Shown: in pieces, positions 1 through 64,000 of the stretch
Layout of the letters: each line of letters begins with the position of its first letter
Numbering within the stretch: the stretch's first letter is position 1
Assembly (NCBI GenBank): GCA_016194975.1
Contig: JACQAM010000016.1
Span: forward strand, 1-64,000
Length of the DNA stretch: 64,000 nucleotides
Origin: Bacteroidota bacterium
GTDB taxonomy: Bacteria > Bacteroidota > Bacteroidia > Palsa-965
Reading direction: 5' to 3'
Made by a program: the position numbers and the translations under genes
Notes under the pieces: generated by a model
Seen by the model: only the letters and a program-made list of their open reading frames with translations
Told to the model about the DNA's origin: nothing
The model's database searches: none

Positions 1-8
1 TAAGAGCG

Positions 9-61
9 CTCCCCCTCCTGGACTCGAACCATCCCGACCTCGGTCGGGACATGATTAACAG
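9..61 (-). pseudogene. tRNA-Asn remnant (3' half, interrupted by hairpin)
   Basis: The bases repeat the acceptor/T-arm side of the intact tRNA-Asn at 119-192 (positions 1-31 match 111-141), but the variable region is replaced by an 18-bp hairpin at 32-49. After the copied anticodon-side stretch (50-61) the similarity stops, so the D arm and the 5' acceptor strand are missing. It cannot fold as a tRNA. This looks like debris from duplication or from element insertion at the tRNA 3' end. Confidence 0.8.
32..49. repeat. 8-bp-stem hairpin inserted in tRNA remnant
   Basis: TCCCGACC-TC-GGTCGGGA is a perfect inverted repeat with a two-base loop. It sits exactly where the tRNA remnant loses similarity to the intact tRNA-Asn, replacing about seven bases. 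It may be a dispersed small palindromic element of this genome; no other full copy was noticed in the window. Confidence 0.7.
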
Positions 62-67
62 AGTGTA

Positions 68-107
68 AAAACAAAAAAACCACCTCGTTTTTCTCAAGAT
101 GGTTTTT
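68..107 (-). terminator. Rho-independent terminator of tRNA-Asn
   Basis: Read on the minus strand, an 11-bp stem with one mismatch (75-85 with 97-107) is followed by a T-rich run (TTTTTTTGTTTTT). It lies just past the tRNA 3' end. Confidence 0.75.
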
Positions 108-118
108 CAATAAGAGCG

Positions 119-192
119 CTCCCCCTCCTGGACTCGAACCAGGGACCCCATGATTAACAGTCATGTGCTCTAACCAGCTGAGCTAAGGAGGA
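119..192 (-). tRNA. tRNA-Asn (GTT)
   Basis: The reverse complement folds into a standard 74-nt cloverleaf: acceptor TCCTCCT pairs with AGGGGGA with one G-U wobble, the D arm is GCTC..GAGC, the anticodon loop is CTGTTAA with anticodon GTT, and the T arm is CCTGG-TTCGAGT-CCAGG. The discriminator base is G. The CCA end is not encoded. Confidence 0.95.
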
Positions 193-280
193 ATTTATTT
201 ATACTGGTTAATTCCGCCCAACAGGAAAATTCCCTGCTAAAACGGGGTGCAATATTAGCACCTACGAACGAATTATACAA

Positions 281-288
281 TACATTTG
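281..288 (+). promoter_or_regulatory. Bacteroidota -7 element for sugar kinase gene
   Basis: TACATTTG matches the Bacteroidota sigma-A -7 consensus TAnnTTTG and lies 22 bp before the ATG at 311. No clear -33 element is visible. Confidence 0.55.
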
Positions 289-310
289 CGCAAATCTTTA
301 TCCCTCTTCT

Positions 311-1234
311 ATGAGTTTATTAGTTGTTGGAACGGTGGCATTCGACGCTATCGAAACTCCCTTTGGAAAAACCGACAAGATCATTGGCGGCGCCGCCACT
401 TATATTTCATTGGCGGCTTCGTATTTCAAACAGAATATTCAACTCGTTTCAGTGATAGGAAGTGATTTTCCGAAAGAATCGCTCGAAATGCTGAAAAAGC
501 ATGGTGTAAATCTCGATGGGCTGCAGATCAAAGAAGGACAGAAATCTTTTTTCTGGTCCGGGCGATATCACAACGACATGAACTCGCGTGATACGCTCAT
601 CACCGAGCTGAATGTGCTTGCCGATTTCGATCCCATTGTTCCCGAAGCGGCACGTGAATGTGATTTTCTGATGCTGGGAAATCTTATGCCGGCGGTGCAG
701 CAAAAAGTGATGGCGCAATTGAAAAAACGTCCGAAACTTATTGTACTCGACACGATGAATTTCTGGATGGACACGGCGATGGATGAATTAAAAAAAACAA
801 TTTCGCAAGTGGATGTGCTTACGGTGAATGATGCAGAAGCGCGGCAACTTTCAGGCGAATATTCATTGGTAAAAGCAGCGCAGAAAATTCTTGCCATGGG
901 ATTGAAAGTACTCATCATTAAAAAAGGTGAACACGGCGCATTGCTTTTCAATAAAGAACAAGTGTTCTTCGCGCCCGCGCTCCCGCTCGAAGATGTGTTC
1001 GATCCTACAGGCGCAGGCGACAGTTTCGCCGGGGGATTCGTCGGCTATCTCGCCGAAACAAAAGATATTTCATTCGACAACATGAAGCGCGCAATCATTT
1101 TCGGATCAGCGATGGCTTCTTTCACAGTAGAAAAATTCGGTGTCGATCGATTGGTGGGCCTCACGCAGGACGAAGTGGATGAGCGCGTGCAGGAATTTAT
1201 TGATCTTGTGCAGTTCGATATTTCGCTGGTGTAA
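311..1234 (+). CDS. PfkB-family carbohydrate/nucleoside kinase
   Basis: A 307-residue cytoplasmic protein of the ribokinase/PfkB family, which phosphorylates a sugar or nucleoside hydroxyl using ATP. The N-terminal substrate glycines (IIGGAATY, about residues 24-31) and the C-terminal signature DPTGAGDSFAGG (D231 onward) are present; the catalytic base is expected to be D237 and the GAGD forms the anion hole. Length is normal for the family. The substrate cannot be told from sequence: there is no sugar operon around it, and it is a single gene between the tRNA and a convergent PrsW gene. A -7 element 22 bp upstream fits the ATG chosen. Confidence 0.9.
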   Translation: MSLLVVGTVAFDAIETPFGKTDKIIGGAATYISLAASYFKQNIQLVSVIGSDFPKESLEMLKKHGVNLDGLQIKEGQKSFFWSGRYHNDMNSRDTLITELNVLADFDPIVPEAARECDFLMLGNLMPAVQQKVMAQLKKRPKLIVLDTMNFWMDTAMDELKKTISQVDVLTVNDAEARQLSGEYSLVKAAQKILAMGLKVLIIKKGEHGALLFNKEQVFFAPALPLEDVFDPTGAGDSFAGGFVGYLAETKDISFDNMKRAIIFGSAMASFTVEKFGVDRLVGLTQDEVDERVQEFIDLVQFDISLV

Positions 1235-1346
1235 AAATTTTTTGAAATAAATTTTTGGTTTGAACCATCAGCGCTGAATTATCAATTTCGTGCCCTTTTG
1301 TATTTCGTAACTTTTTCCCGAATTAATTCGGGATTTCGTATTCCCC

Positions 1347-3464
1347 CTACGTCACCACCCAATCTGCAAAAACTAATTTCGATTTTTCAGGATTCGCCGG
1401 GTCCTGCATGCGCAGATAAATTCCTGCAACTACTGTGCTCCCGGCCACGATCTGATCGTCCTGCATGCGCGCGCGCAGGTAAATGAATTCGTGTTTCATC
1501 ATTCCCACCGAAAGAATTTCATCGGGACGGAATTCAAACCAGCCGCTGTCCTGTTGTATTGTGAGTTTCCTGGTAATAGTTCCGGTGAGCGGCAAATGCG
1601 CAGCGAATGGCCCGGAAGAAATATCGCGGCGCAGAATAAATTTTGTTCCTACGGTAGAATGATTTCCGCCTTGTTTCCGGCTGCGCATTAATTGTGAAGG
1701 AAATAATCCTGCGAAGAATTCGATCCTGCCCCATTCATTCGGGCGAATATCGATGTTCGACAAACGAACGGAAAGAAAAAATAAAAGATAACCGCCGGAG
1801 AGAAACGAACTCAGCAGCGAAGTATTTCCGGAAGAAGTGCCGTACACAAAACAATTGCCTACATATTCAAGCGCAAATACAAGGATGAGTGATCCTGCAA
1901 TGAAAGAAGCCAGCCGTTGTGTGTTGAGTGTGATCATGGAAGCATGATAAACCTGAGGCACCGAATGATTCAGCGCATTATTGATGAATGAAGCGTAAAC
2001 AAGAATTTCACTGAAATAAAAAAATAAAGTGATGAGCGAAAATGAACGCACCTGTTCATTCAGCAGCCAGAAATCATAGAAGCCGTGAGCGAAAACCGCG
2101 GCGAGAAAAAAAAGAGGGATGATCCACAATTTTCCGGGGTAACGGAATTTTGCAAGAATGAACCCGTACGCGATGATCGCGCTCGAGACCATGTGCGACA
2201 CGCAGGCGGTGAGCGCACGCGCGTGGATCACGTCAAGCCCGTACTGTGAAATGTAAATGAGATTTTCGAAAAATGCGAAACCCAATCCGGCTGCCGATGC
2301 AATGAGAATGTAATCGATCGGGCGCTTGATGATGTTCGTGAAATGCAGGATGATCAGGAATGGAATAAGTTTTACTAATTCTTCTATGAATCCTATTCCT
2401 GCAAAGCAATAGAGAAAATCATGTCCAAGCGCGCCGCTCTCGCGGTAATGCAAAACGTAATGATAAAATGCATAAAGCAATAAACTGAGCATCGCCAGCA
2501 CCGCGCCGATTCCCACGGCGAGAAAAAAATGCATCCATTTTATTTTCGAAAGAAAACTGAGTTTGCGCAGGAAGAACAGCCACGTGAAAAGTACCAGCAG
2601 GGCGCTGAGTATTCCCCAGAACGGAAGCGTGTGAAAAATGGAATAGAAACGCAGTAAATAAAAAGAACCAAGATCGCCGTGCAGAAAATAAACCTTGTAG
2701 CGGAGTTCATTGTCGACCCAGTTTTTTTTCACCGGATCATAAGCAAGTTCCGCAAGCGCATCTTTATTGCCCGTGATGTTGTAGATCCACGCCAGCTCTG
2801 AATACGATCCTTCGAGGTAACCGTTAAGATTTATTTCCGATTTGAAATCGGCTTCGGCAACTTCCGGCCCGGTAGAATAAAAATTAGTTTCACCAATGAG
2901 ATAATTGTAATATTTCTGTGTTTTATTTTTTACCTGACGCAGGTAGAACGCCGCATTCTCTGCGTCGTGTCCGGGACGAAGAATGTACCACATGGCAAGA
3001 AATATATTGCCGAGATCCTGCCGCTCTACATCGCCGGCCGATTCAGCGAGATCACTGTAGTAATTGAAAATGCGAACACCATCAGCATCAAAAACTTTCA
3101 TTTCTTCGCGGCTCATTTTTTCATCCTGCCATTCGAAGTGCGCCTGCAGCATTTTAAAATGAAGATCTGCATTCAATGGTTCATCATGAATTTTTTTCCA
3201 TAATGCATCGCAAACCAAATGCGGCTGATGCGTGTTATTCCCGTATTCGATCTGTTCATCGGCGCTGATGAATTTCGGTTCGGGAGCAATCAGCGAAAAC
3301 ATCCCCCACAACACCAGCATCAACGTAAGCGAAGCAACAAGAAAATTAAAATCGCCGAAATCAAAAAAACTTTTTCCTGTTTCACGATCGGCTTTGAATT
3401 TATTCCACAGGTTGTAACCGGCCATGATAAAAAGCCAGGCGATTATCAGTTGGAGAATATTCAT
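1347..3464 (-). CDS. PrsW-like intramembrane metalloprotease with extra domains
   Basis: A 705-residue multi-pass membrane protein. The PrsW (CPBP-related) core lies in the middle: GFIEELVK at about residues 359-366 (the EExxK motif), then FFENLIYI, then CVSHMVSSA and HGFYDFWL, which supply the conserved Glu and His residues. PrsW proteins cleave membrane anti-sigma factors in Firmicutes; the target here is unknown. The first 270 residues (one or two helices plus a soluble helical part) and about 130 residues after the core are not part of a minimal PrsW. The longer open frame starting at 3542 is rejected, because a TACCTTTA -7 element sits at 3469-3476 just before the ATG at 3464. Confidence 0.82.
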   Translation of the reverse strand: MNILQLIIAWLFIMAGYNLWNKFKADRETGKSFFDFGDFNFLVASLTLMLVLWGMFSLIAPEPKFISADEQIEYGNNTHQPHLVCDALWKKIHDEPLNADLHFKMLQAHFEWQDEKMSREEMKVFDADGVRIFNYYSDLAESAGDVERQDLGNIFLAMWYILRPGHDAENAAFYLRQVKNKTQKYYNYLIGETNFYSTGPEVAEADFKSEINLNGYLEGSYSELAWIYNITGNKDALAELAYDPVKKNWVDNELRYKVYFLHGDLGSFYLLRFYSIFHTLPFWGILSALLVLFTWLFFLRKLSFLSKIKWMHFFLAVGIGAVLAMLSLLLYAFYHYVLHYRESGALGHDFLYCFAGIGFIEELVKLIPFLIILHFTNIIKRPIDYILIASAAGLGFAFFENLIYISQYGLDVIHARALTACVSHMVSSAIIAYGFILAKFRYPGKLWIIPLFFLAAVFAHGFYDFWLLNEQVRSFSLITLFFYFSEILVYASFINNALNHSVPQVYHASMITLNTQRLASFIAGSLILVFALEYVGNCFVYGTSSGNTSLLSSFLSGGYLLFFLSVRLSNIDIRPNEWGRIEFFAGLFPSQLMRSRKQGGNHSTVGTKFILRRDISSGPFAAHLPLTGTITRKLTIQQDSGWFEFRPDEILSVGMMKHEFIYLRARMQDDQIVAGSTVVAGIYLRMQDPANPEKSKLVFADWVVT

Positions 3465-3468
3465 CGGG

Positions 3469-3476
3469 TAAAGGTA
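3469..3476 (-). promoter_or_regulatory. -7 element for PrsW-like gene
   Basis: On the minus strand TACCTTTA resembles TAnnTTTG and ends five bases before the ATG at 3464. This implies a very short leader and fixes the start downstream of 3476. Confidence 0.45.
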
Positions 3477-3575
3477 GGCGGTCTTTGAGTTAGGAGTTAT
3501 GAGTAATGAGTAGGTAGGGCAGAAAAAAAATTCCGACCCCAAACTCGTAACCCAAAACTCACAACCGCTCGTCGG

Positions 3576-4400
3576 CTATGCGAGAGAAAAAGTCACATTC
3601 ACCCAATACTTCAGCTTGATCGTTTTGTGAATCGGCGATCCGGAGTATCCGCGATAATCCTGCATGTCTTCATCAAAAGCAGAATAGATCATTCGCTTAT
3701 CATAGCCACCATTGGAATTTCCCGCAGCGCCGGAAGGAAAATATCTCCCGTCTTCCATTCGCAGAAAATCTTCTTCGAGAAAAACATTATCACCATAATC
3801 ATTGATCCCATCCATTACGACCACATCTGAAAAAATTTCATGCACGTAAATGGCCGCACCCTTTTTCTGGCCGATCGCAGCCAGCATGTACACCGCTTTA
3901 TCATTGGCATCGGCCATCGCTTTCGCGCGCACTTGCTGTTTGTAATCGTCGAGCTTGCTGTGCGAATAACGTTTGATGTAAACATTATTGAGATGCAGTG
4001 AATCTTCGGCAATCAGCAGCAGCGTAACCTGATCGCTGTTTTTGAATTTCACTTCGTATGTTTTGCTGATGATCGCATCTTTCTGTTTTCGTTTCATGGC
4101 AATGATGCGTGCATCGGTGTAATCCATTTTCACATCGGTGGCAGGAGTTGCAGCCGACTTGTCGAGAAAATTCAGGAACCCGGATTCCAGTTCTTCAATG
4201 AAAAATTTCTTTTTGTCTTTGGTGAATTCTTCGATCCCCACATTCACATAAATTTCATCGGGAACAATATCCATTTCACTGATGCCGGTGACCGTGATCG
4301 TGTGCTCTGGCGGAGCGGTGCTGATGTTGACAGAAGAATTCTGCGACGGGGCCGCGATGCAGATGAATGCAAATGCGGCGGAGAAAAGAGTTGTTTTCAT
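3576..4400 (-). CDS. SIMPL domain (DUF541) secreted protein
   Basis: 274 residues with a signal peptide (MKTTLFSAAFAFICIAAP) followed by a SIMPL/DUF541 fold beginning with the characteristic VTGISEMDIVPDEIYVNVGI stretch (about residues 37-56). SIMPL proteins form periplasmic or outer-membrane-associated oligomers in other bacteria and have been linked to oxidative stress; a specific role cannot be assigned here. It points the same way as the PrsW gene, with a gap of about 110 bp. Family assignment is confident, function is not. Confidence 0.8.
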   Translation of the reverse strand: MKTTLFSAAFAFICIAAPSQNSSVNISTAPPEHTITVTGISEMDIVPDEIYVNVGIEEFTKDKKKFFIEELESGFLNFLDKSAATPATDVKMDYTDARIIAMKRKQKDAIISKTYEVKFKNSDQVTLLLIAEDSLHLNNVYIKRYSHSKLDDYKQQVRAKAMADANDKAVYMLAAIGQKKGAAIYVHEIFSDVVVMDGINDYGDNVFLEEDFLRMEDGRYFPSGAAGNSNGGYDKRMIYSAFDEDMQDYRGYSGSPIHKTIKLKYWVNVTFSLA

Positions 4401-4572
4401 AGTAGCGTTTTTTTAGTTGGATGAAATAAAGGCGTAATTTCAGGGTGGTTTAGTCTGATAAAGCAAACAAATTACCGTCTTGAAAAGATGCAAATGAAAT
4501 GCACAATTCATAAGCGATGTTAAAAAAACTCAAAATAAAATCCACTCTTCCGTTGCCCACGTAAATCTCTGC

Positions 4573-5238
4573 ATGAAACAGATCCTCTACCCGCTGTTTA
4601 CCCTGCTCCTCGGAAGCACGTTTACAGCATGCGGACAAAATTCTGCAGCCGATTCATCCAACTCAAAAAATTCTACAACACAAAATAATATGTCAGCAAA
4701 TTCTGTTCTCGATACCGCAACTTTCGGCGCCGGATGTTTCTGGTGCGTGGAAGCGCAATTTGAAATGCTCAATGGAGTGGTTTCCGTTACTTCTGGTTTC
4801 AGCGGGGGAACGGTGAAAAATCCTTCGTATCCCGAAGTGTGCACCGGCACTACCGGCCACGCCGAAGTGTGCAACATTGTTTACGACACTACAAAAATTT
4901 CTTACGACGAATTGCTTTCTGCATTCTGGGAATGTCACGATCCTACACAACTCAATCGCCAGGGAAATGATGAAGGCACGCAATACCGTTCTGTGATTTT
5001 TTATCACAACGAACAGCAGAAAACAAAAGCGGAGTATTACAAAAACAAAATGAATGAGAAAAATACGTGGGGCAGCCCGGTAGTAACTGAAATTTCTCCG
5101 TTCACTGTTTTCTATAAGGCAGAAGATTATCACCAGGATTATTATGCGAATAATGGCAATGCCGGTTATTGCCAGTACGTGATAAAACCGAAAGTGGAAA
5201 AATTCAGGGAAGTGTTTGCCGATAAGCTGAAAAAATAA
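4573..5238 (+). CDS. msrA: Peptide-methionine (S)-S-oxide reductase, lipoprotein form
   Basis: Reduces methionine-S-sulfoxide in proteins. The catalytic motif GCFWC is at residues 54-58 (nucleophile C55), followed by the MsrA motifs GYCQY near the C-terminus and the conserved ECHDPTQ. The N-terminus is a lipoprotein signal with lipobox TFTAC, so the enzyme is exported and tethered in the envelope rather than cytoplasmic. Total length 221, typical once the leader is removed. It is followed 140 bp later by the giant alpha-2-macroglobulin gene on the same strand, separated by a large inverted repeat. Confidence 0.95.
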   Translation: MKQILYPLFTLLLGSTFTACGQNSAADSSNSKNSTTQNNMSANSVLDTATFGAGCFWCVEAQFEMLNGVVSVTSGFSGGTVKNPSYPEVCTGTTGHAEVCNIVYDTTKISYDELLSAFWECHDPTQLNRQGNDEGTQYRSVIFYHNEQQKTKAEYYKNKMNEKNTWGSPVVTEISPFTVFYKAEDYHQDYYANNGNAGYCQYVIKPKVEKFREVFADKLKK

Positions 5239-5261
5239 TTTGCTAATGCTGCAAATGTGCA

Positions 5262-5324
5262 AATGTGCCAATGGGGCGCGTCATCGCGAGAGTAACGAAG
5301 CGATCTGCGTCCCATTGGCACATT
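5262..5324. repeat. Large stem-loop / REP-like element between msrA and A2M gene
   Basis: Arms 5262-5275 and 5311-5324 are perfect 14-bp inverted repeats (AATGTGCCAATGGG and its complement). Inside lies a second small hairpin (ATCGC..GCGAT) around the GCGAGAGTAACGAAGC core, which resembles short dispersed repeats common in environmental genomes. It could act as a transcript-stabilising or terminating structure after msrA, since CTTTAT follows. Confidence 0.7.
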
Positions 5325-5377
5325 CTTTATGGAATTTCGCTCTACCTTGCATCTTCAGGTAAATCGCTTCCTACACT

Positions 5378-8300
5378 ATGGATACTTCTCCGAAAACCAC
5401 CACGAAGGCAGGTCTGTCTGACCGTCTTCCTAAATTTATTGTTGCCGCAGTTTTTGTTCTTTGCGCCGCACTCATCTGGAATTTTAATCACCATCCTGCA
5501 AAAGCAGAACCGATGCTTTTCATTGGCAAAGGTTCTTCTTACGAGAAGGAATGGAAACGCGTGGATTCGCTGGCGAATAAAGGGTTGTACCAGTCGGCGT
5601 TCAATCTCACTAACCAGATTCTTGATAAAGCGAAAGCTGATCACAACAATGCACAGATCGTGAAAGCGCTCATGCATCGGTATCTCTACTCCGATGCGTT
5701 CCAGGAAAATTCGAAAGAGTTTGCGATCTACGATCTGCAGAATGAAATGAAAACAGCGAAGTATCCGCTGGCTCCTGTTCTGCATTCCATGCTCGGAAGT
5801 TTGTACTGGGAATATTATCAGCGCAACCGCTGGCAATTTCAGCAACGCAGCCAGACCGTGAATTTTCAGAATGATTCCATTAATACGTGGGATCTTACTC
5901 ATCTCGTGGATATGGCTATGAAAGAATATCGTCTTTCAGTTATTCCTGCCGATTCACTCATGCGCACGCATGAAGATGTGTATGATGCGGTGATCACCGA
6001 AGGAAATGTTTCGCGCGATCTTCGTCCTACGCTCTATGATTTTCTTGCGCATCGCGCTGTAGATTTTTTCTCCGCCGAAGAACCGGATATTACCCGCCCG
6101 GCCGATCATTTCGAACTCGATGATCCTGCTTATTTCAATTCGGCGGAAAAATTTGCTGCCATGAAATTGTCAACGAACGATACCCTTTCCATGCGATATG
6201 ATGCGTTGAAAATTTTACAATCGCTGGTTGCGTTTCATCTCAACGATAAAAAGCCGGATGCGCTCGTAGATGCCGATCTGAAAAGAATAAATTTTGTGCA
6301 TGATAATTCTGTTGCCGACGGGAAAGACAGTTTGTATGAAGCGGCGCTTCGTCAACTCGCCGCCAATTATCCTGATTGCCCGGTTACAGGAGAAGTTTAT
6401 TATTATCTCGCTTATTATCATAGTTCGCTTGGTGATGGTTATACTCCGAACCAGGATGAAAAATATAAATGGGAAAAAAAACGTGCGCTGGAGATCTGCG
6501 ATGCGGTCATCAAAAAATTTCCATTGACTACCGGCGCCACGAATTGCAATGTAATCCGCACAGAGATCATTAAGAAAACACTCGATTTTACCAATGAAGC
6601 AACGGCTGTTCCCGGCGAACCTTCGCGCGCACTCGTGACCTGGAAAAATCTCGACCATCTTTATTTCCGCGTTGCAAAACTGAAAGAAGACGTGCATGAT
6701 AATTATTACGACAACCGCACACAGGAACAGATCGTGAAAGATTACCTGAAACTTCCGGTGGTGCAGCTATGGGATGAAAATGTTCCCGATGACAGTGACT
6801 ACAATATGCATTCTTCGGAATTTAAAATTCCGGGATTGCCCGCAGGATATTATGTGATCCTCGCATCGCCCGACAAAGATTTTAAAATGACGAAGAATGG
6901 GATTGCTTATGGAACCATGTGGAGTTCGTCCATCAGTTACATCGATCGCCAACTGAAAAATTCTGCTTACGATTATTATTTCTTCGATCGCAACAGCGGT
7001 GCGCCCATTGTTGGCGCCGATGTTCAGTTGTGGTACCAGAAATATGATTACAGCGATCGTGGGTATCATTACCGCAAAGGAGAACGTTTCACTTCCGATG
7101 CCGACGGTCATGTGCTGGTTCCTTCGCCATCTGATTACCGGAATATGTTTCTCGAAGTGAATTCAAACGGGAATCATCTTTTCACGACAGATATTTACCA
7201 GTACAAGCCGTACAGCTACAAACCGGAAATGAATCCGAAAACATTTTTCTTCACCGATCGATTGATCTATCGCCCGGGACAAACAGTTTATTTCAAAGGC
7301 ATCATGATCGAAACGGACGGAACGAAAAATGAGATCATGAAAGATCAACCTACCAGCGTTACATTCTACGATGTGAATTACCAGAAGGTCGGGACGTCGC
7401 TCGATCTCACTACCAATGATTACGGTTCATTCAGCGGAACATTCATTGCGCCTTCATCCGGGCTCACCGGGCAAATGCATTTGCAGAATGAATCGGGAAA
7501 TATTTATTTCAGCGTGGAAGAATATAAACGTCCGAAGTTCGATGTGAATTGCGAACCGGTGCAGGGAGAATTCCGGTTGAACGACAGCGTGAAAGTAAAA
7601 GGCACAGCGAAAATGTTTGCCGGTTCTGTTGTTGATGGCGCAACAGTGAAGTATCGCGTTGAACGAAGTGCAAGTTTTCCTTACTGGTGGTATTACTGGT
7701 ACGGATATTATCCGCAGAGCAGCACGGTTGAGATCGCGAATGGAACTACGATCACAAATGACACCGGCGGATTTGTAATTCCATTCAAAGCGCTTCCCGA
7801 CCGGAGTGTTACTCCTGCAAGCAAACCCACATTCACTTACACAATTTATGTGGATGTAACCGACATCACCGGCGAAACGCACAGCACGCAAACGTACGTT
7901 TCGGTTGGTTACGTTGCACTCAACCTGAATTTTGATGCGGGCGGATACATTGAGAAAAATGACACGAATGCAGTTTATGTTTCACTCACCAATCTCGAAG
8001 GACAATCCGATTCTGCGATCGTGAATTACACAGTGACAAAATTAAAATCACCCGATCATTATTTCCGCGATCGCCAATGGGCAAAACCCGATAAATTCAT
8101 TTACAAAAAAGAAGACTGGAACAACTGGTTCCCCGATGATCCTTACAAGGATGAAAATGAAATGGCAAAATGGGAAAAGGGAGAAAAAGTTCTTTCGTCA
8201 TCCATCAACACCGGTAAAGAGAAAAAAGTGTACTGGAAAAAAAATTCGTGGGCTCCCGGCGATTACATCGTGGAAGCAATGACGCACGACAAGTACGGAC

Positions 8301-11300
8301 AGGAAGTAAAAGACATCCGGTATTTCACATTGTACGACATCAAAGAAAAAACTCCGGCAACAAAAGATATGTTCTCTTTCCAGCCGATCAACGTGAATTG
8401 CCAGCCGGGAGATAAAGCAGTTTTCCTCGTGGGCACTCCTGCGAAAGATGTGCAGGTGTTGTATGAAACCGAGCAGGATGAAAAAATTCTTTCTCACGAA
8501 TGGCTCAAGCTTAATGATGAACAGAAGTACATTGAAATTCCTGTAACGGAATCCATGCGTGGAAATTTCGGAGTGCATTTTGCTTTCGTTTATCACAATC
8601 GCGCGTACACGAGAGACCAGACTGTTTCTGTTGCGTGGGAAAGTAAAGATCTCGATATCTCTTTCGAAACTTTCCGCGATAAAATGCAACCCGGATCGAA
8701 AGAAGAATGGAAAATGAAGATCAGGGGGCCGAAGGGAGAAAAAGTTGCAGCAGAAATGGTAGCGGCCATGTACGATGCATCACTCGATGAATTCCGCGCC
8801 AACTACTGGAATTTTTCTATCTACCAGAATTATTACAGCTCACTTTACTGGCAGCAGGGTGTGACCAGTGTTGCCAATGCCGAATTCTATGAAGACGATT
8901 GGAATGGTTATGCCGATTATGATTCTAAAACGTATGATGAGCTGAACTGGTTTGGCTACAGTTACGGTTATCGCTATTGGGGATATTATGAAGACGATGA
9001 AGATTTTATTTCCGATAAAATGGATGGAAATATTTCACGCTCACAAGAGCAGACAGAAACGGATTCTGTTTCTATCAGCGATAACAAAAAAGAAAAATCG
9101 GGAGAAACGTATGCGTGGTATTCGTCGGGTGGAAAAAATGCTGATGCGCCGGCAGCGACAGGTGCTTACGATGTAACACTGGCAACCGGCCAAGCATCTA
9201 TCACTAAAGGAACCTGGGCTTTCGGCGATGGCCGAAATGAAAATGGATCGGATGAAGGGCAAGGCGGCGCCAGAACAAATCTGAATAACATTAAAGCGAG
9301 AGAAAATCTGAACGAAACAGTTTTCTTTTATCCGCAACTCGAAACCGATTCTTCCGGAAGTGTCATTATCAAATTCACGATGAATGAAGCGCTCACGAAA
9401 TGGAAATTCATGGCATTCGCGCACACGAAAGATCTCAAATACGGGCAGATCGAGAAAGAAGTGGTTACGCAAAAAGATCTCATGATCATGCCGAATCCGC
9501 CGCGCTTCCTTCGTGAAAAAGACATGCTCACATTCACTGCGAAAGTTTCCAACCTCAGCGGAAAAGATCTTTCCGGAAATGCGCAGATCATGTTGTACGA
9601 TGCAACAACAATGAAACCGATCGATTCACAAATTCTCACCTCGCAGGCACAATTGAAATTTGATGTGAAGAAAGGACAAAGCGCTCCGTTGTCGTGGGAC
9701 CTTTTTGTTCCCGTAGGAACAGGGCCGATACAATATAAAGTTGTCGCGTCGGCAGGAAATTTCACCGATGGAGAAACGAATGTTCTGCCTGTACTCAGCA
9801 ATCGTATTCTCGTTACGGAAACTATGCCGCTGCCTATTCGCGGTGGAGAAACAAAAGATTTTGTTTTTGAAAAATTAGTGAATCAGTCTAATGGATCTTC
9901 TACACTCACGAATCAACGGCTCACTTTGGAATTCACTTCGAATCCCGCATGGTACGCAGTGCAGGCGCTCCCGTACATGATGGAGTACCCGTACGAGTGC
10001 GCGGAACAAACTTTCTCGCGCTATTATGCAAATTCCATTGCAACGAACATTGCAAATTCTTCTCCGAAGATCAAAGCAGTATTCGATGTGTGGAAAAATA
10101 AAGATCAGGATGCATTCCTTTCCAATCTTGAAAAAAATCAGGATCTGAAAAATGTTATTCTTACCGAAACGCCATGGGTGCTCGATTCAAAAGATGAATC
10201 GGAAAGAAAACGCCGCGTTGCATTGTTGTTCGATCTCAATAAAATGTCGGATGAACAAGACCGCACATTGCGAAAATTAGAAAAGATGCAAGTCTCCAAT
10301 GGAGGATGGCCGTGGTTCGATGGAATGCCTGATGATCGTTACATTACGCAATACATCATTACAGGAATGGGACATCTCGATCATCTCGGCGTGAAATCGG
10401 TTCGCGAAGATAATCGCTGCTGGAACATGGTGACCAATGGTGTGAATTATCTCGACAACCGAATTCGTGAAGATTACGAATACATTCTGAAATATGACAA
10501 AGCGCACATAGATGAAGATCATCTCAGCTATGAACAAATTCAGTATTTGTATGCGAGAAGTTATTTCAAAGATGTTTCCATGAGTACGCGTAACAAAACT
10601 GCTTTTGATTATTTCATGGGGCAGGCGAAAAAATACTGGCTTGGAAAAGGGAATTATTCCGAAGCAGAACTTGCACTCGCAACATTCCGTTATGCCGATG
10701 CAAAAACTTCCGGCGACATCATGAAATCACTTTCTGAAACTGCATTGCACAGTGATGAACTCGGAATGTACTGGAAAGATAATACGGGCGGATATTATTG
10801 GTACCAGGCACCGATTGAAACGCAGGCGATGATGATCGAAGCATTTAAAGATGTGAAGAACGATCAGAAATCGGTGGATGATCTTCGTGTGTGGTTGCTG
10901 AAAAATAAACAGACGAACGATTGGAAAACAACAACAGCAACTGCAGAAGCGTGTTATGCATTACTCATCGACGGAACAAATTGGCTTGCGACCGAATCAG
11001 ATGTTTCCATTGTGGTAGGAACGCAAACGATCGATCCGAAAGCGATGGGACTGAAAGAAGAAGCAGGTACAGGATATTTTAAAACTTCGTGGACCGCAGA
11101 TCAGATCAAACCCGATATGGGAAAAATTACAGTGTCGAAAAAAGGTCCGGGTGTTTCGTGGGGCGCTATGTACTGGCAATATTTCGAAGACATGGATAAA
11201 ATAACTCCGGCACAAACTCCCATGCAGGTGACGAAAAAATTATTCCTTGTGAAAGTAACTTCATCGGGAGAAGTGATAGAACCGGTAACGGATCAAACCA

Positions 11301-11641
11301 TTCTCAAACCCGGCGACAAACTCCGCGTGCGCATAGAACTTCGCAACGACCGCGACATGCAATACATACACATGAAAGACATGCGCGCATCAGGATTCGA
11401 ACCGGTGAATGTAATTTCCCAATATAAATATCAAGATGGATTGGGTTATTACGAGAGCACAAAAGATGCTTCGACAGATTTCTTCTTCAGCTTTTTGCCG
11501 AAAGGAACGCACGTGTTCGAATATCCGCTCACTGTTATTCACGCCGGTGATTTTTCCAATGGAATTACCGAAGCACAGTGCATGTACGCGCCGGAGTTCA
11601 GTGCACATTCGGAAGGAATAAGAGTGAAGGTTTCGAAATGA
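5378..11641 (+). CDS. Bacterial alpha-2-macroglobulin (MG2/thioester) protein
   Basis: A 2087-residue envelope protein. An N-terminal helix (about residues 19-37) anchors it or acts as an uncleaved signal. About 500 residues of helical, TPR-like sequence follow, then macroglobulin domains: the MG2 hallmark YRPGQTVYFKG begins at residue 631, and the thioester region reads YECAEQTF with Cys at 1541. The terpenoid-cyclase-like domain follows (GGWPWFDG at about 1640). The CxEQ motif is intact, so it should form the thioester that traps proteases covalently. Members usually sit in the periplasm, often beside pbpC; no penicillin-binding protein is present here. A very Tyr/Asp-rich stretch lies near residues 1180-1215. 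Confidence 0.92.
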   Translation: MDTSPKTTTKAGLSDRLPKFIVAAVFVLCAALIWNFNHHPAKAEPMLFIGKGSSYEKEWKRVDSLANKGLYQSAFNLTNQILDKAKADHNNAQIVKALMHRYLYSDAFQENSKEFAIYDLQNEMKTAKYPLAPVLHSMLGSLYWEYYQRNRWQFQQRSQTVNFQNDSINTWDLTHLVDMAMKEYRLSVIPADSLMRTHEDVYDAVITEGNVSRDLRPTLYDFLAHRAVDFFSAEEPDITRPADHFELDDPAYFNSAEKFAAMKLSTNDTLSMRYDALKILQSLVAFHLNDKKPDALVDADLKRINFVHDNSVADGKDSLYEAALRQLAANYPDCPVTGEVYYYLAYYHSSLGDGYTPNQDEKYKWEKKRALEICDAVIKKFPLTTGATNCNVIRTEIIKKTLDFTNEATAVPGEPSRALVTWKNLDHLYFRVAKLKEDVHDNYYDNRTQEQIVKDYLKLPVVQLWDENVPDDSDYNMHSSEFKIPGLPAGYYVILASPDKDFKMTKNGIAYGTMWSSSISYIDRQLKNSAYDYYFFDRNSGAPIVGADVQLWYQKYDYSDRGYHYRKGERFTSDADGHVLVPSPSDYRNMFLEVNSNGNHLFTTDIYQYKPYSYKPEMNPKTFFFTDRLIYRPGQTVYFKGIMIETDGTKNEIMKDQPTSVTFYDVNYQKVGTSLDLTTNDYGSFSGTFIAPSSGLTGQMHLQNESGNIYFSVEEYKRPKFDVNCEPVQGEFRLNDSVKVKGTAKMFAGSVVDGATVKYRVERSASFPYWWYYWYGYYPQSSTVEIANGTTITNDTGGFVIPFKALPDRSVTPASKPTFTYTIYVDVTDITGETHSTQTYVSVGYVALNLNFDAGGYIEKNDTNAVYVSLTNLEGQSDSAIVNYTVTKLKSPDHYFRDRQWAKPDKFIYKKEDWNNWFPDDPYKDENEMAKWEKGEKVLSSSINTGKEKKVYWKKNSWAPGDYIVEAMTHDKYGQEVKDIRYFTLYDIKEKTPATKDMFSFQPINVNCQPGDKAVFLVGTPAKDVQVLYETEQDEKILSHEWLKLNDEQKYIEIPVTESMRGNFGVHFAFVYHNRAYTRDQTVSVAWESKDLDISFETFRDKMQPGSKEEWKMKIRGPKGEKVAAEMVAAMYDASLDEFRANYWNFSIYQNYYSSLYWQQGVTSVANAEFYEDDWNGYADYDSKTYDELNWFGYSYGYRYWGYYEDDEDFISDKMDGNISRSQEQTETDSVSISDNKKEKSGETYAWYSSGGKNADAPAATGAYDVTLATGQASITKGTWAFGDGRNENGSDEGQGGARTNLNNIKARENLNETVFFYPQLETDSSGSVIIKFTMNEALTKWKFMAFAHTKDLKYGQIEKEVVTQKDLMIMPNPPRFLREKDMLTFTAKVSNLSGKDLSGNAQIMLYDATTMKPIDSQILTSQAQLKFDVKKGQSAPLSWDLFVPVGTGPIQYKVVASAGNFTDGETNVLPVLSNRILVTETMPLPIRGGETKDFVFEKLVNQSNGSSTLTNQRLTLEFTSNPAWYAVQALPYMMEYPYECAEQTFSRYYANSIATNIANSSPKIKAVFDVWKNKDQDAFLSNLEKNQDLKNVILTETPWVLDSKDESERKRRVALLFDLNKMSDEQDRTLRKLEKMQVSNGGWPWFDGMPDDRYITQYIITGMGHLDHLGVKSVREDNRCWNMVTNGVNYLDNRIREDYEYILKYDKAHIDEDHLSYEQIQYLYARSYFKDVSMSTRNKTAFDYFMGQAKKYWLGKGNYSEAELALATFRYADAKTSGDIMKSLSETALHSDELGMYWKDNTGGYYWYQAPIETQAMMIEAFKDVKNDQKSVDDLRVWLLKNKQTNDWKTTTATAEACYALLIDGTNWLATESDVSIVVGTQTIDPKAMGLKEEAGTGYFKTSWTADQIKPDMGKITVSKKGPGVSWGAMYWQYFEDMDKITPAQTPMQVTKKLFLVKVTSSGEVIEPVTDQTILKPGDKLRVRIELRNDRDMQYIHMKDMRASGFEPVNVISQYKYQDGLGYYESTKDASTDFFFSFLPKGTHVFEYPLTVIHAGDFSNGITEAQCMYAPEFSAHSEGIRVKVSK

Positions 11642-11693
11642 ATTTGATTTGATAACGCATTGATTAAATAGCCCACCGGGTAATCGCGAGACC

Positions 11694-12737
11694 ATGAATA
11701 GAATAAACCCGAGTTCCATTATTCGGATAAAAAATATTTCTTTTCTGTTTTTCATTTTCATTGCCGTCGATTGTTCGTCGCAGCCCAAAGATTCTCTCGC
11801 CGTGGGAAAGATAAAGCCAATGGCGGAATATGAAACTACGCATGGAGATTCAGGGGTATATTGGTTCAGCGACTCGACTGGGAGAAAGCACCCTGAGTAT
11901 TTTTCGAAGGAAGATGTTTTTTTTGGCGGAGAGGATATGAACACCGGCAGTGGCGTTAACGATTTCAGGTACGACGACTATGTTTCAATGGGCGATAAAT
12001 ATTTTGCGGCGAAGAATGATTCCTTCACAAATAATTATACTGATGCGATCTCCTGTTACGAACTGGCGCTGAAAATAAAACCGGGAGTACACTATCTGGA
12101 GGACAGGATTTGCGAGGCATACCTGCATGTCCCGTACTTTACCATTTGCCCGTATACCAGCGATACGGCGGCATTCATCAAACAAAAAACGACTTACGAA
12201 ATCGCCATTGCCGATTCGGCGTTTGCCGGGAATAATTTTAAAAAAGCGCACGACTACTATTGTTTTGCTCTTTACATTTCTCCCGGCCAGAAATATGCGT
12301 TGCGGCAATTCAGTATTTGTGATTCCGCATTATATGTTGAAGCCCTGAAAAATTTCCATCCCCAGGAGGCAGACAGTCTTTTTGCTTTGAAAGATTACAC
12401 CGGCGCATTGGCAGCTTATGAAGAAATTTATATAACTATTATGGGGGCGCAGATGTATGCCATCGATAAAAAAGATTATGCGAATAAAATAAATTATCTC
12501 GATGAGAAAATCGCTTTATGCGTCCGGGATATCTCCATTGATGAATTCAGGCATTACCTTATAGACGGGCAATGCATGCATGATTCTTACAAGGTGTGTT
12601 ATATCATTGCAGAGTATGCCGCAGAAAAAGCCAAAACCGAAAGAGATTACCGCGCAGCAAAAGAATTTTACGAATATGAAAACAGGAATGATAAAGCTGA
12701 GCAGATGGAAAAATTAATCGAACAGGAAGGGAAATAG
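11694..12737 (+). CDS. Hypothetical secreted/lipoprotein-like protein with TPR-like repeats
   Basis: A 347-residue protein with a hydrophobic N-terminal segment (FLFFIFIAVDCSSQ) that may be an export signal; the Cys is a poor lipobox because Asp precedes it. The middle is helical with tetratricopeptide-like repeats (KYFAAKNDSFTNNYTDAISCYELALKI; similar spacing at DYYCFALYISP and DYTGALAAYEEIY). I do not recognise the family. It follows the macroglobulin gene on the same strand after 52 bp and may be cotranscribed. A partial dispersed motif (TAGCCCAYCGGG) lies both before and after the gene, near 11669 and 12749. Confidence 0.65.
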   Translation: MNRINPSSIIRIKNISFLFFIFIAVDCSSQPKDSLAVGKIKPMAEYETTHGDSGVYWFSDSTGRKHPEYFSKEDVFFGGEDMNTGSGVNDFRYDDYVSMGDKYFAAKNDSFTNNYTDAISCYELALKIKPGVHYLEDRICEAYLHVPYFTICPYTSDTAAFIKQKTTYEIAIADSAFAGNNFKKAHDYYCFALYISPGQKYALRQFSICDSALYVEALKNFHPQEADSLFALKDYTGALAAYEEIYITIMGAQMYAIDKKDYANKINYLDEKIALCVRDISIDEFRHYLIDGQCMHDSYKVCYIIAEYAAEKAKTERDYRAAKEFYEYENRNDKAEQMEKLIEQEGK

Positions 12738-12794
12738 ATTCCCATTATAGCCCATCGGGGAATCGGTGAGCTGTGATTAATCGGCTATTTATTT

Positions 12795-13727
12795 TCAATA
12801 ATATTTCACTTCTCTCGTCGAGAGAAAAACTGTTTTCCCGTCTTTCAATTGGTACTGTTTCGTCCAGTTTCCTGTAGAATCATATTCATAAGTGTACGTG
12901 TAATTGTACATCACGAATCCTGTGCGGTCGAAGTTGGTCCATTCACTCTGATCGGCATTATCGTTGTACACAAAAACATTTTTCTCTACGAGTTTTGAAT
13001 TATTATCGAAATTCTGCTGTTGTGAGAGATGTCCGCGGTACTCGTACTGGTATTTTTGTTTGGTCATGATGGCGCCATCACCCGTGTAGGCATCTTCCGA
13101 AGTTTTCAGGTGGCGGCTGTCGAATGTGCGCATCAGTTTTCCAAGCGGTTTCCCTTTTGCATCAAAATTATCTTCCTCTGTGCAGTTTCCATATTCATCA
13201 TATTTATAAGACGTGGTTTGCACCACCGCATCATTCCCATCGTACAATGTTGCTTTTAAAGGATTGCCAACGGGATCCGGCTCGTAAACAGTTTTCTCGT
13301 CATACGTTCCCGCGGTGTCGGAATATTTTTTCATTTCCATGATAAAACCTTTAGGAGAATATTTTCTTGTCAACCGGTAATCAAGCGCGTTGTCGGAATC
13401 GAACCAGGTTTCTTCAATTCGATTCCCGGCATCATCATATTTAAAAACGTAACGGTAATCGAGAAAAGAACCGGTCTTGTAAAAATTTGCCCACGCCACA
13501 TATCCCTTGTCGGTGTAAGCCATTATATAAGTATGATCCGTCATTTCCCATTCCTGTCCCACGGAATCTTTTCCGGCAGCAGTCTGCAGCACCTGATAAT
13601 ATTTTTGCGTGACCATAGCTACTTTTCCTTTCATATTATCGGCAGCAAGATCATTTTGTTTCGCTGTTTGTGCAGAAGCATACTGAACCGGAAAAAATGC
13701 GATCAACGGGAGAATAAATTTTTTCAT
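12795..13727 (-). CDS. Secreted protein with RHS/YD-like repeats
   Basis: 310 residues with a signal peptide (MKKFILPLIAFFPVQYASA) and about six degenerate repeats of the form YxYDxxGNxxExxxFD (for example KYDDAGNRIEETWFD and KYDEYGNCTEEDNFD). These resemble isolated YD/RHS strands or YwqK-type repeats rather than a full RHS toxin; there is no C-terminal toxin domain and no core processing motif. Probably a periplasmic or surface beta-repeat protein of unknown function. Convergent with the preceding gene. Confidence 0.65.
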   Translation of the reverse strand: MKKFILPLIAFFPVQYASAQTAKQNDLAADNMKGKVAMVTQKYYQVLQTAAGKDSVGQEWEMTDHTYIMAYTDKGYVAWANFYKTGSFLDYRYVFKYDDAGNRIEETWFDSDNALDYRLTRKYSPKGFIMEMKKYSDTAGTYDEKTVYEPDPVGNPLKATLYDGNDAVVQTTSYKYDEYGNCTEEDNFDAKGKPLGKLMRTFDSRHLKTSEDAYTGDGAIMTKQKYQYEYRGHLSQQQNFDNNSKLVEKNVFVYNDNADQSEWTNFDRTGFVMYNYTYTYEYDSTGNWTKQYQLKDGKTVFLSTREVKYY

Positions 13728-13790
13728 GAGTTGTTGTTTGTGTGTGGGAATAAAAATAGAATTTCTGAATGAATATCAAATCGCGTGCCT

Positions 13791-15638
13791 TTACTTTTCT
13801 TTTGGCTCATACAAAATGATCTTTTCATTGTCCACCAGCAGGCGTGCGTGATTGGCATCCCATAGCTGCACCACGAGTTCGTCACTTTCGTGCAATATAT
13901 AAGGAGTGAAATATTCTGCGCTGAAATGGCACCACTTCCCCGGTTTCACAATTGCAGTATCAATTGCCACACTGGTGTATCCATAACTAACGCCTCGTTT
14001 GCCATTCATCATGAACGCGAAATAAGCGGGCTTCTGAAAAAATTCATCCGTCGCAAAAATATCAGCACTCAATTCTACCCGGAGGTATTCCTGCTTCGTA
14101 AGTTCATTATAAGGTTTGCGAAACGTGATCGCGAATTCATGACCGGCATCCAGTTGAATACATTTTCCGCGATTACCAGTGGAATCGAGAACGTGAAACG
14201 ATCCGTCATTTTTGAAATTTTCAAAATCTTCCTGCAGCACAACTTTCGCATTGTACTTATTGATGCAGGTAGCGAGCGGTGGCAATGGATTGTAATGATC
14301 CGACTCGAGCAATTCCATCCAATCTTTGTTCATGGTCGTTCGGCCAAAAATTTTCCAGTAATATTTTTCTGTCATGCGGCACGTATCGAGAATTCCGGCG
14401 TTGATCTGTCCGGTTTGAAAAATATTCAGCAGCACAAAAAACAGTAAAATAAATTTCACCGTAATTTTTTTCCACAGAATTTTATTCCAGGCAATAAAAA
14501 AATATCCCAGTGGAATTGCCATCAATCCGTACGACTGCACGAAAGGACGCTGGCCGAATGTTCCCGCGTACCACCAGCATTCCCACGAAGAGATCACCCA
14601 TAAGTTGACAAGGGAAAAAAGTGTGAAAACAAAAAAGAGCTGTCGTTGATTTTTGTAGAGATAATAAAACCCCAATATGGCCAATGCCATGACCGGCGTG
14701 TACAGCAACCAGCCCTTTTTGTAACTGAAAAGAACTTTAAGGGTGAACGGATGCAGAAAATCAAATCCTTCCTGGTGGCCATAAGAGAACCAGTTTCCAC
14801 TCGTGTATTTCCAGTAAAATAATTGCAGCGAACCCACGGCTATCATTCCTGAAACAAAAAGTAAAGCGTGAGAAAAATTCTTCAGGAGCAATTTCATTTT
14901 GTCAATGAAACTTTTCCATCCCACAATATTCCAAAATAACGGAATGATGATCCACACTATTTCCGACGGACGGGTAATAGTGGCAAGCCCTATGAGGAGT
15001 CCGAGAAAAAGAGCAGTTGATCTTTTTTGTTCACGGTGCCAGGAAATAGTAAGCAAAAGAATTCCGCAATCAATAGCAAAAAGAAAAATATGCGGCAGGC
15101 AGCAATCATAAGTTGCGTAGTAAAAAAGATTGGTGCCAAATGCAATGAGCAGGAGCAGCGCCGTCGTCACCACATCGTCAAAAAAACGGAGAAGCAGTTT
15201 TCGAAAAAAAAACATTCCGAGAATAGCAAAACATAAAGCAGAGAAGATCATTGCCCACTGGTATGGAGGCGAAAGCCCGTCAGCAGAATAACCGGAAATT
15301 TTTGCCGCGAGATGTCCGCCAAGAAAAAACGGGAGATTGCAGATCGCAAGCCCCACGGGATAAGTATTAACGAGCCGGTTTTTCTGCCCGGCATAACATT
15401 GATAAAAAGTCCGTCCCGGCTGATATTTTTTATTCAGCGAATCGAGCCAGTTTTTATTTTCAATTCCCGGATCGTGATAAATTAAAGCTGCGGGAAGATG
15501 CAGGTAGTATCCGTAATTATCCCAGCTCAGCGCATACGAATCGCGAATAAAAGGTTCGGTAGAAAAAACCTGTTGCAATTTTATGACAATGAATGCAACG
15601 AAAATAAAGAGGAAAGTAAAAAAAGATAGTTTGTTCAA
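13791..15638 (-). CDS. Multi-pass membrane protein, GT-C (family 39-like) glycosyltransferase fold
   Basis: 615 residues with about ten transmembrane helices in the first 400 and a soluble C-terminal beta-rich part of about 200 residues. The first extracytoplasmic loop carries an acidic/aromatic stretch (SWDNYGYYLHLP) and there is ATITRPSEIVW in a mid loop, as in many Bacteroidota membrane glycosyltransferases that use lipid-linked sugars. The acceptor is unknown and the assignment rests on topology rather than on a diagnostic motif. A TATATTCG -7-like element lies at 15682-15689 on this strand. No other envelope-sugar genes are adjacent. Confidence 0.6.
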   Translation of the reverse strand: MNKLSFFTFLFIFVAFIVIKLQQVFSTEPFIRDSYALSWDNYGYYLHLPAALIYHDPGIENKNWLDSLNKKYQPGRTFYQCYAGQKNRLVNTYPVGLAICNLPFFLGGHLAAKISGYSADGLSPPYQWAMIFSALCFAILGMFFFRKLLLRFFDDVVTTALLLLIAFGTNLFYYATYDCCLPHIFLFAIDCGILLLTISWHREQKRSTALFLGLLIGLATITRPSEIVWIIIPLFWNIVGWKSFIDKMKLLLKNFSHALLFVSGMIAVGSLQLFYWKYTSGNWFSYGHQEGFDFLHPFTLKVLFSYKKGWLLYTPVMALAILGFYYLYKNQRQLFFVFTLFSLVNLWVISSWECWWYAGTFGQRPFVQSYGLMAIPLGYFFIAWNKILWKKITVKFILLFFVLLNIFQTGQINAGILDTCRMTEKYYWKIFGRTTMNKDWMELLESDHYNPLPPLATCINKYNAKVVLQEDFENFKNDGSFHVLDSTGNRGKCIQLDAGHEFAITFRKPYNELTKQEYLRVELSADIFATDEFFQKPAYFAFMMNGKRGVSYGYTSVAIDTAIVKPGKWCHFSAEYFTPYILHESDELVVQLWDANHARLLVDNEKIILYEPKEK

Positions 15639-15654
15639 GCGGGAATGGATTGTG

Positions 15655-15679
15655 CCCTTCGACTTCGCTCAGGACGACA
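15655..15679. repeat. Dispersed CTTCGACTTCGCTCAGG-type repeat, copy 1
   Basis: This short sequence recurs with few changes at 48292-48315. Both copies lie in intergenic DNA next to gene ends, as expected for a small dispersed repeat. Confidence 0.55.
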
Positions 15680-15728
15680 TGCGAATATACGAATGGAGGT
15701 TAGAAGACGGAGGATGGACTGATTTCAG

Positions 15729-15912
15729 GTAGTGTATCAGTTTGGATTTTGACAATATTTTCAGTTTGAAACTTAGTGCCATTGTGTCTTTGTGGCATCG
15801 CGAAATTTCATTGATAACAAAACAATTTTTATCTGGAAAATACTTACGCTTACGAGGCCACAAAGTCACAAAGGATCAAAGAAATATCAAAAATTTCAAA
15901 CTGACCCACTAC
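15729..15912. repeat. Long imperfect inverted repeat upstream of cupin gene
   Basis: The left arm 15729-15796 and right arm 15857-15912 are imperfect reverse complements: GTAGTG..TCAGTTTG at the outer ends and CTTTGTGGC at the inner ends match well, with gaps between. The spacer is about 60 bp. This and flanking DNA fill the 355-bp gap between 15638 and 15994, where I see no coding sequence. It may be a decayed palindromic element. Confidence 0.5.
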
Positions 15913-15993
15913 CAGTCCATTTTCCAACATGCATGCTCCATCTTCCATTCGTATATTAGCGGAATTCATACCTCAACTCAATCTTTCCCGGCC

Positions 15994-16407
15994 ATGAAAA
16001 AATTATTTCTCATCATCACGCTGTCTCTTCTCCTCGCTCCATTCTCCATTCTCAAATCGCAGGTAAATGTGCAATCGCTCGACACGGTGCAGGCGCCCGC
16101 GGGCACGACCACGAATTACATCAAACCCCTGTATCACGATTCGCTCTCGAGCAGTTTTGTGATCATTGTTCCCAAAGAAGTGAAGAAGCATCTGCACGCC
16201 ACGCATTCCGAACAGGTGTATGTGATCTCAGGCGAAGCAGACATGACGGTTGGCGATAAAAATTTTCACATCAAAGCCGGCGATATCATTTTCATTCCGA
16301 AAGGAACACCGCATTCGGCAATGGTCACATCAAAAGAGCCGCTGAAAATTCTTTCGGTGCAGTCGCCGTATTTCGATGGGAAAGACAGAGTGATGCTGGA
16401 TAAATAA
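15994..16407 (+). CDS. Secreted single-domain cupin
   Basis: 137 residues with a signal peptide (MKKLFLIITLSLLLAPF) then a cupin_2 barrel. Both cupin motifs are visible: KKHLHATHSEQVYVISG, with metal-binding His and Glu, and PKGTPHSA, with the later His. It should bind a metal ion and act on, or bind, a small ligand in the periplasm; the substrate is not inferable. An upstream extension of the open frame to 15742 runs through the inverted repeat and precedes the obvious signal peptide, so it is rejected. Confidence 0.85.
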   Translation: MKKLFLIITLSLLLAPFSILKSQVNVQSLDTVQAPAGTTTNYIKPLYHDSLSSSFVIIVPKEVKKHLHATHSEQVYVISGEADMTVGDKNFHIKAGDIIFIPKGTPHSAMVTSKEPLKILSVQSPYFDGKDRVMLDK

Positions 16408-16483
16408 GGCCATTGGCCAATTGTCATTGGGGATTTGCGAAAAAATATTTTCATGAAGGCCTAATGCCCAATGAAATAATTCT

Positions 16484-18151
16484 TCAGTCTGCAATAATGA
16501 TCCTGGCCGAAAAGCCGGATTCTTCAATTCTCAAAAAATAAATTCCTGCGGGAAGTCCATCACGATCAAGACGAACATCCGTTCCGGAAATATTTTTCAT
16601 TTCGCGCACCAATTGTCCGTTTGAATTATAGATCAGGAGTTTTTCGTGCGAGAGAGGATTTTCGAAATGAAGAAGCGTGGAAGTAATGAACGGGTCGGGA
16701 AAGACACTGAAATCAGCAGCAGAAAAATTATCTTCTATGCCCGTCATTAAATTCAGTTTTGCAAGAAATATATCAGCGCCGACAGAAGTATTGACCAGTG
16801 TTGCATTCCCAAACGAAACCGCTGCGCTTGAATACAAACCAGTGGTATAAATATTATCAAAAGGATCGCAGGCAATTCCCATTCCGTATTCATCATAATT
16901 GGATCCCACTTTTTTTGCCCACAACACATTTCCATTCCCATCGTAATCCGCAACGAAAAGATCGTGATACTGGAAATTCGCATTGGAGAGATTCAAAGTT
17001 GCGAAACTGATCACCGGGCTTTTAAAATATCCGGCGAGTAGTAATTTGCCACTGGGTTCGCAGGCAATATCCTGGAGATAATCATTACTGTTTCCTCCTG
17101 CGCTCCGCGCCCATAGTTCATTCAGGTTCGGATCAGATTTTACAATGAAAATATCACCGAACCCCCAATTCGCATTTGTAAGTGTGTCGGGGGCGAAGGA
17201 AATGTCAGGGCTGTAGTAATCTCCTGCAAAAAAAACATTTCCGCTTCCATCGCACGTCACACTCATTCCGTAATCATTCTCTGTTCCGCCGGCGCTCATT
17301 GTGTGAATGAAATTTCCTGCCGAATCGAGATGACAGAGAAACGCATCCGCATTCTGGGAAAATGTATTGGTCAGCGTATCATTTCCGAAAATGATCTGCG
17401 TGCTCTCAAAAGTTCCCGCAACATAAATATCCGCATTGTAATTTGTGGCAATTGAAGAACCATAATCGTAATAATTTCCGCCGGCCGATGTTGCCCACAT
17501 GCAATTTCCACCGGCATCATATTTCGCCACAAAAAAATCTCCGTAGGCAATATTGCTCAGCGTATGAGTGCCGAATGAAATGGTTGAACTGGAAAAAGAT
17601 CCGGTCACATAAATATTATTTGCGTTATCAGTAATAATTCCTTCACCGCCATCATCGCCATTTCCGCCTGCTTTTTTTGCCCACAAAACATTTCCGGAAG
17701 GATCATACTTGACAAGAAAAAGATCGGCACCTCCGCTATTCGTCAGCGTGTATGCGCCAAATGTTATCGGGTAATAATTGTAATACCCGGTTACATAAAT
17801 ATTGCCATTCAGATCGCAGGTAATATCATCTCCTTCATCGAAATCTGCTCCGCCTGCACTGCGCGCCCATTGAACATTTCCAATGCTGTCATATTTTACA
17901 ATGAAAAAATCAGGAGTAGCAGGATTAAGATTATATAAAGTGTCATTCCCGAAAATTATGTAGGGACTTACAAAATCGCCGGTGACGTAAATATTTCCGG
18001 AAAGATCAGTTGCTACTTTCCGCGCCTCATCCAAGTCGCTGCCACCGGCACTTCTTGCCCAGATCCAGTTCGGAGTTTGTGCGGGAAGAAATTCAGTGAA
18101 TAAAAAAAGAAAGCAAACTGCTTTGAAGATCAATCCGGGGTTGAAAAACAT
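16484..18151 (-). CDS. SBBP-repeat beta-propeller protein with T9SS sorting domain
   Basis: 555 residues from this start. After a signal peptide (FKAVCFLFLFTEFLPAQ) come about eight repeats of roughly 55 residues of the form WARSAGGxxxDEGxxIxxDxxGNIYVTGxF, the SBBP seven-bladed-propeller family. The C-terminal 75 residues are a T9SS type A sorting domain (FSVFPDPF..LLIYNSNGQLVRE..GIYFLRI), so the protein should be secreted by type IX secretion and attached to or released from the cell surface. The ATG at 18184 lies on the -7 element, so the start at 18151 is preferred. Confidence 0.9.
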   Translation of the reverse strand: MFFNPGLIFKAVCFLFLFTEFLPAQTPNWIWARSAGGSDLDEARKVATDLSGNIYVTGDFVSPYIIFGNDTLYNLNPATPDFFIVKYDSIGNVQWARSAGGADFDEGDDITCDLNGNIYVTGYYNYYPITFGAYTLTNSGGADLFLVKYDPSGNVLWAKKAGGNGDDGGEGIITDNANNIYVTGSFSSSTISFGTHTLSNIAYGDFFVAKYDAGGNCMWATSAGGNYYDYGSSIATNYNADIYVAGTFESTQIIFGNDTLTNTFSQNADAFLCHLDSAGNFIHTMSAGGTENDYGMSVTCDGSGNVFFAGDYYSPDISFAPDTLTNANWGFGDIFIVKSDPNLNELWARSAGGNSNDYLQDIACEPSGKLLLAGYFKSPVISFATLNLSNANFQYHDLFVADYDGNGNVLWAKKVGSNYDEYGMGIACDPFDNIYTTGLYSSAAVSFGNATLVNTSVGADIFLAKLNLMTGIEDNFSAADFSVFPDPFITSTLLHFENPLSHEKLLIYNSNGQLVREMKNISGTDVRLDRDGLPAGIYFLRIEESGFSARIIIAD

Positions 18152-18172
18152 CGGAACAAAAAATTGATAATG

Positions 18173-18180
18173 AAAGGTAG
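18173..18180 (-). promoter_or_regulatory. -7 element for SBBP protein gene
   Basis: Minus-strand TACCTTTC resembles TAnnTTTG and lies 22 bp upstream of the ATG at 18151. It overlaps the alternative ATG at 18184, which rules that start out. Confidence 0.5.
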
Positions 18181-18204
18181 GCAATATCCGGAAATGATGA
18201 CAAC

Positions 18205-18876
18205 CTACAAACGACTACTGACTACTGACAGATTTTTTTTCACGCCCACATACATCACGATCGTACACATCATCAGGAGTAAATGCGCAATGTCATTATA
18301 ATTGAACCAGGGCGATGGCATGAATTTCGTTGCTACTACTACAGCGGGGATCACTGCCAATGAAATTCCGGTTCCCAATAATGCCGAAGGAACTTTTTTC
18401 TCAGAGAATTGAGAGAAGTTCAGGATCATGATCGGAAGCAAACCAAGTCCGAGATCAATATTCACTGCTGCAAACCTGCGGATGTAAACCATAAAAGCGG
18501 CGCAGAGCATGAATTGAACAGAGGCAATAATTTTTGCGATCTGAATTTTTTCCGTGAAATAAATCCTCACAGTTGCAATTTGTGCAAATGCAATGGCAAC
18601 CATCTGCATCCATCCCATGGTTATCCATATTTTGAAATGAAGTGCTTCACTCGTGTACGCAGAAAATCCGTGAACAATTATTCCGATGGATGAAGCGATG
18701 GCGCTGAAAAGAAAAAATCCCGCCCAGTCTTTGGCACTAAGATGATTTTTTCTCAGCCGGAAAATTTTTGTTGCGCACCAGAGTGCCGCCGCCGCCATCA
18801 GCAGGTTGGTGAAGGCAGTTTGCGGATCGCGCCAGGTAATTCCCCAATAATCGACCTGTACAAAATATTTTATCAC
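18205..18876 (-). CDS. Integral membrane protein of unknown function
   Basis: 223 residues with about six predicted transmembrane helices, evenly spaced, with short loops. There is no signal peptide and no recognisable catalytic motif; the N-terminus contains a conserved-looking aromatic stretch (YWGITWRDPQTAFTN). It lies downstream of the divergent rRNA methyltransferase promoter region and is transcribed toward the SBBP gene. I do not recognise the family with confidence. Confidence 0.6.
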   Translation of the reverse strand: MIKYFVQVDYWGITWRDPQTAFTNLLMAAAALWCATKIFRLRKNHLSAKDWAGFFLFSAIASSIGIIVHGFSAYTSEALHFKIWITMGWMQMVAIAFAQIATVRIYFTEKIQIAKIIASVQFMLCAAFMVYIRRFAAVNIDLGLGLLPIMILNFSQFSEKKVPSALLGTGISLAVIPAVVVATKFMPSPWFNYNDIAHLLLMMCTIVMYVGVKKNLSVVSSRL

Positions 18877-18886
18877 GATACGAAAG

Positions 18887-18988
18887 TACTGAGTTATGAG
18901 TTATGGGTTATGAGTGTGGTGTGTTACGCGATATAATAAATCATCAGAAATTCTCCGCACTCAATACTCAATACTCATAACTCAGTAC
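18887..18988. repeat. Inverted repeat between divergent genes
   Basis: About 30 bp near 18887-18916 (GTACTGAGTTATGAGT core) recurs in inverted orientation near 18959-18988, with 16 bases perfectly conserved and the rest AGTTATGAG-like simple repeat. Each copy sits directly before one of the two divergent genes (starts 18876 and 18997). Similar (actcataactc)-type simple sequence also occurs near 3487. Confidence 0.6.
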
Positions 18989-18996
18989 ATTCGCAG

Positions 18997-20196
18997 ATGC
19001 GCAAAACAAAATCTGTTCATCGCGGCCCGGCATCAATCTCATTGCTCAAAGAAGCGCTGGAATATTATTATCACAAAGGATTCACAGCCGACCGCGCGCT
19101 GAATGAAACTTTCCGTCATTATAAATTGCGCGATGATCGTTTGCGTGGCGAATTGGCGGATCGTCTTTACGGCATTATTCGTTTTCGCCGCCCGCTGGTT
19201 TCTGCTCTTGGTTATGAACGAATCGATACGATCGATGATGTAAAGCTTCTCGTGGAACTGTGGAACGTCTGGAAAAAAATTTATGAAGGCAAAGAATACA
19301 AAGGCGAAACAAATTCAGCGAAAGAAAAACTGAAAAAATATCTGCGCGTTCATAAAATGAAAGAATCCTATCCCGACTGGATGGATGAAGCAGGAAGAAA
19401 AGAACTGGGCGATGAAAAATGGGAGAAGATCTCTTCGGCGCTGAATCGCCAGCCGCGATTATTCATCCGCGCGAATACGCTGCGTACTACGCGCGATCAA
19501 TTGATCGGTCGACTGAAGGAAGAAGGAGTGCGTGCATCGCCGGTCAACGAGAGTGAGGAAGCGGTACTCGTGGAAGAATTCTATAATGTGTATTCGCTTC
19601 CGTCTTTTCACGAAGGATTATTTGAAGTGCAGGATCTTTCTTCTATGCGCGTTTCTTCTTTTCTCGACGTGAGCCCGGGCATGCGCGTGCTCGATGCGTG
19701 CGCGGGTAACGGAGGAAAGACGCTTCATCTTGCTGCGCTGATCAAAAACAAAGGAAAGATCATTGCGACGGATGTTTCGCAGAGAAAACTCGATGAACTA
19801 AGATCAAGATGCAAGCGAAACGGAGTAGATGTAGTGGAAACGATGCTCATCCGGAAAGAAACAGATCTTTCATCATTGAAAGGAACATTCGATCGCGTGT
19901 TGCTTGATGTTCCCTGCAGCGGAACCGGAGTGCTGAAAAGAAATCCGGATATCAAATGGAGAATTCTTCCGGAAGATTTGCAGGAATTGCAACTTCAACA
20001 GAAAAAAATTCTTGAAACGTACGCAGCATTGCTGAAGAAGGACGGAAAACTCGTTTATGCATGTTGCAGTGTGCTTCCATCAGAAGGAGAAACGCGTGTG
20101 AATAGCTTCCTGGAGGATCATTTGCATGTAAAAGAAGAAGAATTGCGACTCGATCCTGATTTCGGGGACGGATTTTACATGGCGAGGATAAAATAA
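18997..20196 (+). CDS. RsmB/RsmF-type 16S rRNA m5C methyltransferase
   Basis: 399 residues. An N-terminal NusB-like helical RNA-binding part (about residues 15-110) is followed by a Rossmann SAM-dependent methyltransferase. Visible motifs: DACAGNGGKTLHLA (SAM loop), the motif IV Cys in DVPCSGTG (C307) and the motif VI nucleophile in YACCSV (C357; the usual TCS is CCS here, which leaves the catalytic Cys intact). It methylates cytosine C5 in 16S rRNA. A TACATTCG -7-like element ends just before the start. Confidence 0.9.
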   Translation: MRKTKSVHRGPASISLLKEALEYYYHKGFTADRALNETFRHYKLRDDRLRGELADRLYGIIRFRRPLVSALGYERIDTIDDVKLLVELWNVWKKIYEGKEYKGETNSAKEKLKKYLRVHKMKESYPDWMDEAGRKELGDEKWEKISSALNRQPRLFIRANTLRTTRDQLIGRLKEEGVRASPVNESEEAVLVEEFYNVYSLPSFHEGLFEVQDLSSMRVSSFLDVSPGMRVLDACAGNGGKTLHLAALIKNKGKIIATDVSQRKLDELRSRCKRNGVDVVETMLIRKETDLSSLKGTFDRVLLDVPCSGTGVLKRNPDIKWRILPEDLQELQLQQKKILETYAALLKKDGKLVYACCSVLPSEGETRVNSFLEDHLHVKEEELRLDPDFGDGFYMARIK

Positions 20197-20260
20197 ATTT
20201 CATTTTCATCTTCATCGGGATTGTTGTGTGAATGATCATTTTCAGCTAAAAAAATTTTCA

Positions 20261-20378
20261 GAAAAAAATCTCTGCGCGTCAATGATCGCCTATTTCTATT
20301 GGGGAAACTCACATTTGCAGAAAAAAAATCTGCCAGAAAAAATTCTGATCACGAAAAAAAATCTGTGCAAAAAAAATC
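20261..20378. repeat. Array of A-tract units GAAAAAAATC
   Basis: Five near-identical A7-8 tracts followed by TC occur at about 20261, 20320, 20336, 20353 and 20368; the last four are 15-17 bp apart and several have CAG before and CTG after. The gap 20197-20500 holds no other feature. Closely spaced A-tracts bend DNA or bind nucleoid proteins, and this lies upstream of the lysine-rich peptide gene. Confidence 0.6.
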
Positions 20379-20500
20379 ATGCGTAATCAATTTGTCCTTA
20401 TTAACAAAGCAGTGTTGAAAAATATGATGGTGATAATTTTTTTTATGTCATGATTTTCTCTTACTTCGTCAGCAAATAAATTTTTCAAAAACCAAAAACC

Positions 20501-20578
20501 ATGGCAAAGAAAGCAACCAAAAAGAAAGCTGGCAAAAAGAAGGCAGCTAAGAAAGCTAAAAAAGGAAAGAAGAAGTAA
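20501..20578 (+). CDS. 25-residue lysine-rich basic peptide
   Basis: ATG to TAA encodes MAKKATKKKAGKKK and eleven further K/A/G residues; 16 of 25 residues are Lys, with Ala and Gly and one Thr making up the rest. The composition resembles histone H1-like tails or the tail of Hc1-type proteins, so nucleic-acid binding is plausible. The frame is closed, begins after a TACTTCG -7-like element near 20462, and is followed 17 bp later by a strong terminator, which argues for a real transcript. Lys codons mix AAA and AAG, so this is not a simple A-run. It has no close neighbour in an operon. Confidence 0.6.
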   Translation: MAKKATKKKAGKKKAAKKAKKGKKK

Positions 20579-20594
20579 TCCTTCCAGGCTTAAG

Positions 20595-20622
20595 AAAAGG
20601 TCCCGCTCAGCGGGACTTTTTC
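20595..20622 (+). terminator. Terminator after lysine-rich peptide gene
   Basis: The 7-bp stem GTCCCGC/GCGGGAC (600-606 with 610-616) with a three-base loop is followed by TTTTT. Confidence 0.85.
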
Positions 20623-20771
20623 ATTTTAAATATTCCTGCTTTCTCATTGGTAAAATGCAGTATGAAAAAAATTTCTTCATCACCGGATATTTTTTTCTTT
20701 CGACGCTTTCAGAAAAAGATCACGCTTCATCTTCATCGCCGCCGCATCAGCTCATGACTCAGCCGAAATTG

Positions 20772-20779
20772 TATCTTTG
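20772..20779 (+). promoter_or_regulatory. -7 element for lipoprotein gene
   Basis: TATCTTTG is an exact match to TAnnTTTG, 50 bp upstream of the ATG at 20830. Confidence 0.55.
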
Positions 20780-20829
20780 AAATCAACATTCAGATTTTAC
20801 CATAACCGATCAAGCAAAAACCAGACATC

Positions 20830-21366
20830 ATGAAACAAATCATCTTTTTTGCCGCATGCTTCATTCCATTGTTGTGGACCGCATGCGGAGGCGACAAACC
20901 CAAAGAAGCGGCAGACACGGTTCCTAAAGGAATGGTCGCAAAAGAACTCAAACCACAAGGACTTCCGCTCAAGATCAATATTCCGGATTCTACTTTCGGA
21001 CTTGCAGTGATCTCCGAAACTCCTGAAGGCGTTGAAGTGAAAGTAGGCGCATTGTACGATATCATCGTCAATTCAGCAAGCGCTGAAGAATCAGACGCCA
21101 TGAAATACAAACCAATCGTTGCTGCGAGCGATGAGCTTCCGAAAAAATTCACCGACTCTTCTGCAACTGATCTGCGTTGGGAGATCAATCTCGGTGACCG
21201 TACCCTCTGTCATTTCTACCATATCGTGAAGATCGACAACACGACTTATTATGTGCGCGACAACATGAATAACACGGACAACGAATTCAAAAAAGAGAAT
21301 ATCGACAAGATGCTGATCAGCGCGAAATCACTTCGCGCTATTCCGCCGCCCGCTCCGAAATCGTGA
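20830..21366 (+). CDS. Hypothetical lipoprotein
   Basis: 178 residues with a clear lipoprotein signal peptide and lipobox (LWTACGG, Cys about residue 17). The mature part is a single small domain (residues 45-165) with no Cys and no recognisable motif. It stands alone between two terminators, with its own -7 element. I do not recognise the family; location in the inner or outer membrane leaflet facing the periplasm is inferred from the lipobox. Confidence 0.75.
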   Translation: MKQIIFFAACFIPLLWTACGGDKPKEAADTVPKGMVAKELKPQGLPLKINIPDSTFGLAVISETPEGVEVKVGALYDIIVNSASAEESDAMKYKPIVAASDELPKKFTDSSATDLRWEINLGDRTLCHFYHIVKIDNTTYYVRDNMNNTDNEFKKENIDKMLISAKSLRAIPPPAPKS

Positions 21367-21380
21367 TTGATGAAATAAAA

Positions 21381-21420
21381 AGAAAAGTCCCCATGAGTAT
21401 TCGTGGGGACTTTTTATTTT
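21381..21420. terminator. Bidirectional terminator between convergent genes
   Basis: Stem GTCCCCA (21387-21393) pairs with TGGGGAC (21404-21410); A-rich on the left and TTTTTATTTT on the right serve both the lipoprotein gene (+) and typA (-), which ends at 21423. Confidence 0.8.
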
Positions 21421-21422
21421 CA

Positions 21423-23234
21423 TCACTCAGCGGCCATCTTCTTCCTCAATCGGTCGCGCTCCGTCGGATCGAGATGAACTTTTCTCAAACGGATGGAAAC
21501 CGGCGTCACTTCCACATATTCATCTCCCTGTATGTATTCCATCGCTTCCTCGAGAGAAAATTTTATTGCCGGTGCGATCGCAGTTTTTTCATCGCTGCCA
21601 GACGCGCGCATGTTCGTCAGTTTTTTTTCAGTCGTTACATTCACCACGAGATCATCCGGGCGAATATGTTCACCGATCACCTGTCCGCCGTAAACTTCCT
21701 GTCCCGGATCTACGAAAAAATATCCGCGATCCTGGAGTTTATCTATCGAGTAGGGCATTGCTGTTCCTTTTTCTTTTGCAACAAGAACCCCGGCCATCCT
21801 TCCTGGAATCGGTCCTTTCCAGGGTTCGTATGCTTTGAAGCGGTGCGCCATGATCGCTTCGCCGGCAGTTGCAGTGAGAATATTATTTCTCAAGCCGATG
21901 AGTCCGCGTGCAGGAATATCAAATTCCATGTGAATGAGATCTCCTTTTGGTTCCATCACGAGCAACTCCCCTTTTTTCTGACTTACAAATTCGATGACTT
22001 TTCCTGAAGTTGCTTCCGGCGTATCAATGCTGAGTACTTCTATTGGTTCATGCTTTACTCCATCGATCTCTTTAATGATCACCTGCGGTTGCCCCACCTG
22101 CATCTCGTATCCTTCGCGGCGCATGGTTTCTATGAGAATAGAAAGATGAAGAATTCCGCGCCCATAAACCAAATGCGAATCAGGAGAATCTGTTTCTTCA
22201 ACACGCAACGCAAGATTTTTTTCAAGCTCGCGCTGCAAACGTTCTTTGATATGCCTTGATGTAACGAATTTCCCTTCTTTGCCGAAGAAAGGAGAATTGT
22301 TGATCGTAAAGAGCATGCTCATCGTCGGTTCATCAATCGCGATCGCAGGCAATGCTTGCGGATTTTCAAAATCTGAAAGTGTATCGCCGATCTCGAATCC
22401 TTCAATTCCTGTCAATGCAACAATATCACCTGCAGTTACTGAATCAATTTTCTTTTTTCCGAGTCCGTCGAAAACAAAAAGTTCTTTTACCCTGCTTTTC
22501 AGAATTCTTCCGTCGCGTTTCATGAGTGATACCGGCATGTTCTCTTTGATCACTCCGCGGAAAACGCGGCCCACTGCAATTCTTCCGACGAATGAAGTGT
22601 AATCGAGCGAAGTGATCTGTAATTGAAGAATTCCTGCGTGCATTGGAGCGTTCGGAAAATATTCGATGATCGTATCGAGCAGGAAACTGATATCGTTCGC
22701 AGGATTTTTATGATCGGGTCCCATCCACCCGTGTTTCGAAGAACCGAAAACAGTTTTGAATCCGAGTTGTTCTTCTGTTGCGCCGAGATTGAAAAAAAGA
22801 TCGAACACCTGGTCATGCACTTCATCGGGACGGCAATTCGGTTTATCTACTTTATTGATGACAAGAATTGCTTTTTTTCCCTGCTGCAGTGCTTTCTGAA
22901 GAACGAAACGTGTTTGCGGCATTGGCCCTTCGAATGCATCCACCAGCAGCAGCACACCATCGGCCATATTGAGTACGCGTTCCACTTCTCCGCCGAAGTC
23001 GGCGTGGCCGGGTGTGTCAATGATATTTATTTTTATTCCTTTATAAACGACAGAAACATTTTTTGCGAGAATGGTAATGCCGCGTTCACGTTCCAGTTCA
23101 TTATTATCAAGAATGAGTTCACCTGTTTCCTGGTTCTCGCGGAATAATTTTCCCTGCAATAACATTTTATCAACGAGGGTGGTCTTCCCGTGATCAACGT
23201 GAGCGATAATAGCAATATTCCGAATCTGTGACAT
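21423..23234 (-). CDS. typA: Ribosome-binding GTPase TypA/BipA
   Basis: 603 residues, full length. The GTPase motifs are all visible: AHVDHGKTT (G1), RGITI (G2), DTPGH (G3), NKVDK (G4), followed by EF-G-like domains II, III and V and the BipA-specific C-terminal domain. TypA binds 70S ribosomes and supports ribosome assembly and stress or cold adaptation. It is a single-gene transcript with an exact TATCTTTG -7 element 21 bp upstream of the ATG. Confidence 0.97.
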
Positions 23235-23254
23235 CTGGTTTTTTAAAAGGAACG

Positions 23255-23262
23255 CAAAGATA
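23255..23262 (-). promoter_or_regulatory. -7 element for typA
   Basis: Minus-strand TATCTTTG, 21 bp before the typA ATG. Confidence 0.6.
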
Positions 23263-23318
23263 AGTCTATCATGTCAATAAAATGAATAAAGCGAGAATTG
23301 GGGAATGACCGGGAAAGA

Positions 23319-24299
23319 TCAGCGCAAGGTATCGCCGTTGAAGAAGAATTGATCTTCGGTAATATGTTGGAAATTCATTTTGGTGGGATCTACGATAATG
23401 GTGTCGCTGGTATTGGTGTTCTTGTGTTCGTAGGTTGGTTTCTGCAGCGAAAAAGTTTTTCCATCGAGCGCAAAGAATTCTTCATCCTTTGAGAATCCAC
23501 CTATTTTTTTCCCGTGATCAATGGATTTATTCTTATCCCACCCGGTACCGGTATAAATTTTTATAGTGAATGAACCGTTCGGAAGTTCGGTAAGGTGAAA
23601 TGCATTATTTGCGTGAATGAATTCGTTGCGGATCGTTCGGTGGGGCGGCGCCACTTCCACCGCGCATACTATTGCATCCGAAACGGGGTTGTAAACCACG
23701 ATCTCGTTCGGCGATGCTTGTATGTAAATTCCTTTTCCGAATATCGTGTCGTATGGAGAATCGAGATTCTGAATTTCGCCGTTCTTTCCCGGCAGCACAT
23801 TTGAATTCAGAGATGCATTACCCAATGTGTTATTGAGTTCATCTTTTTTCTTCGAGTGAATATAATTTTCGAATAACGATGCAGCCACGATATAAGCAAC
23901 GAAGGTGATTACCATTCCGACAAGAATTTTTTTTCTGCGCTTTATATGCGCAGCCACACGTGTGCGATGGCGTTCACGCGCGCGCGCAAGATCCTCGGGC
24001 GAGTACGCTTTCCTGCGCGGGTCGCGCGCATCGGCTTCTTCTTTTTCAGAAGCGTACATGAAAGAGAGATCGCCGGTATAATATTTCTGTCGCGATCGTT
24101 TGCGGTCATAATTACTTCGCAGGACAGGGTCGGAAAGAATATCGTATGCTTCTGCGATCTCTTTGAATTTTTCTTCTGCACCTTTCGCACCTGCGTTCAC
24201 ATCCGGATGCCAGCGCTTGGCAAGCCGGCGGTAAGCAAGTTTTATTTCCTGCTCATCGGCGGTATCCGCAATTCCGAGTATCTGGTAGTAGTCTTTCAC
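23319..24299 (-). CDS. Membrane-anchored J-domain (DnaJ-like) protein
   Basis: 326 residues. The N-terminal J domain (residues 3-70) has the HPD tripeptide in [10 protein letters not shown] and the helix IV sequence [14 protein letters not shown], so it should stimulate a DnaK partner. A basic/acidic linker (about 95-125) precedes one transmembrane helix ([19 protein letters not shown]). The remaining 170 residues, likely on the other side of the membrane, form a beta-rich domain I do not recognise. It lacks the G/F and zinc-finger regions of true DnaJ. It lies downstream of muiA on the same strand, after a hairpin. Confidence 0.85.
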
Positions 24300-24308
24300 G
24301 TTTTATGC

Positions 24309-24340
24309 AAACGGCTCTCCATTTGCCGAGAGCCGTTCTT
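24309..24340 (-). terminator. Hairpin between muiA-family gene and J-domain gene
   Basis: A perfect 9-bp stem AACGGCTCT/AGAGCCGTT (24310-24318 with 24329-24337). The downstream T-run on the minus strand is weak (TTTGCAT), so this may be an attenuator rather than a full terminator. Confidence 0.6.
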
Positions 24341-24373
24341 TCATTGAAGAAAAATTATGCAGTTGAATTATTT

Positions 24374-26092
24374 TCAGAAGCTGGGACAAGCAACAGATTT
24401 TTTCCGTTGTGTTTTTACCCTCTTGTTTTTCGGATATTTTATCACGTAAGTGAGTTTCACTTTTACTGTTTCTCCCGGCGGAATATTCAGGTTCCAGGTG
24501 ATGATTCCCGTTGCAGGATCGAGAACTCCTTTCGAAAGTTCCGGAGTTTCCACTGTGATCTCTGCATCCTGCGAAACCGGAACCTGGTCTTCGAGTTTCA
24601 CATTCACCATAGATTTCCGCGTGTTCTTCACGGCAATTTCATAAGAGAAAGTTTCTTTCTTCGTGGTCCCGACAGTTTTGTCGTTGTTCACTTCAGAAAG
24701 TTTTGTTCGTGTCACCACTAATTTCTGATCTCGTCCGAAAGAAAGATCGAGCGTATCATCTGTGCTGCGTGTGTAGATATAGGACTGACCGATGTATGTT
24801 CCGCCGAAATAAACATTGGCAGGGCCTTCTACAAGATCAAGATCTTCCCATCCGGTGATGCGCGCAAGAAGAAATGCATCGCGGTCAACTTTCGGAACAC
24901 TCTGGTACTGGAAAGTTGCGTTGAGATTGTACGATGTAACATCAACGATATAAGGTTTTGCATCTGCGGGAATATCATATTTCTGTTTGATATCGAATTC
25001 TGCACTCAGTTCTGATATTTCAATCTGGTTGTATTGTTGCTGTTGATTCTGTTGCGACTGATTTTTGTAATCGATCACGCCCGCGATCACCACCGATCTG
25101 TCTTTTTGCGCAGGAGCGGAGTTGGCAAGATTCTGGCTTTCGAGTGTAGCAGGAGCATTATTGTTCGCACCGTAATTATTGTTGTTATAATATTGTTGCT
25201 GCTGGTAACCGTAACTGTTGTAATCATTATCAAAATTCAGCGTCCACTTGTCGAGTTCAGGCGCAAGTGCGCTCTGCATCGGATCTGACGTTGATAATTT
25301 CATCGCTACATCTTTCCAGTCCACGTTCGTGTTATTGAAAACCTTTGCGCGGTATTTCAGGTCGATCGGTTTTTCCACATCTTCCGCAATGAGATCGTAA
25401 CTCGGCGCCCAGCCCGCATCACTTGCAACATAACTCAGATTGCAAAGCGATTCTATTTTCATAGTGCCACCAACAGAAACGAGAATAGTTATTTCGCCCA
25501 TTGGCGGATTGGTGCGCTGGTTGGCTTCATTCACCTGCTGATGCAAACGCGAAATGATCTCAGAAAGTTCAGAAGTTTTCCTGTTGAGCTTCACGAGTTC
25601 GGTATTGATCTCCGTCATTCGCTGCAGGAAAAAATCGGCGTTGAGTTTCAATTCAGCATTTGTTACTCCTTTCTCATTTCCGCCGATGGAACGATTCGCA
25701 TCAAGCATTGCTTTCTCGCGCGTGTAGGCGTCGATCTGTCCCTGTAAGATCGCTTCCTGGTCACTCATCATTTCGAGAGAATCATTCAGTTGTTTCAGCA
25801 CCACATCATTTTTTTTCTCACCGTAGATATAATCGATACGATTGGTTATGGAGAGAATGGAAACATCTCCCGCCGCAGTGAATTGGATGCTTTTCGGGAT
25901 CAGCTTTGATGTGAGTCCTACAAAATGCAATTCATTTCTTCCGGGAGAAAGTGAAATTGTTTTGGAATGTGAAACTTCAACGCCGCTGAGATAAACAGTG
26001 ACGGCGGAGATCGGAGCTTCAATGTTCTGTTCGTTGTCGCCGGCTTTCACGAGAAGCGGGGACATCATAATGAAGAAAAATATTTTTTTCAT
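24374..26092 (-). CDS. MuiA-family (DUF4139) protein
   Basis: 572 residues with a signal peptide. The N-terminal DUF4140 beta region (ISAVTVYLSGVEVSHSKTI) is followed by a long coiled coil (about residues 90-195) and the DUF4139 beta-sandwich domain, the architecture of the mucoidy inhibitor A family. In other bacteria such proteins are linked to envelope or exopolysaccharide traits, but the mechanism is unknown. A low-complexity Gln/Asn/Tyr insert lies around residues 290-315. The last residues (KKSVACPSF) look unlike the usual end of the family; a late frameshift is possible but not provable. Confidence 0.85.
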   Translation of the reverse strand: MKKIFFFIMMSPLLVKAGDNEQNIEAPISAVTVYLSGVEVSHSKTISLSPGRNELHFVGLTSKLIPKSIQFTAAGDVSILSITNRIDYIYGEKKNDVVLKQLNDSLEMMSDQEAILQGQIDAYTREKAMLDANRSIGGNEKGVTNAELKLNADFFLQRMTEINTELVKLNRKTSELSEIISRLHQQVNEANQRTNPPMGEITILVSVGGTMKIESLCNLSYVASDAGWAPSYDLIAEDVEKPIDLKYRAKVFNNTNVDWKDVAMKLSTSDPMQSALAPELDKWTLNFDNDYNSYGYQQQQYYNNNNYGANNNAPATLESQNLANSAPAQKDRSVVIAGVIDYKNQSQQNQQQQYNQIEISELSAEFDIKQKYDIPADAKPYIVDVTSYNLNATFQYQSVPKVDRDAFLLARITGWEDLDLVEGPANVYFGGTYIGQSYIYTRSTDDTLDLSFGRDQKLVVTRTKLSEVNNDKTVGTTKKETFSYEIAVKNTRKSMVNVKLEDQVPVSQDAEITVETPELSKGVLDPATGIITWNLNIPPGETVKVKLTYVIKYPKNKRVKTQRKKSVACPSF

Positions 26093-26111
26093 GGGTAAAG
26101 AAATTAGGGTT

Positions 26112-26147
26112 GAATAAAAACCCCCGTTCGTTTTTGAACAGGGGTTC
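26112..26147 (-). terminator. Terminator of substrate-binding lipoprotein gene
   Basis: On the minus strand an 11-bp stem with one mismatch (26119-26129 with 26136-26146) is followed by TTTTTATT. Confidence 0.8.
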
Positions 26148-26166
26148 GATAAGATATTTTGACTGA

Positions 26167-27996
26167 TCAGTGTTGCTGTTCTTCAGCGTCATTCTTTTTT
26201 CCACCACCGGAAGCAGAATCTTTTCCATTCTTCTTCGCAGGTTCTTCTTTGAGATACACCTGTGAGAAATCGAGATAGCGCATCGGGTTGGTATAGAAAT
26301 TTTTTACGCGATACTGCGTGAGCCGGTAATTCTCATCGTACCACAGAATGATAACAGGAGCATCTGCCATCATCAGTTGTTCTGCTGCGAGGAAATTTTT
26401 ATTTGCCTCATCAATTGTTTTAGCAGTTCTTCCGGCGTCATACAATTTGTCAAACTCCGGATTTCTGTAACGGCTGGTATTCGGGAAAGAAGGTTGTGAA
26501 GTACTGTCGGGAACATCGGCGCCATAAAACAAAGAGAGGAAAGATTCGGCAGAAGGAAAATCGGCCACCCAGGCAGAGCGGAAAATATCGGCGCGTGCAA
26601 ATTTCTCATCATTCAGTTTTTGCTGGAATGAAACATTGGCGATCTCAATATTAACATGAAGCACTTCACGGATCTCGTTCTGGATCTCTTCAGCCACCAG
26701 CGTATTCCTTGATCCGCCGCTGTTGAGAATGAGTTTCACACTCGGGAAATTCTTTCCGTCGGGATAACCGGCATCGGCAAGAAGTTTGCGCGCCATTTCA
26801 CGGTCAGCATCTTTTTGTTTTTTTGTTTCTTCTGCCGATTCTTTTTCCTGCTCATAACCTATTACTTCACTTGCTTTATAACCCGGAAGTGCAGGCGGAC
26901 AAATCCCGTTTATTCCGGGACCATAAGCTTCACCGGCAAGAATTTCTTCTACTATATAATCGCGGTCAATGGCATAAGAAAACGCCTGGCGGACTTTTAC
27001 ATTATCAAACGGTGGACGAGTAGTATTGAACTCATACATCTGCGTTACAAATTCTGAGGAGTGATCGAGAAGGAATTTCGGCGGCTTCTGTTCGAATTCT
27101 GAAATTACCTGCGGAACAAAAGTCTTAACAGCTTCTGCACTCAGCCCCCAAACAAAATCGAGTTGATTATTCTGGAAGAGATCAAGCTCTGATTTTTTAT
27201 TATCTATATAGGAGATTTTGATGGAGTCGAGAAAAGGAAGAATGTTGCCGAGCGAATCTTTTCCGTAGTAATTGTCATTGCGAACAAGAATAACACTGCT
27301 GCTGTCATTGGCTATGGATGATACAATGAAAGCGCCGGTTCCAACGTGCATTTTATCTCCGTATTTTTCCACGGCTTCTTTCGGAACAATGCTCGCTGTT
27401 GTATTAGCAAGTATATAAAGGAATGAGATGTTCGGTTTTTCGAGGCGGATTTGAATGGTTTGAGGATCTACAACTTTTATTCCTTCAAGCGAGCCGGGTT
27501 TTGCATTTGCGCCGGAGTTATAAAAATTATTCGCACCCACTACTCTTCCTTTAAATGTGGAAATAAAATTTGCGTTGTTGCCATCGTTTTTACAGAGAAG
27601 TTCGAATGAATAACGAACATCATCCGCAGTCACAAGCCGTCCTTTACCATCGGGAAAACAAGGATCGTCCTGGAATTTTACATCTTTACGTAAATGGAAT
27701 GTATATAAGGTGCCAGATGTATCCACTTCCCAGGTTGAAGCAATACAGGGAGCTATCTTTAAAGTACGCGGATCAAATTTTACAAGTCCTTCATAGATCT
27801 GTGTAGCAATGTGTGATGAGATCGCATCAGTGATCTGAGTGGGGAAAAGGGTTTGAAACTTATCCGTCTCATTGAATTTCAGAGTGCCACCATAAGTTCG
27901 ACCGCCCTTTCCTTCTTTGGGCCTGGAATTCGCGGTATCATTGCCGCAGGAGCCAAGCAGAAAAAGAAGAGGAAGGAAAAGAAAAAATTTTCTCAT
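26167..27996 (-). CDS. Peptide/nickel-type ABC transporter substrate-binding lipoprotein (SBP_bac_5)
   Basis: 609 residues. A lipoprotein signal with lipobox LLGSCG is followed by the SBP_bac_5 fold: GGTLKFNETDKFQTLFP near the start, TFHLRKDVKFQDDP, then FDNVKVRQAFSYAIDRDYIV (the family signature region) and LLADAGYPDGKNFP. It should bind oligopeptides or similar ligands in the periplasm for an ABC importer. No permease or ATPase gene lies nearby, so it is an orphan. The ATG at 27996 is supported by the -7 element at 28032-28039; the longer frame to 28173 crosses that promoter and is rejected. Confidence 0.92.
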   Translation of the reverse strand: MRKFFLFLPLLFLLGSCGNDTANSRPKEGKGGRTYGGTLKFNETDKFQTLFPTQITDAISSHIATQIYEGLVKFDPRTLKIAPCIASTWEVDTSGTLYTFHLRKDVKFQDDPCFPDGKGRLVTADDVRYSFELLCKNDGNNANFISTFKGRVVGANNFYNSGANAKPGSLEGIKVVDPQTIQIRLEKPNISFLYILANTTASIVPKEAVEKYGDKMHVGTGAFIVSSIANDSSSVILVRNDNYYGKDSLGNILPFLDSIKISYIDNKKSELDLFQNNQLDFVWGLSAEAVKTFVPQVISEFEQKPPKFLLDHSSEFVTQMYEFNTTRPPFDNVKVRQAFSYAIDRDYIVEEILAGEAYGPGINGICPPALPGYKASEVIGYEQEKESAEETKKQKDADREMARKLLADAGYPDGKNFPSVKLILNSGGSRNTLVAEEIQNEIREVLHVNIEIANVSFQQKLNDEKFARADIFRSAWVADFPSAESFLSLFYGADVPDSTSQPSFPNTSRYRNPEFDKLYDAGRTAKTIDEANKNFLAAEQLMMADAPVIILWYDENYRLTQYRVKNFYTNPMRYLDFSQVYLKEEPAKKNGKDSASGGGKKNDAEEQQH

Positions 27997-28031
27997 AATT
28001 GAGTTGTAGTAACGTTTTTGCCTTAATCGGG

Positions 28032-28039
28032 CAAAGGTA
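28032..28039 (-). promoter_or_regulatory. -7 element for substrate-binding lipoprotein gene
   Basis: Minus-strand TACCTTTG matches TAnnTTTG and lies 36 bp before the ATG. The divergent gap 27997-28271 also has an odd palindrome CTTGGCG-A-CGCCAAG near 28161. Confidence 0.55.
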
Positions 28040-28271
28040 TAATTTCGTCGTGCAAGATTAGTGCTTTTCAGTAAAATGGTCAAGTTTTGGTCGTTTTTGG
28101 CAATAAATGTTACAAGCTCATTATAAGGCATCTTTAATGGTACAGCTCCTTTTTCATTCCTTGGCGACGCCAAGTGCCGTTTTATCGAAAATTATTGCGG
28201 TTTTATTTTGTTTTTCCCTCGTAACGTTCTAATATTGCCCGTCAAAATCGGAGGTGCTCTGCACTTATGTG

Positions 28272-29072
28272 ATGAAAAATAGAATATTACTCTTATCGAT
28301 CATAGCACTCTTTATTACCCTGAAGAGTTATTCCCAATCTATGATCCTCCTCGAAGGCACTTACCAGGGAAAAAATCTTTATGTGCAGAATCCATTCAAT
28401 AGTAATGGCGTCGGTTTCTGTGTATATGAAGTAAGGGTGAATGATGTAGTGACCACTGATGAGATCGGGTCCTCTGCATTTGAAGTTGATCTTCGTAATT
28501 ATAATCTCAAGATCGGTGATCCTGTAACGATCAAGATTTTTCACAAAGACGATTGCAAACCCAAAGTTCTCAATCCCGAAGTTCTTAAACCTAAATCCAC
28601 TTTTGTTACTACAAGTATTACCATTGATTGCACAGAAGAAATGCTCAAGTGGACCACCACCGGGGAGCAGGGAAAACTTACTTACGTTATCGAACAGTTC
28701 CGCTGGAATAAATGGGTGAAAGTAGGCGAGGTTGATGGAACAGGAACGGCAGGCCCGAACAATTATACATTTAAAGTAGTGACCCATTCAGGGGAAAATC
28801 AATTCCGCGTAAAGCAAGTTGACTATTCCGGCCAGGCACGCACTTCACCTGTTGCAAAATGTACTTCTACCAAAGCACCGATCAAATTCTATCCTGTAAA
28901 AGCGAAAGACAAGATCACTTTCGAAGGCGGAGAAACACTCTGGGAAATTTATGATCAGTATGGTACTATCGTCAAAAAAGGATTCGGAAGCTCTATTGAC
29001 GTTTCCGGTCTTGCAAAAGGAGGATACTTTCTCAATTACGATAACACCACTGCAGAATTTTTCAAACAGTAA
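28272..29072 (+). CDS. Secreted protein with degenerate T9SS-like C-terminal domain
   Basis: 266 residues from ATG 28272 (the frame opens at 28254, but MKNRILLLSIIALFITLKSYSQ is the evident signal peptide). The first part is a beta domain (residues 25-110); the middle (TCTEEMLKWTTTGEQGKLTYVIEQ onward) looks like a fibronectin-III-type fold. The final 65 residues (IKFYPV..LWEIYDQYGTIVKKG..GGYFLNYDN) have the shape of a T9SS sorting domain but lack the canonical NP motif and are short. Stand-alone gene with a strong terminator. Confidence 0.7.
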   Translation: MKNRILLLSIIALFITLKSYSQSMILLEGTYQGKNLYVQNPFNSNGVGFCVYEVRVNDVVTTDEIGSSAFEVDLRNYNLKIGDPVTIKIFHKDDCKPKVLNPEVLKPKSTFVTTSITIDCTEEMLKWTTTGEQGKLTYVIEQFRWNKWVKVGEVDGTGTAGPNNYTFKVVTHSGENQFRVKQVDYSGQARTSPVAKCTSTKAPIKFYPVKAKDKITFEGGETLWEIYDQYGTIVKKGFGSSIDVSGLAKGGYFLNYDNTTAEFFKQ

Positions 29073-29090
29073 AAAATATTGAACCATTGA

Positions 29091-29120
29091 AGATCCCGCC
29101 AAGCGCGGGATTCTTTTTTT
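29091..29120 (+). terminator. Terminator after secreted-protein gene
   Basis: Stem ATCCCGC/GCGGGAT (29093-29099 with 29105-29111), followed by a T-run from 29112. It ends 12 bp before the next gene. Confidence 0.8.
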
Positions 29121-29131
29121 AAAAACTTTTC

Positions 29132-29533
29132 ATGAAGAAGATCGAACACATCGGGATAGCTGTAAAGAAAATAAAAGAGTCGGATCAGTTATTTTCTAAA
29201 ATATTTTCTTCTGCTCCATATAAAAAAGAAATGGTGGAGAGTGAAGGCGTTACCACATCATTCTTCATGATGGGAGAAAACAAGATCGAATTACTGGAAG
29301 CATTGAATGCGGAAAGCCCCATTGCAAAATTCATTGAGAAAAAAGGAGAAGGCATTCATCACATTGCATTTGAAGTGGACGACATACGGACCGAGATGAA
29401 ACGACTGAAAGCGGAAGGATTCCATTTGCTGAGTGAAGAACCGAAAAAAGGCGCCGACAATAAACTGGTTTGTTTCATTCACCCGAAAAGCTGCGGAGGA
29501 GTTCTCATCGAATTGTGCCAGGAGATCAGTTGA
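29132..29533 (+). CDS. mce: Methylmalonyl-CoA epimerase
   Basis: 133 residues, normal length. A glyoxalase/VOC fold that interconverts (S)- and (R)-methylmalonyl-CoA in propionate and odd-chain metabolism. Metal-binding residues are visible: HIGIAV (His near the N-terminus), GEGIHHIAFEVDD (second His) and GVLIELCQ (Glu). No mutase gene is adjacent. Its last 8 bp overlap the end of the convergent HAD gene. Confidence 0.92.
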   Translation: MKKIEHIGIAVKKIKESDQLFSKIFSSAPYKKEMVESEGVTTSFFMMGENKIELLEALNAESPIAKFIEKKGEGIHHIAFEVDDIRTEMKRLKAEGFHLLSEEPKKGADNKLVCFIHPKSCGGVLIELCQEIS

Positions 29534-30155
29534 AATTTTCTTTTTTCCACCAACTGATAAGATCTTCCCCATCTTTTACCCTTAGAAATTTTGTGTGAAT
29601 CCCGCATTGTGCCGCACCGGTTACATGTTGTTGTGCGTCATCAATGAAAAGCGTTTCCTCCGCCACGAGTTTATTTGCTTCTAGTACAAATTCAAAAATT
29701 TCACGGTCAGGTTTGCGCATGTGGATCTCGCAGGAATAATACCAGCGTTCGAAAAAATTTGTGGGATCGAATGAGAGAAAAGTTTCGTGAACAGGATCAG
29801 AAAAAAAACGGGTATGAATTACGTTCGTATTGCTCAGCAGAAAAATCCGGAATTGTTTCCCCGCTTCCTTTAAAAGATCAAGCCGCGCGCGGGGAATTCC
29901 GATGAGCATTGCATTCCACGCATGATCGATCTGCTCATCACTTACCCCGCTGCGCAAAAATTTCCGGAGTTCATTCCTGAATTCTTCTTCCGTGATACTT
30001 CCTTTATCAAACTCATCAAAAATTCCGGATTGCTTTGCAAAAGTATAATGCTTCTCAAAATCTTTTGCGCCGAGTTCCGCAAATGCCCTGCTGGTGGCCG
30101 CGGCATCAAGATCGATTATTACTCCACCCAGATCGAAAATGATATTTTTTATCAC
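29526..30155 (-). CDS. HAD-family hydrolase (HAD-IA, GGV type)
   Basis: 209 residues. Motif I IIFDLGGVIIDLD gives the nucleophile Asp8; motif II lies in LLSNTN; motif III Lys is in HMRKPDREIFEFVL; motif IV is TLFIDDAQQH. This is the HAD-IA variant in which the second Asp of motif I is Gly. It should be a small-molecule phosphatase or dehalogenase-fold phosphatase of unknown substrate. Confidence 0.88.
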   Translation of the reverse strand: MIKNIIFDLGGVIIDLDAAATSRAFAELGAKDFEKHYTFAKQSGIFDEFDKGSITEEEFRNELRKFLRSGVSDEQIDHAWNAMLIGIPRARLDLLKEAGKQFRIFLLSNTNVIHTRFFSDPVHETFLSFDPTNFFERWYYSCEIHMRKPDREIFEFVLEANKLVAEETLFIDDAQQHVTGAAQCGIHTKFLRVKDGEDLISWWKKENFN

Positions 30156-30210
30156 GACACGAAAATAATTGAAATCTGCCCGCGACTGAAAAACGTATAT
30201 TTACTCACCT

Positions 30211-31194
30211 ATGAGAAAGTACCCGGTATTCACCGCTGGCGGACTGATCATCGCACTCGCCGCCGCAACGATTCTTTTTTTTACAAAATTTCATCTTGCT
30301 GCTGCTATCATTGCTGCAGTAGGATACTTTGTAGCGATGAAAGACTTCTCGAAGTTCACCGGAAGATTTCAGTTTTTCACGCAGTTGTATGCGGGCGCTA
30401 TCGCAGGAGTTGCTTTCGATTTTCCGATCGATCATTTTCCTTTCCTGCTTTTCACCATGATGTTTGCCACATTCGCCACATTCGGCCGCATCATGTTCTT
30501 CCGGTTCTTCGCATACACCGGTAAAACGTGGTTTGAACTTGTGCTGATGTTTCTCGCCGTAGGATGTCATCTCGCCGGAAATATTCTCGGGCACAGTGAT
30601 ATTTCCGGTTGGCTGCTGCCCGCGCCTGCTATTATTTTCGGCGGCATCATTACCTGGGGAATTGTGAAAGATAAAAGACAACTTCTCGCTTCCACGATGA
30701 AGGGATACAAAATTGCGATCGGATCACCAGCGCCGGTTTTTTCTCTTGAGGATCAGAACGGAGAAATGGTGAGTCTTTCTGATTTTGCAAATGAAAAAAA
30801 TCTGCTCATCATATTTGTCCGCGGCGATTGGTGTCCCGGTTGTCACATGATGTTGCGCACGTACCAGAAAGAAAGCGAACGCTTCAAAGGAAAAAATATT
30901 TTCGTGCTCTCGATCGGGCCCGATCCGGTGGGTGTGAATCGTGAAATGGTGGAACGGCTCGGCCTCGATTTCAAAGTGCTCGCCGACGAAGGACAGAAGA
31001 CGGCGATGAAATACGGCGTGCAGTTGCAGGAATACGATAATGCATTCGCAGAAAAATACAACGAAGGAATTCCTTTGCCCGCATCTTTTCTTGTCGATAA
31101 AAAAGGGATCGTTCAGTATGTTTCGCGGCCCGATAAAGTAGGTGAGTTCCTTAATCCGTCACTCATCTTTCCTATTGTGGATAAAATGAATTAA
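30211..31194 (+). CDS. Membrane protein with C-terminal peroxiredoxin-like (AhpC/TSA) domain, copy 1
   Basis: 327 residues. The first 150 form about five transmembrane helices; residues 165-327 are an AhpC-TSA/redoxin domain starting GSPAPVFSLEDQNGEMVSL and carrying the active site RGDWCPGCHMMLRTY (a CxxC pair). The domain could reduce peroxides or disulfides, with the membrane part possibly passing electrons. It is a tandem paralogue of the next gene (10 bp gap) and precedes the PAS-SpoIIE gene, suggesting one transcript. A TATATTTA -7-like element is at 30196. The membrane-redoxin fusion is unusual. Confidence 0.75.
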   Translation: MRKYPVFTAGGLIIALAAATILFFTKFHLAAAIIAAVGYFVAMKDFSKFTGRFQFFTQLYAGAIAGVAFDFPIDHFPFLLFTMMFATFATFGRIMFFRFFAYTGKTWFELVLMFLAVGCHLAGNILGHSDISGWLLPAPAIIFGGIITWGIVKDKRQLLASTMKGYKIAIGSPAPVFSLEDQNGEMVSLSDFANEKNLLIIFVRGDWCPGCHMMLRTYQKESERFKGKNIFVLSIGPDPVGVNREMVERLGLDFKVLADEGQKTAMKYGVQLQEYDNAFAEKYNEGIPLPASFLVDKKGIVQYVSRPDKVGEFLNPSLIFPIVDKMN

Positions 31195-31203
31195 GTTTCG
31201 GAA

Positions 31204-32184
31204 ATGTATAATCTTCTCACAGCAATTTCTTTTTTGCTGGCGGCACTTTCACCGGCGCTTTTCCATTCGGGGTGGAATGTTCCGCTCTGGATCATTCCCA
31301 TTCCTGCGTTCATCGGCTGGATAGTTGGACTTATGCTCGTGAAAAAAATTACATTGCCCGTGCATTCGGCAGCAAATATTTCTGCGTTACTCTCTTACGG
31401 TTATTCCATCGATTGTGTTTGTAAAACTTTTCCGTTCATTCTCACGGCTCTCCTGCTCATTGGTTGTACTTATTTCATTCGGGGACTATTCATAACATCT
31501 CTTGGCTATGTAAAGGCAAAATGGCTGGAGCCCGTTTTACTTTTCTCCGGGTTGAGTTTGTACATTTTTACCAATATTCATTTTGGTGCAGGGCAATGGA
31601 TGGGATGGGTCTTTCCGCTCCCCATTATTTTCTTCAGTCTTGTCGGTGCTGTTGCTGGAATAAAAGAAAGTAAAGCTTTTGCAGATGGCGCAAAAAGAGA
31701 ACTGGGTGTGAAGATCGGATCTCCCGCCCCTGATTTCAGTTTGAACGACGAGAATGGAAATGAAGTAAAACTTTCTGAATTCAGGGATCTTCATCCGGCG
31801 CTCCTGCTTTTTGTTCGCGGCGACTGGTGCCCTACGTGTCACATCATGTTGCGTACGTATGAAAAGAACAGCGACCAGTTCAGGAAAAGAAATGTGATGA
31901 TACTCGCCATCGGTCCCGATCCGAAAGGAACCAATAAAGAAATGGTGGAGAAATTAAGTTTGTCGTACCGCATTCTTTCCGATGACAAACAGGAGGCGCT
32001 GAAATTATTCGGCATACAATATCTTGAACCGATCATGGGACAGCAATATGAAGTGGGTTCCCCATTGCCCGCATCGATTCTTCTCGACAAGAAAGGAATT
32101 GTACAATTCATTTGTCGTTCCGATCGCGCCGGAGAATTTCTGAACCCGATGCAGATCTTTTCCGTACTTGAAAATTTAAACTGA
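31204..32184 (+). CDS. Membrane protein with C-terminal peroxiredoxin-like domain, copy 2
   Basis: 326 residues with the same layout as the preceding gene: about five helices, then a redoxin domain (GSPAPDFSLNDENGNEVKL) with active site RGDWCPTCHIMLRTY. The C-terminal halves are highly alike, including SIGPDP/AIGPDP and the shared end (REFLNP-like GEFLNP), while the membrane halves have diverged. Its stop codon overlaps the start of the PAS-SpoIIE phosphatase by one base (TGATG), so the two are translationally coupled. Confidence 0.75.
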   Translation: MYNLLTAISFLLAALSPALFHSGWNVPLWIIPIPAFIGWIVGLMLVKKITLPVHSAANISALLSYGYSIDCVCKTFPFILTALLLIGCTYFIRGLFITSLGYVKAKWLEPVLLFSGLSLYIFTNIHFGAGQWMGWVFPLPIIFFSLVGAVAGIKESKAFADGAKRELGVKIGSPAPDFSLNDENGNEVKLSEFRDLHPALLLFVRGDWCPTCHIMLRTYEKNSDQFRKRNVMILAIGPDPKGTNKEMVEKLSLSYRILSDDKQEALKLFGIQYLEPIMGQQYEVGSPLPASILLDKKGIVQFICRSDRAGEFLNPMQIFSVLENLN

Positions 32185-33509
32185 TGCTTACAGGACTCAT
32201 AATCGCCGCAGTGATCGCACTTGGAGCAGGAATATTTGCTTCAGTGAATTTTCTTTCGATGAAGAAAATGAAATCACAGTACGACGGCTTTCACAAAAAG
32301 ATCAGCAATTACCAGAGCATCATCGACCAGGCAAACGATGCAATGATTGTTATTGATATTGTTGACGGAAGAATTCACCAATCCAATCCGAGTGCATCGG
32401 TATTGCTCGGCTATTCGCAGAAAGAACTCGAAAAAAAATCATTGTTCGATCTTCATCCCAAAGAGTATCTCGAAAAAAGTTCAACTATTGTTGCTGATGT
32501 CTGGGAAAAAGGCGGACTCATTTACAAGGATATTCCATTCATCACCAGGAGTGGCGATATTCTCCCGGTGGAATGCAGCGCTAAAGTTGCGCCATTCGCG
32601 GGCAGGCCTGCAATCGTCATTTACGCGCGCGACATACGCGAACGTCTTCGTCTCGAATCGGAAGTGCAGAATCAGAGAGAGATCATTGAACAGAAAAACA
32701 AAGACATTACCGACAGTATCAACTACGCGAAAAGAATTCAGACTGCGATTCTTCCTACGGAAGAGGAAATGCAGACCGTAGCGCCGGATCATTTTGTTTT
32801 TTATCGCCCGAAAGATATTGTGAGCGGCGATCTTTATTGGGCAAGTGCGGTGACCACTACTCCTTCAGAGGGAAATGGAAAACGTTTGTCCATCATTGCA
32901 GCGCTCGATTGCACCGGCCACGGAGTTCCCGGCGCTTTCATGAGTATAGTCGGGCACACGATACTCGAACAAACCATTACTGAGCCGGGCGTAAATAATC
33001 CGGCTGCTGCGCTCGATTATCTCAACCAAGGTGTGATTAAAACACTGAAGCAAAAAGCGACGGATGATTTTTCTATCAAAGACGGAATGGACATTGCTTT
33101 GTGTGCGATCGATTTTACGGAAATGAAAATGCAATTCGCCGGTGCGAATAACCCGGTGTACATTATTCAGAATGGGAACCTGCTGCAGGTTGCCGGCGAT
33201 AAACAACCAATAGGCGCGTATCTGAAAAATCCACGACCGTTCACCAACCACGATGTGAATCTTTCCAAAGGCGATTGCGTTTATATTTTCACCGATGGAA
33301 TTCCTGATCAGTTTGGAGGACCGAAAGGGAAAAAATTCAAATACCGGCAACTCCAGGAATTGCTACTGAGAATTCACCGCTTGCCAATGAAAGAACAACG
33401 CGAAGCGCTCGTTCGCGAGGTAGATCAGTGGATGAATTATAAAATGACCACTGGTGGAACGTATGAGCAGACCGATGATATGCTCATCATTGGTATCCGT
33501 GTTTCATGA
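32184..33509 (+). CDS. PAS-domain SpoIIE/PP2C-type serine phosphatase
   Basis: 441 residues. One N-terminal helix (residues 1-20) anchors it; a PAS domain follows (about 45-165: IIDQANDAMIVIDIVDG..GYSQKELEKKS). A short coiled linker with DSINYAKRIQTAIL leads into the SpoIIE phosphatase domain (about 210-441): IVSGDLYWA, DCTGHGVPGAFMS, IFTDGIPDQFGG and QTDDMLIIGI carry the metal-binding acids. It should dephosphorylate an anti-sigma-antagonist-type (STAS) partner; none is encoded nearby. Coupling to the two redoxin genes suggests redox input through PAS or the membrane. Confidence 0.9.
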   Translation: MLTGLIIAAVIALGAGIFASVNFLSMKKMKSQYDGFHKKISNYQSIIDQANDAMIVIDIVDGRIHQSNPSASVLLGYSQKELEKKSLFDLHPKEYLEKSSTIVADVWEKGGLIYKDIPFITRSGDILPVECSAKVAPFAGRPAIVIYARDIRERLRLESEVQNQREIIEQKNKDITDSINYAKRIQTAILPTEEEMQTVAPDHFVFYRPKDIVSGDLYWASAVTTTPSEGNGKRLSIIAALDCTGHGVPGAFMSIVGHTILEQTITEPGVNNPAAALDYLNQGVIKTLKQKATDDFSIKDGMDIALCAIDFTEMKMQFAGANNPVYIIQNGNLLQVAGDKQPIGAYLKNPRPFTNHDVNLSKGDCVYIFTDGIPDQFGGPKGKKFKYRQLQELLLRIHRLPMKEQREALVREVDQWMNYKMTTGGTYEQTDDMLIIGIRVS

Positions 33510-33579
33510 ATGATTTTCTGTATTACGGACATCGCATCTGAAAACGAAATTGTAATTTGCGTTCCCGATTTTTACGCCA

Positions 33580-35757
33580 ATGAAAATTTCTCCGGCAATA
33601 TTATTCTTCCTGTTTTTTTTCCTGTTCTCTTGTTCCGGAAATGACGGGAATAAAAACAAAACCGATTCTTCTTCAGCGAATAAGCAGGCGATGAAATATC
33701 CTCTCACAAAAAATATTGATTCGCTGAAATATTATCTTCCATTGACCGGCCGCGATACCGATCGCGTGAATGTGATGAATGGATTGGCCTGGCAATATTG
33801 CAGGAGGGATCCGGATACGGCGATTACTATTGAAAGAAATTCACTTTCACTTGCCACGCAACTTGATTTCAAAACCGGGATTGCCCGTGCAGAACACAAC
33901 ATCGGGTATGCACTCTCGCTCAAGGGCGATTACGACAGCGCGATCACGTACGTGAATGAAGCGCAGCAATTATTCATCAGCACAGGTTTCATTAACGGGC
34001 AACTTTCTGCAAACAATACGCTCGGTGGAATTTATGATCAGCGCGGAGAATATGACAAAGCGATTGATTGTTATTTCAAAGCAGAAGAGATCGCAGAAAA
34101 AATGAACAACCTGAATGGCCAGATGGCCTGCCTGAGTAACATAGGCCTCATCTATACTTCGAAGGGAAATTATAATCAGGCACTCGGTTATTTCCGAAAA
34201 TGTCTTTTATTGACAAAAGGAAAAAATAAAAGCATTGCCACCACGTGTCTTGTTAATCTCGGTGACGTGTTCGGACGAATGGGTATTTACGATTCGGCTT
34301 TGTTTTACAACAATGAAGCGCTTGCGAATAAAACAGCAGCGGGCGACAAGAACGGAATGTCCACGTGTTACCTGAATAATGCGCAGGTGTATGTGATGCT
34401 CAATGATCTTGCAAAAGCGCAGGAGAATAATGCCAAAGCGTACGAATTGGAAACGGAGACCGGCGATCAGCGCGGAAGTGCGATTACACTCATCAGCATG
34501 GCCCAGGTGGAAAAGAAAAAAGGAAATAGCGCTGCCGCCTTGAATGATCTGCAGAGATCGGAACAGATCGCGCACAACATCGGATCGCAGGATGTGTTGT
34601 TGAGTGTGTACGATGAACTCTCGCATGTGTATGCAGCGAAAGGCGATTACAGGAATGCGTACGAGTCACATTTGGTTTTCTCGCAGATCAATGATTCTGT
34701 TCTTGGCGAAAAAAGCGACAAGAATATTTCGGAATTGCAGACGAAATTCGAGACGGTGAAAAAAGATAAAGCGATCGCAGAACTCACAAAAGACAAAACC
34801 ATCAGCGATGCATTAATCGAGAAAAAAAATAATGAAGCGAAAAGAAGATTCCAGTTGTTAATGTTTGCGCTCGCGGTGCTGGTGTTCGTGATCGGATTCG
34901 CGATTTTTATTTTCTTCAGCCTGCGAAGAAATCAGCGGCTCAACAGGATTCTCGGGCAGAAAAATGCATTGATCGAGGAAAAAAATAAATCCATCACCGA
35001 CAGCATAAATTATGCGAGGAGAATCCAGCGCGCCATGCTCACTTCAGAATCCTACCTCCAAAAATTTCTTCCGGAGTTTTTTATTTTCAACCGGCCTAAA
35101 GATATTGTGAGCGGCGATTTTTATTGGGCGGTTTATTTGAACGGAAAATTATTTTTCATGACGGCCGATTGTACAGGGCATGGGGTTCCCGGCGCTTTCA
35201 TGTCGCTCATCGGCGTTTCATTCCTCAATGAAATTGTCATCGAAAAAAATATAACCGATCCCGGAAAAATTCTTGATCAGTTGCGCGACGAGATCATTCA
35301 TGCACTGAACCCCGAAGAGAACGAAATGCAGGATGACGGCAGCAGCGTAATGGACGGAATGGATTGCGTGCTCTGTGTGTATGATCTGAAGGAGATGGAA
35401 CTTCATTATGCGGCGGCCAATAATCCTTTGTGGATCGTGCGTAACGGAATGATCAATGTGTATGCTGCCAATAAAATGCCGGTGGGGAAATACGAAGGAG
35501 AAAAAGAAACTTTCGGAACCGGTAAGGTGAAACTGGTGAAAGGCGATACTGTTTTTACATTCACCGATGGATTTGCCGATCAGTTTGGCGGGCCACAGGG
35601 AAAAAAATTCAAATACAAACAACTCGGGAATTTACTTTCTGCGAATGCAAACCTGCCGATGCCCGGCCAGAAAAAAATTCTTGAACACACATTTGAAAAC
35701 TGGAAATCCTACCTCGAACAGGTGGACGATGTTTTAGTGATAGGCGTGAAAGTGTAA
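33580..35757 (+). CDS. TPR lipoprotein-anchored SpoIIE/PP2C phosphatase
   Basis: 725 residues. The N-terminus has a lipoprotein-like signal (FFLFSCSG) and then about eight TPR repeats (residues 45-380; for example ALSLKGDYDSAITYVNEAQ), outside the membrane. A coiled coil precedes one transmembrane helix (LMFALAVLVFVIGFAIFIFF, about 425-445), then linker DSINYARRIQRAML and a cytoplasmic SpoIIE domain with IVSGDFYWA, DCTGHGVPGAFMS and FTDGFADQFGGP. This is the layout of Bacteroidota TPR histidine kinases, with a phosphatase in place of the kinase. The TPR part may bind an extracytoplasmic partner. Confidence 0.9.
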   Translation: MKISPAILFFLFFFLFSCSGNDGNKNKTDSSSANKQAMKYPLTKNIDSLKYYLPLTGRDTDRVNVMNGLAWQYCRRDPDTAITIERNSLSLATQLDFKTGIARAEHNIGYALSLKGDYDSAITYVNEAQQLFISTGFINGQLSANNTLGGIYDQRGEYDKAIDCYFKAEEIAEKMNNLNGQMACLSNIGLIYTSKGNYNQALGYFRKCLLLTKGKNKSIATTCLVNLGDVFGRMGIYDSALFYNNEALANKTAAGDKNGMSTCYLNNAQVYVMLNDLAKAQENNAKAYELETETGDQRGSAITLISMAQVEKKKGNSAAALNDLQRSEQIAHNIGSQDVLLSVYDELSHVYAAKGDYRNAYESHLVFSQINDSVLGEKSDKNISELQTKFETVKKDKAIAELTKDKTISDALIEKKNNEAKRRFQLLMFALAVLVFVIGFAIFIFFSLRRNQRLNRILGQKNALIEEKNKSITDSINYARRIQRAMLTSESYLQKFLPEFFIFNRPKDIVSGDFYWAVYLNGKLFFMTADCTGHGVPGAFMSLIGVSFLNEIVIEKNITDPGKILDQLRDEIIHALNPEENEMQDDGSSVMDGMDCVLCVYDLKEMELHYAAANNPLWIVRNGMINVYAANKMPVGKYEGEKETFGTGKVKLVKGDTVFTFTDGFADQFGGPQGKKFKYKQLGNLLSANANLPMPGQKKILEHTFENWKSYLEQVDDVLVIGVKV

Positions 35758-35772
35758 GTTCGCTAAAAATTT

Positions 35773-35868
35773 TTACGAATCGATCGATCTTGCTTTCCCT
35801 TTCTTCAGTGTGAACACCGGATCTTCGGCCACACACCAACTCTTCCGGGGAAAGGGAGAAATCCGAAA
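35773..35868 (-). pseudogene. Remnant coding tail resembling a phosphoesterase C-terminus
   Basis: On the minus strand, in frame directly after the MNT stop, 31 codons stay open and end VFTLKKGKARSIDS. The DNA at about 35795-35832 resembles the 3' end of the metallophosphoesterase gene (about 36655-36698, protein end VFTLRKG). There is no start codon. It looks like the leftover end of a second copy, so the toxin-antitoxin pair sits between two similar gene tails. Confidence 0.4.
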
Positions 35869-36183
35869 TTACTTTGAATAAAATATTTTACCTGCGCGAT
35901 CAATATGGCTGATCACATCCGCGTTTGAGATCGTATTATAATTCAGCAAGTCGAATTTGTAGGGAGACATCGTTTCTTCGTTCAATTGGAAACGCAGATG
36001 AGCAACAATATCATCGGTTAAATCTTTTCCTTTCAGCGCGATGTCCACATCACTTCCACTACTGAAATTTCCTTTTGCTCTGCTTCCGAAAATGATCGCC
36101 TGTTCTATTGTATTTTCTTTTTTAAAAATAGCGATCAGAATTTCGAGATCACTTTTTTTCAATCCGAAAGACTCAGGCATCAC
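35869..36183 (-). CDS. MNT-family nucleotidyltransferase (antitoxin)
   Basis: 104 residues. The minimal nucleotidyltransferase motif GSRAKGNFSSGSDVD fits GS-x10-DxD exactly. In type VII toxin-antitoxin systems such MNT proteins AMPylate the HEPN toxin and so inactivate it. It overlaps the upstream HEPN gene by 11 bp (HEPN first, then MNT). The second Met (MPESFG) is an equally good start. Confidence 0.9.
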   Translation of the reverse strand: MMPESFGLKKSDLEILIAIFKKENTIEQAIIFGSRAKGNFSSGSDVDIALKGKDLTDDIVAHLRFQLNEETMSPYKFDLLNYNTISNADVISHIDRAGKIFYSK

Positions 36184-36577
36184 GTTTATTTTTTAAATAC
36201 TGATAAACCTGCCGGATAGCAGGATAATATTTAGTGGTGATGATCGCGACTGCATTCTTTGCCACTTCCGCATTATAGGTGTGCGATAACTCGTTTCTTT
36301 TTTCAAGCATTTCGATCCATGTATGTCCATCGGTGATTACCTGTGTCGCGAATCCTTCCTTAATGGCCTGTTTCGGAAAATCTGTTTTTATTCCCTGCTC
36401 ATACAAAAAGTCTTTCACCGTTTTCCATCCCAGTTCGAAAGTGAATTCAAATGATTGTACTAATCCTCCGACTTCGATCGGTGTAAAAGTCTTTTTTGCA
36501 ACCGCTTCTTCGAAAAATAAAAAAGCTTTTTCAAAATTCTGCAATCGTTGCAGCCACCGGGTATCTTTTTGCTCCAT
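36173..36577 (-). CDS. HEPN-domain toxin (HI0074-type)
   Basis: 134 residues from ATG 36577. An all-helical HEPN protein with FEFTFELGWKTVKDFLYEQG, typical of the HI0074 nucleotidyltransferase-partner family. The RNase-type motif RNELSHTY fits RX4HXY, in which the Tyr is AMPylated by the MNT partner in characterised systems; all three residues are intact. A longer frame starts at 36607 but would overlap the -7 element at 36609-36616, so the later ATG is preferred. Confidence 0.88.
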   Translation of the reverse strand: MEQKDTRWLQRLQNFEKAFLFFEEAVAKKTFTPIEVGGLVQSFEFTFELGWKTVKDFLYEQGIKTDFPKQAIKEGFATQVITDGHTWIEMLEKRNELSHTYNAEVAKNAVAIITTKYYPAIRQVYQYLKNKRDA

Positions 36578-36608
36578 CTTGTGAAGGGTGTAATTTCTTT
36601 TAACCATT

Positions 36609-36616
36609 CAAAGATA
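36609..36616 (-). promoter_or_regulatory. -7 element for HEPN/MNT operon
   Basis: Minus-strand TATCTTTG, exact consensus. The transcript should begin near 36603, leaving about 25 nt of leader before ATG 36577. Confidence 0.55.
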
Positions 36617-36652
36617 ATCTTTCAATCGGTGGAATATCCAATGAAAATGTTG

Positions 36653-37924
36653 TTATCCTTTTCTCAACGTGAACACCGTGATCTCCGGCCAGATTCCTAC
36701 GCGCGCCGGCATTGCGAGAAATCCGAATCCGCGATTCACATAAAGATATTTTCCGTTCGTAGAATACAACCCGGCCCAGTGCGGATATTTGTATTGTATG
36801 GGACTCCATTTCAACCAGGGAATTTCTACACCGAATTGCGCTCCGTGCGTGTGGCCCGATAGCGTGAGGTGAACGTGCGTGGGATGTTTCCAAACAATTT
36901 TATCGAAGTGCGAAGGATCGTGCGATAGAAGAATTTTAAAAGCATCAGCCGGAACATTTTCCAGCGCCTTATCCAGGTCTCCTTTTTTTGTGAATCCCCC
37001 GGCGCCCCAGTTCTCCACGCCGAGAATGAAAAGTTTTTGCCCGTCTTTTTCTATGTAAACATTTTCATTGCGCAGTAATTTGAATCCGAGTTGCGCATGT
37101 TTGCTGTAAAGTTCCTGCATGTTCGCTTCCTTCGCCACATCAGAATCCCAGTGAACGTAATCGGCGTAATCGTGATTTCCAAGAATGGAAATTTGTCCGT
37201 ATGGTGCGCGGAGTTTTGAAAATTCATTCATCCACCCGTTCATTTCGAACGCCACATTATTCACGAGATCGCCGGTAAAAACAAAAAGATCGGAACGTTC
37301 GTCGTTCGCCATCTGTACCGCACGCACAATTTCTGCACGATCAGAAACCGGATCAAAACTTCCGACGTGAATATCGCTGATCTGTGTAATGGTGAATCCA
37401 TCAAACGCTTCGGGCAGATCAGGAAAGAAAAGTTTTTCCCTGCGCAAACGGTAATTGAATTTCCCGATGGTCATGCCGTGCAGAATTCCGAGAAACGGTA
37501 TCGCCGCAACAGCAAGGCCAATGGTGCTCACGAATTTTCTGCGGCTTTCATAGATCGCAATTTTATCGCCCGGCAAAAAAAGATTCCGGAAATAAACGAC
37601 AATGCTTCGGAGCAAACGATACACATCTTCGCCCAGAAGAAAAAAAACAAAAACAAGTTTCGGAATGAAGAACAATACCCATGTTACAATGAACGCCATC
37701 GCCGGCCGGGGAATCAGTTTATCAAACGTCACTAAAAAATAAAGTAAAAAGAACCAGAGATAAAGAGAACCGCTCACTATCCAGTAACTCCAGTGAATTA
37801 TTTTCCGCGTGCGCGCAGTGTAGCCCGTCGTCAATGTGCGGACTCCCGAAAAAACATAGAAGTCGATCAGCAACAGGAAAGCGAGAAAAAAAATAATAGC
37901 GGTAAAACCCGGAATACGATGCAT
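36653..37924 (-). CDS. Membrane-bound calcineurin-like metallophosphoesterase
   Basis: 423 residues. Four transmembrane helices in the first 165 residues are followed by a metallophosphoesterase domain with every metal motif: ISDIHVGSFD, FTGDLVN, GNHDYAD, LSHDP and SGHTHGAQFG. This is the YkuE/YaeI-like family, which acts on membrane or lipid phosphoesters in some bacteria; the substrate here is unknown. A TAATTTTG -7-like element is at 37930-37937. Its 3' end lies 45 bp from the HEPN start and may be the source of the remnant at 35773. Confidence 0.88.
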   Translation of the reverse strand: MHRIPGFTAIIFFLAFLLLIDFYVFSGVRTLTTGYTARTRKIIHWSYWIVSGSLYLWFFLLYFLVTFDKLIPRPAMAFIVTWVLFFIPKLVFVFFLLGEDVYRLLRSIVVYFRNLFLPGDKIAIYESRRKFVSTIGLAVAAIPFLGILHGMTIGKFNYRLRREKLFFPDLPEAFDGFTITQISDIHVGSFDPVSDRAEIVRAVQMANDERSDLFVFTGDLVNNVAFEMNGWMNEFSKLRAPYGQISILGNHDYADYVHWDSDVAKEANMQELYSKHAQLGFKLLRNENVYIEKDGQKLFILGVENWGAGGFTKKGDLDKALENVPADAFKILLSHDPSHFDKIVWKHPTHVHLTLSGHTHGAQFGVEIPWLKWSPIQYKYPHWAGLYSTNGKYLYVNRGFGFLAMPARVGIWPEITVFTLRKG

Positions 37925-37929
37925 TGCTG

Positions 37930-37937
37930 CAAAATTA
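37930..37937 (-). promoter_or_regulatory. -7 element for metallophosphoesterase gene
   Basis: Minus-strand TAATTTTG fits TAnnTTTG and ends six bases before the ATG at 37924. Confidence 0.45.
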
Positions 37938-38034
37938 CAATAGAGTAGTCGGATGAGAGGCGATAATTATTTTAAACTTTCTTAAAGGGTGCTGATTACT
38001 GTTTGCTGTTTACTGCCTACTGCTTACTTTTTTC

Positions 38035-38042
38035 TACCTTTC
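38035..38042 (+). promoter_or_regulatory. -7 element for propeller-SpoIIE gene
   Basis: TACCTTTC lies seven bases before GTG 38049, implying an almost leaderless transcript and ruling out the open-frame start at 37989. Confidence 0.45.
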
Positions 38043-38048
38043 TCCTCT

Positions 38049-41000
38049 GTGAAACGCGCCGCGACACTATTGCTTTTTTTATTTTTTTGTCTTCATCTTT
38101 CTTCACAGGACAAAGGGCTTTTCCGCCATTACACCATTGAAGACGGACTTTCACAGAATTCGGTTTTCGGAATCGTGCAGGATAAACAGGGATTCATGTG
38201 GATGGGAACGCTGGATGGTGTTTCGCGTTTCGATGGAAATCATTTTACAATTTTTCGTCCCGATCCCAACGACAGTAATTCCATTTCGCACAATTCGGCA
38301 CGCGCCATGCTCGCCGATCGTGAGGGAAATATATGGGCGGGAACAAAGAACGGCCTCAATGAATATGATCCGGCAAAAGGGAAATTCAAACATTATTTTA
38401 AAAGTACAAATGGGCTCGCCGGCAATAATATTCTCGCTCTTGCGCAGGACAGCAGTGGTAATATCTGGATCGGAACTTTTAAAGAAGGAATTTCTGTTCT
38501 CGATCCGCGTACCGGAAAATTCACCAATTACCGGCACGATGAAAAAAATAAAAATTCTCTTTGTGGGAATGATGTACGCGGCATCTGCTGTGCGCCCAAT
38601 GGGCATTTGTGGATAGCCACATGGTCGAACGGTGTTTGTGATTTTGATCCGAAGAAAAAATCATTCACTTCTTACAGTGATCACGAAGGAGATCTGCGTT
38701 TGAATTCTCCGAACAGCCGTGGCGCTATATGTGTCGATAGAAAAGGAAGAGTGTGGATAGGAACCTGGGGAAGAGGAATCGATCTGTTCGATCCGTCAAC
38801 AGGAAAAATGCAATATGAATACGATTCAACGGGCCCTGTTGCAGGAATTTTTTCCGGGATGGTGTGGTCGATTCACGAAGATCACAAAGGAAATATCTGG
38901 ATCGCTACAGCTGAAAACGGATTGTATGAAGTAGATCCTTCCACATGGACATGGAGAAATTTCAGGAATGATCCGAATGATCCGTGGACGATCAATGACA
39001 ATAATGTGTGGAGTGTTACGGAAGATAAAGGCGGACTCATCTGGACCGGAGGATGGCAGGGCGGAGTGAATGTTTATGATTCAAAACTCGAACGATTCGG
39101 ATTGATGAAAATGGATCCGAAAAACAATAATAGTCTTCCCGCAAATACGATTTGGTCATTTTGTTCTGACGGCGCTTCAGGATTATGGATCGGAACTTCT
39201 GCCGGCCCGGTTCATTATGAAACAGCGACAAAATTTTTTGAGCCACCACCACTTGATGATGCCATTGATCATACCAAAACTATCGGCGCGCCGAGTAATC
39301 GATCGAATATCCAGGGAATGTGCCGCGATCATTCCGGGAAAATCTGGATGGGAACTGCAGGAACCGGAGTGCATTGTTATGATCCTGTAACAAAAACATA
39401 CCAGCACTGGGAACCTGCGTCGGGCGCTCCGAATAATCTCAACGCAAGTACGGTCACCGATATTTTTTGTGATGATAATGGAACGGTATGGATTGCGGCT
39501 GGCTACGGAGATTTTCAGAAGTACGATCCTTCCATTGACGGTTTCATCAATATCCCATTCGAAAAATCAGACAGCATTTCTCCCAGCAACTGCGTTATAG
39601 GAATTGCACAGAGCGGCCCGCATCATCTTGTTATCGGACTTACCGGCGGGCAGGTTTTCGATCTCGACACAAAAACAAATAAATATTCGCTCATCTGGAA
39701 AAACCCGAATGAGATCGGGATCTCTACAATTTACATTGACAAACTCGGCATCCTGTGGATCGGTACTGCCGGTTCAGGATTGGTTTACAAAGCGGGAAAT
39801 AAAATTGTGACCGTTACCGAGAATGACGGATTGCCGAACAATGTGATCAACGGAATTGCAGAAGGTGATCACGGCGAAATTTGGATGAGTACCAATCGTG
39901 GTATCTGTTGTTTCGATCCTGCGCAGAGAAGTGTGCGTACGTTTTCAACCGATGACGGATTGCAGGGAAATGAATTCAACCAGAATGCGGTTTTCAAATC
40001 AGGCGACGGAAGAATATGGTTCGGCGGTGTGAATGGGATGAATATTTTTTATCCGAAAGATATTTTACCGAATCAAACGCCGGCACCTGCATTCATCACC
40101 GGGTTTTCTGTACTGAATAAAAAATATCCATTGACACAGGACATTCTTTTCACCAGTGATATTTCACTTACTTATCTCGATTATTTTTTCTCCTTCGATT
40201 TTGCCGGACTCGAATTCACCAATCCGAAAAAAAATCAGTTCAAATACATGATGGAAGGATTCGATGCCGATTGGGTGGACGCCGGAACAAGAAGATTTGT
40301 TACGTACACTAATCTTGATCCGGGCGAATACACGTTCCGCGTGCGCGCGTCGAACAACGATGGTTACTGGGGTGGAAAAGAAGCGGTGATACACATTACG
40401 ATCTCGCCTCCGTTCTGGAGAACAAAATGGTTTTATACGTTGTGCATTCTTTCTCTCATTCTCGGCGTGTGGCTTTTCATAAGGAGAAGAGAACGCATTC
40501 TCAGGAAGGAAAAAGAAGTTCTCGAGGAGAAAGTGAGTGAACGTACATTTGAGCTGCAGGAAGAAAAAGAAAAAGTTACGGCCGCACATAAAGACATTCG
40601 TGACAGCATCAATTATGCGCAGCGCATACAGTACGCGTTGCTCGCGCATGAAGAGCTACTGAAAAATAATCTGGCAGAAAGTTTTATTCTCTTTAAACCG
40701 AAAGATATTGTGAGCGGCGATTTTTACTGGGCTACTCTGCAGGGAGAAAAATTTTATTTGGCTATTTGTGATTCCACAGGCCACGGCGTACCCGGCGCCT
40801 TCATGTCGCTGCTGAATATTTCTTATCTCAACGAAGCCATCATTGAAAAGAAAATGAATGAACCCGGAAAAATTTTCGATCATGTGCGCTCGCGGCTTAT
40901 AGAAAATATTTCACAGGATGGGGGGAAAGACGGAATGGATGCAGTGTTGCTTTGCATCGACAGAAAAAATAATTCCATCACGTATGCGGCTGCGCACAAT

Positions 41001-41330
41001 GCGCCTGTGATCGTGCGTGGACAAGAGATCATTGTTTGTGAAACCGATAAAATGCCGGTGGGCAAAGGAGAAAAAGAGATTCCGTTCGCCACGCGCAAAC
41101 TTGAATTGCAAAAAGGAGATGCGCTGTATCTCTACACCGATGGATTCGCCGATCAGTTCGGCGGGCCGCTCGGGAAAAAATTCAAAGAAGCAAACCTGAA
41201 AAAATTATTGCAGCATATTTCTTCATTGCCCGTAGCAGAGCAGAAACAAAAAATGGAAGAAGAATTTGAAAACTGGAAAAAAGATCTCGAACAGGTGGAT
41301 GATGTGCTGGTGGCGGGGATCAGAGTTTAA
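38049..41330 (+). CDS. Reg_prop beta-propeller / Y_Y_Y sensor with SpoIIE phosphatase
   Basis: 1093 residues from a GTG start. Signal peptide (TLLLFLFFCLHLSSQ), then two seven-bladed propellers built of Reg_prop repeats (begins HYTIEDGLSQNSVFGIVQD; blade ends like GNIWIGT occur about a dozen times), a Y_Y_Y immunoglobulin-like domain (about residues 695-770), one transmembrane helix (FYTLCILSLILGVWLFI), a coiled coil, linker DSINYAQRIQYALL and a SpoIIE domain with IVSGDFYWA, DSTGHGVPGAFMS and YTDGFADQFGGP. The sensor half is that of hybrid two-component sensors that detect periplasmic ligands, here coupled to a PP2C phosphatase. Confidence 0.9.
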   Translation: MKRAATLLLFLFFCLHLSSQDKGLFRHYTIEDGLSQNSVFGIVQDKQGFMWMGTLDGVSRFDGNHFTIFRPDPNDSNSISHNSARAMLADREGNIWAGTKNGLNEYDPAKGKFKHYFKSTNGLAGNNILALAQDSSGNIWIGTFKEGISVLDPRTGKFTNYRHDEKNKNSLCGNDVRGICCAPNGHLWIATWSNGVCDFDPKKKSFTSYSDHEGDLRLNSPNSRGAICVDRKGRVWIGTWGRGIDLFDPSTGKMQYEYDSTGPVAGIFSGMVWSIHEDHKGNIWIATAENGLYEVDPSTWTWRNFRNDPNDPWTINDNNVWSVTEDKGGLIWTGGWQGGVNVYDSKLERFGLMKMDPKNNNSLPANTIWSFCSDGASGLWIGTSAGPVHYETATKFFEPPPLDDAIDHTKTIGAPSNRSNIQGMCRDHSGKIWMGTAGTGVHCYDPVTKTYQHWEPASGAPNNLNASTVTDIFCDDNGTVWIAAGYGDFQKYDPSIDGFINIPFEKSDSISPSNCVIGIAQSGPHHLVIGLTGGQVFDLDTKTNKYSLIWKNPNEIGISTIYIDKLGILWIGTAGSGLVYKAGNKIVTVTENDGLPNNVINGIAEGDHGEIWMSTNRGICCFDPAQRSVRTFSTDDGLQGNEFNQNAVFKSGDGRIWFGGVNGMNIFYPKDILPNQTPAPAFITGFSVLNKKYPLTQDILFTSDISLTYLDYFFSFDFAGLEFTNPKKNQFKYMMEGFDADWVDAGTRRFVTYTNLDPGEYTFRVRASNNDGYWGGKEAVIHITISPPFWRTKWFYTLCILSLILGVWLFIRRRERILRKEKEVLEEKVSERTFELQEEKEKVTAAHKDIRDSINYAQRIQYALLAHEELLKNNLAESFILFKPKDIVSGDFYWATLQGEKFYLAICDSTGHGVPGAFMSLLNISYLNEAIIEKKMNEPGKIFDHVRSRLIENISQDGGKDGMDAVLLCIDRKNNSITYAAAHNAPVIVRGQEIIVCETDKMPVGKGEKEIPFATRKLELQKGDALYLYTDGFADQFGGPLGKKFKEANLKKLLQHISSLPVAEQKQKMEEEFENWKKDLEQVDDVLVAGIRV

Positions 41331-41379
41331 ATCAAAAGTTTTCTTGAAGAATGTTTTAGGAGCGGGGTGAGTGTGTAAT

Positions 41380-41893
41380 TCAGGAATTTCTTCGTTTCTG
41401 AATATATAAGTCCATAATAACCTTAATTGAGTTATCTACTTGTAAGTCGATATCTTTTTCAAGTTCCTTTTCGGAAAATTTTATTTTTTCATTCCATGTA
41501 TTAATGTTTGAATAATATTTTTTATGAATTCATTTATTTCTTTTCGCTGATCACCTGTCAAAAGGGTAGTGTTTTTTGAATAGTCATTATCAGCCCGCTC
41601 AATTAAATAAATTAAATCGAAGTGCTCCATTACTTTAGTTACTTGAGGAGAAAGCGAAGAATATACTTTCTTGTCTTTCGTAAATAATTCTATAAAGGCC
41701 AAGGTGTCAACTGGTGTTCCATCAAAAATAATAATGCCATCCTCATTTTCCATGAGTTTAGCAAGCTGATACAATAATGCGGAAAGATTCGCTGCAAGAT
41801 GCTCCTCCCCACGTGTTTTAAAATTAAATTCGACTGGAGCAGCAGTGGAAGTACATTAATTTTTCCGATGAAAAAAAAATTGTCCTTACTCAA
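41380..41893 (-). pseudogene. Frameshifted gene of unknown function
   Basis: On the minus strand one frame reads from about 41852 (FKTRGEEHLAANLSALLYQL, then IIIFDGTPVDTLAF) to a stop at 41481, but just before that stop, at an A6 run near 41525-41530, adding one A opens another frame to a stop at 41380 that ends NSIKVIMDLYIQKRRNS and looks coding. The N-terminus has no good start in frame; a different frame (from 41893) may hold it. I do not recognise the family; a P-loop-kinase-like Asp context (IFDGTPVD) is weak evidence. Low GC and adjacency to the AT-rich block suggest decaying or imported DNA, or a sequencing error. Confidence 0.45.
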
Positions 41894-41973
41894 AAATTGA
41901 AAGATTATTTTTTGAAAATTGTGTTAACGTAAGATTAATTTAATGGGACAAGGTTTTGTTATAAATCAATTTC

Positions 41974-42002
41974 AGTTTACAAAACGTTAACTAGGGCGTA
42001 AT
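41974..42002 (+). promoter_or_regulatory. Putative Pho-box-like triple repeat before TonB receptor
   Basis: AGTTTAC (41974), CGTTAAC (41985) and GCGTAAT (41996) are 7-bp elements with 4-bp spacers, an exact 11-bp period as in PhoB sites. The last ends 45 bp before the ATG. Another GTTAAC/ATTAAT pair with 11-bp spacing is at 41922-41939. Confidence 0.4.
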
Positions 42003-42047
42003 GTTCGTGTCATAGCATAACAAGTAATTCGCATTCAAGACATTTAT

Positions 42048-44915
42048 TTGATGCGCATTTTTTTACAATTTATAATTACCGTGTTTTTTTTCTCGCACAC
42101 AAATTTTTGTTTCTCGCAAACAAACAGTGAAACAGGATCAGTCAGCGGAACAATTTCAGATAAAGTAACTGGAGAATTATTGGGCGGCGCAGTTGTTTTC
42201 ATCGACAGCACTTCTGTTGGGAAAAAAGGAACAAGCTCGGATTTTGATGGAAATTACAAAATTACGGGAATGCCAATTGGAATTTACAAAATCCGATTTT
42301 CTGCGCAGAGTTACAAAACACAATTAATTACCGGCGTTGAAATAAAATCGGGACAAAAAAACATTGTGCTAAATGTTGTGATGGAACCTTCGACTGTTAT
42401 GGATTCGGAAGTTGTCATCAAGGAAATTAGAATTTCCAATACGGAAAGCAGTGTTGCGGCGGAAATGAAAAATGAAGACAAGGCCGTGAGCGTGATTGGC
42501 GGTGCTCAAATTTCAAAATCGCAGGACAGGGATGCAAGTGAAGTTGTGAAAAGAATTCCTGGTGTTACAATTATTGACAATCGTTTTATCATGGTGCGTG
42601 GATTGAGCGAACGATACAATTCCGTTTGGTTGAATGATGCCGGCGCACCGAGTATGGAAACCGACAAACGCGCGTTCTCTTTTGAAATGATTCCAAGTGG
42701 CATGGTAGACCGCATTTTAATTTATAAAACTCCTTCGCCCGAATTGCCAGCCGATTTCGCTGGAGGAATGGTGAAAATTTATACGAAAGCATTTCCGGAA
42801 AAAAATTATCTCAGCGTAAATTATCAAAATTCTTTTCGCGCGGGAACAACGGGAAAAACATTTTATTATAATTTGGGAAGTTCGATGGACAAATTCGGAA
42901 TCGATAACGGTTATAGAAATATGCCGGATGGCTCGCCAGATTATTTCAATCGCAGCAGCGCAACTAATACTCAACAAACATTGGCGTTTCACAACGACTG
43001 GGGAATTTTAAGCAAAGGTGCAATTCCTGATCAGCGATTCAGTTTGATGTATGCTGCACCGATTCATTTGAAAAATGGAATTTTATTTGGAAATACTTTT
43101 GGTGTCAGTTATTCAAATGTTTTTACAACTTATCAAATTCATCGGCAGGACTGGGACTCGCTTACGCAGACAGAAGATTACGCGGACATACAAAGCACAC
43201 AGACGGTGCGCACGAATGCAATTGAAAATTTTTCGATGCTTTTTGGAAACAATAAATTGGAATTTAAAAATTTGATAAATTCTCAAGGGAGAAGTTGGGT
43301 GACACAACGCGTGAGTAATTACCTCGATGGTCCAAGCGAAAAATCGTATGCAGAAGGTTATGAAAACAGATTGATTTATTCTTCACAGTTGGTTGGCGAT
43401 CATAAATCGAAAAATGGAAAGACAGAATATAATTGGACAGCGGGTTTTGGTTACACAGAAAGAAATGCTCCCGACTTGCGCCGCATCACGTACGCGAAAG
43501 CGCGCACAGCAGGTGACTCCATGTACAGTGCGCAAGTGGCACCGATTGTTGATCCGATTCACGGTGGAGGAAGATTTTTCGCGTGGCAAAACGAACGTGT
43601 GTATTCTTTCAATCAAAATTTCCGCCACACTTTTTATATCGGGGGTGATTCTGCAAAAAACAGATTTCATTTTGATGTGAACATTGGAACTTACGCCGAA
43701 TATAAATCGCGGCAATTTATTGCGCGAGTTATCGGCTATACAATCAATCCAAGTCAAACTGCTTATTATTTAAAATTTTTACCGATTGATCAAATTTTTT
43801 CTCCAGAAAATATTGGCGGCACCGGATTTAAAATGGATGAGATTACCAGCGCTTCGGATAAATACACTGCACAGAATTTACAAGTGGCGGAATATACCTC
43901 ATTGAGTTTGCCAATCGGGAAAAAAATAAAAATCGTGGGGGGAACGCGCTACGAGTTCAATCAACAGGCGCTTCAGAGTTTTGTAAATCAAGACAGCATC
44001 AATCCGAAAATCACAACGAAATTTCTGTTGCCATCTGTCAATGCAACTTACAACTTCAATGAAAAAACATTGATCCGTTTGGCTTACGGAAAATCCTTGA
44101 ACCGACCTGAGTTTCGGGAATGGTCTCCATTTTATTTTTACGATTTCGATTTTCTTGCAGGAACTTATGGCTCGCTTTATCCAACCGTTCTTGCGCCGCA
44201 AGGACAAGTTTTAAAAGTTGCGCAAGTTGATAATTACGACGCACGTTTTGAATTTTATCCCGGGCTTGCCGATTATATTCAGTTCGGAGTTTTTTACAAA
44301 TCATTGAAAGATCCTATTCAACAAGTGATTTTGAATTCGGGCGGAAGTGACAGTCGCGCGTTTTCATTTATCAATGCTGATTATGCGTTTACAGAGGGAA
44401 TTGAATTTGACATGCGGAAAAATCTTGCTGTGTTCGATACTATTTTTCAAACGCAAACATTTGGAAATTTTAATGTTGTTGCAAATTTCTCATTGATAAA
44501 AAGTCGACTTTATATAAGTGGTATTCAAAATCAGGCGGCTTCAAATCCGTTGCAGGGACAATCTCCTTATGTGGTGAATGGTGGAATTTATTATCAGAAT
44601 GATTCGATCGGATTTCAAGCTTCCCTTTTATATAATGTTTTCGGGCCGCGCCTTTTTTTGGTTGGCGCGCTTAACTATGCAAACATTGGCGAACTTCCCC
44701 GACAATCGCTTGACATTTCTGTTTCTCAAAAAATCTGGAAATGTTTTTCCCTGACTTTCGGAATTCAGAATATTTTGGATCAGCATGTCCGAATGGTTCA
44801 AGACACCAATAGAAATGGAAAATTTGAAAAGAATGGAATGGATGAGGAAATAATGGGATATAAATTGGGAAGATATTTTACAGCAGGAATAAAAGTGAAT
44901 TTAACTGGAAAATAA
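42048..44915 (+). CDS. TonB-dependent receptor with carboxypeptidase-like N-terminal domain
   Basis: 955 residues. Signal peptide, then a CarboxypepD_reg-like domain (about residues 30-115: GSVSGTISDKVTGELLGGAVVFI), plug domain (about 135-240, GVTIIDNRFIMVRGLSERYNSVWLND) and a 22-strand outer-membrane barrel ending in a terminal aromatic-rich strand (YFTAGIKVNLTGK). No TonB-box can be assigned with certainty. It should import a large or scarce substrate across the outer membrane; the Pho-box-like site upstream and the neighbouring genes suggest a phosphorus-containing one, which is inference. There is no SusD partner, which argues against a polysaccharide system. Confidence 0.92.
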   Translation: MMRIFLQFIITVFFFSHTNFCFSQTNSETGSVSGTISDKVTGELLGGAVVFIDSTSVGKKGTSSDFDGNYKITGMPIGIYKIRFSAQSYKTQLITGVEIKSGQKNIVLNVVMEPSTVMDSEVVIKEIRISNTESSVAAEMKNEDKAVSVIGGAQISKSQDRDASEVVKRIPGVTIIDNRFIMVRGLSERYNSVWLNDAGAPSMETDKRAFSFEMIPSGMVDRILIYKTPSPELPADFAGGMVKIYTKAFPEKNYLSVNYQNSFRAGTTGKTFYYNLGSSMDKFGIDNGYRNMPDGSPDYFNRSSATNTQQTLAFHNDWGILSKGAIPDQRFSLMYAAPIHLKNGILFGNTFGVSYSNVFTTYQIHRQDWDSLTQTEDYADIQSTQTVRTNAIENFSMLFGNNKLEFKNLINSQGRSWVTQRVSNYLDGPSEKSYAEGYENRLIYSSQLVGDHKSKNGKTEYNWTAGFGYTERNAPDLRRITYAKARTAGDSMYSAQVAPIVDPIHGGGRFFAWQNERVYSFNQNFRHTFYIGGDSAKNRFHFDVNIGTYAEYKSRQFIARVIGYTINPSQTAYYLKFLPIDQIFSPENIGGTGFKMDEITSASDKYTAQNLQVAEYTSLSLPIGKKIKIVGGTRYEFNQQALQSFVNQDSINPKITTKFLLPSVNATYNFNEKTLIRLAYGKSLNRPEFREWSPFYFYDFDFLAGTYGSLYPTVLAPQGQVLKVAQVDNYDARFEFYPGLADYIQFGVFYKSLKDPIQQVILNSGGSDSRAFSFINADYAFTEGIEFDMRKNLAVFDTIFQTQTFGNFNVVANFSLIKSRLYISGIQNQAASNPLQGQSPYVVNGGIYYQNDSIGFQASLLYNVFGPRLFLVGALNYANIGELPRQSLDISVSQKIWKCFSLTFGIQNILDQHVRMVQDTNRNGKFEKNGMDEEIMGYKLGRYFTAGIKVNLTGK

Positions 44916-44960
44916 TTCCATCCATTTTTCTTGACCTGTTTTTTTCGCGGAAATAATTTA

Positions 44961-44989
44961 TTTACAATTCTCGTCAACACTTTACAAAC
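44961..44989 (+). promoter_or_regulatory. Putative Pho-box-like triple repeat before T9SS exoprotein
   Basis: TTTACAA (44961), CGTCAAC (44972) and TACAAAC (44983) repeat at exactly 11 bp in the gap 44916-45158. TTTACAA is the complement of the TTGTAAA unit seen in the site at 52631. Confidence 0.4.
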
Positions 44990-45158
44990 TCCAATCATTT
45001 TAGCGTTGATAGAATAATGCAGGCGCAAAGACGTGATAATACTGCGTGGATACATTTGCCTGAATAAAAAAATTTATATGCTTTTTTTATTTCATCAACC
45101 CAATTCAATTTCAAAACAATCACGCCGAAACTAAGCATCGGCAAAAAATCAAAAACAA

Positions 45159-48100
45159 ATGAAAAAAAAATCGTTACACACACTCGGAATGATTCTGGTG
45201 CTGTTGTTGACAGGAATTTCAGCGAAAAATCTGAAAGCACAATCCGTCATCACCGTCCAGGATAGTATTTACACCAACACACATTGGACAGCATGTAACC
45301 AATATTTATTAATGGGTTACGTTTACGTTTGTCAAAATGCAATATTGACAATTGATGCCGGTGTAATTATCAAAGGCGACAAGAACACAAAAGGATCTTT
45401 AATCGTCGAACGTGGTTCCAAACTTTATGCAAATGGAACAGCTGCGGAACCAATTGTTTTCACTTCTAATCAAGCTCCAGGTTCTCGTACTTATGGCGAT
45501 TGGGGTGGAGTAATTCTTTGCGGTCGCGCATTTGTAAATTGGAATGGTGATCAAAGTCAGGTTGAAGGTGGACCACGTTCACTTTATGGTGGCGCAGGAA
45601 ATGATATGCCACACGATAATTCAGGTTCGATGTCTTATGTTCGAATTGAATTTGCAGGCGTCGCATTTTCTCCCAACAATGAAATCAACGGACTTACATT
45701 GTGCGGAGTTGGTGACGGAACAAATATTGATCACATTCAGGTTTCTTATTCCGGCGACGATTCTTTCGAATGGTTTGGCGGAAATGTGAATTGCAAATAT
45801 CTTGTCGCTTATCGCGGATGGGATGATGATTTTGATACAGACAATGGTTATCGCGGAAAAGTTCAATTCGGATGTGGAATTAGAGATCCTTTTGCAGCTG
45901 ACCAATCCGGTTCGAAAGCATTTGAATCGGACAGTTATCAATCTGGAACATTAACAGGATTAGCAGGAGACACAACTGGATTAACACGTCCCGTTTTTTG
46001 CAACATGACTGTGATTGGACCATTGGTAAGTCCAACTTCAACTGCTTATGATCCGCAATTTGTTTCCGCCGCGCATATTAGACGAGGAGATGCAATCAGT
46101 ATTATGAATAGTATTTTTGTTGGTTATCCTTGCGGAATATTGTTTGATCAATCATCAGCGAGTTATGGATCAACAACAAGAAATTATGAAATACTCGGTG
46201 CCGCAGGTGATTCAATCGGTCAACTTCGCGGAGATATTGTTTGCGGAATTCCTACAAACGCAACTCCAGTAAAAAAGGAATTGGAGTTTGTAATTGATGG
46301 CGCTCGCTCATTGACAAATACAGCAACGGAAGCTGATACAACATCTACTACTCCTTTCGGAAGTGCAACAACCGCTTCGTCATTTTCCGGTCCTTTCAAT
46401 TTATTTTTCGACAATCCTCAAGCGGGTCCTAAATATCAAAACTGGACTTATCCAACTGAACAAACCGGAGTACGTCTTGCAAATCCTTTCAACCTTGCAA
46501 ATCCAAATGAAGTTCCAACAAGTACTTCGCCTGTTTGTTATAACAGTAAAGCGCTGAGCACACTTTCAACAAATCCTTCCAATCCAAATCAATACACACA
46601 ATTTACAGCGCATTATGGAAATTCAAATCCATTCAACAACGGAAGTGTATTTCCTTTCAATCCAATGTTGCCGATAAATACTGACACGACAATTTGGTTG
46701 TCACATTACAATGCCCCAACACGATTACCGGTTTGGAACAGCGGAAAATTGAACAGCCCTTTCTTTACGCAAACAAATTATGTTGGTGCATTTTCAGGAA
46801 CACAAACTACAGCGGATGATTGGATGAACGGATGGTGCAATTTCGATCCGGTTAATACTCCTTATAATTTAACGGGTGCTCCCGCTGCAACAATTACTGC
46901 TGCTGGCTCAACAACAATTTGTCCTTCTGGTGGATCAGTTGTGTTGAATGGAAATTCAGGAAGTGGTTATACTTATCAGTGGATGTTGGCTAACGTAAAC
47001 ATTAACGGCGCAACGAACCAAAGTTATACTGCAACTGCTGCTGGAACTTACAATCTCGTTGTTACAAATTCAACAGGATGTTCTACAACTTCTGCAAACC
47101 TTGTTGTATCAACGTATGCTGCACCAACGGCAACCATCACTGCCGGCGGGCCAATTACTTTCTGTCAAGGTGGAAATGTAACATTGACTGCAAATAATTC
47201 TTCCGCATACAGTTGGAGCAATGGTTCAACAACTCCTTCCATTACTGCAAATACAGCTGGAAATTATTTGGTAACAATTACTGATGTAAACGGTTGTCAA
47301 GCGACTTCATCGGCAGTAACTGTTGTTGTGAATCCACTTCCGAATGCAACAATTACCGCAAGTGGTCCGACATCTTTCTGTACAGGCGACAGTGTAATTC
47401 TAACTGCGAATGCTTCTGCATCTTATTTATGGAGCACACTTGCAACTACACAAAGCATCACCGTTTACAATTCCGGAAACTATACTGTGCAAGTTACAAA
47501 TGCGAATGGTTGCCAATCGACCGTTTCTGCACCGATAACAGTTTCTGCAAGTGCATCTCCTGCTCCAACAATTACAATCACAGGAAACACTTCAATTTGT
47601 CAAGGTGATATGGTAACACTTACTGCTTCTCAAGGTGATACTTACATGTGGTCGCCAGGTGGACAAACAACACAAAGCATTACTGTTGGAACTGCCGGAA
47701 CTTATAACGTAACGGAAACAAACAGCAATGCTTGCAATGGAACAGGAACATCACAAAATGTTGTTGTCACCGTTCACCCACTTCCTGTTGCGAGTTACAC
47801 TTACAATTCCACCAACATGCCGACAGTTGTTTTCACGAACGGTTCTACCGGTGCGACAACTTACACTTGGGATTTTGGCGATTCAAATTCTTCTTCGAAC
47901 CTGAGTCCTACTCACACGTATTCCGGGAATGGAAATTACACGGCTTGTCTCACTGCAATGACTTCTTTCGGTTGTGCTGATTCAGTTTGTATGCCAATCA
48001 TGATCAACGTGGGAATCAATACTGTTACTCCTGCAGGTGAAACAACAACTCTTTATCCAAATCCAGCGAACGAGCAAATCAATTTGGAAATGAATGTTCT

Positions 48101-48290
48101 TTCCGATAAAGAAGTTTCGATTGTTGCTTACGACGTAACGGGAAAATTAATGATCAACGAAAATCGCGCACTCACTTCCGGAAACAATTTGATGACATTC
48201 GATGTTACCAATTGGGATAACGGAATTTATTTCCTCCGCATCATCAACGACGGAAAAGTGAATACGATGAAAGTGATGATCAACAAATAA
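45159..48290 (+). CDS. Large T9SS-secreted protein with beta-helix, Ig-like repeats and PKD domain
   Basis: 1043 residues. Signal peptide, then a right-handed beta-helix-like domain (about residues 30-560) with Cys pairs and the hallmark DAGVIIKGDKNTKGSLIVE and GDWGGVILCGRA. Four to five Ig-like repeats of about 80 residues follow (ATITAxGxTxICxGxxVxLTA, about 575-900), then a PKD domain (TYTWDFGDSNSSSNLSPTHTYSG) and a C-terminal T9SS sorting domain (LYPNPANEQINLEM..GIYFLRIIND). It should be exported by type IX secretion and attached to the surface. It follows the TonB receptor gene; pairs of this kind occur in other Bacteroidota, so a surface partner role is plausible. The DNA is AT-rich. 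Confidence 0.88.
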   Translation: MKKKSLHTLGMILVLLLTGISAKNLKAQSVITVQDSIYTNTHWTACNQYLLMGYVYVCQNAILTIDAGVIIKGDKNTKGSLIVERGSKLYANGTAAEPIVFTSNQAPGSRTYGDWGGVILCGRAFVNWNGDQSQVEGGPRSLYGGAGNDMPHDNSGSMSYVRIEFAGVAFSPNNEINGLTLCGVGDGTNIDHIQVSYSGDDSFEWFGGNVNCKYLVAYRGWDDDFDTDNGYRGKVQFGCGIRDPFAADQSGSKAFESDSYQSGTLTGLAGDTTGLTRPVFCNMTVIGPLVSPTSTAYDPQFVSAAHIRRGDAISIMNSIFVGYPCGILFDQSSASYGSTTRNYEILGAAGDSIGQLRGDIVCGIPTNATPVKKELEFVIDGARSLTNTATEADTTSTTPFGSATTASSFSGPFNLFFDNPQAGPKYQNWTYPTEQTGVRLANPFNLANPNEVPTSTSPVCYNSKALSTLSTNPSNPNQYTQFTAHYGNSNPFNNGSVFPFNPMLPINTDTTIWLSHYNAPTRLPVWNSGKLNSPFFTQTNYVGAFSGTQTTADDWMNGWCNFDPVNTPYNLTGAPAATITAAGSTTICPSGGSVVLNGNSGSGYTYQWMLANVNINGATNQSYTATAAGTYNLVVTNSTGCSTTSANLVVSTYAAPTATITAGGPITFCQGGNVTLTANNSSAYSWSNGSTTPSITANTAGNYLVTITDVNGCQATSSAVTVVVNPLPNATITASGPTSFCTGDSVILTANASASYLWSTLATTQSITVYNSGNYTVQVTNANGCQSTVSAPITVSASASPAPTITITGNTSICQGDMVTLTASQGDTYMWSPGGQTTQSITVGTAGTYNVTETNSNACNGTGTSQNVVVTVHPLPVASYTYNSTNMPTVVFTNGSTGATTYTWDFGDSNSSSNLSPTHTYSGNGNYTACLTAMTSFGCADSVCMPIMINVGINTVTPAGETTTLYPNPANEQINLEMNVLSDKEVSIVAYDVTGKLMINENRALTSGNNLMTFDVTNWDNGIYFLRIINDGKVNTMKVMINK

Positions 48291-48291
48291 T

Positions 48292-48315
48292 CCTTCGACT
48301 TTGCTCAGGGTGACA
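48292..48315. repeat. Dispersed CTTCGACTTTGCTCAGG-type repeat, copy 2
   Basis: Second copy of the repeat at 15655-15679, directly after the T9SS protein stop codon. Confidence 0.55.
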
Positions 48316-48373
48316 ATGTTGTCATTGAATTAATAAAGTCGAGAAAAACTAAAGAGTATTCTTTAGTAGTAAG

Positions 48374-48407
48374 AAAAGGGTCGCTTCAGAAATGGGGCGG
48401 CTCTTTT
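48374..48407 (+). terminator. Putative terminator after T9SS exoprotein gene
   Basis: AAAAGGGTCGC (48374-48384) pairs along its length with GCGGCTCTTTT (48397-48407) with two G-U wobbles; the 3' arm ends in TTTT. Confidence 0.65.
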
Positions 48408-48551
48408 GAATTTATACTTGTTAATCGATTATTGTTCCTGAAAAAAATTTCCGATTAAAAATAAAAATAGAACCCTAACCTCTTCATAATACTCACACCA
48501 CATTGTGGCGGTAGATTTGCTTTAAATATTCCTAAAGTGAAAAACAAACAA

Positions 48552-48953
48552 ATGAAAATTCTCATCGTGGATGATGAGCCGGATATCCGAGAATTCATTT
48601 CCTACAATCTCCTTCGAAGAGGTTACATCGTAATTACCGCCTCTGATGGTAAAGAAGGAATGGATTTGGCACTGGAATTCAAACCTGATCTTATCATTCT
48701 TGACGTACTCATGCCAGTGATGAACGGATACGAAACCTGCATTGAATTGCGGAAGAATCCGATTTTCGATAAGACAAAAATTATTTTTCTTTCTGCATTA
48801 AACGAATCAACTGCAAAAGATTTTGGTTTGAAATTGGAAGCTGATGCGTTTATCGGCAAACCCATCAGAATAGAATTATTGTTGAAACGAGTTGAATTGT
48901 GGCTGACGTCAAAGCTATTGCCAATTTATTTTCTTCCACCTGCCACTACTTAA
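48552..48953 (+). CDS. Receiver-only response regulator (possibly truncated)
   Basis: 133 residues. A complete CheY-like receiver: acidic pair in ILIVDDEPDI, phospho-acceptor Asp in DLIILDVLMP, Ser switch in FLSALNE and Lys in GKPIR. Its last 15 residues (TSKLLPIYFLPPATT) do not look like a receiver helix or a winged-helix linker, so a DNA-binding domain may have been lost by frameshift. A GTG start 15 bp earlier (48537) is possible. It could take part in phosphorelay without direct DNA binding. Its N-terminal coding DNA resembles the remnant at 54845. Confidence 0.85.
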   Translation: MKILIVDDEPDIREFISYNLLRRGYIVITASDGKEGMDLALEFKPDLIILDVLMPVMNGYETCIELRKNPIFDKTKIIFLSALNESTAKDFGLKLEADAFIGKPIRIELLLKRVELWLTSKLLPIYFLPPATT

Positions 48954-49099
48954 ATTCCTGAACGAAGTTATTGGCATTAACATTTTTTGAAATCGCCAAT
49001 TTTTCATAAGAACATATTGACTTTGTGTTTTGCCCGTTAACAGAGTATGAAGAATTCACATCCTGAATTCCCTACGCAAAACACAATGATAGTACAAAC

Positions 49100-49972
49100 G
49101 TGATTGCCCCTTCATCTTCCCTTGATATTGAAAAGGGAAATTTGTTCAACCAAAATAAGGTGAAGAAAACACGATATAAAACAATCATTCTTTCCGACAT
49201 TCATCTGGGTACGTCGACATCCAAAGCGAAAGAAGTCATTCATTTCCTCAAACATCTCAAATGCGAAAAGCTCATTCTTAATGGAGACATTATAGATGGT
49301 TGGCAATTGAAAAAATCCGGAGAATGGGAAAAGAAACACACAAAATTTATCCGACTCGTTTTAAAACTCGCATCGAAAAAAACAAAAATCATTTACATCC
49401 GTGGCAATCACGATGATTTTCTGGATGAAGTTCTTCCTTTCACACTCGGCAACTTTTCAATTCGCCTGGATTATTATCTGGAATCGGGTGATAAAAAATA
49501 CTATGTAGTTCATGGCGACATTTTCGATATGGTCACAACCAAATTGAAATGGCTTGCCAAACTCGGTGATGTGAGTTACACTTTTTTGCTCTGGCTGAAC
49601 AAACATTACAATAATTGGAGAGAAAGACGCGGGCAATCCTATTATTCGCTTTCACAAGTCATCAAGGTAAAAGTAAAAAGCGCAGTCAGTTTCATTTCCG
49701 ATTTCGAAACACAATTGGCTTCCGTCGCGAAAAAGAAAAAATGTGATGGAGTTATCTGCGGACACATCCATACGCCCGCGAATAAAATGATTGGAAACAT
49801 TCATTACCTCAATAGTGGCGATTGGGTGGAATCGTTGACCGCACTTGTTGAAACGTATGAAGGGGAATGGAAAATTATTTATTACACAGAATGGTTGAGA
49901 GAATTGGAAATGCATTTGTCAACGGAATCGGAATTAGAAACGGATAATGTTCGTGAACTAAAAACCAATTAA
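49100..49972 (+). CDS. PlcP-like calcineurin metallophosphoesterase (LpxH-related)
   Basis: 290 residues with a GTG start. All metal motifs are visible: ILSDIHLGTST, LNGDIIDGW, IRGNHDDF, VVHGDIFD and VICGHIHTPA. The tail (NSGDWVESLTALVE), WLAKLGDVSYTFLLWLNKH and VKVKSAVSFISDFE match the group usually annotated UDP-2,3-diacylglucosamine diphosphatase that includes PlcP, the phospholipase C used by marine bacteria to strip phosphate from membrane lipids when phosphate is short. Four bp before the glycosyltransferase gene; with the lipid kinase they form a likely operon. True LpxH is the alternative, but it is usually shorter and not linked to these genes. Confidence 0.85.
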   Translation: MIAPSSSLDIEKGNLFNQNKVKKTRYKTIILSDIHLGTSTSKAKEVIHFLKHLKCEKLILNGDIIDGWQLKKSGEWEKKHTKFIRLVLKLASKKTKIIYIRGNHDDFLDEVLPFTLGNFSIRLDYYLESGDKKYYVVHGDIFDMVTTKLKWLAKLGDVSYTFLLWLNKHYNNWRERRGQSYYSLSQVIKVKVKSAVSFISDFETQLASVAKKKKCDGVICGHIHTPANKMIGNIHYLNSGDWVESLTALVETYEGEWKIIYYTEWLRELEMHLSTESELETDNVRELKTN

Positions 49973-49976
49973 TGAT

Positions 49977-51119
49977 ATGAAATCCAAAGTTCTATTTGTA
50001 GTCCAGGGCGAAGGCCGCGGCCACATGACGCAAGCGGTTTCTCTTCGACAATTACTCGAGAAAAATGATTTTGAAATTTGTGGCGCAATTGTCGGCACAA
50101 GCGAACGAAGAACAATTCCTGATTTTTTTCACAAACAATTTTCAGAAATTCCCGTAGTGAGAATGCAAAGTCCGAATTTCATCACCAAAAACAATCGGGG
50201 AATAAATATCGGCGCAACTGTGTGGCATAATTTGAAACGAATCAGAACCTATCTCCGCTCCGCAAAATTGTTGAAACAAAAAGTGGCAGAATGGAATCCT
50301 GAAATCATCGTCAACTTTTATGAGCCGATGGTAGGATTGTATTCAAAAACAACTCACAAAAGCAAACGGCCTCCGATCGTTTGCATTGCACATCAATACC
50401 TTGGTGACCATCCCGATTTTGAATTTCCACAAGGACATAAAATAGACAAAATTTTTCTGAAGAATTACACGCGTTTGACTTCTGCCGGTGCGGAAAGAAT
50501 TCTTGCGTTGTCTTTTTCACAATTGGCATCTTCAAATGATGAAAAATTAAAAGTTGTTCCTCCGCTGCTTCGCCGGGAAGTAAAAACATTGTCGGTGAAC
50601 AAGCGCGGTTATTATCTCTGCTATCTTGTCAACGCGGGTTACAGAAATGATATTGAAAACTGGCACAAGAAAAATCCAGAAATTTGTTTGCATGTTTTTA
50701 CCGATATGGAATCGGAAAGGGAATTTATTGAAGTTCACGAAAATCTTTTTTTTCATCGACTGAGCGACATGAAATTTCTCGAGTACATGGCAAGCTGCAA
50801 CGGCTTGATCAGTACTGCGGGATTTGAATCGGTTTGTGAGGCTTTTTATCTCGACAAACCGGTTTTTATGGTTCCCGTCGAGGGACATTTCGAACAACTG
50901 TGCAACGGTCATGATGCACAACGCGCCGGAGTTGGAATTTTTGATTTGAAATTTGATATTTGGAAATTTTTGGATTGGCTTCCCAAACACCAATCGATGT
51001 CGGAATCATTCCGCAAATGGGAATCAAAAGCGGAAAATCTTTTTGTGAAAAATTTCAATGAAGTGTTGGAAGCGAATGCACCGGCAGATCCCTTGTCATC
51101 AGAATTACTTCCTGTTTAA
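49977..51119 (+). CDS. Glycosyltransferase (GT28/Glyco_trans_1_3-like)
   Basis: 380 residues, cytoplasmic or peripheral. The N-terminal acceptor side has the GRGH motif (VVQGEGRGHMTQAVSLRQLL) as in MurG/MGDG-synthase-like GT-B enzymes, and the C-terminal nucleotide-sugar side has GLISTAGFESVCEAFYLDKP followed by MVPVEGHFEQLCNG, the usual donor-binding pattern. Acceptor unknown; the four-base gap to a PlcP-like gene makes diacylglycerol or another membrane lipid the best guess. This is not the GT4-type Agt known from alphaproteobacterial PlcP-Agt pairs. Confidence 0.82.
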   Translation: MKSKVLFVVQGEGRGHMTQAVSLRQLLEKNDFEICGAIVGTSERRTIPDFFHKQFSEIPVVRMQSPNFITKNNRGINIGATVWHNLKRIRTYLRSAKLLKQKVAEWNPEIIVNFYEPMVGLYSKTTHKSKRPPIVCIAHQYLGDHPDFEFPQGHKIDKIFLKNYTRLTSAGAERILALSFSQLASSNDEKLKVVPPLLRREVKTLSVNKRGYYLCYLVNAGYRNDIENWHKKNPEICLHVFTDMESEREFIEVHENLFFHRLSDMKFLEYMASCNGLISTAGFESVCEAFYLDKPVFMVPVEGHFEQLCNGHDAQRAGVGIFDLKFDIWKFLDWLPKHQSMSESFRKWESKAENLFVKNFNEVLEANAPADPLSSELLPV

Positions 51120-51152
51120 TCCAATATTTTATTTCCCATTTATTTCCCAATT

Positions 51153-52043
51153 ATGAACCGAAAGAGAATTGCTTTTGTCATTAACCCGAATTCTGGAAGT
51201 GACAAAAAAACGGATCGCGTCAAGCTCATTCGCAGTTTGGTCAATTATTCCTACGACAGTGAAATTATTCTCTGGAAAAATATTTCTGATCGCGATGAAA
51301 TTTTTCAAAACATCGTAACTGGAGAATTTGATATCGCCGTTGCAGTTGGAGGTGATGGAACCGTGAGTCAATTGGCCGAAGTTTTGTGCGGGACAACTAT
51401 CGCGCTTGGAATTATTCCATTCGGTTCGGGAAATGGTCTTGCACGTCATTTGGGAATTCCGTTAAAACCATCGGCAGCAATGAAATTATTGGAAACAGGT
51501 GTGGTGAAAAAAATTGATCGTGGAAGAATTAATCATCGTTCTTTTTTCTGCACTGCAGGAGTTGGATTTGATGCACACATTGGAAAATTATTTGCAGAAA
51601 GCGATTCACGAGGATTCTGGACCTATGGCAAAATGACTTTAGCGGAATTCCGTTCCTATCATTCGGAAAATTACACGATTGTTATTGACGGAAAGAAATT
51701 TGAACGAAATGCTTTTCTCATGACCATTGCAAATGCCGGACAATATGGAAACAATGCGTGGATCGCACCAAAGGCAAATGTGAGGGACGAAATTTTACAT
51801 TTTTCAATTTTACTTCCCTTCCGGTGGTGGAACATGATTGGAATTGCAGGAAAAATGTTCGGAAAAAAACTCGACACGTCTCGATTTCTTGAAAGTTTCA
51901 GTGGAAAGAAAATTACAATTACAAGGAAATCGGAAGGAGCAATTCATTATGATGGTGAACCTGATTTTATGGGAACAGAGTTAATTGCCTCAATTGACAC
52001 TGCGGTCTTGAATGTAATCGTTTCCGAAAATTTCAAAGGTTAA
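51153..52043 (+). CDS. Diacylglycerol/lipid kinase family protein
   Basis: 296 residues with the DAGK/sphingosine-kinase fold: INPNSGSDKK near the start, VGGDGTVSQLAEVL (nucleotide loop GGDGT), IIPFGSGNGLARHLG and the late IHYDGEPDFMG. It phosphorylates diacylglycerol or a related lipid alcohol. Thirty-three bp after the glycosyltransferase gene on the same strand. In a lipid-remodelling operon it could return excess diacylglycerol to phosphatidate, or act when phosphate returns; this is inference. Confidence 0.88.
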   Translation: MNRKRIAFVINPNSGSDKKTDRVKLIRSLVNYSYDSEIILWKNISDRDEIFQNIVTGEFDIAVAVGGDGTVSQLAEVLCGTTIALGIIPFGSGNGLARHLGIPLKPSAAMKLLETGVVKKIDRGRINHRSFFCTAGVGFDAHIGKLFAESDSRGFWTYGKMTLAEFRSYHSENYTIVIDGKKFERNAFLMTIANAGQYGNNAWIAPKANVRDEILHFSILLPFRWWNMIGIAGKMFGKKLDTSRFLESFSGKKITITRKSEGAIHYDGEPDFMGTELIASIDTAVLNVIVSENFKG

Positions 52044-52241
52044 TTCATATTTCAATCGGTAAAATTTTATTGAGTTAGAAAATTGTAAGTAGATTATTCC
52101 CTCTGATAAATTACAATCCGTTTTTTGGATAACCCCAACTTTACAAATCAGATTCCGAATTTACACTTACTTCATTCTTTAATGAGTTTGATTTTCCCGA
52201 GTCATGGAGGATTTTCATTAGTTTTACACCAGAAAATTTCC

Positions 52242-52574
52242 ATGAAAAAATTTCTTGCTCTTATTTTTCTTTTTGCAATTCGGTTTTCTCTTTTCGCAGG
52301 AAACACAAACGGCGATGTAATTTTCATGAGTGGAAATGTGACCGACAAAACCACACACGAAACGCTTGCAGGCGTACAAGTGCATGTGATTGGAACCGAC
52401 ATTAATGTTTACACGGATTTCGACGGCAATTTTTTTATTCCAAATCTTCCCCGCGGTTCATACCAATTGGAATTTAGTTACATCACCTATAAAACAACCC
52501 AAGTAGTGAATGATCCTGAAACTTCAGGGTGCGATTATTGCTCCACGCTTTCAGTGGAAATTCAGCAGAACTAA
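52242..52574 (+). CDS. Small secreted carboxypeptidase-regulatory-like protein
   Basis: 110 residues from ATG 52242 (signal peptide MKKFLALIFLFAIRFSLFAG). The mature part is one CarboxypepD_reg-like beta-sandwich (SGNVTDKTTHETLAGVQVHV..YTDFDGNFFIPNLPRGSYQLEFSYITY), the same domain that begins the TonB receptor at 42048, but here alone. Function unknown; it may be a surface or periplasmic accessory. The gap 52044-52241 shows no other gene, and the longer frame from 52125 precedes the signal peptide. Confidence 0.75.
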   Translation: MKKFLALIFLFAIRFSLFAGNTNGDVIFMSGNVTDKTTHETLAGVQVHVIGTDINVYTDFDGNFFIPNLPRGSYQLEFSYITYKTTQVVNDPETSGCDYCSTLSVEIQQN

Positions 52575-52630
52575 TTTTCCAATGTTAAGTTTTTCATTGC
52601 AGGAGAAAATATCATGCTTGAAAATCATTG

Positions 52631-52659
52631 TTTTACGGATATTGTAAAATTCCTGTAAA
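52631..52659 (+). promoter_or_regulatory. Putative Pho box (best match) before YwqK-type gene
   Basis: TTTTACG (52631), TTGTAAA (52642) and CTGTAAA (52653), 4-bp spacers ATTC/GATA, 11-bp period. TTGTAAA-ATTC-CTGTAAA resembles the E. coli PHO box CTGTCAT-AWAW-CTGTMAY. It ends 81 bp before the ATG. Confidence 0.45.
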
Positions 52660-52740
52660 CTAATCATTATGTAAAGTTCAATCGACGCTCGAAATTTGTA
52701 TTGTTAACGTTATGGCATCAATAACCAAAAACTAACAGTC

Positions 52741-53214
52741 ATGAAAAAATTCGCGCTTCTTTTGTTTCTTTTTGCCGGTTCAATTTTTTCGTTGAACGCG
52801 CAAAGCATTTTTATTGCAAACGGATTGTATGTTGACGCATCAGGAAATTTATTTACCGGACAATTCACGGAACATTTTGCAGATGGTGCAAAAAAATCTG
52901 AAATCAATATTATCAAGGGAAAAGCAAATGGAGTTGCAGTTTATTTTTATGAGAGTGGAAATAAAATGGAAACGGGACGTTATTTGGATGGATTGCGCGA
53001 TGGATTGTGGGAAAAATGGAATGACACAGGAATTAAAATTGGCGAGGCAAATTACCTTTCAGGCGTGAAAGATGGAACTTGGCTGGTGTGGAATGACGAT
53101 GGAAAAGAAATGATGGAAATGCATTATTGCAAAGGTGAAAAATGCAAAACCTGGAGAATGTGGAATGGGGACGGAACACTTACCGGCGAACGGGTTTATT
53201 CAGAAGCACAATAA
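52741..53214 (+). CDS. Secreted YwqK/MORN-variant repeat protein
   Basis: 157 residues with signal peptide (MKKFALLLFLFAGSIFSLNA). It then has six to seven repeats of about 21 residues of the pattern GxxxGxWxxWxxxGxKxxExxY (for example GLRDGLWEKWNDTGIKIGEANY, GVKDGTWLVWNDDGKEM), the MORN_2/YwqK family. Such proteins are common in Bacteroidota; function unknown. A Pho-box-like site lies upstream, which ties it to the putative phosphate regulon. Convergent with the next lipoprotein gene. Confidence 0.75.
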   Translation: MKKFALLLFLFAGSIFSLNAQSIFIANGLYVDASGNLFTGQFTEHFADGAKKSEINIIKGKANGVAVYFYESGNKMETGRYLDGLRDGLWEKWNDTGIKIGEANYLSGVKDGTWLVWNDDGKEMMEMHYCKGEKCKTWRMWNGDGTLTGERVYSEAQ

Positions 53215-53236
53215 AAAAATCATGATTGGGGATTCC

Positions 53237-53956
53237 CTATTCGCCAAATGACGCAAGCAAATAATTCAAAAGAATTGTTTGACTGCCATTCGCTTTCGCT
53301 TCGGCGGAAATTTTCATCACCGTACAAGAATTTTTAATCCAGGAATTTTGATCCAACTTTTTTATTTCACAGATTTCTTTTATCTCTTTTTCAGATGCAA
53401 GATGCAGCATCACTGTAAATCTGTTTTTGGGAATGAGAAACCAACAGACGGTAATTCCATCTTTTCTTTTATTTATTCCAGTCTTGTTTTTCAAAACAGG
53501 AAAATCATTCATCTTGAAAATAACGGAGGAAGTATCCAATTTTCCAGTGAAAAAAGCCGCAAACAATAAATCAGCATTCGGATTCCATTGCGCACCCATG
53601 GGGCCGCCACCGCCATTGTTAAAGAGATTATCGTTGCTGTCAATGTTTTTTCCATTCACAGAATCAAGAAATGTTTCCAACCACTTCGACAAAATTTCCG
53701 ATTTGGGAGTTCCGGCATATTTATCATTCAAAACGTAAAAACAAGCCAATTCAGCTTCCGAAATTTTTCGGGGAGGAAGTTCTGTTATTTTTTGAATTTT
53801 GGAAGAATCAACAAAAACAGTTTTAGAAATTATGCTGTCGACCTTTTCGTTTGATTTATTTTCCCCGCACGCAGAAAATAGAAATGGCACAATGGGAAAA
53901 AGAATTTGCAATCTGCGCATTTGAAATTTGATCATCATTTTTTCATTTCGTTTCAA
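53237..53956 (-). CDS. Hypothetical lipoprotein downstream of PhoB-like regulator
   Basis: 239 residues at most; lipobox LFSACGEN. The start is uncertain: the frame opens at 53956, overlapping the regulator gene by 14 bp, and a Met at 53938 (MMIKFQMRRLQ) leads straight into the signal peptide. The mature domain (about 40-230) has no recognisable motif; a Gly/Pro-rich loop (NNGGGGPMGAQWNP) lies in the middle. Overlap with the regulator gene suggests a shared transcript and a possible signalling or sensing link. Confidence 0.65.
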   Translation of the reverse strand: MKRNEKMMIKFQMRRLQILFPIVPFLFSACGENKSNEKVDSIISKTVFVDSSKIQKITELPPRKISEAELACFYVLNDKYAGTPKSEILSKWLETFLDSVNGKNIDSNDNLFNNGGGGPMGAQWNPNADLLFAAFFTGKLDTSSVIFKMNDFPVLKNKTGINKRKDGITVCWFLIPKNRFTVMLHLASEKEIKEICEIKKLDQNSWIKNSCTVMKISAEAKANGSQTILLNYLLASFGE

Positions 53957-54647
53957 AACAATAACCTATTCCCCTCACCGTCTTGATAAATTGTTCGCCG
54001 ATTTTATCCCGCAGTTTTTGAATGTGCACATCAATCGTTCGATTGTTTCTTCCATATTCCCCTCTCCAAATTTCCTGATAAATTTCTTCGCGCGTAAAAA
54101 CTTTTTTTGGAGTGGCAAGCATTAACGCAAGTAATTCAAATGCCTTTCGTGGCAAAATAATTTCTTCATTTCCTTTTACAACAAGATAACGTTCACGATT
54201 TAATTTGATTGCTCCGGCTTCCACCGATTTATTAAAATCATTCGAACGATGACGTTTCAAAATCGCTTTCACGCGCATCATCAAAACATTTGGACGAACA
54301 GGTTTAATAATATAATCGTCGGCACCAACGGAAAAAGCTGCAATTTGTGAATAATCTTCGCTTCTGGAAGTGTAAAACGCGATGAATGTTTTTTTCAAGG
54401 ATGGAATTGATTTTATATCGTGGCAAACTTCTATTCCATCCATTCCTTGTAAAACCAATTCCAATAAAACAAGATGCGGTTGGAAAATTTTTGAAATTTC
54501 AATCGCTTCTTTTCCATTATTACAAGTCACAACCTTGAAGTCGGCGTTTTCAAAAATGTTTTTGAGTGCATCCAAAAAAATTTCGTCAGTATCCACCAAT
54601 AACAGGCGGTAGGATTCTTTTTCTCGGGAAAATGAATTTGCTTGCAC
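53943..54647 (-). CDS. OmpR/PhoB-family response regulator with Glu at the phospho-acceptor site
   Basis: 234 residues. A receiver domain (12-125) and a winged-helix Trans_reg_C domain (about 145-232) with FTREEIYQEIW, NRTIDVHIQKLRDKIG and VRGIGYCFE. The receiver is odd: where PhoB-like proteins have Asp (LLDLMLPG) the codon is GAA, giving LLELVLQGMDG (E63), and the N-terminal acidic pair is LLVDTDE, with Thr where the second Asp is expected. Lys in YIIKPV and a Thr switch (YTSRS) remain. Glu often mimics phospho-Asp, so it may be constitutively active or regulated otherwise. No histidine kinase is in the window. Phased repeats stand just upstream, suggesting autoregulation. Confidence 0.9.
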   Translation of the reverse strand: MQANSFSREKESYRLLLVDTDEIFLDALKNIFENADFKVVTCNNGKEAIEISKIFQPHLVLLELVLQGMDGIEVCHDIKSIPSLKKTFIAFYTSRSEDYSQIAAFSVGADDYIIKPVRPNVLMMRVKAILKRHRSNDFNKSVEAGAIKLNRERYLVVKGNEEIILPRKAFELLALMLATPKKVFTREEIYQEIWRGEYGRNNRTIDVHIQKLRDKIGEQFIKTVRGIGYCFETK

Positions 54648-54648
54648 A

Positions 54649-54699
54649 TTGTAAAACTATCCTTCCCAGATTGTAAGGTCATTAAGCCGATATTAAGTT
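54649..54699 (-). promoter_or_regulatory. Phased TTGTAA repeats upstream of PhoB-like regulator
   Basis: TTGTAAA (54649) and TTGTAAG (54671) are 22 bp apart, and TTAAGCC (54682) and TTAAGTT (54693) continue the 11-bp phase on the plus strand. Directly before the regulator start, so autoregulation is possible. Confidence 0.35.
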
Positions 54700-54789
54700 T
54701 TGGGTTTAAAAAAATGTTTTTTTCACGCGTGTCCGTTAGGTAATAAAACTCAATGTGGTTTTGATTTGGATTAATTGATGATTCCGTAA

Positions 54790-54818
54790 TATTAAGATGT
54801 TGTTAACCTATTGTAGTG
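54790..54818 (+). promoter_or_regulatory. Phased repeat upstream of truncated response regulator
   Basis: TATTAAG (54790), TGTTAAC (54801) and TGTAGTG (54812) fall on an 11-bp period, 27 bp before the remnant at 54845. Confidence 0.3.
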
Positions 54819-54844
54819 GCAATGCTTTTACAAAAAAAATTATT

Positions 54845-54916
54845 GTGGATACCAGAAAGAAAATATTGATCGTGGACGATGAACCCGATATCCTTGAGTT
54901 CCTTACTTATAATTGA
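54845..54916 (+). pseudogene. Response regulator N-terminal remnant
   Basis: From GTG 54845, 23 codons read KKILIVDDEPDILEFLTYN and stop at TGA 54914-54916. This is the beta-1/alpha-1 segment of a receiver, nearly the same as the regulator at 48552. What follows does not continue the receiver in any frame, so the gene is truncated, not simply frameshifted. It has a promoter-like upstream region, so a short peptide could still be made. Confidence 0.75.
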
Positions 54917-55359
54917 GAAATTTTCTTTTTTCTCATTCTGCTGTTGGGCGGGCGCTGTGTTTTGCAAAGAACTTTTTTTCATGGCTGTCGTTTTTGGTTT
55001 TGTCTAACCGCCATGCTAACTCTGCGGAAACCAGAGTCAATCCTTTTTTCACGTTATGTATGGGAAACAAAAATTGTCAAACGCGGGGTTGTATTTCAGC
55101 ACAACCCTTGTTTCCGCGTTGCCTCCGCCCTTGGTTGGGAAAAACTACCACACCGGCCAAACACCGCCCTTAAAACGCGTTATACGGCGTTACACGGCCT
55201 GTTATTTTCCTTCCTGAAATTTTGCTTCGCGTAAAAAAACCGTTCTTCCACCGCACCCGTAACCGCACCCGGTTGTTTTGTCAGGTTTTTTTCGCCTTCA
55301 CGTTTTGCCAGAAAAATTCTTCCCGCTCTAATTTTTTTCTCAAAAAAATTCACTTCACT
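54917..55359. other. Gene-poor right edge of AT-rich block
   Basis: About 440 bp between the regulator remnant and the tRNA-Met terminator. Open frames on both strands are short, Cys/Arg/Phe-rich and unlike the neighbours. Visible structure: CATGGCTG..CCGCCATG around 54981-55015 and an ACGCGTTATACGGCGTTACACGG stretch written in parts near 55175-55197 that resembles recombination-site debris. No integrase is present. Confidence 0.4.
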
Positions 55360-55400
55360 CAAAAAGCGAAACGCCCTGAACCTATTGATTTCAGGGCGTT
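55360..55400 (-). terminator. Terminator of tRNA-Met
   Basis: A perfect 11-bp stem AACGCCCTGAA/TTCAGGGCGTT (55370-55380 with 55390-55400); on the minus strand it is followed by TCGCTTTTTGAG. Confidence 0.7.
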
Positions 55401-55405
55401 TGCCG

Positions 55406-55478
55406 TGGACCCGGCAGGGATTGAACCTGCGACCGATCGATTATGAGTCGAGCGCTCTAACCGCTGAGCTACGAGTCC
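55406..55478 (-). tRNA. tRNA-Met (CAT)
   Basis: 73-nt cloverleaf on the minus strand: acceptor GGACTCG with CGGGTCC, D arm GCTC..GAGC, anticodon loop CTCATAA (CAT), T arm GCAGG-TTCAATC-CCTGC, discriminator A. CAT can also be the precursor of tRNA-Ile2 (lysidine); the acceptor stem does not look like initiator tRNA. CCA not encoded. Confidence 0.85.
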
Positions 55479-55500
55479 GATTATTTTGAAGAACGAAAAA

Positions 55501-55549
<49 letters not shown>

Positions 55550-55657
55550 GGTTTAATAAGGAGTGCAAAAATAGGAATTCAATTCTATTGTGCATTTTAT
55601 CAGAATTTAAGATGATATAACGCACTCGTCGTCGTAATCTTATTCCTCTTTGCGTCT

Positions 55658-55665
55658 TATATTTG
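55658..55665 (+). promoter_or_regulatory. -7 element for MORN protein gene
   Basis: TATATTTG, exact consensus, 21 bp before the ATG at 55687; this rejects the earlier start at 55663. Confidence 0.6.
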
Positions 55666-55686
55666 AAAATTAAAACCACCAGTCCT

Positions 55687-56538
55687 ATGAAAAAATTATT
55701 CTTCCTCCCCGCATTTATTTTCATTTACAATTTTTCTTCTGCTCAAGGATGCGTTTCCGGCGACTGCATGAATGGTACAGGAAAAATGACATTCTCCACC
55801 GGAGAAGTATACGAAGGCGGATTCAAAAAAGGAACATACAGCGGTCATGGTACAATGACTTTTGCCAATGGCGACGTGTATAGCGGAAATTTCAAGAATG
55901 GAAAAAGAAACGGCCAGGGTGTAATGACTTTCCCTGAAGGAACAAAATACGACGGGCAATGGAAGAATGACGATTACGAAGGGCAGGGCACCATGTATTT
56001 TGCCAGCGGGCAGGTTTACGTTGGTCAGTGGAAAGCGGGAGAAATGTGCGGCAAAGGAACCACTACTTTTCCCAGTGGAGAAAAATATACAGGGCACTAC
56101 GAACACAGTAAGAGAAGCGGGCAGGGAACGATCACTTTTGCTTCCGGAGAAAAATATTCCGGCAACTGGGCCGATGATAAATATGAAGGGCAGGGAACAC
56201 TTACCTATGCGAACGGGGATAAATACGTGGGGGAATTTCACACAGGGAACATGGAAGGAAAAGGAACGTACACGTATACGACAGGAACAAAATATACCGG
56301 CGACATGAAAAACAATTTATTCGACGGAAACGGAACGATGATCTTTAAATCGGGAGAAAAATATATCGGGCAATTCTCCGATGGAAAACGGAACGGCACT
56401 GGCACCATGACTTTTCCCAATGGAACAAAATATGAAGGAGAATGGAAAGATGATGAATACGATGGCCATGGAACAATGACCTACCCGAACGGAACAAAGA
56501 AAACGGGGACGTGGAAAAATAATGAGTACGTAGGATAG
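55687..56538 (+). CDS. Secreted MORN-repeat protein
   Basis: 283 residues from ATG 55687. Signal peptide (FFLPAFIFIYNFSSAQ) then eleven consecutive MORN repeats of 23 residues, of the form GxGTMTFxxGxxYxGxWKxxxYx; nothing else. MORN arrays make extended beta-hairpin ribbons that bind lipids or proteins in eukaryotes; bacterial secreted ones are of unknown role. The repeats are very regular, so copy number may vary between strains. No sorting domain, so it may stay periplasmic. Confidence 0.88.
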   Translation: MKKLFFLPAFIFIYNFSSAQGCVSGDCMNGTGKMTFSTGEVYEGGFKKGTYSGHGTMTFANGDVYSGNFKNGKRNGQGVMTFPEGTKYDGQWKNDDYEGQGTMYFASGQVYVGQWKAGEMCGKGTTTFPSGEKYTGHYEHSKRSGQGTITFASGEKYSGNWADDKYEGQGTLTYANGDKYVGEFHTGNMEGKGTYTYTTGTKYTGDMKNNLFDGNGTMIFKSGEKYIGQFSDGKRNGTGTMTFPNGTKYEGEWKDDEYDGHGTMTYPNGTKKTGTWKNNEYVG

Positions 56539-56705
56539 AAGCAGAATGCAGTAAGCGGAAGTGGTGAACTCCTAAGGAGAAAGCGGCAGCAGCCCGTCCG
56601 AACGGGTCATCCGGGCAGAAGCGCTGATCAGTGAGAGTCTCCGAAAAAAATTTGTGTGAGAAAAAATAATTGAGAATGCGAAGCAGGCCCCGCTAAGAAA
56701 ATTTA

Positions 56706-57269
56706 TCACGAAATTATTTTCTCCACTACTTCAGCAAAATATTTGTGTTCGAGTTCCTGCACGCGTGCGGCGAGTGTGCGCGAAGTATCGCCGGGAAGAA
56801 CCGGGCAGGTGAATTGAGCAATGTGTTTTCCTTCATCGAATTTTTCATTCACAAAGTGAACAGTGATGCCGCTTTCTTTTTCACCGGCAGCGATCACGGC
56901 ATCGTGTACTTTGTTTCCGAACATTCCTTTGCCACCGAATTTCGGAAGCAGCGCCGGATGAATATTGATGATGCTGTCTGGAAATTTCCTGAGGATGATT
57001 TCCGGAATGAGCCAGAGAAATCCTGCGAGCACAATAAGATCAATGCCGCGCACTTTCAATTCATCTACAATGGAATTTTCGGAAAAGAATTCTTCTTTGG
57101 CGATGAGCAGCGTTTCAACACCGTGTTCTTTCGCAATTTCCACCACGCCTGCTTTCTCATTGTTGCAAACCACCAACGTCACCTGCGCCCTTTTATGAAA
57201 TTCAAAATACTGAATGAGTTTCTCCGCATTCGTTCCCGATCCTGATGCGAATATGGCAATGCGTTTCAC
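56706..57269 (-). CDS. purN: Phosphoribosylglycinamide formyltransferase
   Basis: 187 residues, full length, GTG start. The third step of purine synthesis: GAR to FGAR using 10-formyl-THF. Visible: FASGSGTNAEKL near the start (phosphate loop), NIHPALLPKF with catalytic Asn-His, and the Asp of KFDEGKHIAQ. The -7-like element TATCTTCG (57274-57281) ends five bases before the GTG, implying a short leader. Single gene, not in a pur operon. Confidence 0.95.
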   Translation of the reverse strand: MKRIAIFASGSGTNAEKLIQYFEFHKRAQVTLVVCNNEKAGVVEIAKEHGVETLLIAKEEFFSENSIVDELKVRGIDLIVLAGFLWLIPEIILRKFPDSIINIHPALLPKFGGKGMFGNKVHDAVIAAGEKESGITVHFVNEKFDEGKHIAQFTCPVLPGDTSRTLAARVQELEHKYFAEVVEKIIS

Positions 57270-57273
57270 TCGG

Positions 57274-57281
57274 CGAAGATA
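57274..57281 (-). promoter_or_regulatory. -7 element for purN
   Basis: Minus-strand TATCTTCG, five bases before the GTG start; one mismatch to TAnnTTTG. Confidence 0.45.
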
Positions 57282-57347
57282 GTTTGTTGGTTGGATAAGT
57301 TCGTTGAGTTGCTTCAGATCTTAACAAACCAAACCAACATAACCAAC

Positions 57348-58532
57348 TCAGGCAACTATTTCTTTTAGTGCCCATGCCAAATATTCATACTGCGAAATGT
57401 CATTATAGCATTGACACGCAATTCTCACCCACGCTTTCGGATCATTTCTTTTGAAAGTAAAAACAGGAACTTCAATTTTATACTGCGAAAATAATTTTTC
57501 CTGGATAGGATGAATGTAATTGAATCCATAAGGAGGAAGATCCGTTTTGCCCATGAGAATATTGGCAAGATGGCCAATCATAGTATCGGGTGCAGGTAAT
57601 TCTGTTTGCAATGCATCGGCAATTATTTTTCTTCCGCGCAGGGTAAGATCACGATTATTTTTTCTCAACTCATTCCATTTTCCCGGGAATAAATTTCCCA
57701 TCACATCGATGGCTTTCGGAACAGAAATGCATGCCGTGTAATCATCAGTTCCCGGCCAGAAAAAACTCTTCGCCCACACATCTGCGCGATCGTACGTGTG
57801 CGAGATCTGCAGCGGGGCGATCTCTTTTTGTTTCGAAGGATGAACGTAAAGAATGGCAGAACCTTTCGGTGAACAGATCCATTTGTGCGCGTTGCCAACA
57901 TAATAATCGGCGCCGAGTTCATCGAGATCAAGATCGATCATTCCGGGAGCGTGTGCGCCGTCTACAAAAACAGAAATTCCCTTTGCTTTGAAAATTTCAA
58001 TCAGTTTTTTCACCGGGAAAACAAGTCCCGTCGCAGAAGTAACATGATCTACAAAAAGCATTTTTGTTTTCGGAGAAATTTCCCTTACTAATCGTTCCAC
58101 CACTTCGTTCTCGCTTTTTATCGGGAAAGGAATTTCCGCAATGCGTAAATGAGATTTATTTTTCTCCGCATAATATTTTATCGTGTTCACACACGCGCCG
58201 TATGCGTGATCGTGTGTGAGAATCTCGTCGCCTTCGTTGAAATTCAGCGAATGAAAAACAGTATTCACACCCATCGTCGTATTTTTCACGAAAATGATAT
58301 TTTCTCCTTTCGTCCCGAGAAATGCTGCTGTTATTTTCCGTGCATTATCCCAAAGCGGTTCCAGTTCGCGTGTACTGAATCGCACAGGTTCCGCTTCCAG
58401 TTCACTGCGGAATTTATGCTGCTCTTCAAGAACCTTCACCGGCGTTGCACCGAAAGAACCGTGATTGAGAAAAGTCATAGATTGATCGAGCGACCAGTTT
58501 TTAATCAGAGGAGAATAGTGCGGAGAATTCAT
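57348..58532 (-). CDS. Class V aminotransferase-fold PLP enzyme (isopenicillin-N-epimerase-like)
   Basis: 394 residues, fold type I PLP enzyme. FVDGAHAPGMIDLDLDELGA holds the Asp/His that bind PLP, and YYVGNAHKWICSPKGSAIL carries the Schiff-base Lys (in AHKW). The N-terminal FLNHGSFGATP and HVTSATGLVFP are typical of the CefD/isopenicillin-N-epimerase-like branch, which may act as a cysteine desulfurase-like, epimerase or lyase enzyme; the substrate is unknown. Its first 4 bp overlap the stop of the upstream lipoprotein gene (ATGA), so the two are coupled. Confidence 0.85.
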   Translation of the reverse strand: MNSPHYSPLIKNWSLDQSMTFLNHGSFGATPVKVLEEQHKFRSELEAEPVRFSTRELEPLWDNARKITAAFLGTKGENIIFVKNTTMGVNTVFHSLNFNEGDEILTHDHAYGACVNTIKYYAEKNKSHLRIAEIPFPIKSENEVVERLVREISPKTKMLFVDHVTSATGLVFPVKKLIEIFKAKGISVFVDGAHAPGMIDLDLDELGADYYVGNAHKWICSPKGSAILYVHPSKQKEIAPLQISHTYDRADVWAKSFFWPGTDDYTACISVPKAIDVMGNLFPGKWNELRKNNRDLTLRGRKIIADALQTELPAPDTMIGHLANILMGKTDLPPYGFNYIHPIQEKLFSQYKIEVPVFTFKRNDPKAWVRIACQCYNDISQYEYLAWALKEIVA

Positions 58533-59320
58533 TTCGTTTTTATTTTCAGGTTGACGGAGTCAATAATTTTTTTCTGCACACGGCCACCCGGATCGAATTT
58601 CCCGACATAAACTTTCTTCTGCACTTCCACACTGTCGGGGTAAGTTTCTTCATCTTCCCATACCGAATCGCTCGAGATCATTTTGAAAGAAGCATCTTTG
58701 AAAACCGATGAATAAATATGGGTATTGCCGGCAACAGGAGGATCGGCGCCCATGGAAGTTTCACCAAGCTGAATGGTTTCTATTTGTTTTCCGGCAGGAG
58801 TAAAAGTGGTGAGCATATAAAATGTTCCTTCGGAATAAGGATCGGCTTCGAAAGATTTGTACGTCATGGCCCAGCAGACCGCGTTGTAAGCAGGAGAAAT
58901 TTTTATGGAGTCGATGAAATAAATTTTCTCATCCACAATATCACCTTCATGAAAATCCTCTTCAGTTTCATCCACGACTCCAAGTGAATCAAGCTGAAAA
59001 TATCTTTCGAAATAAAACAGGATTGATTCATCTTTGCCGCACACGAGCGGATAAAATTTCTTCCGGACTTCTTTGGACTTCAGCAATGTTCTTTTATGTT
59101 TTTCGAGTTTTGCATCGTACGCAAATGCAATGAGTGATGGATCTTTGCAGAGAAGCGTATCGCCACCAAGATGTTGTGCTATCGTGAGTGTGTCAATGAT
59201 CTTTGCAACAGTAGAATCTTTTTTGTTGTTCATTGTTGTGTTCTGAGTTTTTTGTTCGTTGCCGCATGATGCAAGAATAAAAAACAGGCAAATAGAAAGG
59301 AGACGGAAATTATTTTTCAT
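58529..59320 (-). CDS. Hypothetical lipoprotein
   Basis: 263 residues from ATG 59320. Lipoprotein signal with lipobox LASCGN. The rest is a single domain rich in Asp/Glu (around residues 120-145) with no known motif. A TACATTCG -7-like element at 59325-59332 stands just before the ATG, so the message is nearly leaderless and the longer start at 59341 is not used. Upstream gene of a pair with the PLP enzyme. Confidence 0.7.
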   Translation of the reverse strand: MKNNFRLLSICLFFILASCGNEQKTQNTTMNNKKDSTVAKIIDTLTIAQHLGGDTLLCKDPSLIAFAYDAKLEKHKRTLLKSKEVRKKFYPLVCGKDESILFYFERYFQLDSLGVVDETEEDFHEGDIVDEKIYFIDSIKISPAYNAVCWAMTYKSFEADPYSEGTFYMLTTFTPAGKQIETIQLGETSMGADPPVAGNTHIYSSVFKDASFKMISSDSVWEDEETYPDSVEVQKKVYVGKFDPGGRVQKKIIDSVNLKIKTK

Positions 59321-59420
59321 CAAACGAATGTAGCAAGACATCGCTTATGCAAATAAAGGGATCAAAAAGCACTCGAAAAGCTCTTTAATTAACTATAGAT
59401 GAATAAGTTAGATTATTCTT

Positions 59421-59450
59421 TTTGATATTTACCTCATCCCTCTATCTTTG
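59421..59450 (+). promoter_or_regulatory. Full Bacteroidota promoter for acpP-fabF-rnc
   Basis: TTTG at 59421-59424 and TATCTTTG at 59443-59450 with an 18-bp spacer match the -33/-7 consensus. It lies 33 bp before the acpP ATG. Confidence 0.7.
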
Positions 59451-59482
59451 CAGGCACATTTAACCAAATAAATCGCTTTAAA

Positions 59483-59719
59483 ATGTCTGACATCGCAGCA
59501 AAAGTAAAAGCCATTATCGTTGACAAACTCGGAGTTGACGAAAAAGAAGTTACCGAAGCGGCAAGCTTCACCAACGATCTTGGTGCTGATTCGCTCGATA
59601 CAGTTGAACTTATCATGGAATTTGAAAAAGAGTTCAACATCGCTATTCCCGACGACCAGGCCGAAAAGATCAATACAGTCGGCGAAGCCATCAAATACAT
59701 CCAGGAGCACGCGAAATAA
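59483..59719 (+). CDS. acpP: Acyl carrier protein
   Basis: 78 residues, acidic. The phosphopantetheine attachment Ser lies in [10 protein letters not shown]. It carries growing fatty-acyl chains for type II fatty acid synthesis. It heads an acpP-fabF-rnc run (33 bp and about 130 bp gaps) under a consensus promoter, an order conserved in many bacteria. Confidence 0.98.
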
Positions 59720-59752
59720 TTTTCGCTTTTTCTCCACAAAAAATTTATCGGA

Positions 59753-61015
59753 ATGCAGTTGAAACGGGTTGTTGTTACAGGACTTGGTGCAGTTACTCCA
59801 TTGGGAAATACTGTTCCTGAATACTGGAATAACCTGGTAGCAGGAAAAAGTGGTGCTGCGCGCATCACACGTTTCGACCCCTCGAAATTCAAAACACAAT
59901 TTGCGTGTGAAGTAAAAGGATTCAACCCGGAATTATATTTCGATAAAAAAGAAACGCGCAAACTCGATCCGTATTCTCATTATGGAATTGCTGCGGCCGA
60001 TCAGGCGGTGAAAGATTCCGGAATCCACGCCGATTCAATTGATAAAAACCGCATAGGTGTGATCTGGGGATCGGGCATCGGCGGATTGCAGACTTTCCAG
60101 GACGAATGTTTCGCTTTTGCGAAAGGTGACGGAACACCAAGATTCAACCCCTTTTTCATTCCGAAAATGATCGCCGATATCTGCTCGGGCCACATCTCGA
60201 TCCGCTTTGGTTTTCATGGTCCGAATTTCACTACCGTTTCTGCATGCGCTTCTTCTACCAATGCGCTGATCGATGCATTTACTTATATCCGACTCGGAAA
60301 AGCAAATGCAATTATTACTGGTGGATCCGAAGCTGCAATCTGCGAAGCGGGAATTGGAGGATTCAATGCATGCCAGGCAATGAGTACACGTAATGATTCT
60401 CCACAAACTGCATCACGTCCGTATGATAAAGAGCGCGATGGATTTGTTCTTGGCGAAGGAGGTGCTGCAATTGTTCTCGAAGAACTTGAGCATGCACTTG
60501 CGCGTGGCGCAAAAATTTATGCTGAAGTAGTTGGAGGAGGATTGAGTGCGGATGCGCATCATATAACTGCGCCACATCCGGAAGGACTTGGTGCTGCACT
60601 GGTAATGAGTGCTGCACTGGAAGATGCCGGATTAACTGTGAACGACATTGATTACATCAATACGCACGGAACATCAACTCCGCTCGGAGATGTTGCGGAA
60701 TTAAAAGCGATCAATAAAATTTTCGGTGAGCAGGCTTTTAAAATGAATATCAGTTCCACAAAATCCATGACGGGCCATTTGTTGGGCGCGGCAGGCGCGG
60801 TGGAAGCGATCGCTACAATACTCGCTGTAAAAAATGATCTTGTTCCTCCCACGATCAATCACGTTACTGATGATCCCGAGATCGATCAGCGATTCAATCT
60901 CACATTCGGCAAAGCGCAATCTCGTACTGTGCACGCTGCTATCAGCAATACATTCGGCTTCGGCGGGCACAATGCTGCCGTGGTTGTAAAAAAATACCCG
61001 TCAGAAAAAAAGTAG
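59753..61015 (+). CDS. fabF: Beta-ketoacyl-ACP synthase II
   Basis: 420 residues, full length. Condenses malonyl-ACP with acyl-ACP. The Cys-His-His triad is visible: TVSACASSTNALID (Cys about 164), INTHGTSTPLGD (His) and SMTGHLLGAAGAVE (His). Immediately after acpP, as in most bacteria. Confidence 0.98.
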   Translation: MQLKRVVVTGLGAVTPLGNTVPEYWNNLVAGKSGAARITRFDPSKFKTQFACEVKGFNPELYFDKKETRKLDPYSHYGIAAADQAVKDSGIHADSIDKNRIGVIWGSGIGGLQTFQDECFAFAKGDGTPRFNPFFIPKMIADICSGHISIRFGFHGPNFTTVSACASSTNALIDAFTYIRLGKANAIITGGSEAAICEAGIGGFNACQAMSTRNDSPQTASRPYDKERDGFVLGEGGAAIVLEELEHALARGAKIYAEVVGGGLSADAHHITAPHPEGLGAALVMSAALEDAGLTVNDIDYINTHGTSTPLGDVAELKAINKIFGEQAFKMNISSTKSMTGHLLGAAGAVEAIATILAVKNDLVPPTINHVTDDPEIDQRFNLTFGKAQSRTVHAAISNTFGFGGHNAAVVVKKYPSEKK

Positions 61016-61143
61016 AATAAAAAAAATTCCACGTTCCAATTCCGATTGGTGCCTGGAGTTTGTTTTTTTGATTTTTTTCGGATAAACAAACGTTGCAGTC
61101 TCTAATAACAGAAATTACTTTTTGGGATTCGGGATTTTGATTT

Positions 61144-61926
61144 TTGTTTTTCTTACAAACGGGGTTTGAATCAGTAACCTTGTTTTCATTCAGATATTTA
61201 TTTGCACCGGCGGGCGAAAAAGCCTTCCGTAAAACGCTGAAAAATCTGCTCGGATTTTTCCCCGGCAATATTTCCCTTTACCGCAAAGCTTTTACACACT
61301 CGTCGGCAGCCAATCAGAATAAAACGAAACCGGGAACGCACAAACAGAATGTGACCACGGAAAGTTATGAGCGACTTGAATTCCTTGGCGACGCCATCCT
61401 CAGCGCTGCGATCGCTGATTATCTCTACATGAAATTTCCTTACAAAGACGAAGGGTTCCTTACTAAAATGCGCTCCAGAATTGTAAGTCGTCAGCAACTC
61501 GGGAAACTTGCTTTGAAATTTGGCATCGAAAAATTCATAGAAGCAGAATCAGGTCTCGCAGGAAAAAGTAATTCAATCAATGGAGATGTTTTTGAAGCGC
61601 TGATTGGCGCTATGTATCTCGACAAAGGATATGATTTCACGCAGCGCTTCATTCGCGTCAACATCCTTAAATATCATCTGGATATTGATGAGATCGAAGC
61701 TACCGACACAGATTATAAAAGTAAACTCATTGAATGGGCACAGAAGAACAGGAAAGAATTGAAATTCGTATTAGTGGAAGAGATTGGCAATGGAATGAAT
61801 AAATTGTATGCGGTCGAAGTGACTATTGACGGAGTCCCCTATGGACGAAACCAGCATACCTCCAAGAAAAAGGCGGAGCAGGAAGCCGCCGGGAAGTGTC
61901 TCGAAGAGTTGGGGCTGAACCAATAA
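61144..61926 (+). CDS. rnc: Ribonuclease III
   Basis: Cuts double-stranded RNA in rRNA and mRNA maturation. The signature ERLEFLGDAIL and the second acidic cluster (NGDVFEALIGAMYLD) are intact; the dsRNA-binding domain fills the C-terminal 70 residues. The start is not ATG: TTG 61144 opens the frame, and TTG 61180 (MFSFRYLFAPAGE) gives a length closer to the family. No in-frame ATG precedes the catalytic domain. Third in the acpP-fabF-rnc run. Confidence 0.93.
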   Translation: MFFLQTGFESVTLFSFRYLFAPAGEKAFRKTLKNLLGFFPGNISLYRKAFTHSSAANQNKTKPGTHKQNVTTESYERLEFLGDAILSAAIADYLYMKFPYKDEGFLTKMRSRIVSRQQLGKLALKFGIEKFIEAESGLAGKSNSINGDVFEALIGAMYLDKGYDFTQRFIRVNILKYHLDIDEIEATDTDYKSKLIEWAQKNRKELKFVLVEEIGNGMNKLYAVEVTIDGVPYGRNQHTSKKKAEQEAAGKCLEELGLNQ

Positions 61927-62214
61927 ATTAATTCAGGTAGAGAATCGGCAGGTGGGAAAACTTTCAATATAAATTCTATACTTTTTTTATTATTACGTAC
62001 AAAATCAGCAAAAACTACTCATTTATTCAAATTATTGAATAAAAAATACGAATAATCGGAATATTTAAGCAAAAATAAGAGCAACTTCAATTTCCCACCT
62101 TTTTAAAATCGATATTAAATTTTGCCATTACCTAAAATTCTCTGCCTAAAACACCAGATTTGGAGCCGGAAGTAAGGCAACTTCACAAACCTTTTGGCGT
62201 CTTTTTAGCGTAAA

Positions 62215-62820
62215 ATGAAGCGGACACTTAACCGCCCAATGACGGACAATGAACTTATCGCCGGTTGTATCAGGCAGGATCGCACCTGCCAGGAAGAATT
62301 GTACAAACGGTTTTATGGTAAAATGCTTGGAGTCACCCTGCGTTATGCCAAAGACCGAGACGAGGCCCGCGATATGTTACAGGAAGGATTCATCAAGGTG
62401 TATACGTCGCTTCGCAATTTTTCTTTCAAGGGTTCCTTTGAAGGATGGGTGCGGAGAATTGTCGTGAATACTGCAGTGGATCACCTGAGAAGAAACAAGC
62501 ATGAGTACATGATCGTTTCTACCGTTTATGCGCGTGAAGGTGAGATTCCGGATCATTCCGAAGAAGTGGAAGAAGAGGATTTAGTGAACACACTTTCCGA
62601 AGAAGAAATTCTCGCGTGTGTGCAAACACTCAGTCCGGCTTACAGAACAGTGTTCAACCTCTATGTGATCGAGAATTTTTCGCACAGGGAAATTTCTGAA
62701 CAGCTGAACATCTCGGAAGGAACATCGAAATCAAACCTGGCAAAGGCCCGCTTCCAACTGAAAAAAAATCTTTACAAACAAATCAAAACAACTGATGGAG
62801 AACGGACCTCTACACGATGA
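62215..62820 (+). CDS. ECF RNA polymerase sigma factor
   Basis: 201 residues. Region 2 (about 30-98: EELYKRFYGKMLGVTLRYAK..DMLQEGFIKVYTSL..GWVRRIVVNTAVDHLRR) and region 4 (about 140-190: LSPAYRTVFNLYVIENFSHREISEQLNISEG) are typical of group 4 sigma factors. An acidic linker (EEVEEEDLVNTLSEEE) joins them. A later Met (MTDNELIAG, 62239) is a plausible start. It overlaps the following membrane gene by 26 bp, the usual sigma/anti-sigma arrangement, and a PorP/SprF gene follows. Confidence 0.93.
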   Translation: MKRTLNRPMTDNELIAGCIRQDRTCQEELYKRFYGKMLGVTLRYAKDRDEARDMLQEGFIKVYTSLRNFSFKGSFEGWVRRIVVNTAVDHLRRNKHEYMIVSTVYAREGEIPDHSEEVEEEDLVNTLSEEEILACVQTLSPAYRTVFNLYVIENFSHREISEQLNISEGTSKSNLAKARFQLKKNLYKQIKTTDGERTSTR

Positions 62821-63517
62821 CAAACTCTTCCGGGCGGTGAACGAACGGCTGAGCAACTACGAAGCACCTTACGAGGGCGCCGACTGGGATGCTATGAGCC
62901 GCTCACTCGACCAGCTCCCTAAAGTTTCCCGCTTCAAGTGGAAAATCTCGCTCAATTCCATTCTCATTGGAATCGGTATAGTGGGAATTTCTGCGCTTGC
63001 GATCACACTCGTAAAAAGCAGCGGAAAGAAAACCAATGTTGCCTCTCCACAGGAGAATGCGCAACAGGTAACAACACCTAAACAGGCCCCGCCTGCGGGC
63101 ACCAATTCTTTCGTAGTGAATACCACGCAGAACGTAACTGCCGACAATAATGGGGTTGTGTTACAAGACAACCATCCCGTTGCCGCCGATGCAACAAGCG
63201 GAATCACATCCTCGGATAATTCCACGAAAGCGCACCGGCAGAAAAAAGATAACGGCGATGGCCTTTATTTCGGCGACCAGATCGATCGCAGGAAAGGGTT
63301 CATTCACCATACTCAGGAAGATCCCGAACTTGTGAACAGTCACGAGGATTCCATTCCCGGCTATTACTATGATATCGTGAATGGAAAAACCACCAAGATC
63401 CGGCTGAAAAAAGATACCGCTTCTAAGAAAACGAGCGCACCTTCGCAGAATAATTCTTCATCTCAAGGCGCTCCAACAGACGGTGAAACTCAGGGATTCG
63501 GCCCCCAGAGTAACTAG
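62795..63517 (+). CDS. Putative anti-sigma / membrane regulator of the ECF sigma factor
   Basis: 240 residues. The N-terminal 45 residues are cytoplasmic and carry LFRAVNERLSNYEAPYEGADWDAM, resembling short sigma-binding segments; one transmembrane helix (ILIGIGIVGISALAITLV) follows; about 160 periplasmic residues are low-complexity, rich in Ser, Asn, Gln, Thr. There is no zinc HxxxCxxC motif. Overlap with the sigma gene and the topology support an anti-sigma role; the sequence alone does not prove it. Confidence 0.65.
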   Translation: MENGPLHDDKLFRAVNERLSNYEAPYEGADWDAMSRSLDQLPKVSRFKWKISLNSILIGIGIVGISALAITLVKSSGKKTNVASPQENAQQVTTPKQAPPAGTNSFVVNTTQNVTADNNGVVLQDNHPVAADATSGITSSDNSTKAHRQKKDNGDGLYFGDQIDRRKGFIHHTQEDPELVNSHEDSIPGYYYDIVNGKTTKIRLKKDTASKKTSAPSQNNSSSQGAPTDGETQGFGPQSN

Positions 63518-63561
63518 GGAGTACGAAATACGAAACCCCGAACGAGTTTTGGGAAAAGTTA

Positions 63562-63580
63562 CGTAATACTTAATATTACG
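63562..63580. repeat. Perfect 7-bp inverted repeat upstream of PorP/SprF gene
   Basis: CGTAATA-CTTAA-TATTACG between the anti-sigma-like gene and the PorP gene. It may be an operator or a weak terminator; no T-run follows. The rest of the gap 63518-63735 shows nothing recognisable. Confidence 0.4.
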
Positions 63581-63735
63581 AATAGCCGCTTTTAATATGT
63601 GGCAGGCGCATTCCTGTTTCCGCGGATACACACTTTTCGCATTTCATTCCCCCAATAATTCATCTGTAAAATGCAGGCAACCATTCAGAGCCGGCGCGTC
63701 TTTTATATGGCTACACCTTATTAAAAAACATTGTC

Positions 63736-64000
63736 ATGAAACACGTACTACACATCTTTTCCATTTCGCTGTTGTGCGTTTTGTGTGCGGGAAAATTATC
63801 AGCGCAGGATCCGGAACTAACACAATTCTATGCGAGTCCTATTTATTTAAATCCTGCATTGGCAGGAAGCAACATTTGTCCACGCATGTGTATGAGCTAT
63901 CGTGCGCAATGGCCAGGCATTTACGGAACTTATTCCACAATGGCTTTTTCTGTTGACCGTCTCGCTTATAAAGTGAAAGGTGGAATAGGTTTAATAGTGG
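63736..64000 (+). CDS. PorP/SprF-family type IX secretion membrane protein (partial, runs off the window)
   Basis: 88 codons are visible. Signal peptide (MKHVLHIFSISLLCVLCAGKLSA) then QDPELTQFYASPIYLNPALAGS, the classic start of PorP/SprF outer-membrane barrel proteins, which work with T9SS or gliding machinery and anchor attached cargo. Placed after the ECF sigma/anti-sigma pair. The 3' end lies beyond position 64000. Confidence 0.93.
   Translation, partial: MKHVLHIFSISLLCVLCAGKLSAQDPELTQFYASPIYLNPALAGSNICPRMCMSYRAQWPGIYGTYSTMAFSVDRLAYKVKGGIGLIV

Follow-up and report, generated by a model that had tools for sequence, protein, structure and literature searches.

The window, by which we mean the whole 64,000-nucleotide stretch of DNA analysed, corresponds to bases 1–64000 of contig C16 in a 4.1 Mb host genome that is 99.8% complete. 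Its plus strand carries, in this order, a TonB-dependent receptor (TBDR), a T9SS exoprotein, a response-regulator receiver, a metallophosphoesterase, a glycosyltransferase (GT) and a lipid kinase; small genes follow, and then a regulator on the minus strand. The phosphoesterase, the GT and the kinase form a compact trio (49100–52043) with gaps of 4 bp between the first two and 33 bp between the last two, and the open reading frames are those described in the original prediction, which had taken the block for one phosphate-starvation regulon. The features are listed below.

41977–42015, plus strand: Pho-box-like direct repeat TTAC/TAAC/TAAT/TCAT with 11-bp spacing, 5' of the TonB receptor; the window's best site by a matrix trained elsewhere
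42048–44915, plus strand: TBDR with a carboxypeptidase-regulatory domain (PF07715 and PF13620 above cut-off)
45015–45045, plus strand: degenerate Pho-box-like repeat 5' of the exoprotein; both outer half-sites also in the sister species G001
45159–48290, plus strand: T9SS-secreted exoprotein of the F. johnsoniae FI/FII/FIII family (Por sorting tail, PF18962)
48374–48408, plus strand: putative terminator-like stem followed by T's, between the exoprotein and receiver genes; read by eye, kept in G001
48476–48494, plus strand: two-half Pho-box-like repeat 5' of the receiver gene, kept in G001
48537–48953, plus strand: single-domain response-regulator receiver (PF00072, 90 bits)
49100–49972, plus strand: PlcP-type metallophosphoesterase, a predicted cytoplasmic phospholipase C (PlcP clade; metal-binding motifs)
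49977–51119, plus strand: GT-B glycosyltransferase, MJ1255/VC2487-like (PF13528, 126 bits, cut-off 25)
51153–52043, plus strand: YegS/BmrU-type lipid kinase (PF00781, PF19279 C-domain, GGDGT motif)
53943–54647, minus strand: OmpR/PhoB-type response regulator, paralogue of the genome's PhoB (49% identity to the C14 PhoB)
54670–54695, minus strand: Pho-box-like triple repeat 5' of the regulator (11.3 bits; the top site outside the TBDR promoter)

The TonB receptor and the T9SS exoprotein had been predicted for the block, and the domain matches bear this out. The TBDR is 70% identical to its homologue in G001 and 33% to that in G057, a genome of another family, and it is the counterpart of the TBDT adjacent to phoBR in Flavobacterium johnsoniae. 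Exactly three homologues of the exoprotein (34–44% identity) exist in F. johnsoniae, one of them within its phoBR locus; the three would fit FI, FII and FIII. The receiver is found at the same place in G001, with 80% identity. Consensus promoter and terminator scans of the sequence did no better than on shuffles, and the stem at 48374–48408 was not flagged by them. Single-sequence structure models of the exoprotein and the GT (mean pLDDT 28 and 43, respectively) were too poor for a fold search.

The phosphoesterase and its partner enzymes

By sequence the phosphoesterase is of the PlcP type, a predicted phospholipase C. In a maximum-likelihood tree of 42 sequences it groups with the tested PlcP of the PA3219 type from Pseudomonas aeruginosa and with that of F. 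johnsoniae (support 100/100), whereas the genome's second, separate LpxH-like copy falls into the opposite clade (100/100) with E. coli LpxH, a long branch whose exact placement is unsure. This separation rules out an LpxH identity and upholds the PlcP-like assignment made beforehand. The metal-binding motifs DxH, GDxxD, GNHD, HGD and GHxH are invariant, and the LpxH model scores 41.8 bits on the window protein, below its cut-off of 134. Identity to the P. aeruginosa type is 44%; the reference sequence was taken from a plasmid record, in which a GT lies directly downstream, followed by a cyclase, and this context together with PMC8528852 suggests that it represents PA3219. An LpxH-like protein of ~250 residues with a weak match occurs in most of the sampled relatives; some of them encode a PlcP-like protein with a strong match, usually in addition to the LpxH-like one. 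G003, a 99% complete genome of the same genus as the window, has no PlcP.

The GT had been labelled GT28-like, which has to be corrected: the GT28 C-terminal domain PF04101 scores 17.0 bits where 22 are required, and the family that the enzyme does match is PF13528 (126 bits, cut-off 25). The MJ1255/VC2487 model TIGR00661 gives 111 bits, below its cut-off of 195.9. The accompanying claim that the enzyme differs in class from the GT4-type Agt proved right, as PF13439 reaches 21.7 bits (cut-off 28.5); P. aeruginosa Agt1 matches GT4-type models and the window GT does not. Residues around TAGFESVCEA and GHFEQ are among the positions invariant over 21 orthologues, and we take these motifs to resemble the donor-binding motifs of GT1/GT28 enzymes. 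In profile comparisons, the nearest enzymes of known structure are UDP-glycosyltransferases of a general kind, aligned over the donor-binding part only.

A GT of the PF13528 profile lies directly 3' of PlcP in ~42 of 65 distinct Bacteroidota PlcP loci (about two thirds, duplicates having been taken out by hand), and two more loci show the GT by tblastn only. The Flavobacterium PlcP stands alone, with no adjoining GT, and the window GT finds no match in F. johnsoniae. On contig C14 the host genome encodes another GT, to which the low-Pi-induced GT of F. johnsoniae is nearer (38.5% identity) than to the window GT; this C14 enzyme was considered as an orthologue of the PlcP-linked GTs and rejected, with zero matches between them.

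The third gene encodes a lipid kinase, as had been proposed, with 88 bits to PF00781 (cut-off 23.6), the YegS C-domain PF19279 and an invariant GGDGT motif; it scores 102 bits against TIGR00147, just under the cut-off of 118.65. The kinase completes the trio in 10 loci, namely the window, eight others of its genus or family, and G026, from another family, and one further incomplete contig agrees. The expectation that the trio would be conserved together is thus borne out for the window's family, in all of its PlcP-bearing loci that were examined, and for one other family. Most members of the family carry the trio without the TBDR–exoprotein pair. The kinase itself appears to have been recruited to the PlcP–GT unit and then, probably in that order, duplicated, since it is common throughout the class, lies apart from PlcP in the majority of genomes, is present in two copies each in G000 and G001 and in one copy, located in the trio, in G006 and G007, and has a 67% identical paralogue on C23 in the host.

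Pho-box-like repeats and phoBR neighbourhoods

The promoters of these genes yielded a repeat, TAAY-N7-TAAY(-N7-TAAY), with an 11-bp period. Exact triples occur four times in the 4.1 Mb genome, three of them upstream of the pst porin gene and of pstS, the identity of PstS being confirmed by a score of 381 bits (cut-off 205); the reversed pattern, used as a control, is found seven times, which makes the location of the triples, and not their number, the evidence. A simple 11-of-12 consensus has four matches in the 64 kb, counting both strands, and all fall in promoters of the island, the expected number being 2.05; one is the triple at 48465–48490 before the receiver gene. Because this consensus was partly drawn from the island promoters, the independent test is a matrix of 20 half-sites taken from promoters of pst, C14 phoB, G057 and F. 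johnsoniae; the window and G001 contributed none of them, and none stands before a PlcP gene. The top window sites of the matrix are in the TBDR promoter, at 41977 and 41988 (12.0 and 13.1 bits), and at 54670 on the minus strand before the regulator (11.3 bits), for an expectation of 0.57 sites of at least 11 bits per 64 kb. The sites before the exoprotein (45015–45045) and the receiver gene (48476–48494) score less than 9 bits, and both repeats are also found in G001, where the counterpart of the exoprotein site reaches 13.8 bits. The Pho-box-like sites are real and beyond chance: of the four originally pointed out, those of the TBDR and the regulator are clear, and those of the exoprotein and the receiver are weak.

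There is no box directly before the window PlcP gene, and that of the receiver gene is short. Across the phylum, sites of at least 10 bits precede 14 of 44 phosphoesterase genes versus 9 of 556 other genes (1.6%; Fisher p 8e-12), where the 44 include two LpxH negatives, both without sites, and some related genomes that are partly non-independent. The F. johnsoniae PlcP promoter has two half-sites only (<10 bits). No Pho-box definition for Bacteroidota was found in the open-licence papers searched; the repeat, recurring at pst, phoB, TBDT, exoprotein and PlcP promoters, offers a usable predicted one for the phylum.

The regulator in the window was considered as the PhoB of the genome and rejected, for the PhoBR pair lies on another contig (C14:5895–7751); the window protein, 49% identical to the C14 response regulator, is a paralogue. 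The claim of a PhoB-type regulator consequently stands as regards the OmpR/PhoB type and falls as regards identity with the genome's PhoB. The C14 phoBR genes are adjoined by the GT mentioned above, which resembles the one found at this position in F. johnsoniae. In G001, the true phoBR pair, sharing 74% (response regulator) and 60% (kinase) identity with the C14 proteins, lies divergently beside the block of TBDR, exoprotein, receiver and trio; phoB adjoins the TBDR, exoprotein and PlcP in G057 and is near the trio in G026. The PUSIV-type arrangement, with phoBR next to a TBDT and an FII exoprotein, is absent from the host genome; G001 has it, and G057 has a version with phoB. In F. johnsoniae CI04 the gene order is GT, porin, phoR, phoB, TBDT and FII exoprotein, that of Fjoh_0541–0546. 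In strain DSM2064, the published low-Pi fold-change column gives 8.0 for the TBDT, 9.9 for FII, 5.4 for the GT and 8.6 for PlcP, with no rise of the porin and phoR of the locus (PMC8115612), a phosphate response of homologous genes in one relative, of the kind that had been anticipated. The idea of a single regulon gains from the pst Pho box, the enrichment of boxes at PlcP promoters and the phoBR or phoB synteny in three other genomes; it becomes less exact if read as one transcript.

Proposed function and comparison with known systems

The stretch very probably holds genes switched on at phosphate shortage. Our preferred reading, to which we give a probability of about 0.7, is a PhoB-controlled phosphate-starvation locus that joins phosphorus gain at the outer membrane to lipid remodelling by PlcP, GT and kinase. 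At low phosphate, PhoB would bind the TAAY-N7-TAAY repeats and switch on the TonB receptor and the T9SS-secreted FII/ElpS-like exoprotein, leading to phosphorus gain at the outer membrane, as well as the receiver–PlcP–GT–kinase unit. PlcP would cleave the head groups of membrane phospholipids to give diacylglycerol (DAG), part of which the GT may cap with a sugar, producing a phosphorus-free membrane lipid. The kinase could convert DAG back to phosphatidic acid, which would hold down the level of free DAG and allow phospholipid synthesis to go on. The original interpretation mostly holds in these terms, its glycolipid step being a predicted one. If true, phosphorus-sparing lipid remodelling in Bacteroidota uses a GT of its own, and the gene to test is named. 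More tentatively, and with somewhat less than even confidence, we suggest that Bacteroidota swapped the GT4-type Agt for an MJ1255/VC2487-type GT as the partner of PlcP and that the window's family added the operon kinase, one transcript thereby dividing DAG between glycolipid and phosphatidic acid.

Points that count against the preferred reading are the many family members with the trio alone, the missing direct box of the window PlcP, the short and low-scoring box of the receiver gene, the mostly unlinked kinase, the aminolipids formed by phosphorus-starved Dokdonia, and the likeness of the low-Pi-induced F. johnsoniae GT to the C14 enzyme.

The island may be Pho-regulated with a GT whose acceptor is not DAG but, for instance, an envelope glycan or a polyprenol; PlcP and the kinase would then serve only to recycle DAG and to set phosphate free, and aminolipids would be the replacement lipids. 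The sole phosphorus-starved flavobacterium in PMC4796936, Dokdonia, accumulated aminolipids and not glycolipids, no tested DAG activity was found for the GT family, and its nearest solved relatives are general enzymes matched in the donor-binding part. We nevertheless consider this unlikely, in view of the tight PlcP–GT pairing across the phylum, the parallel plcP–agt pairing in proteobacteria, for which glycolipids are proven (PMC4796936, PMC8528852), and the fact that the F. johnsoniae authors count a GT belonging to this broad family among the genes for lipid remodelling (PMC8115612). It is distinctly improbable that the trio and the TBDR–exoprotein pair are separate units, merely adjacent, with a phosphate response in only one: the frequent absence of the pair, the terminator-like stem between the two and the boxless PlcP would agree with it, but the receiver-promoter box is kept in G001, boxes are enriched upstream of PlcP across the phylum, and phoB is near PlcP in three genomes. 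Less probable still is a kinase acting on a sphingoid or ceramide lipid in an island that remodels sphingolipids and not glycerolipids. YegS-type kinases vary in substrate and Bacteroidota often make sphingolipids, but the PlcP enzymes that have been tested release DAG, and in P. putida a DagK counts among the PHO-dependent proteins. Finally, a cluster serving lipid A synthesis through LpxH, as the automatic annotation of relatives (UDP-2,3-diacylglucosamine diphosphatase) and the nearest solved structures (LpxH) would have it, can be dismissed given the separate clade, the low model score and the presence, in this genome as well as in relatives, of a further gene that is truly LpxH-like.

Among known systems, the locus proposed here shares with the PlcP–Agt operon (SAR11; P. 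aeruginosa PA3219–PA3218), which yields glycolipids both in P. aeruginosa and in marine bacteria (PMC4796936, PMC8528852), a PlcP orthologue, a GT directly downstream and, here by prediction, Pho control. It differs in having an MJ1255/VC2487-like GT instead of a GT4-type Agt, a lipid kinase that follows, and a Bacteroidia host. This GT family and operon make-up were not described for PlcP in the main texts of the open-licence literature searched. With the F. johnsoniae PUSIV/phoBR locus (Fjoh_0541–0546) and the orphan PlcP Fjoh_4577 it has in common a TBDT, an FII-type exoprotein, a link to PhoB, a GT of the same broad family and PlcP; there the genes are low-Pi-induced, PlcP is unlinked and the GT is of another branch, whereas in the host phoBR is on another contig and the PlcP–GT–kinase unit joins the TBDR–exoprotein block. 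In Caulobacter, the TonB receptor CC0171 likewise adjoins a low-Pi-induced exoprotein, ElpS (CC0170), the release of which depends on T2SS instead of T9SS, and the available part of the account reports no PlcP unit beside it; the homology of ElpS to the window exoprotein is indirect, through the comparison with F. johnsoniae FI–FIII (PMC8115612). In Pseudomonas putida BIRD-1, the list of PHO-dependent proteins for lipid remodelling contains both PlcP and DagK, so that a phospholipase C and a DAG kinase are counted in the Pho response, with no shared operon described in the portion of the source available (PMC5082522). Each component has known counterparts in other bacteria; what appears to be new is their arrangement in one locus, with a different GT and a lipid kinase.

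Genes in and around the block

The block and its immediate surroundings contain the following additional genes:

37989-41330, large sensor, putatively of propeller type with a SpoIIE-like phosphatase end as read from the sequence, directly upstream of the block
48537-48953, receiver-only protein devoid of an output domain, between the exoprotein and PlcP
52741-53214, MORN-repeat-like protein
55663-56538, MORN-repeat-like protein

The receiver-only protein is kept in the sister species. The two MORN-repeat-like proteins flank the regulator, and no link to phosphate was found for either of them.

Related loci elsewhere in the genome

On another contig, the stretch C14:5895-8845 (locus L100) comprises the true phoBR genes and an adjoining second MJ1255-like glycosyltransferase, which is 38.5% identical to the phoBR-adjacent one of F. 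johnsoniae. The pst operon (C13:19028-25770, locus L212) is preceded by a porin-like gene, upstream of which four consecutive TAAY half-sites are found at 11-bp spacing. The lipid kinase occurs a second time at C23:73430-74323 (locus L230), in a copy that shares 67% identity with the window's protein.

The PlcP-glycosyltransferase pair in a gut anaerobe

In Parabacteroides distasonis, a gut anaerobe, a PlcP with 61% identity is followed by a glycosyltransferase of the same type (locus L053, 6001-7820).
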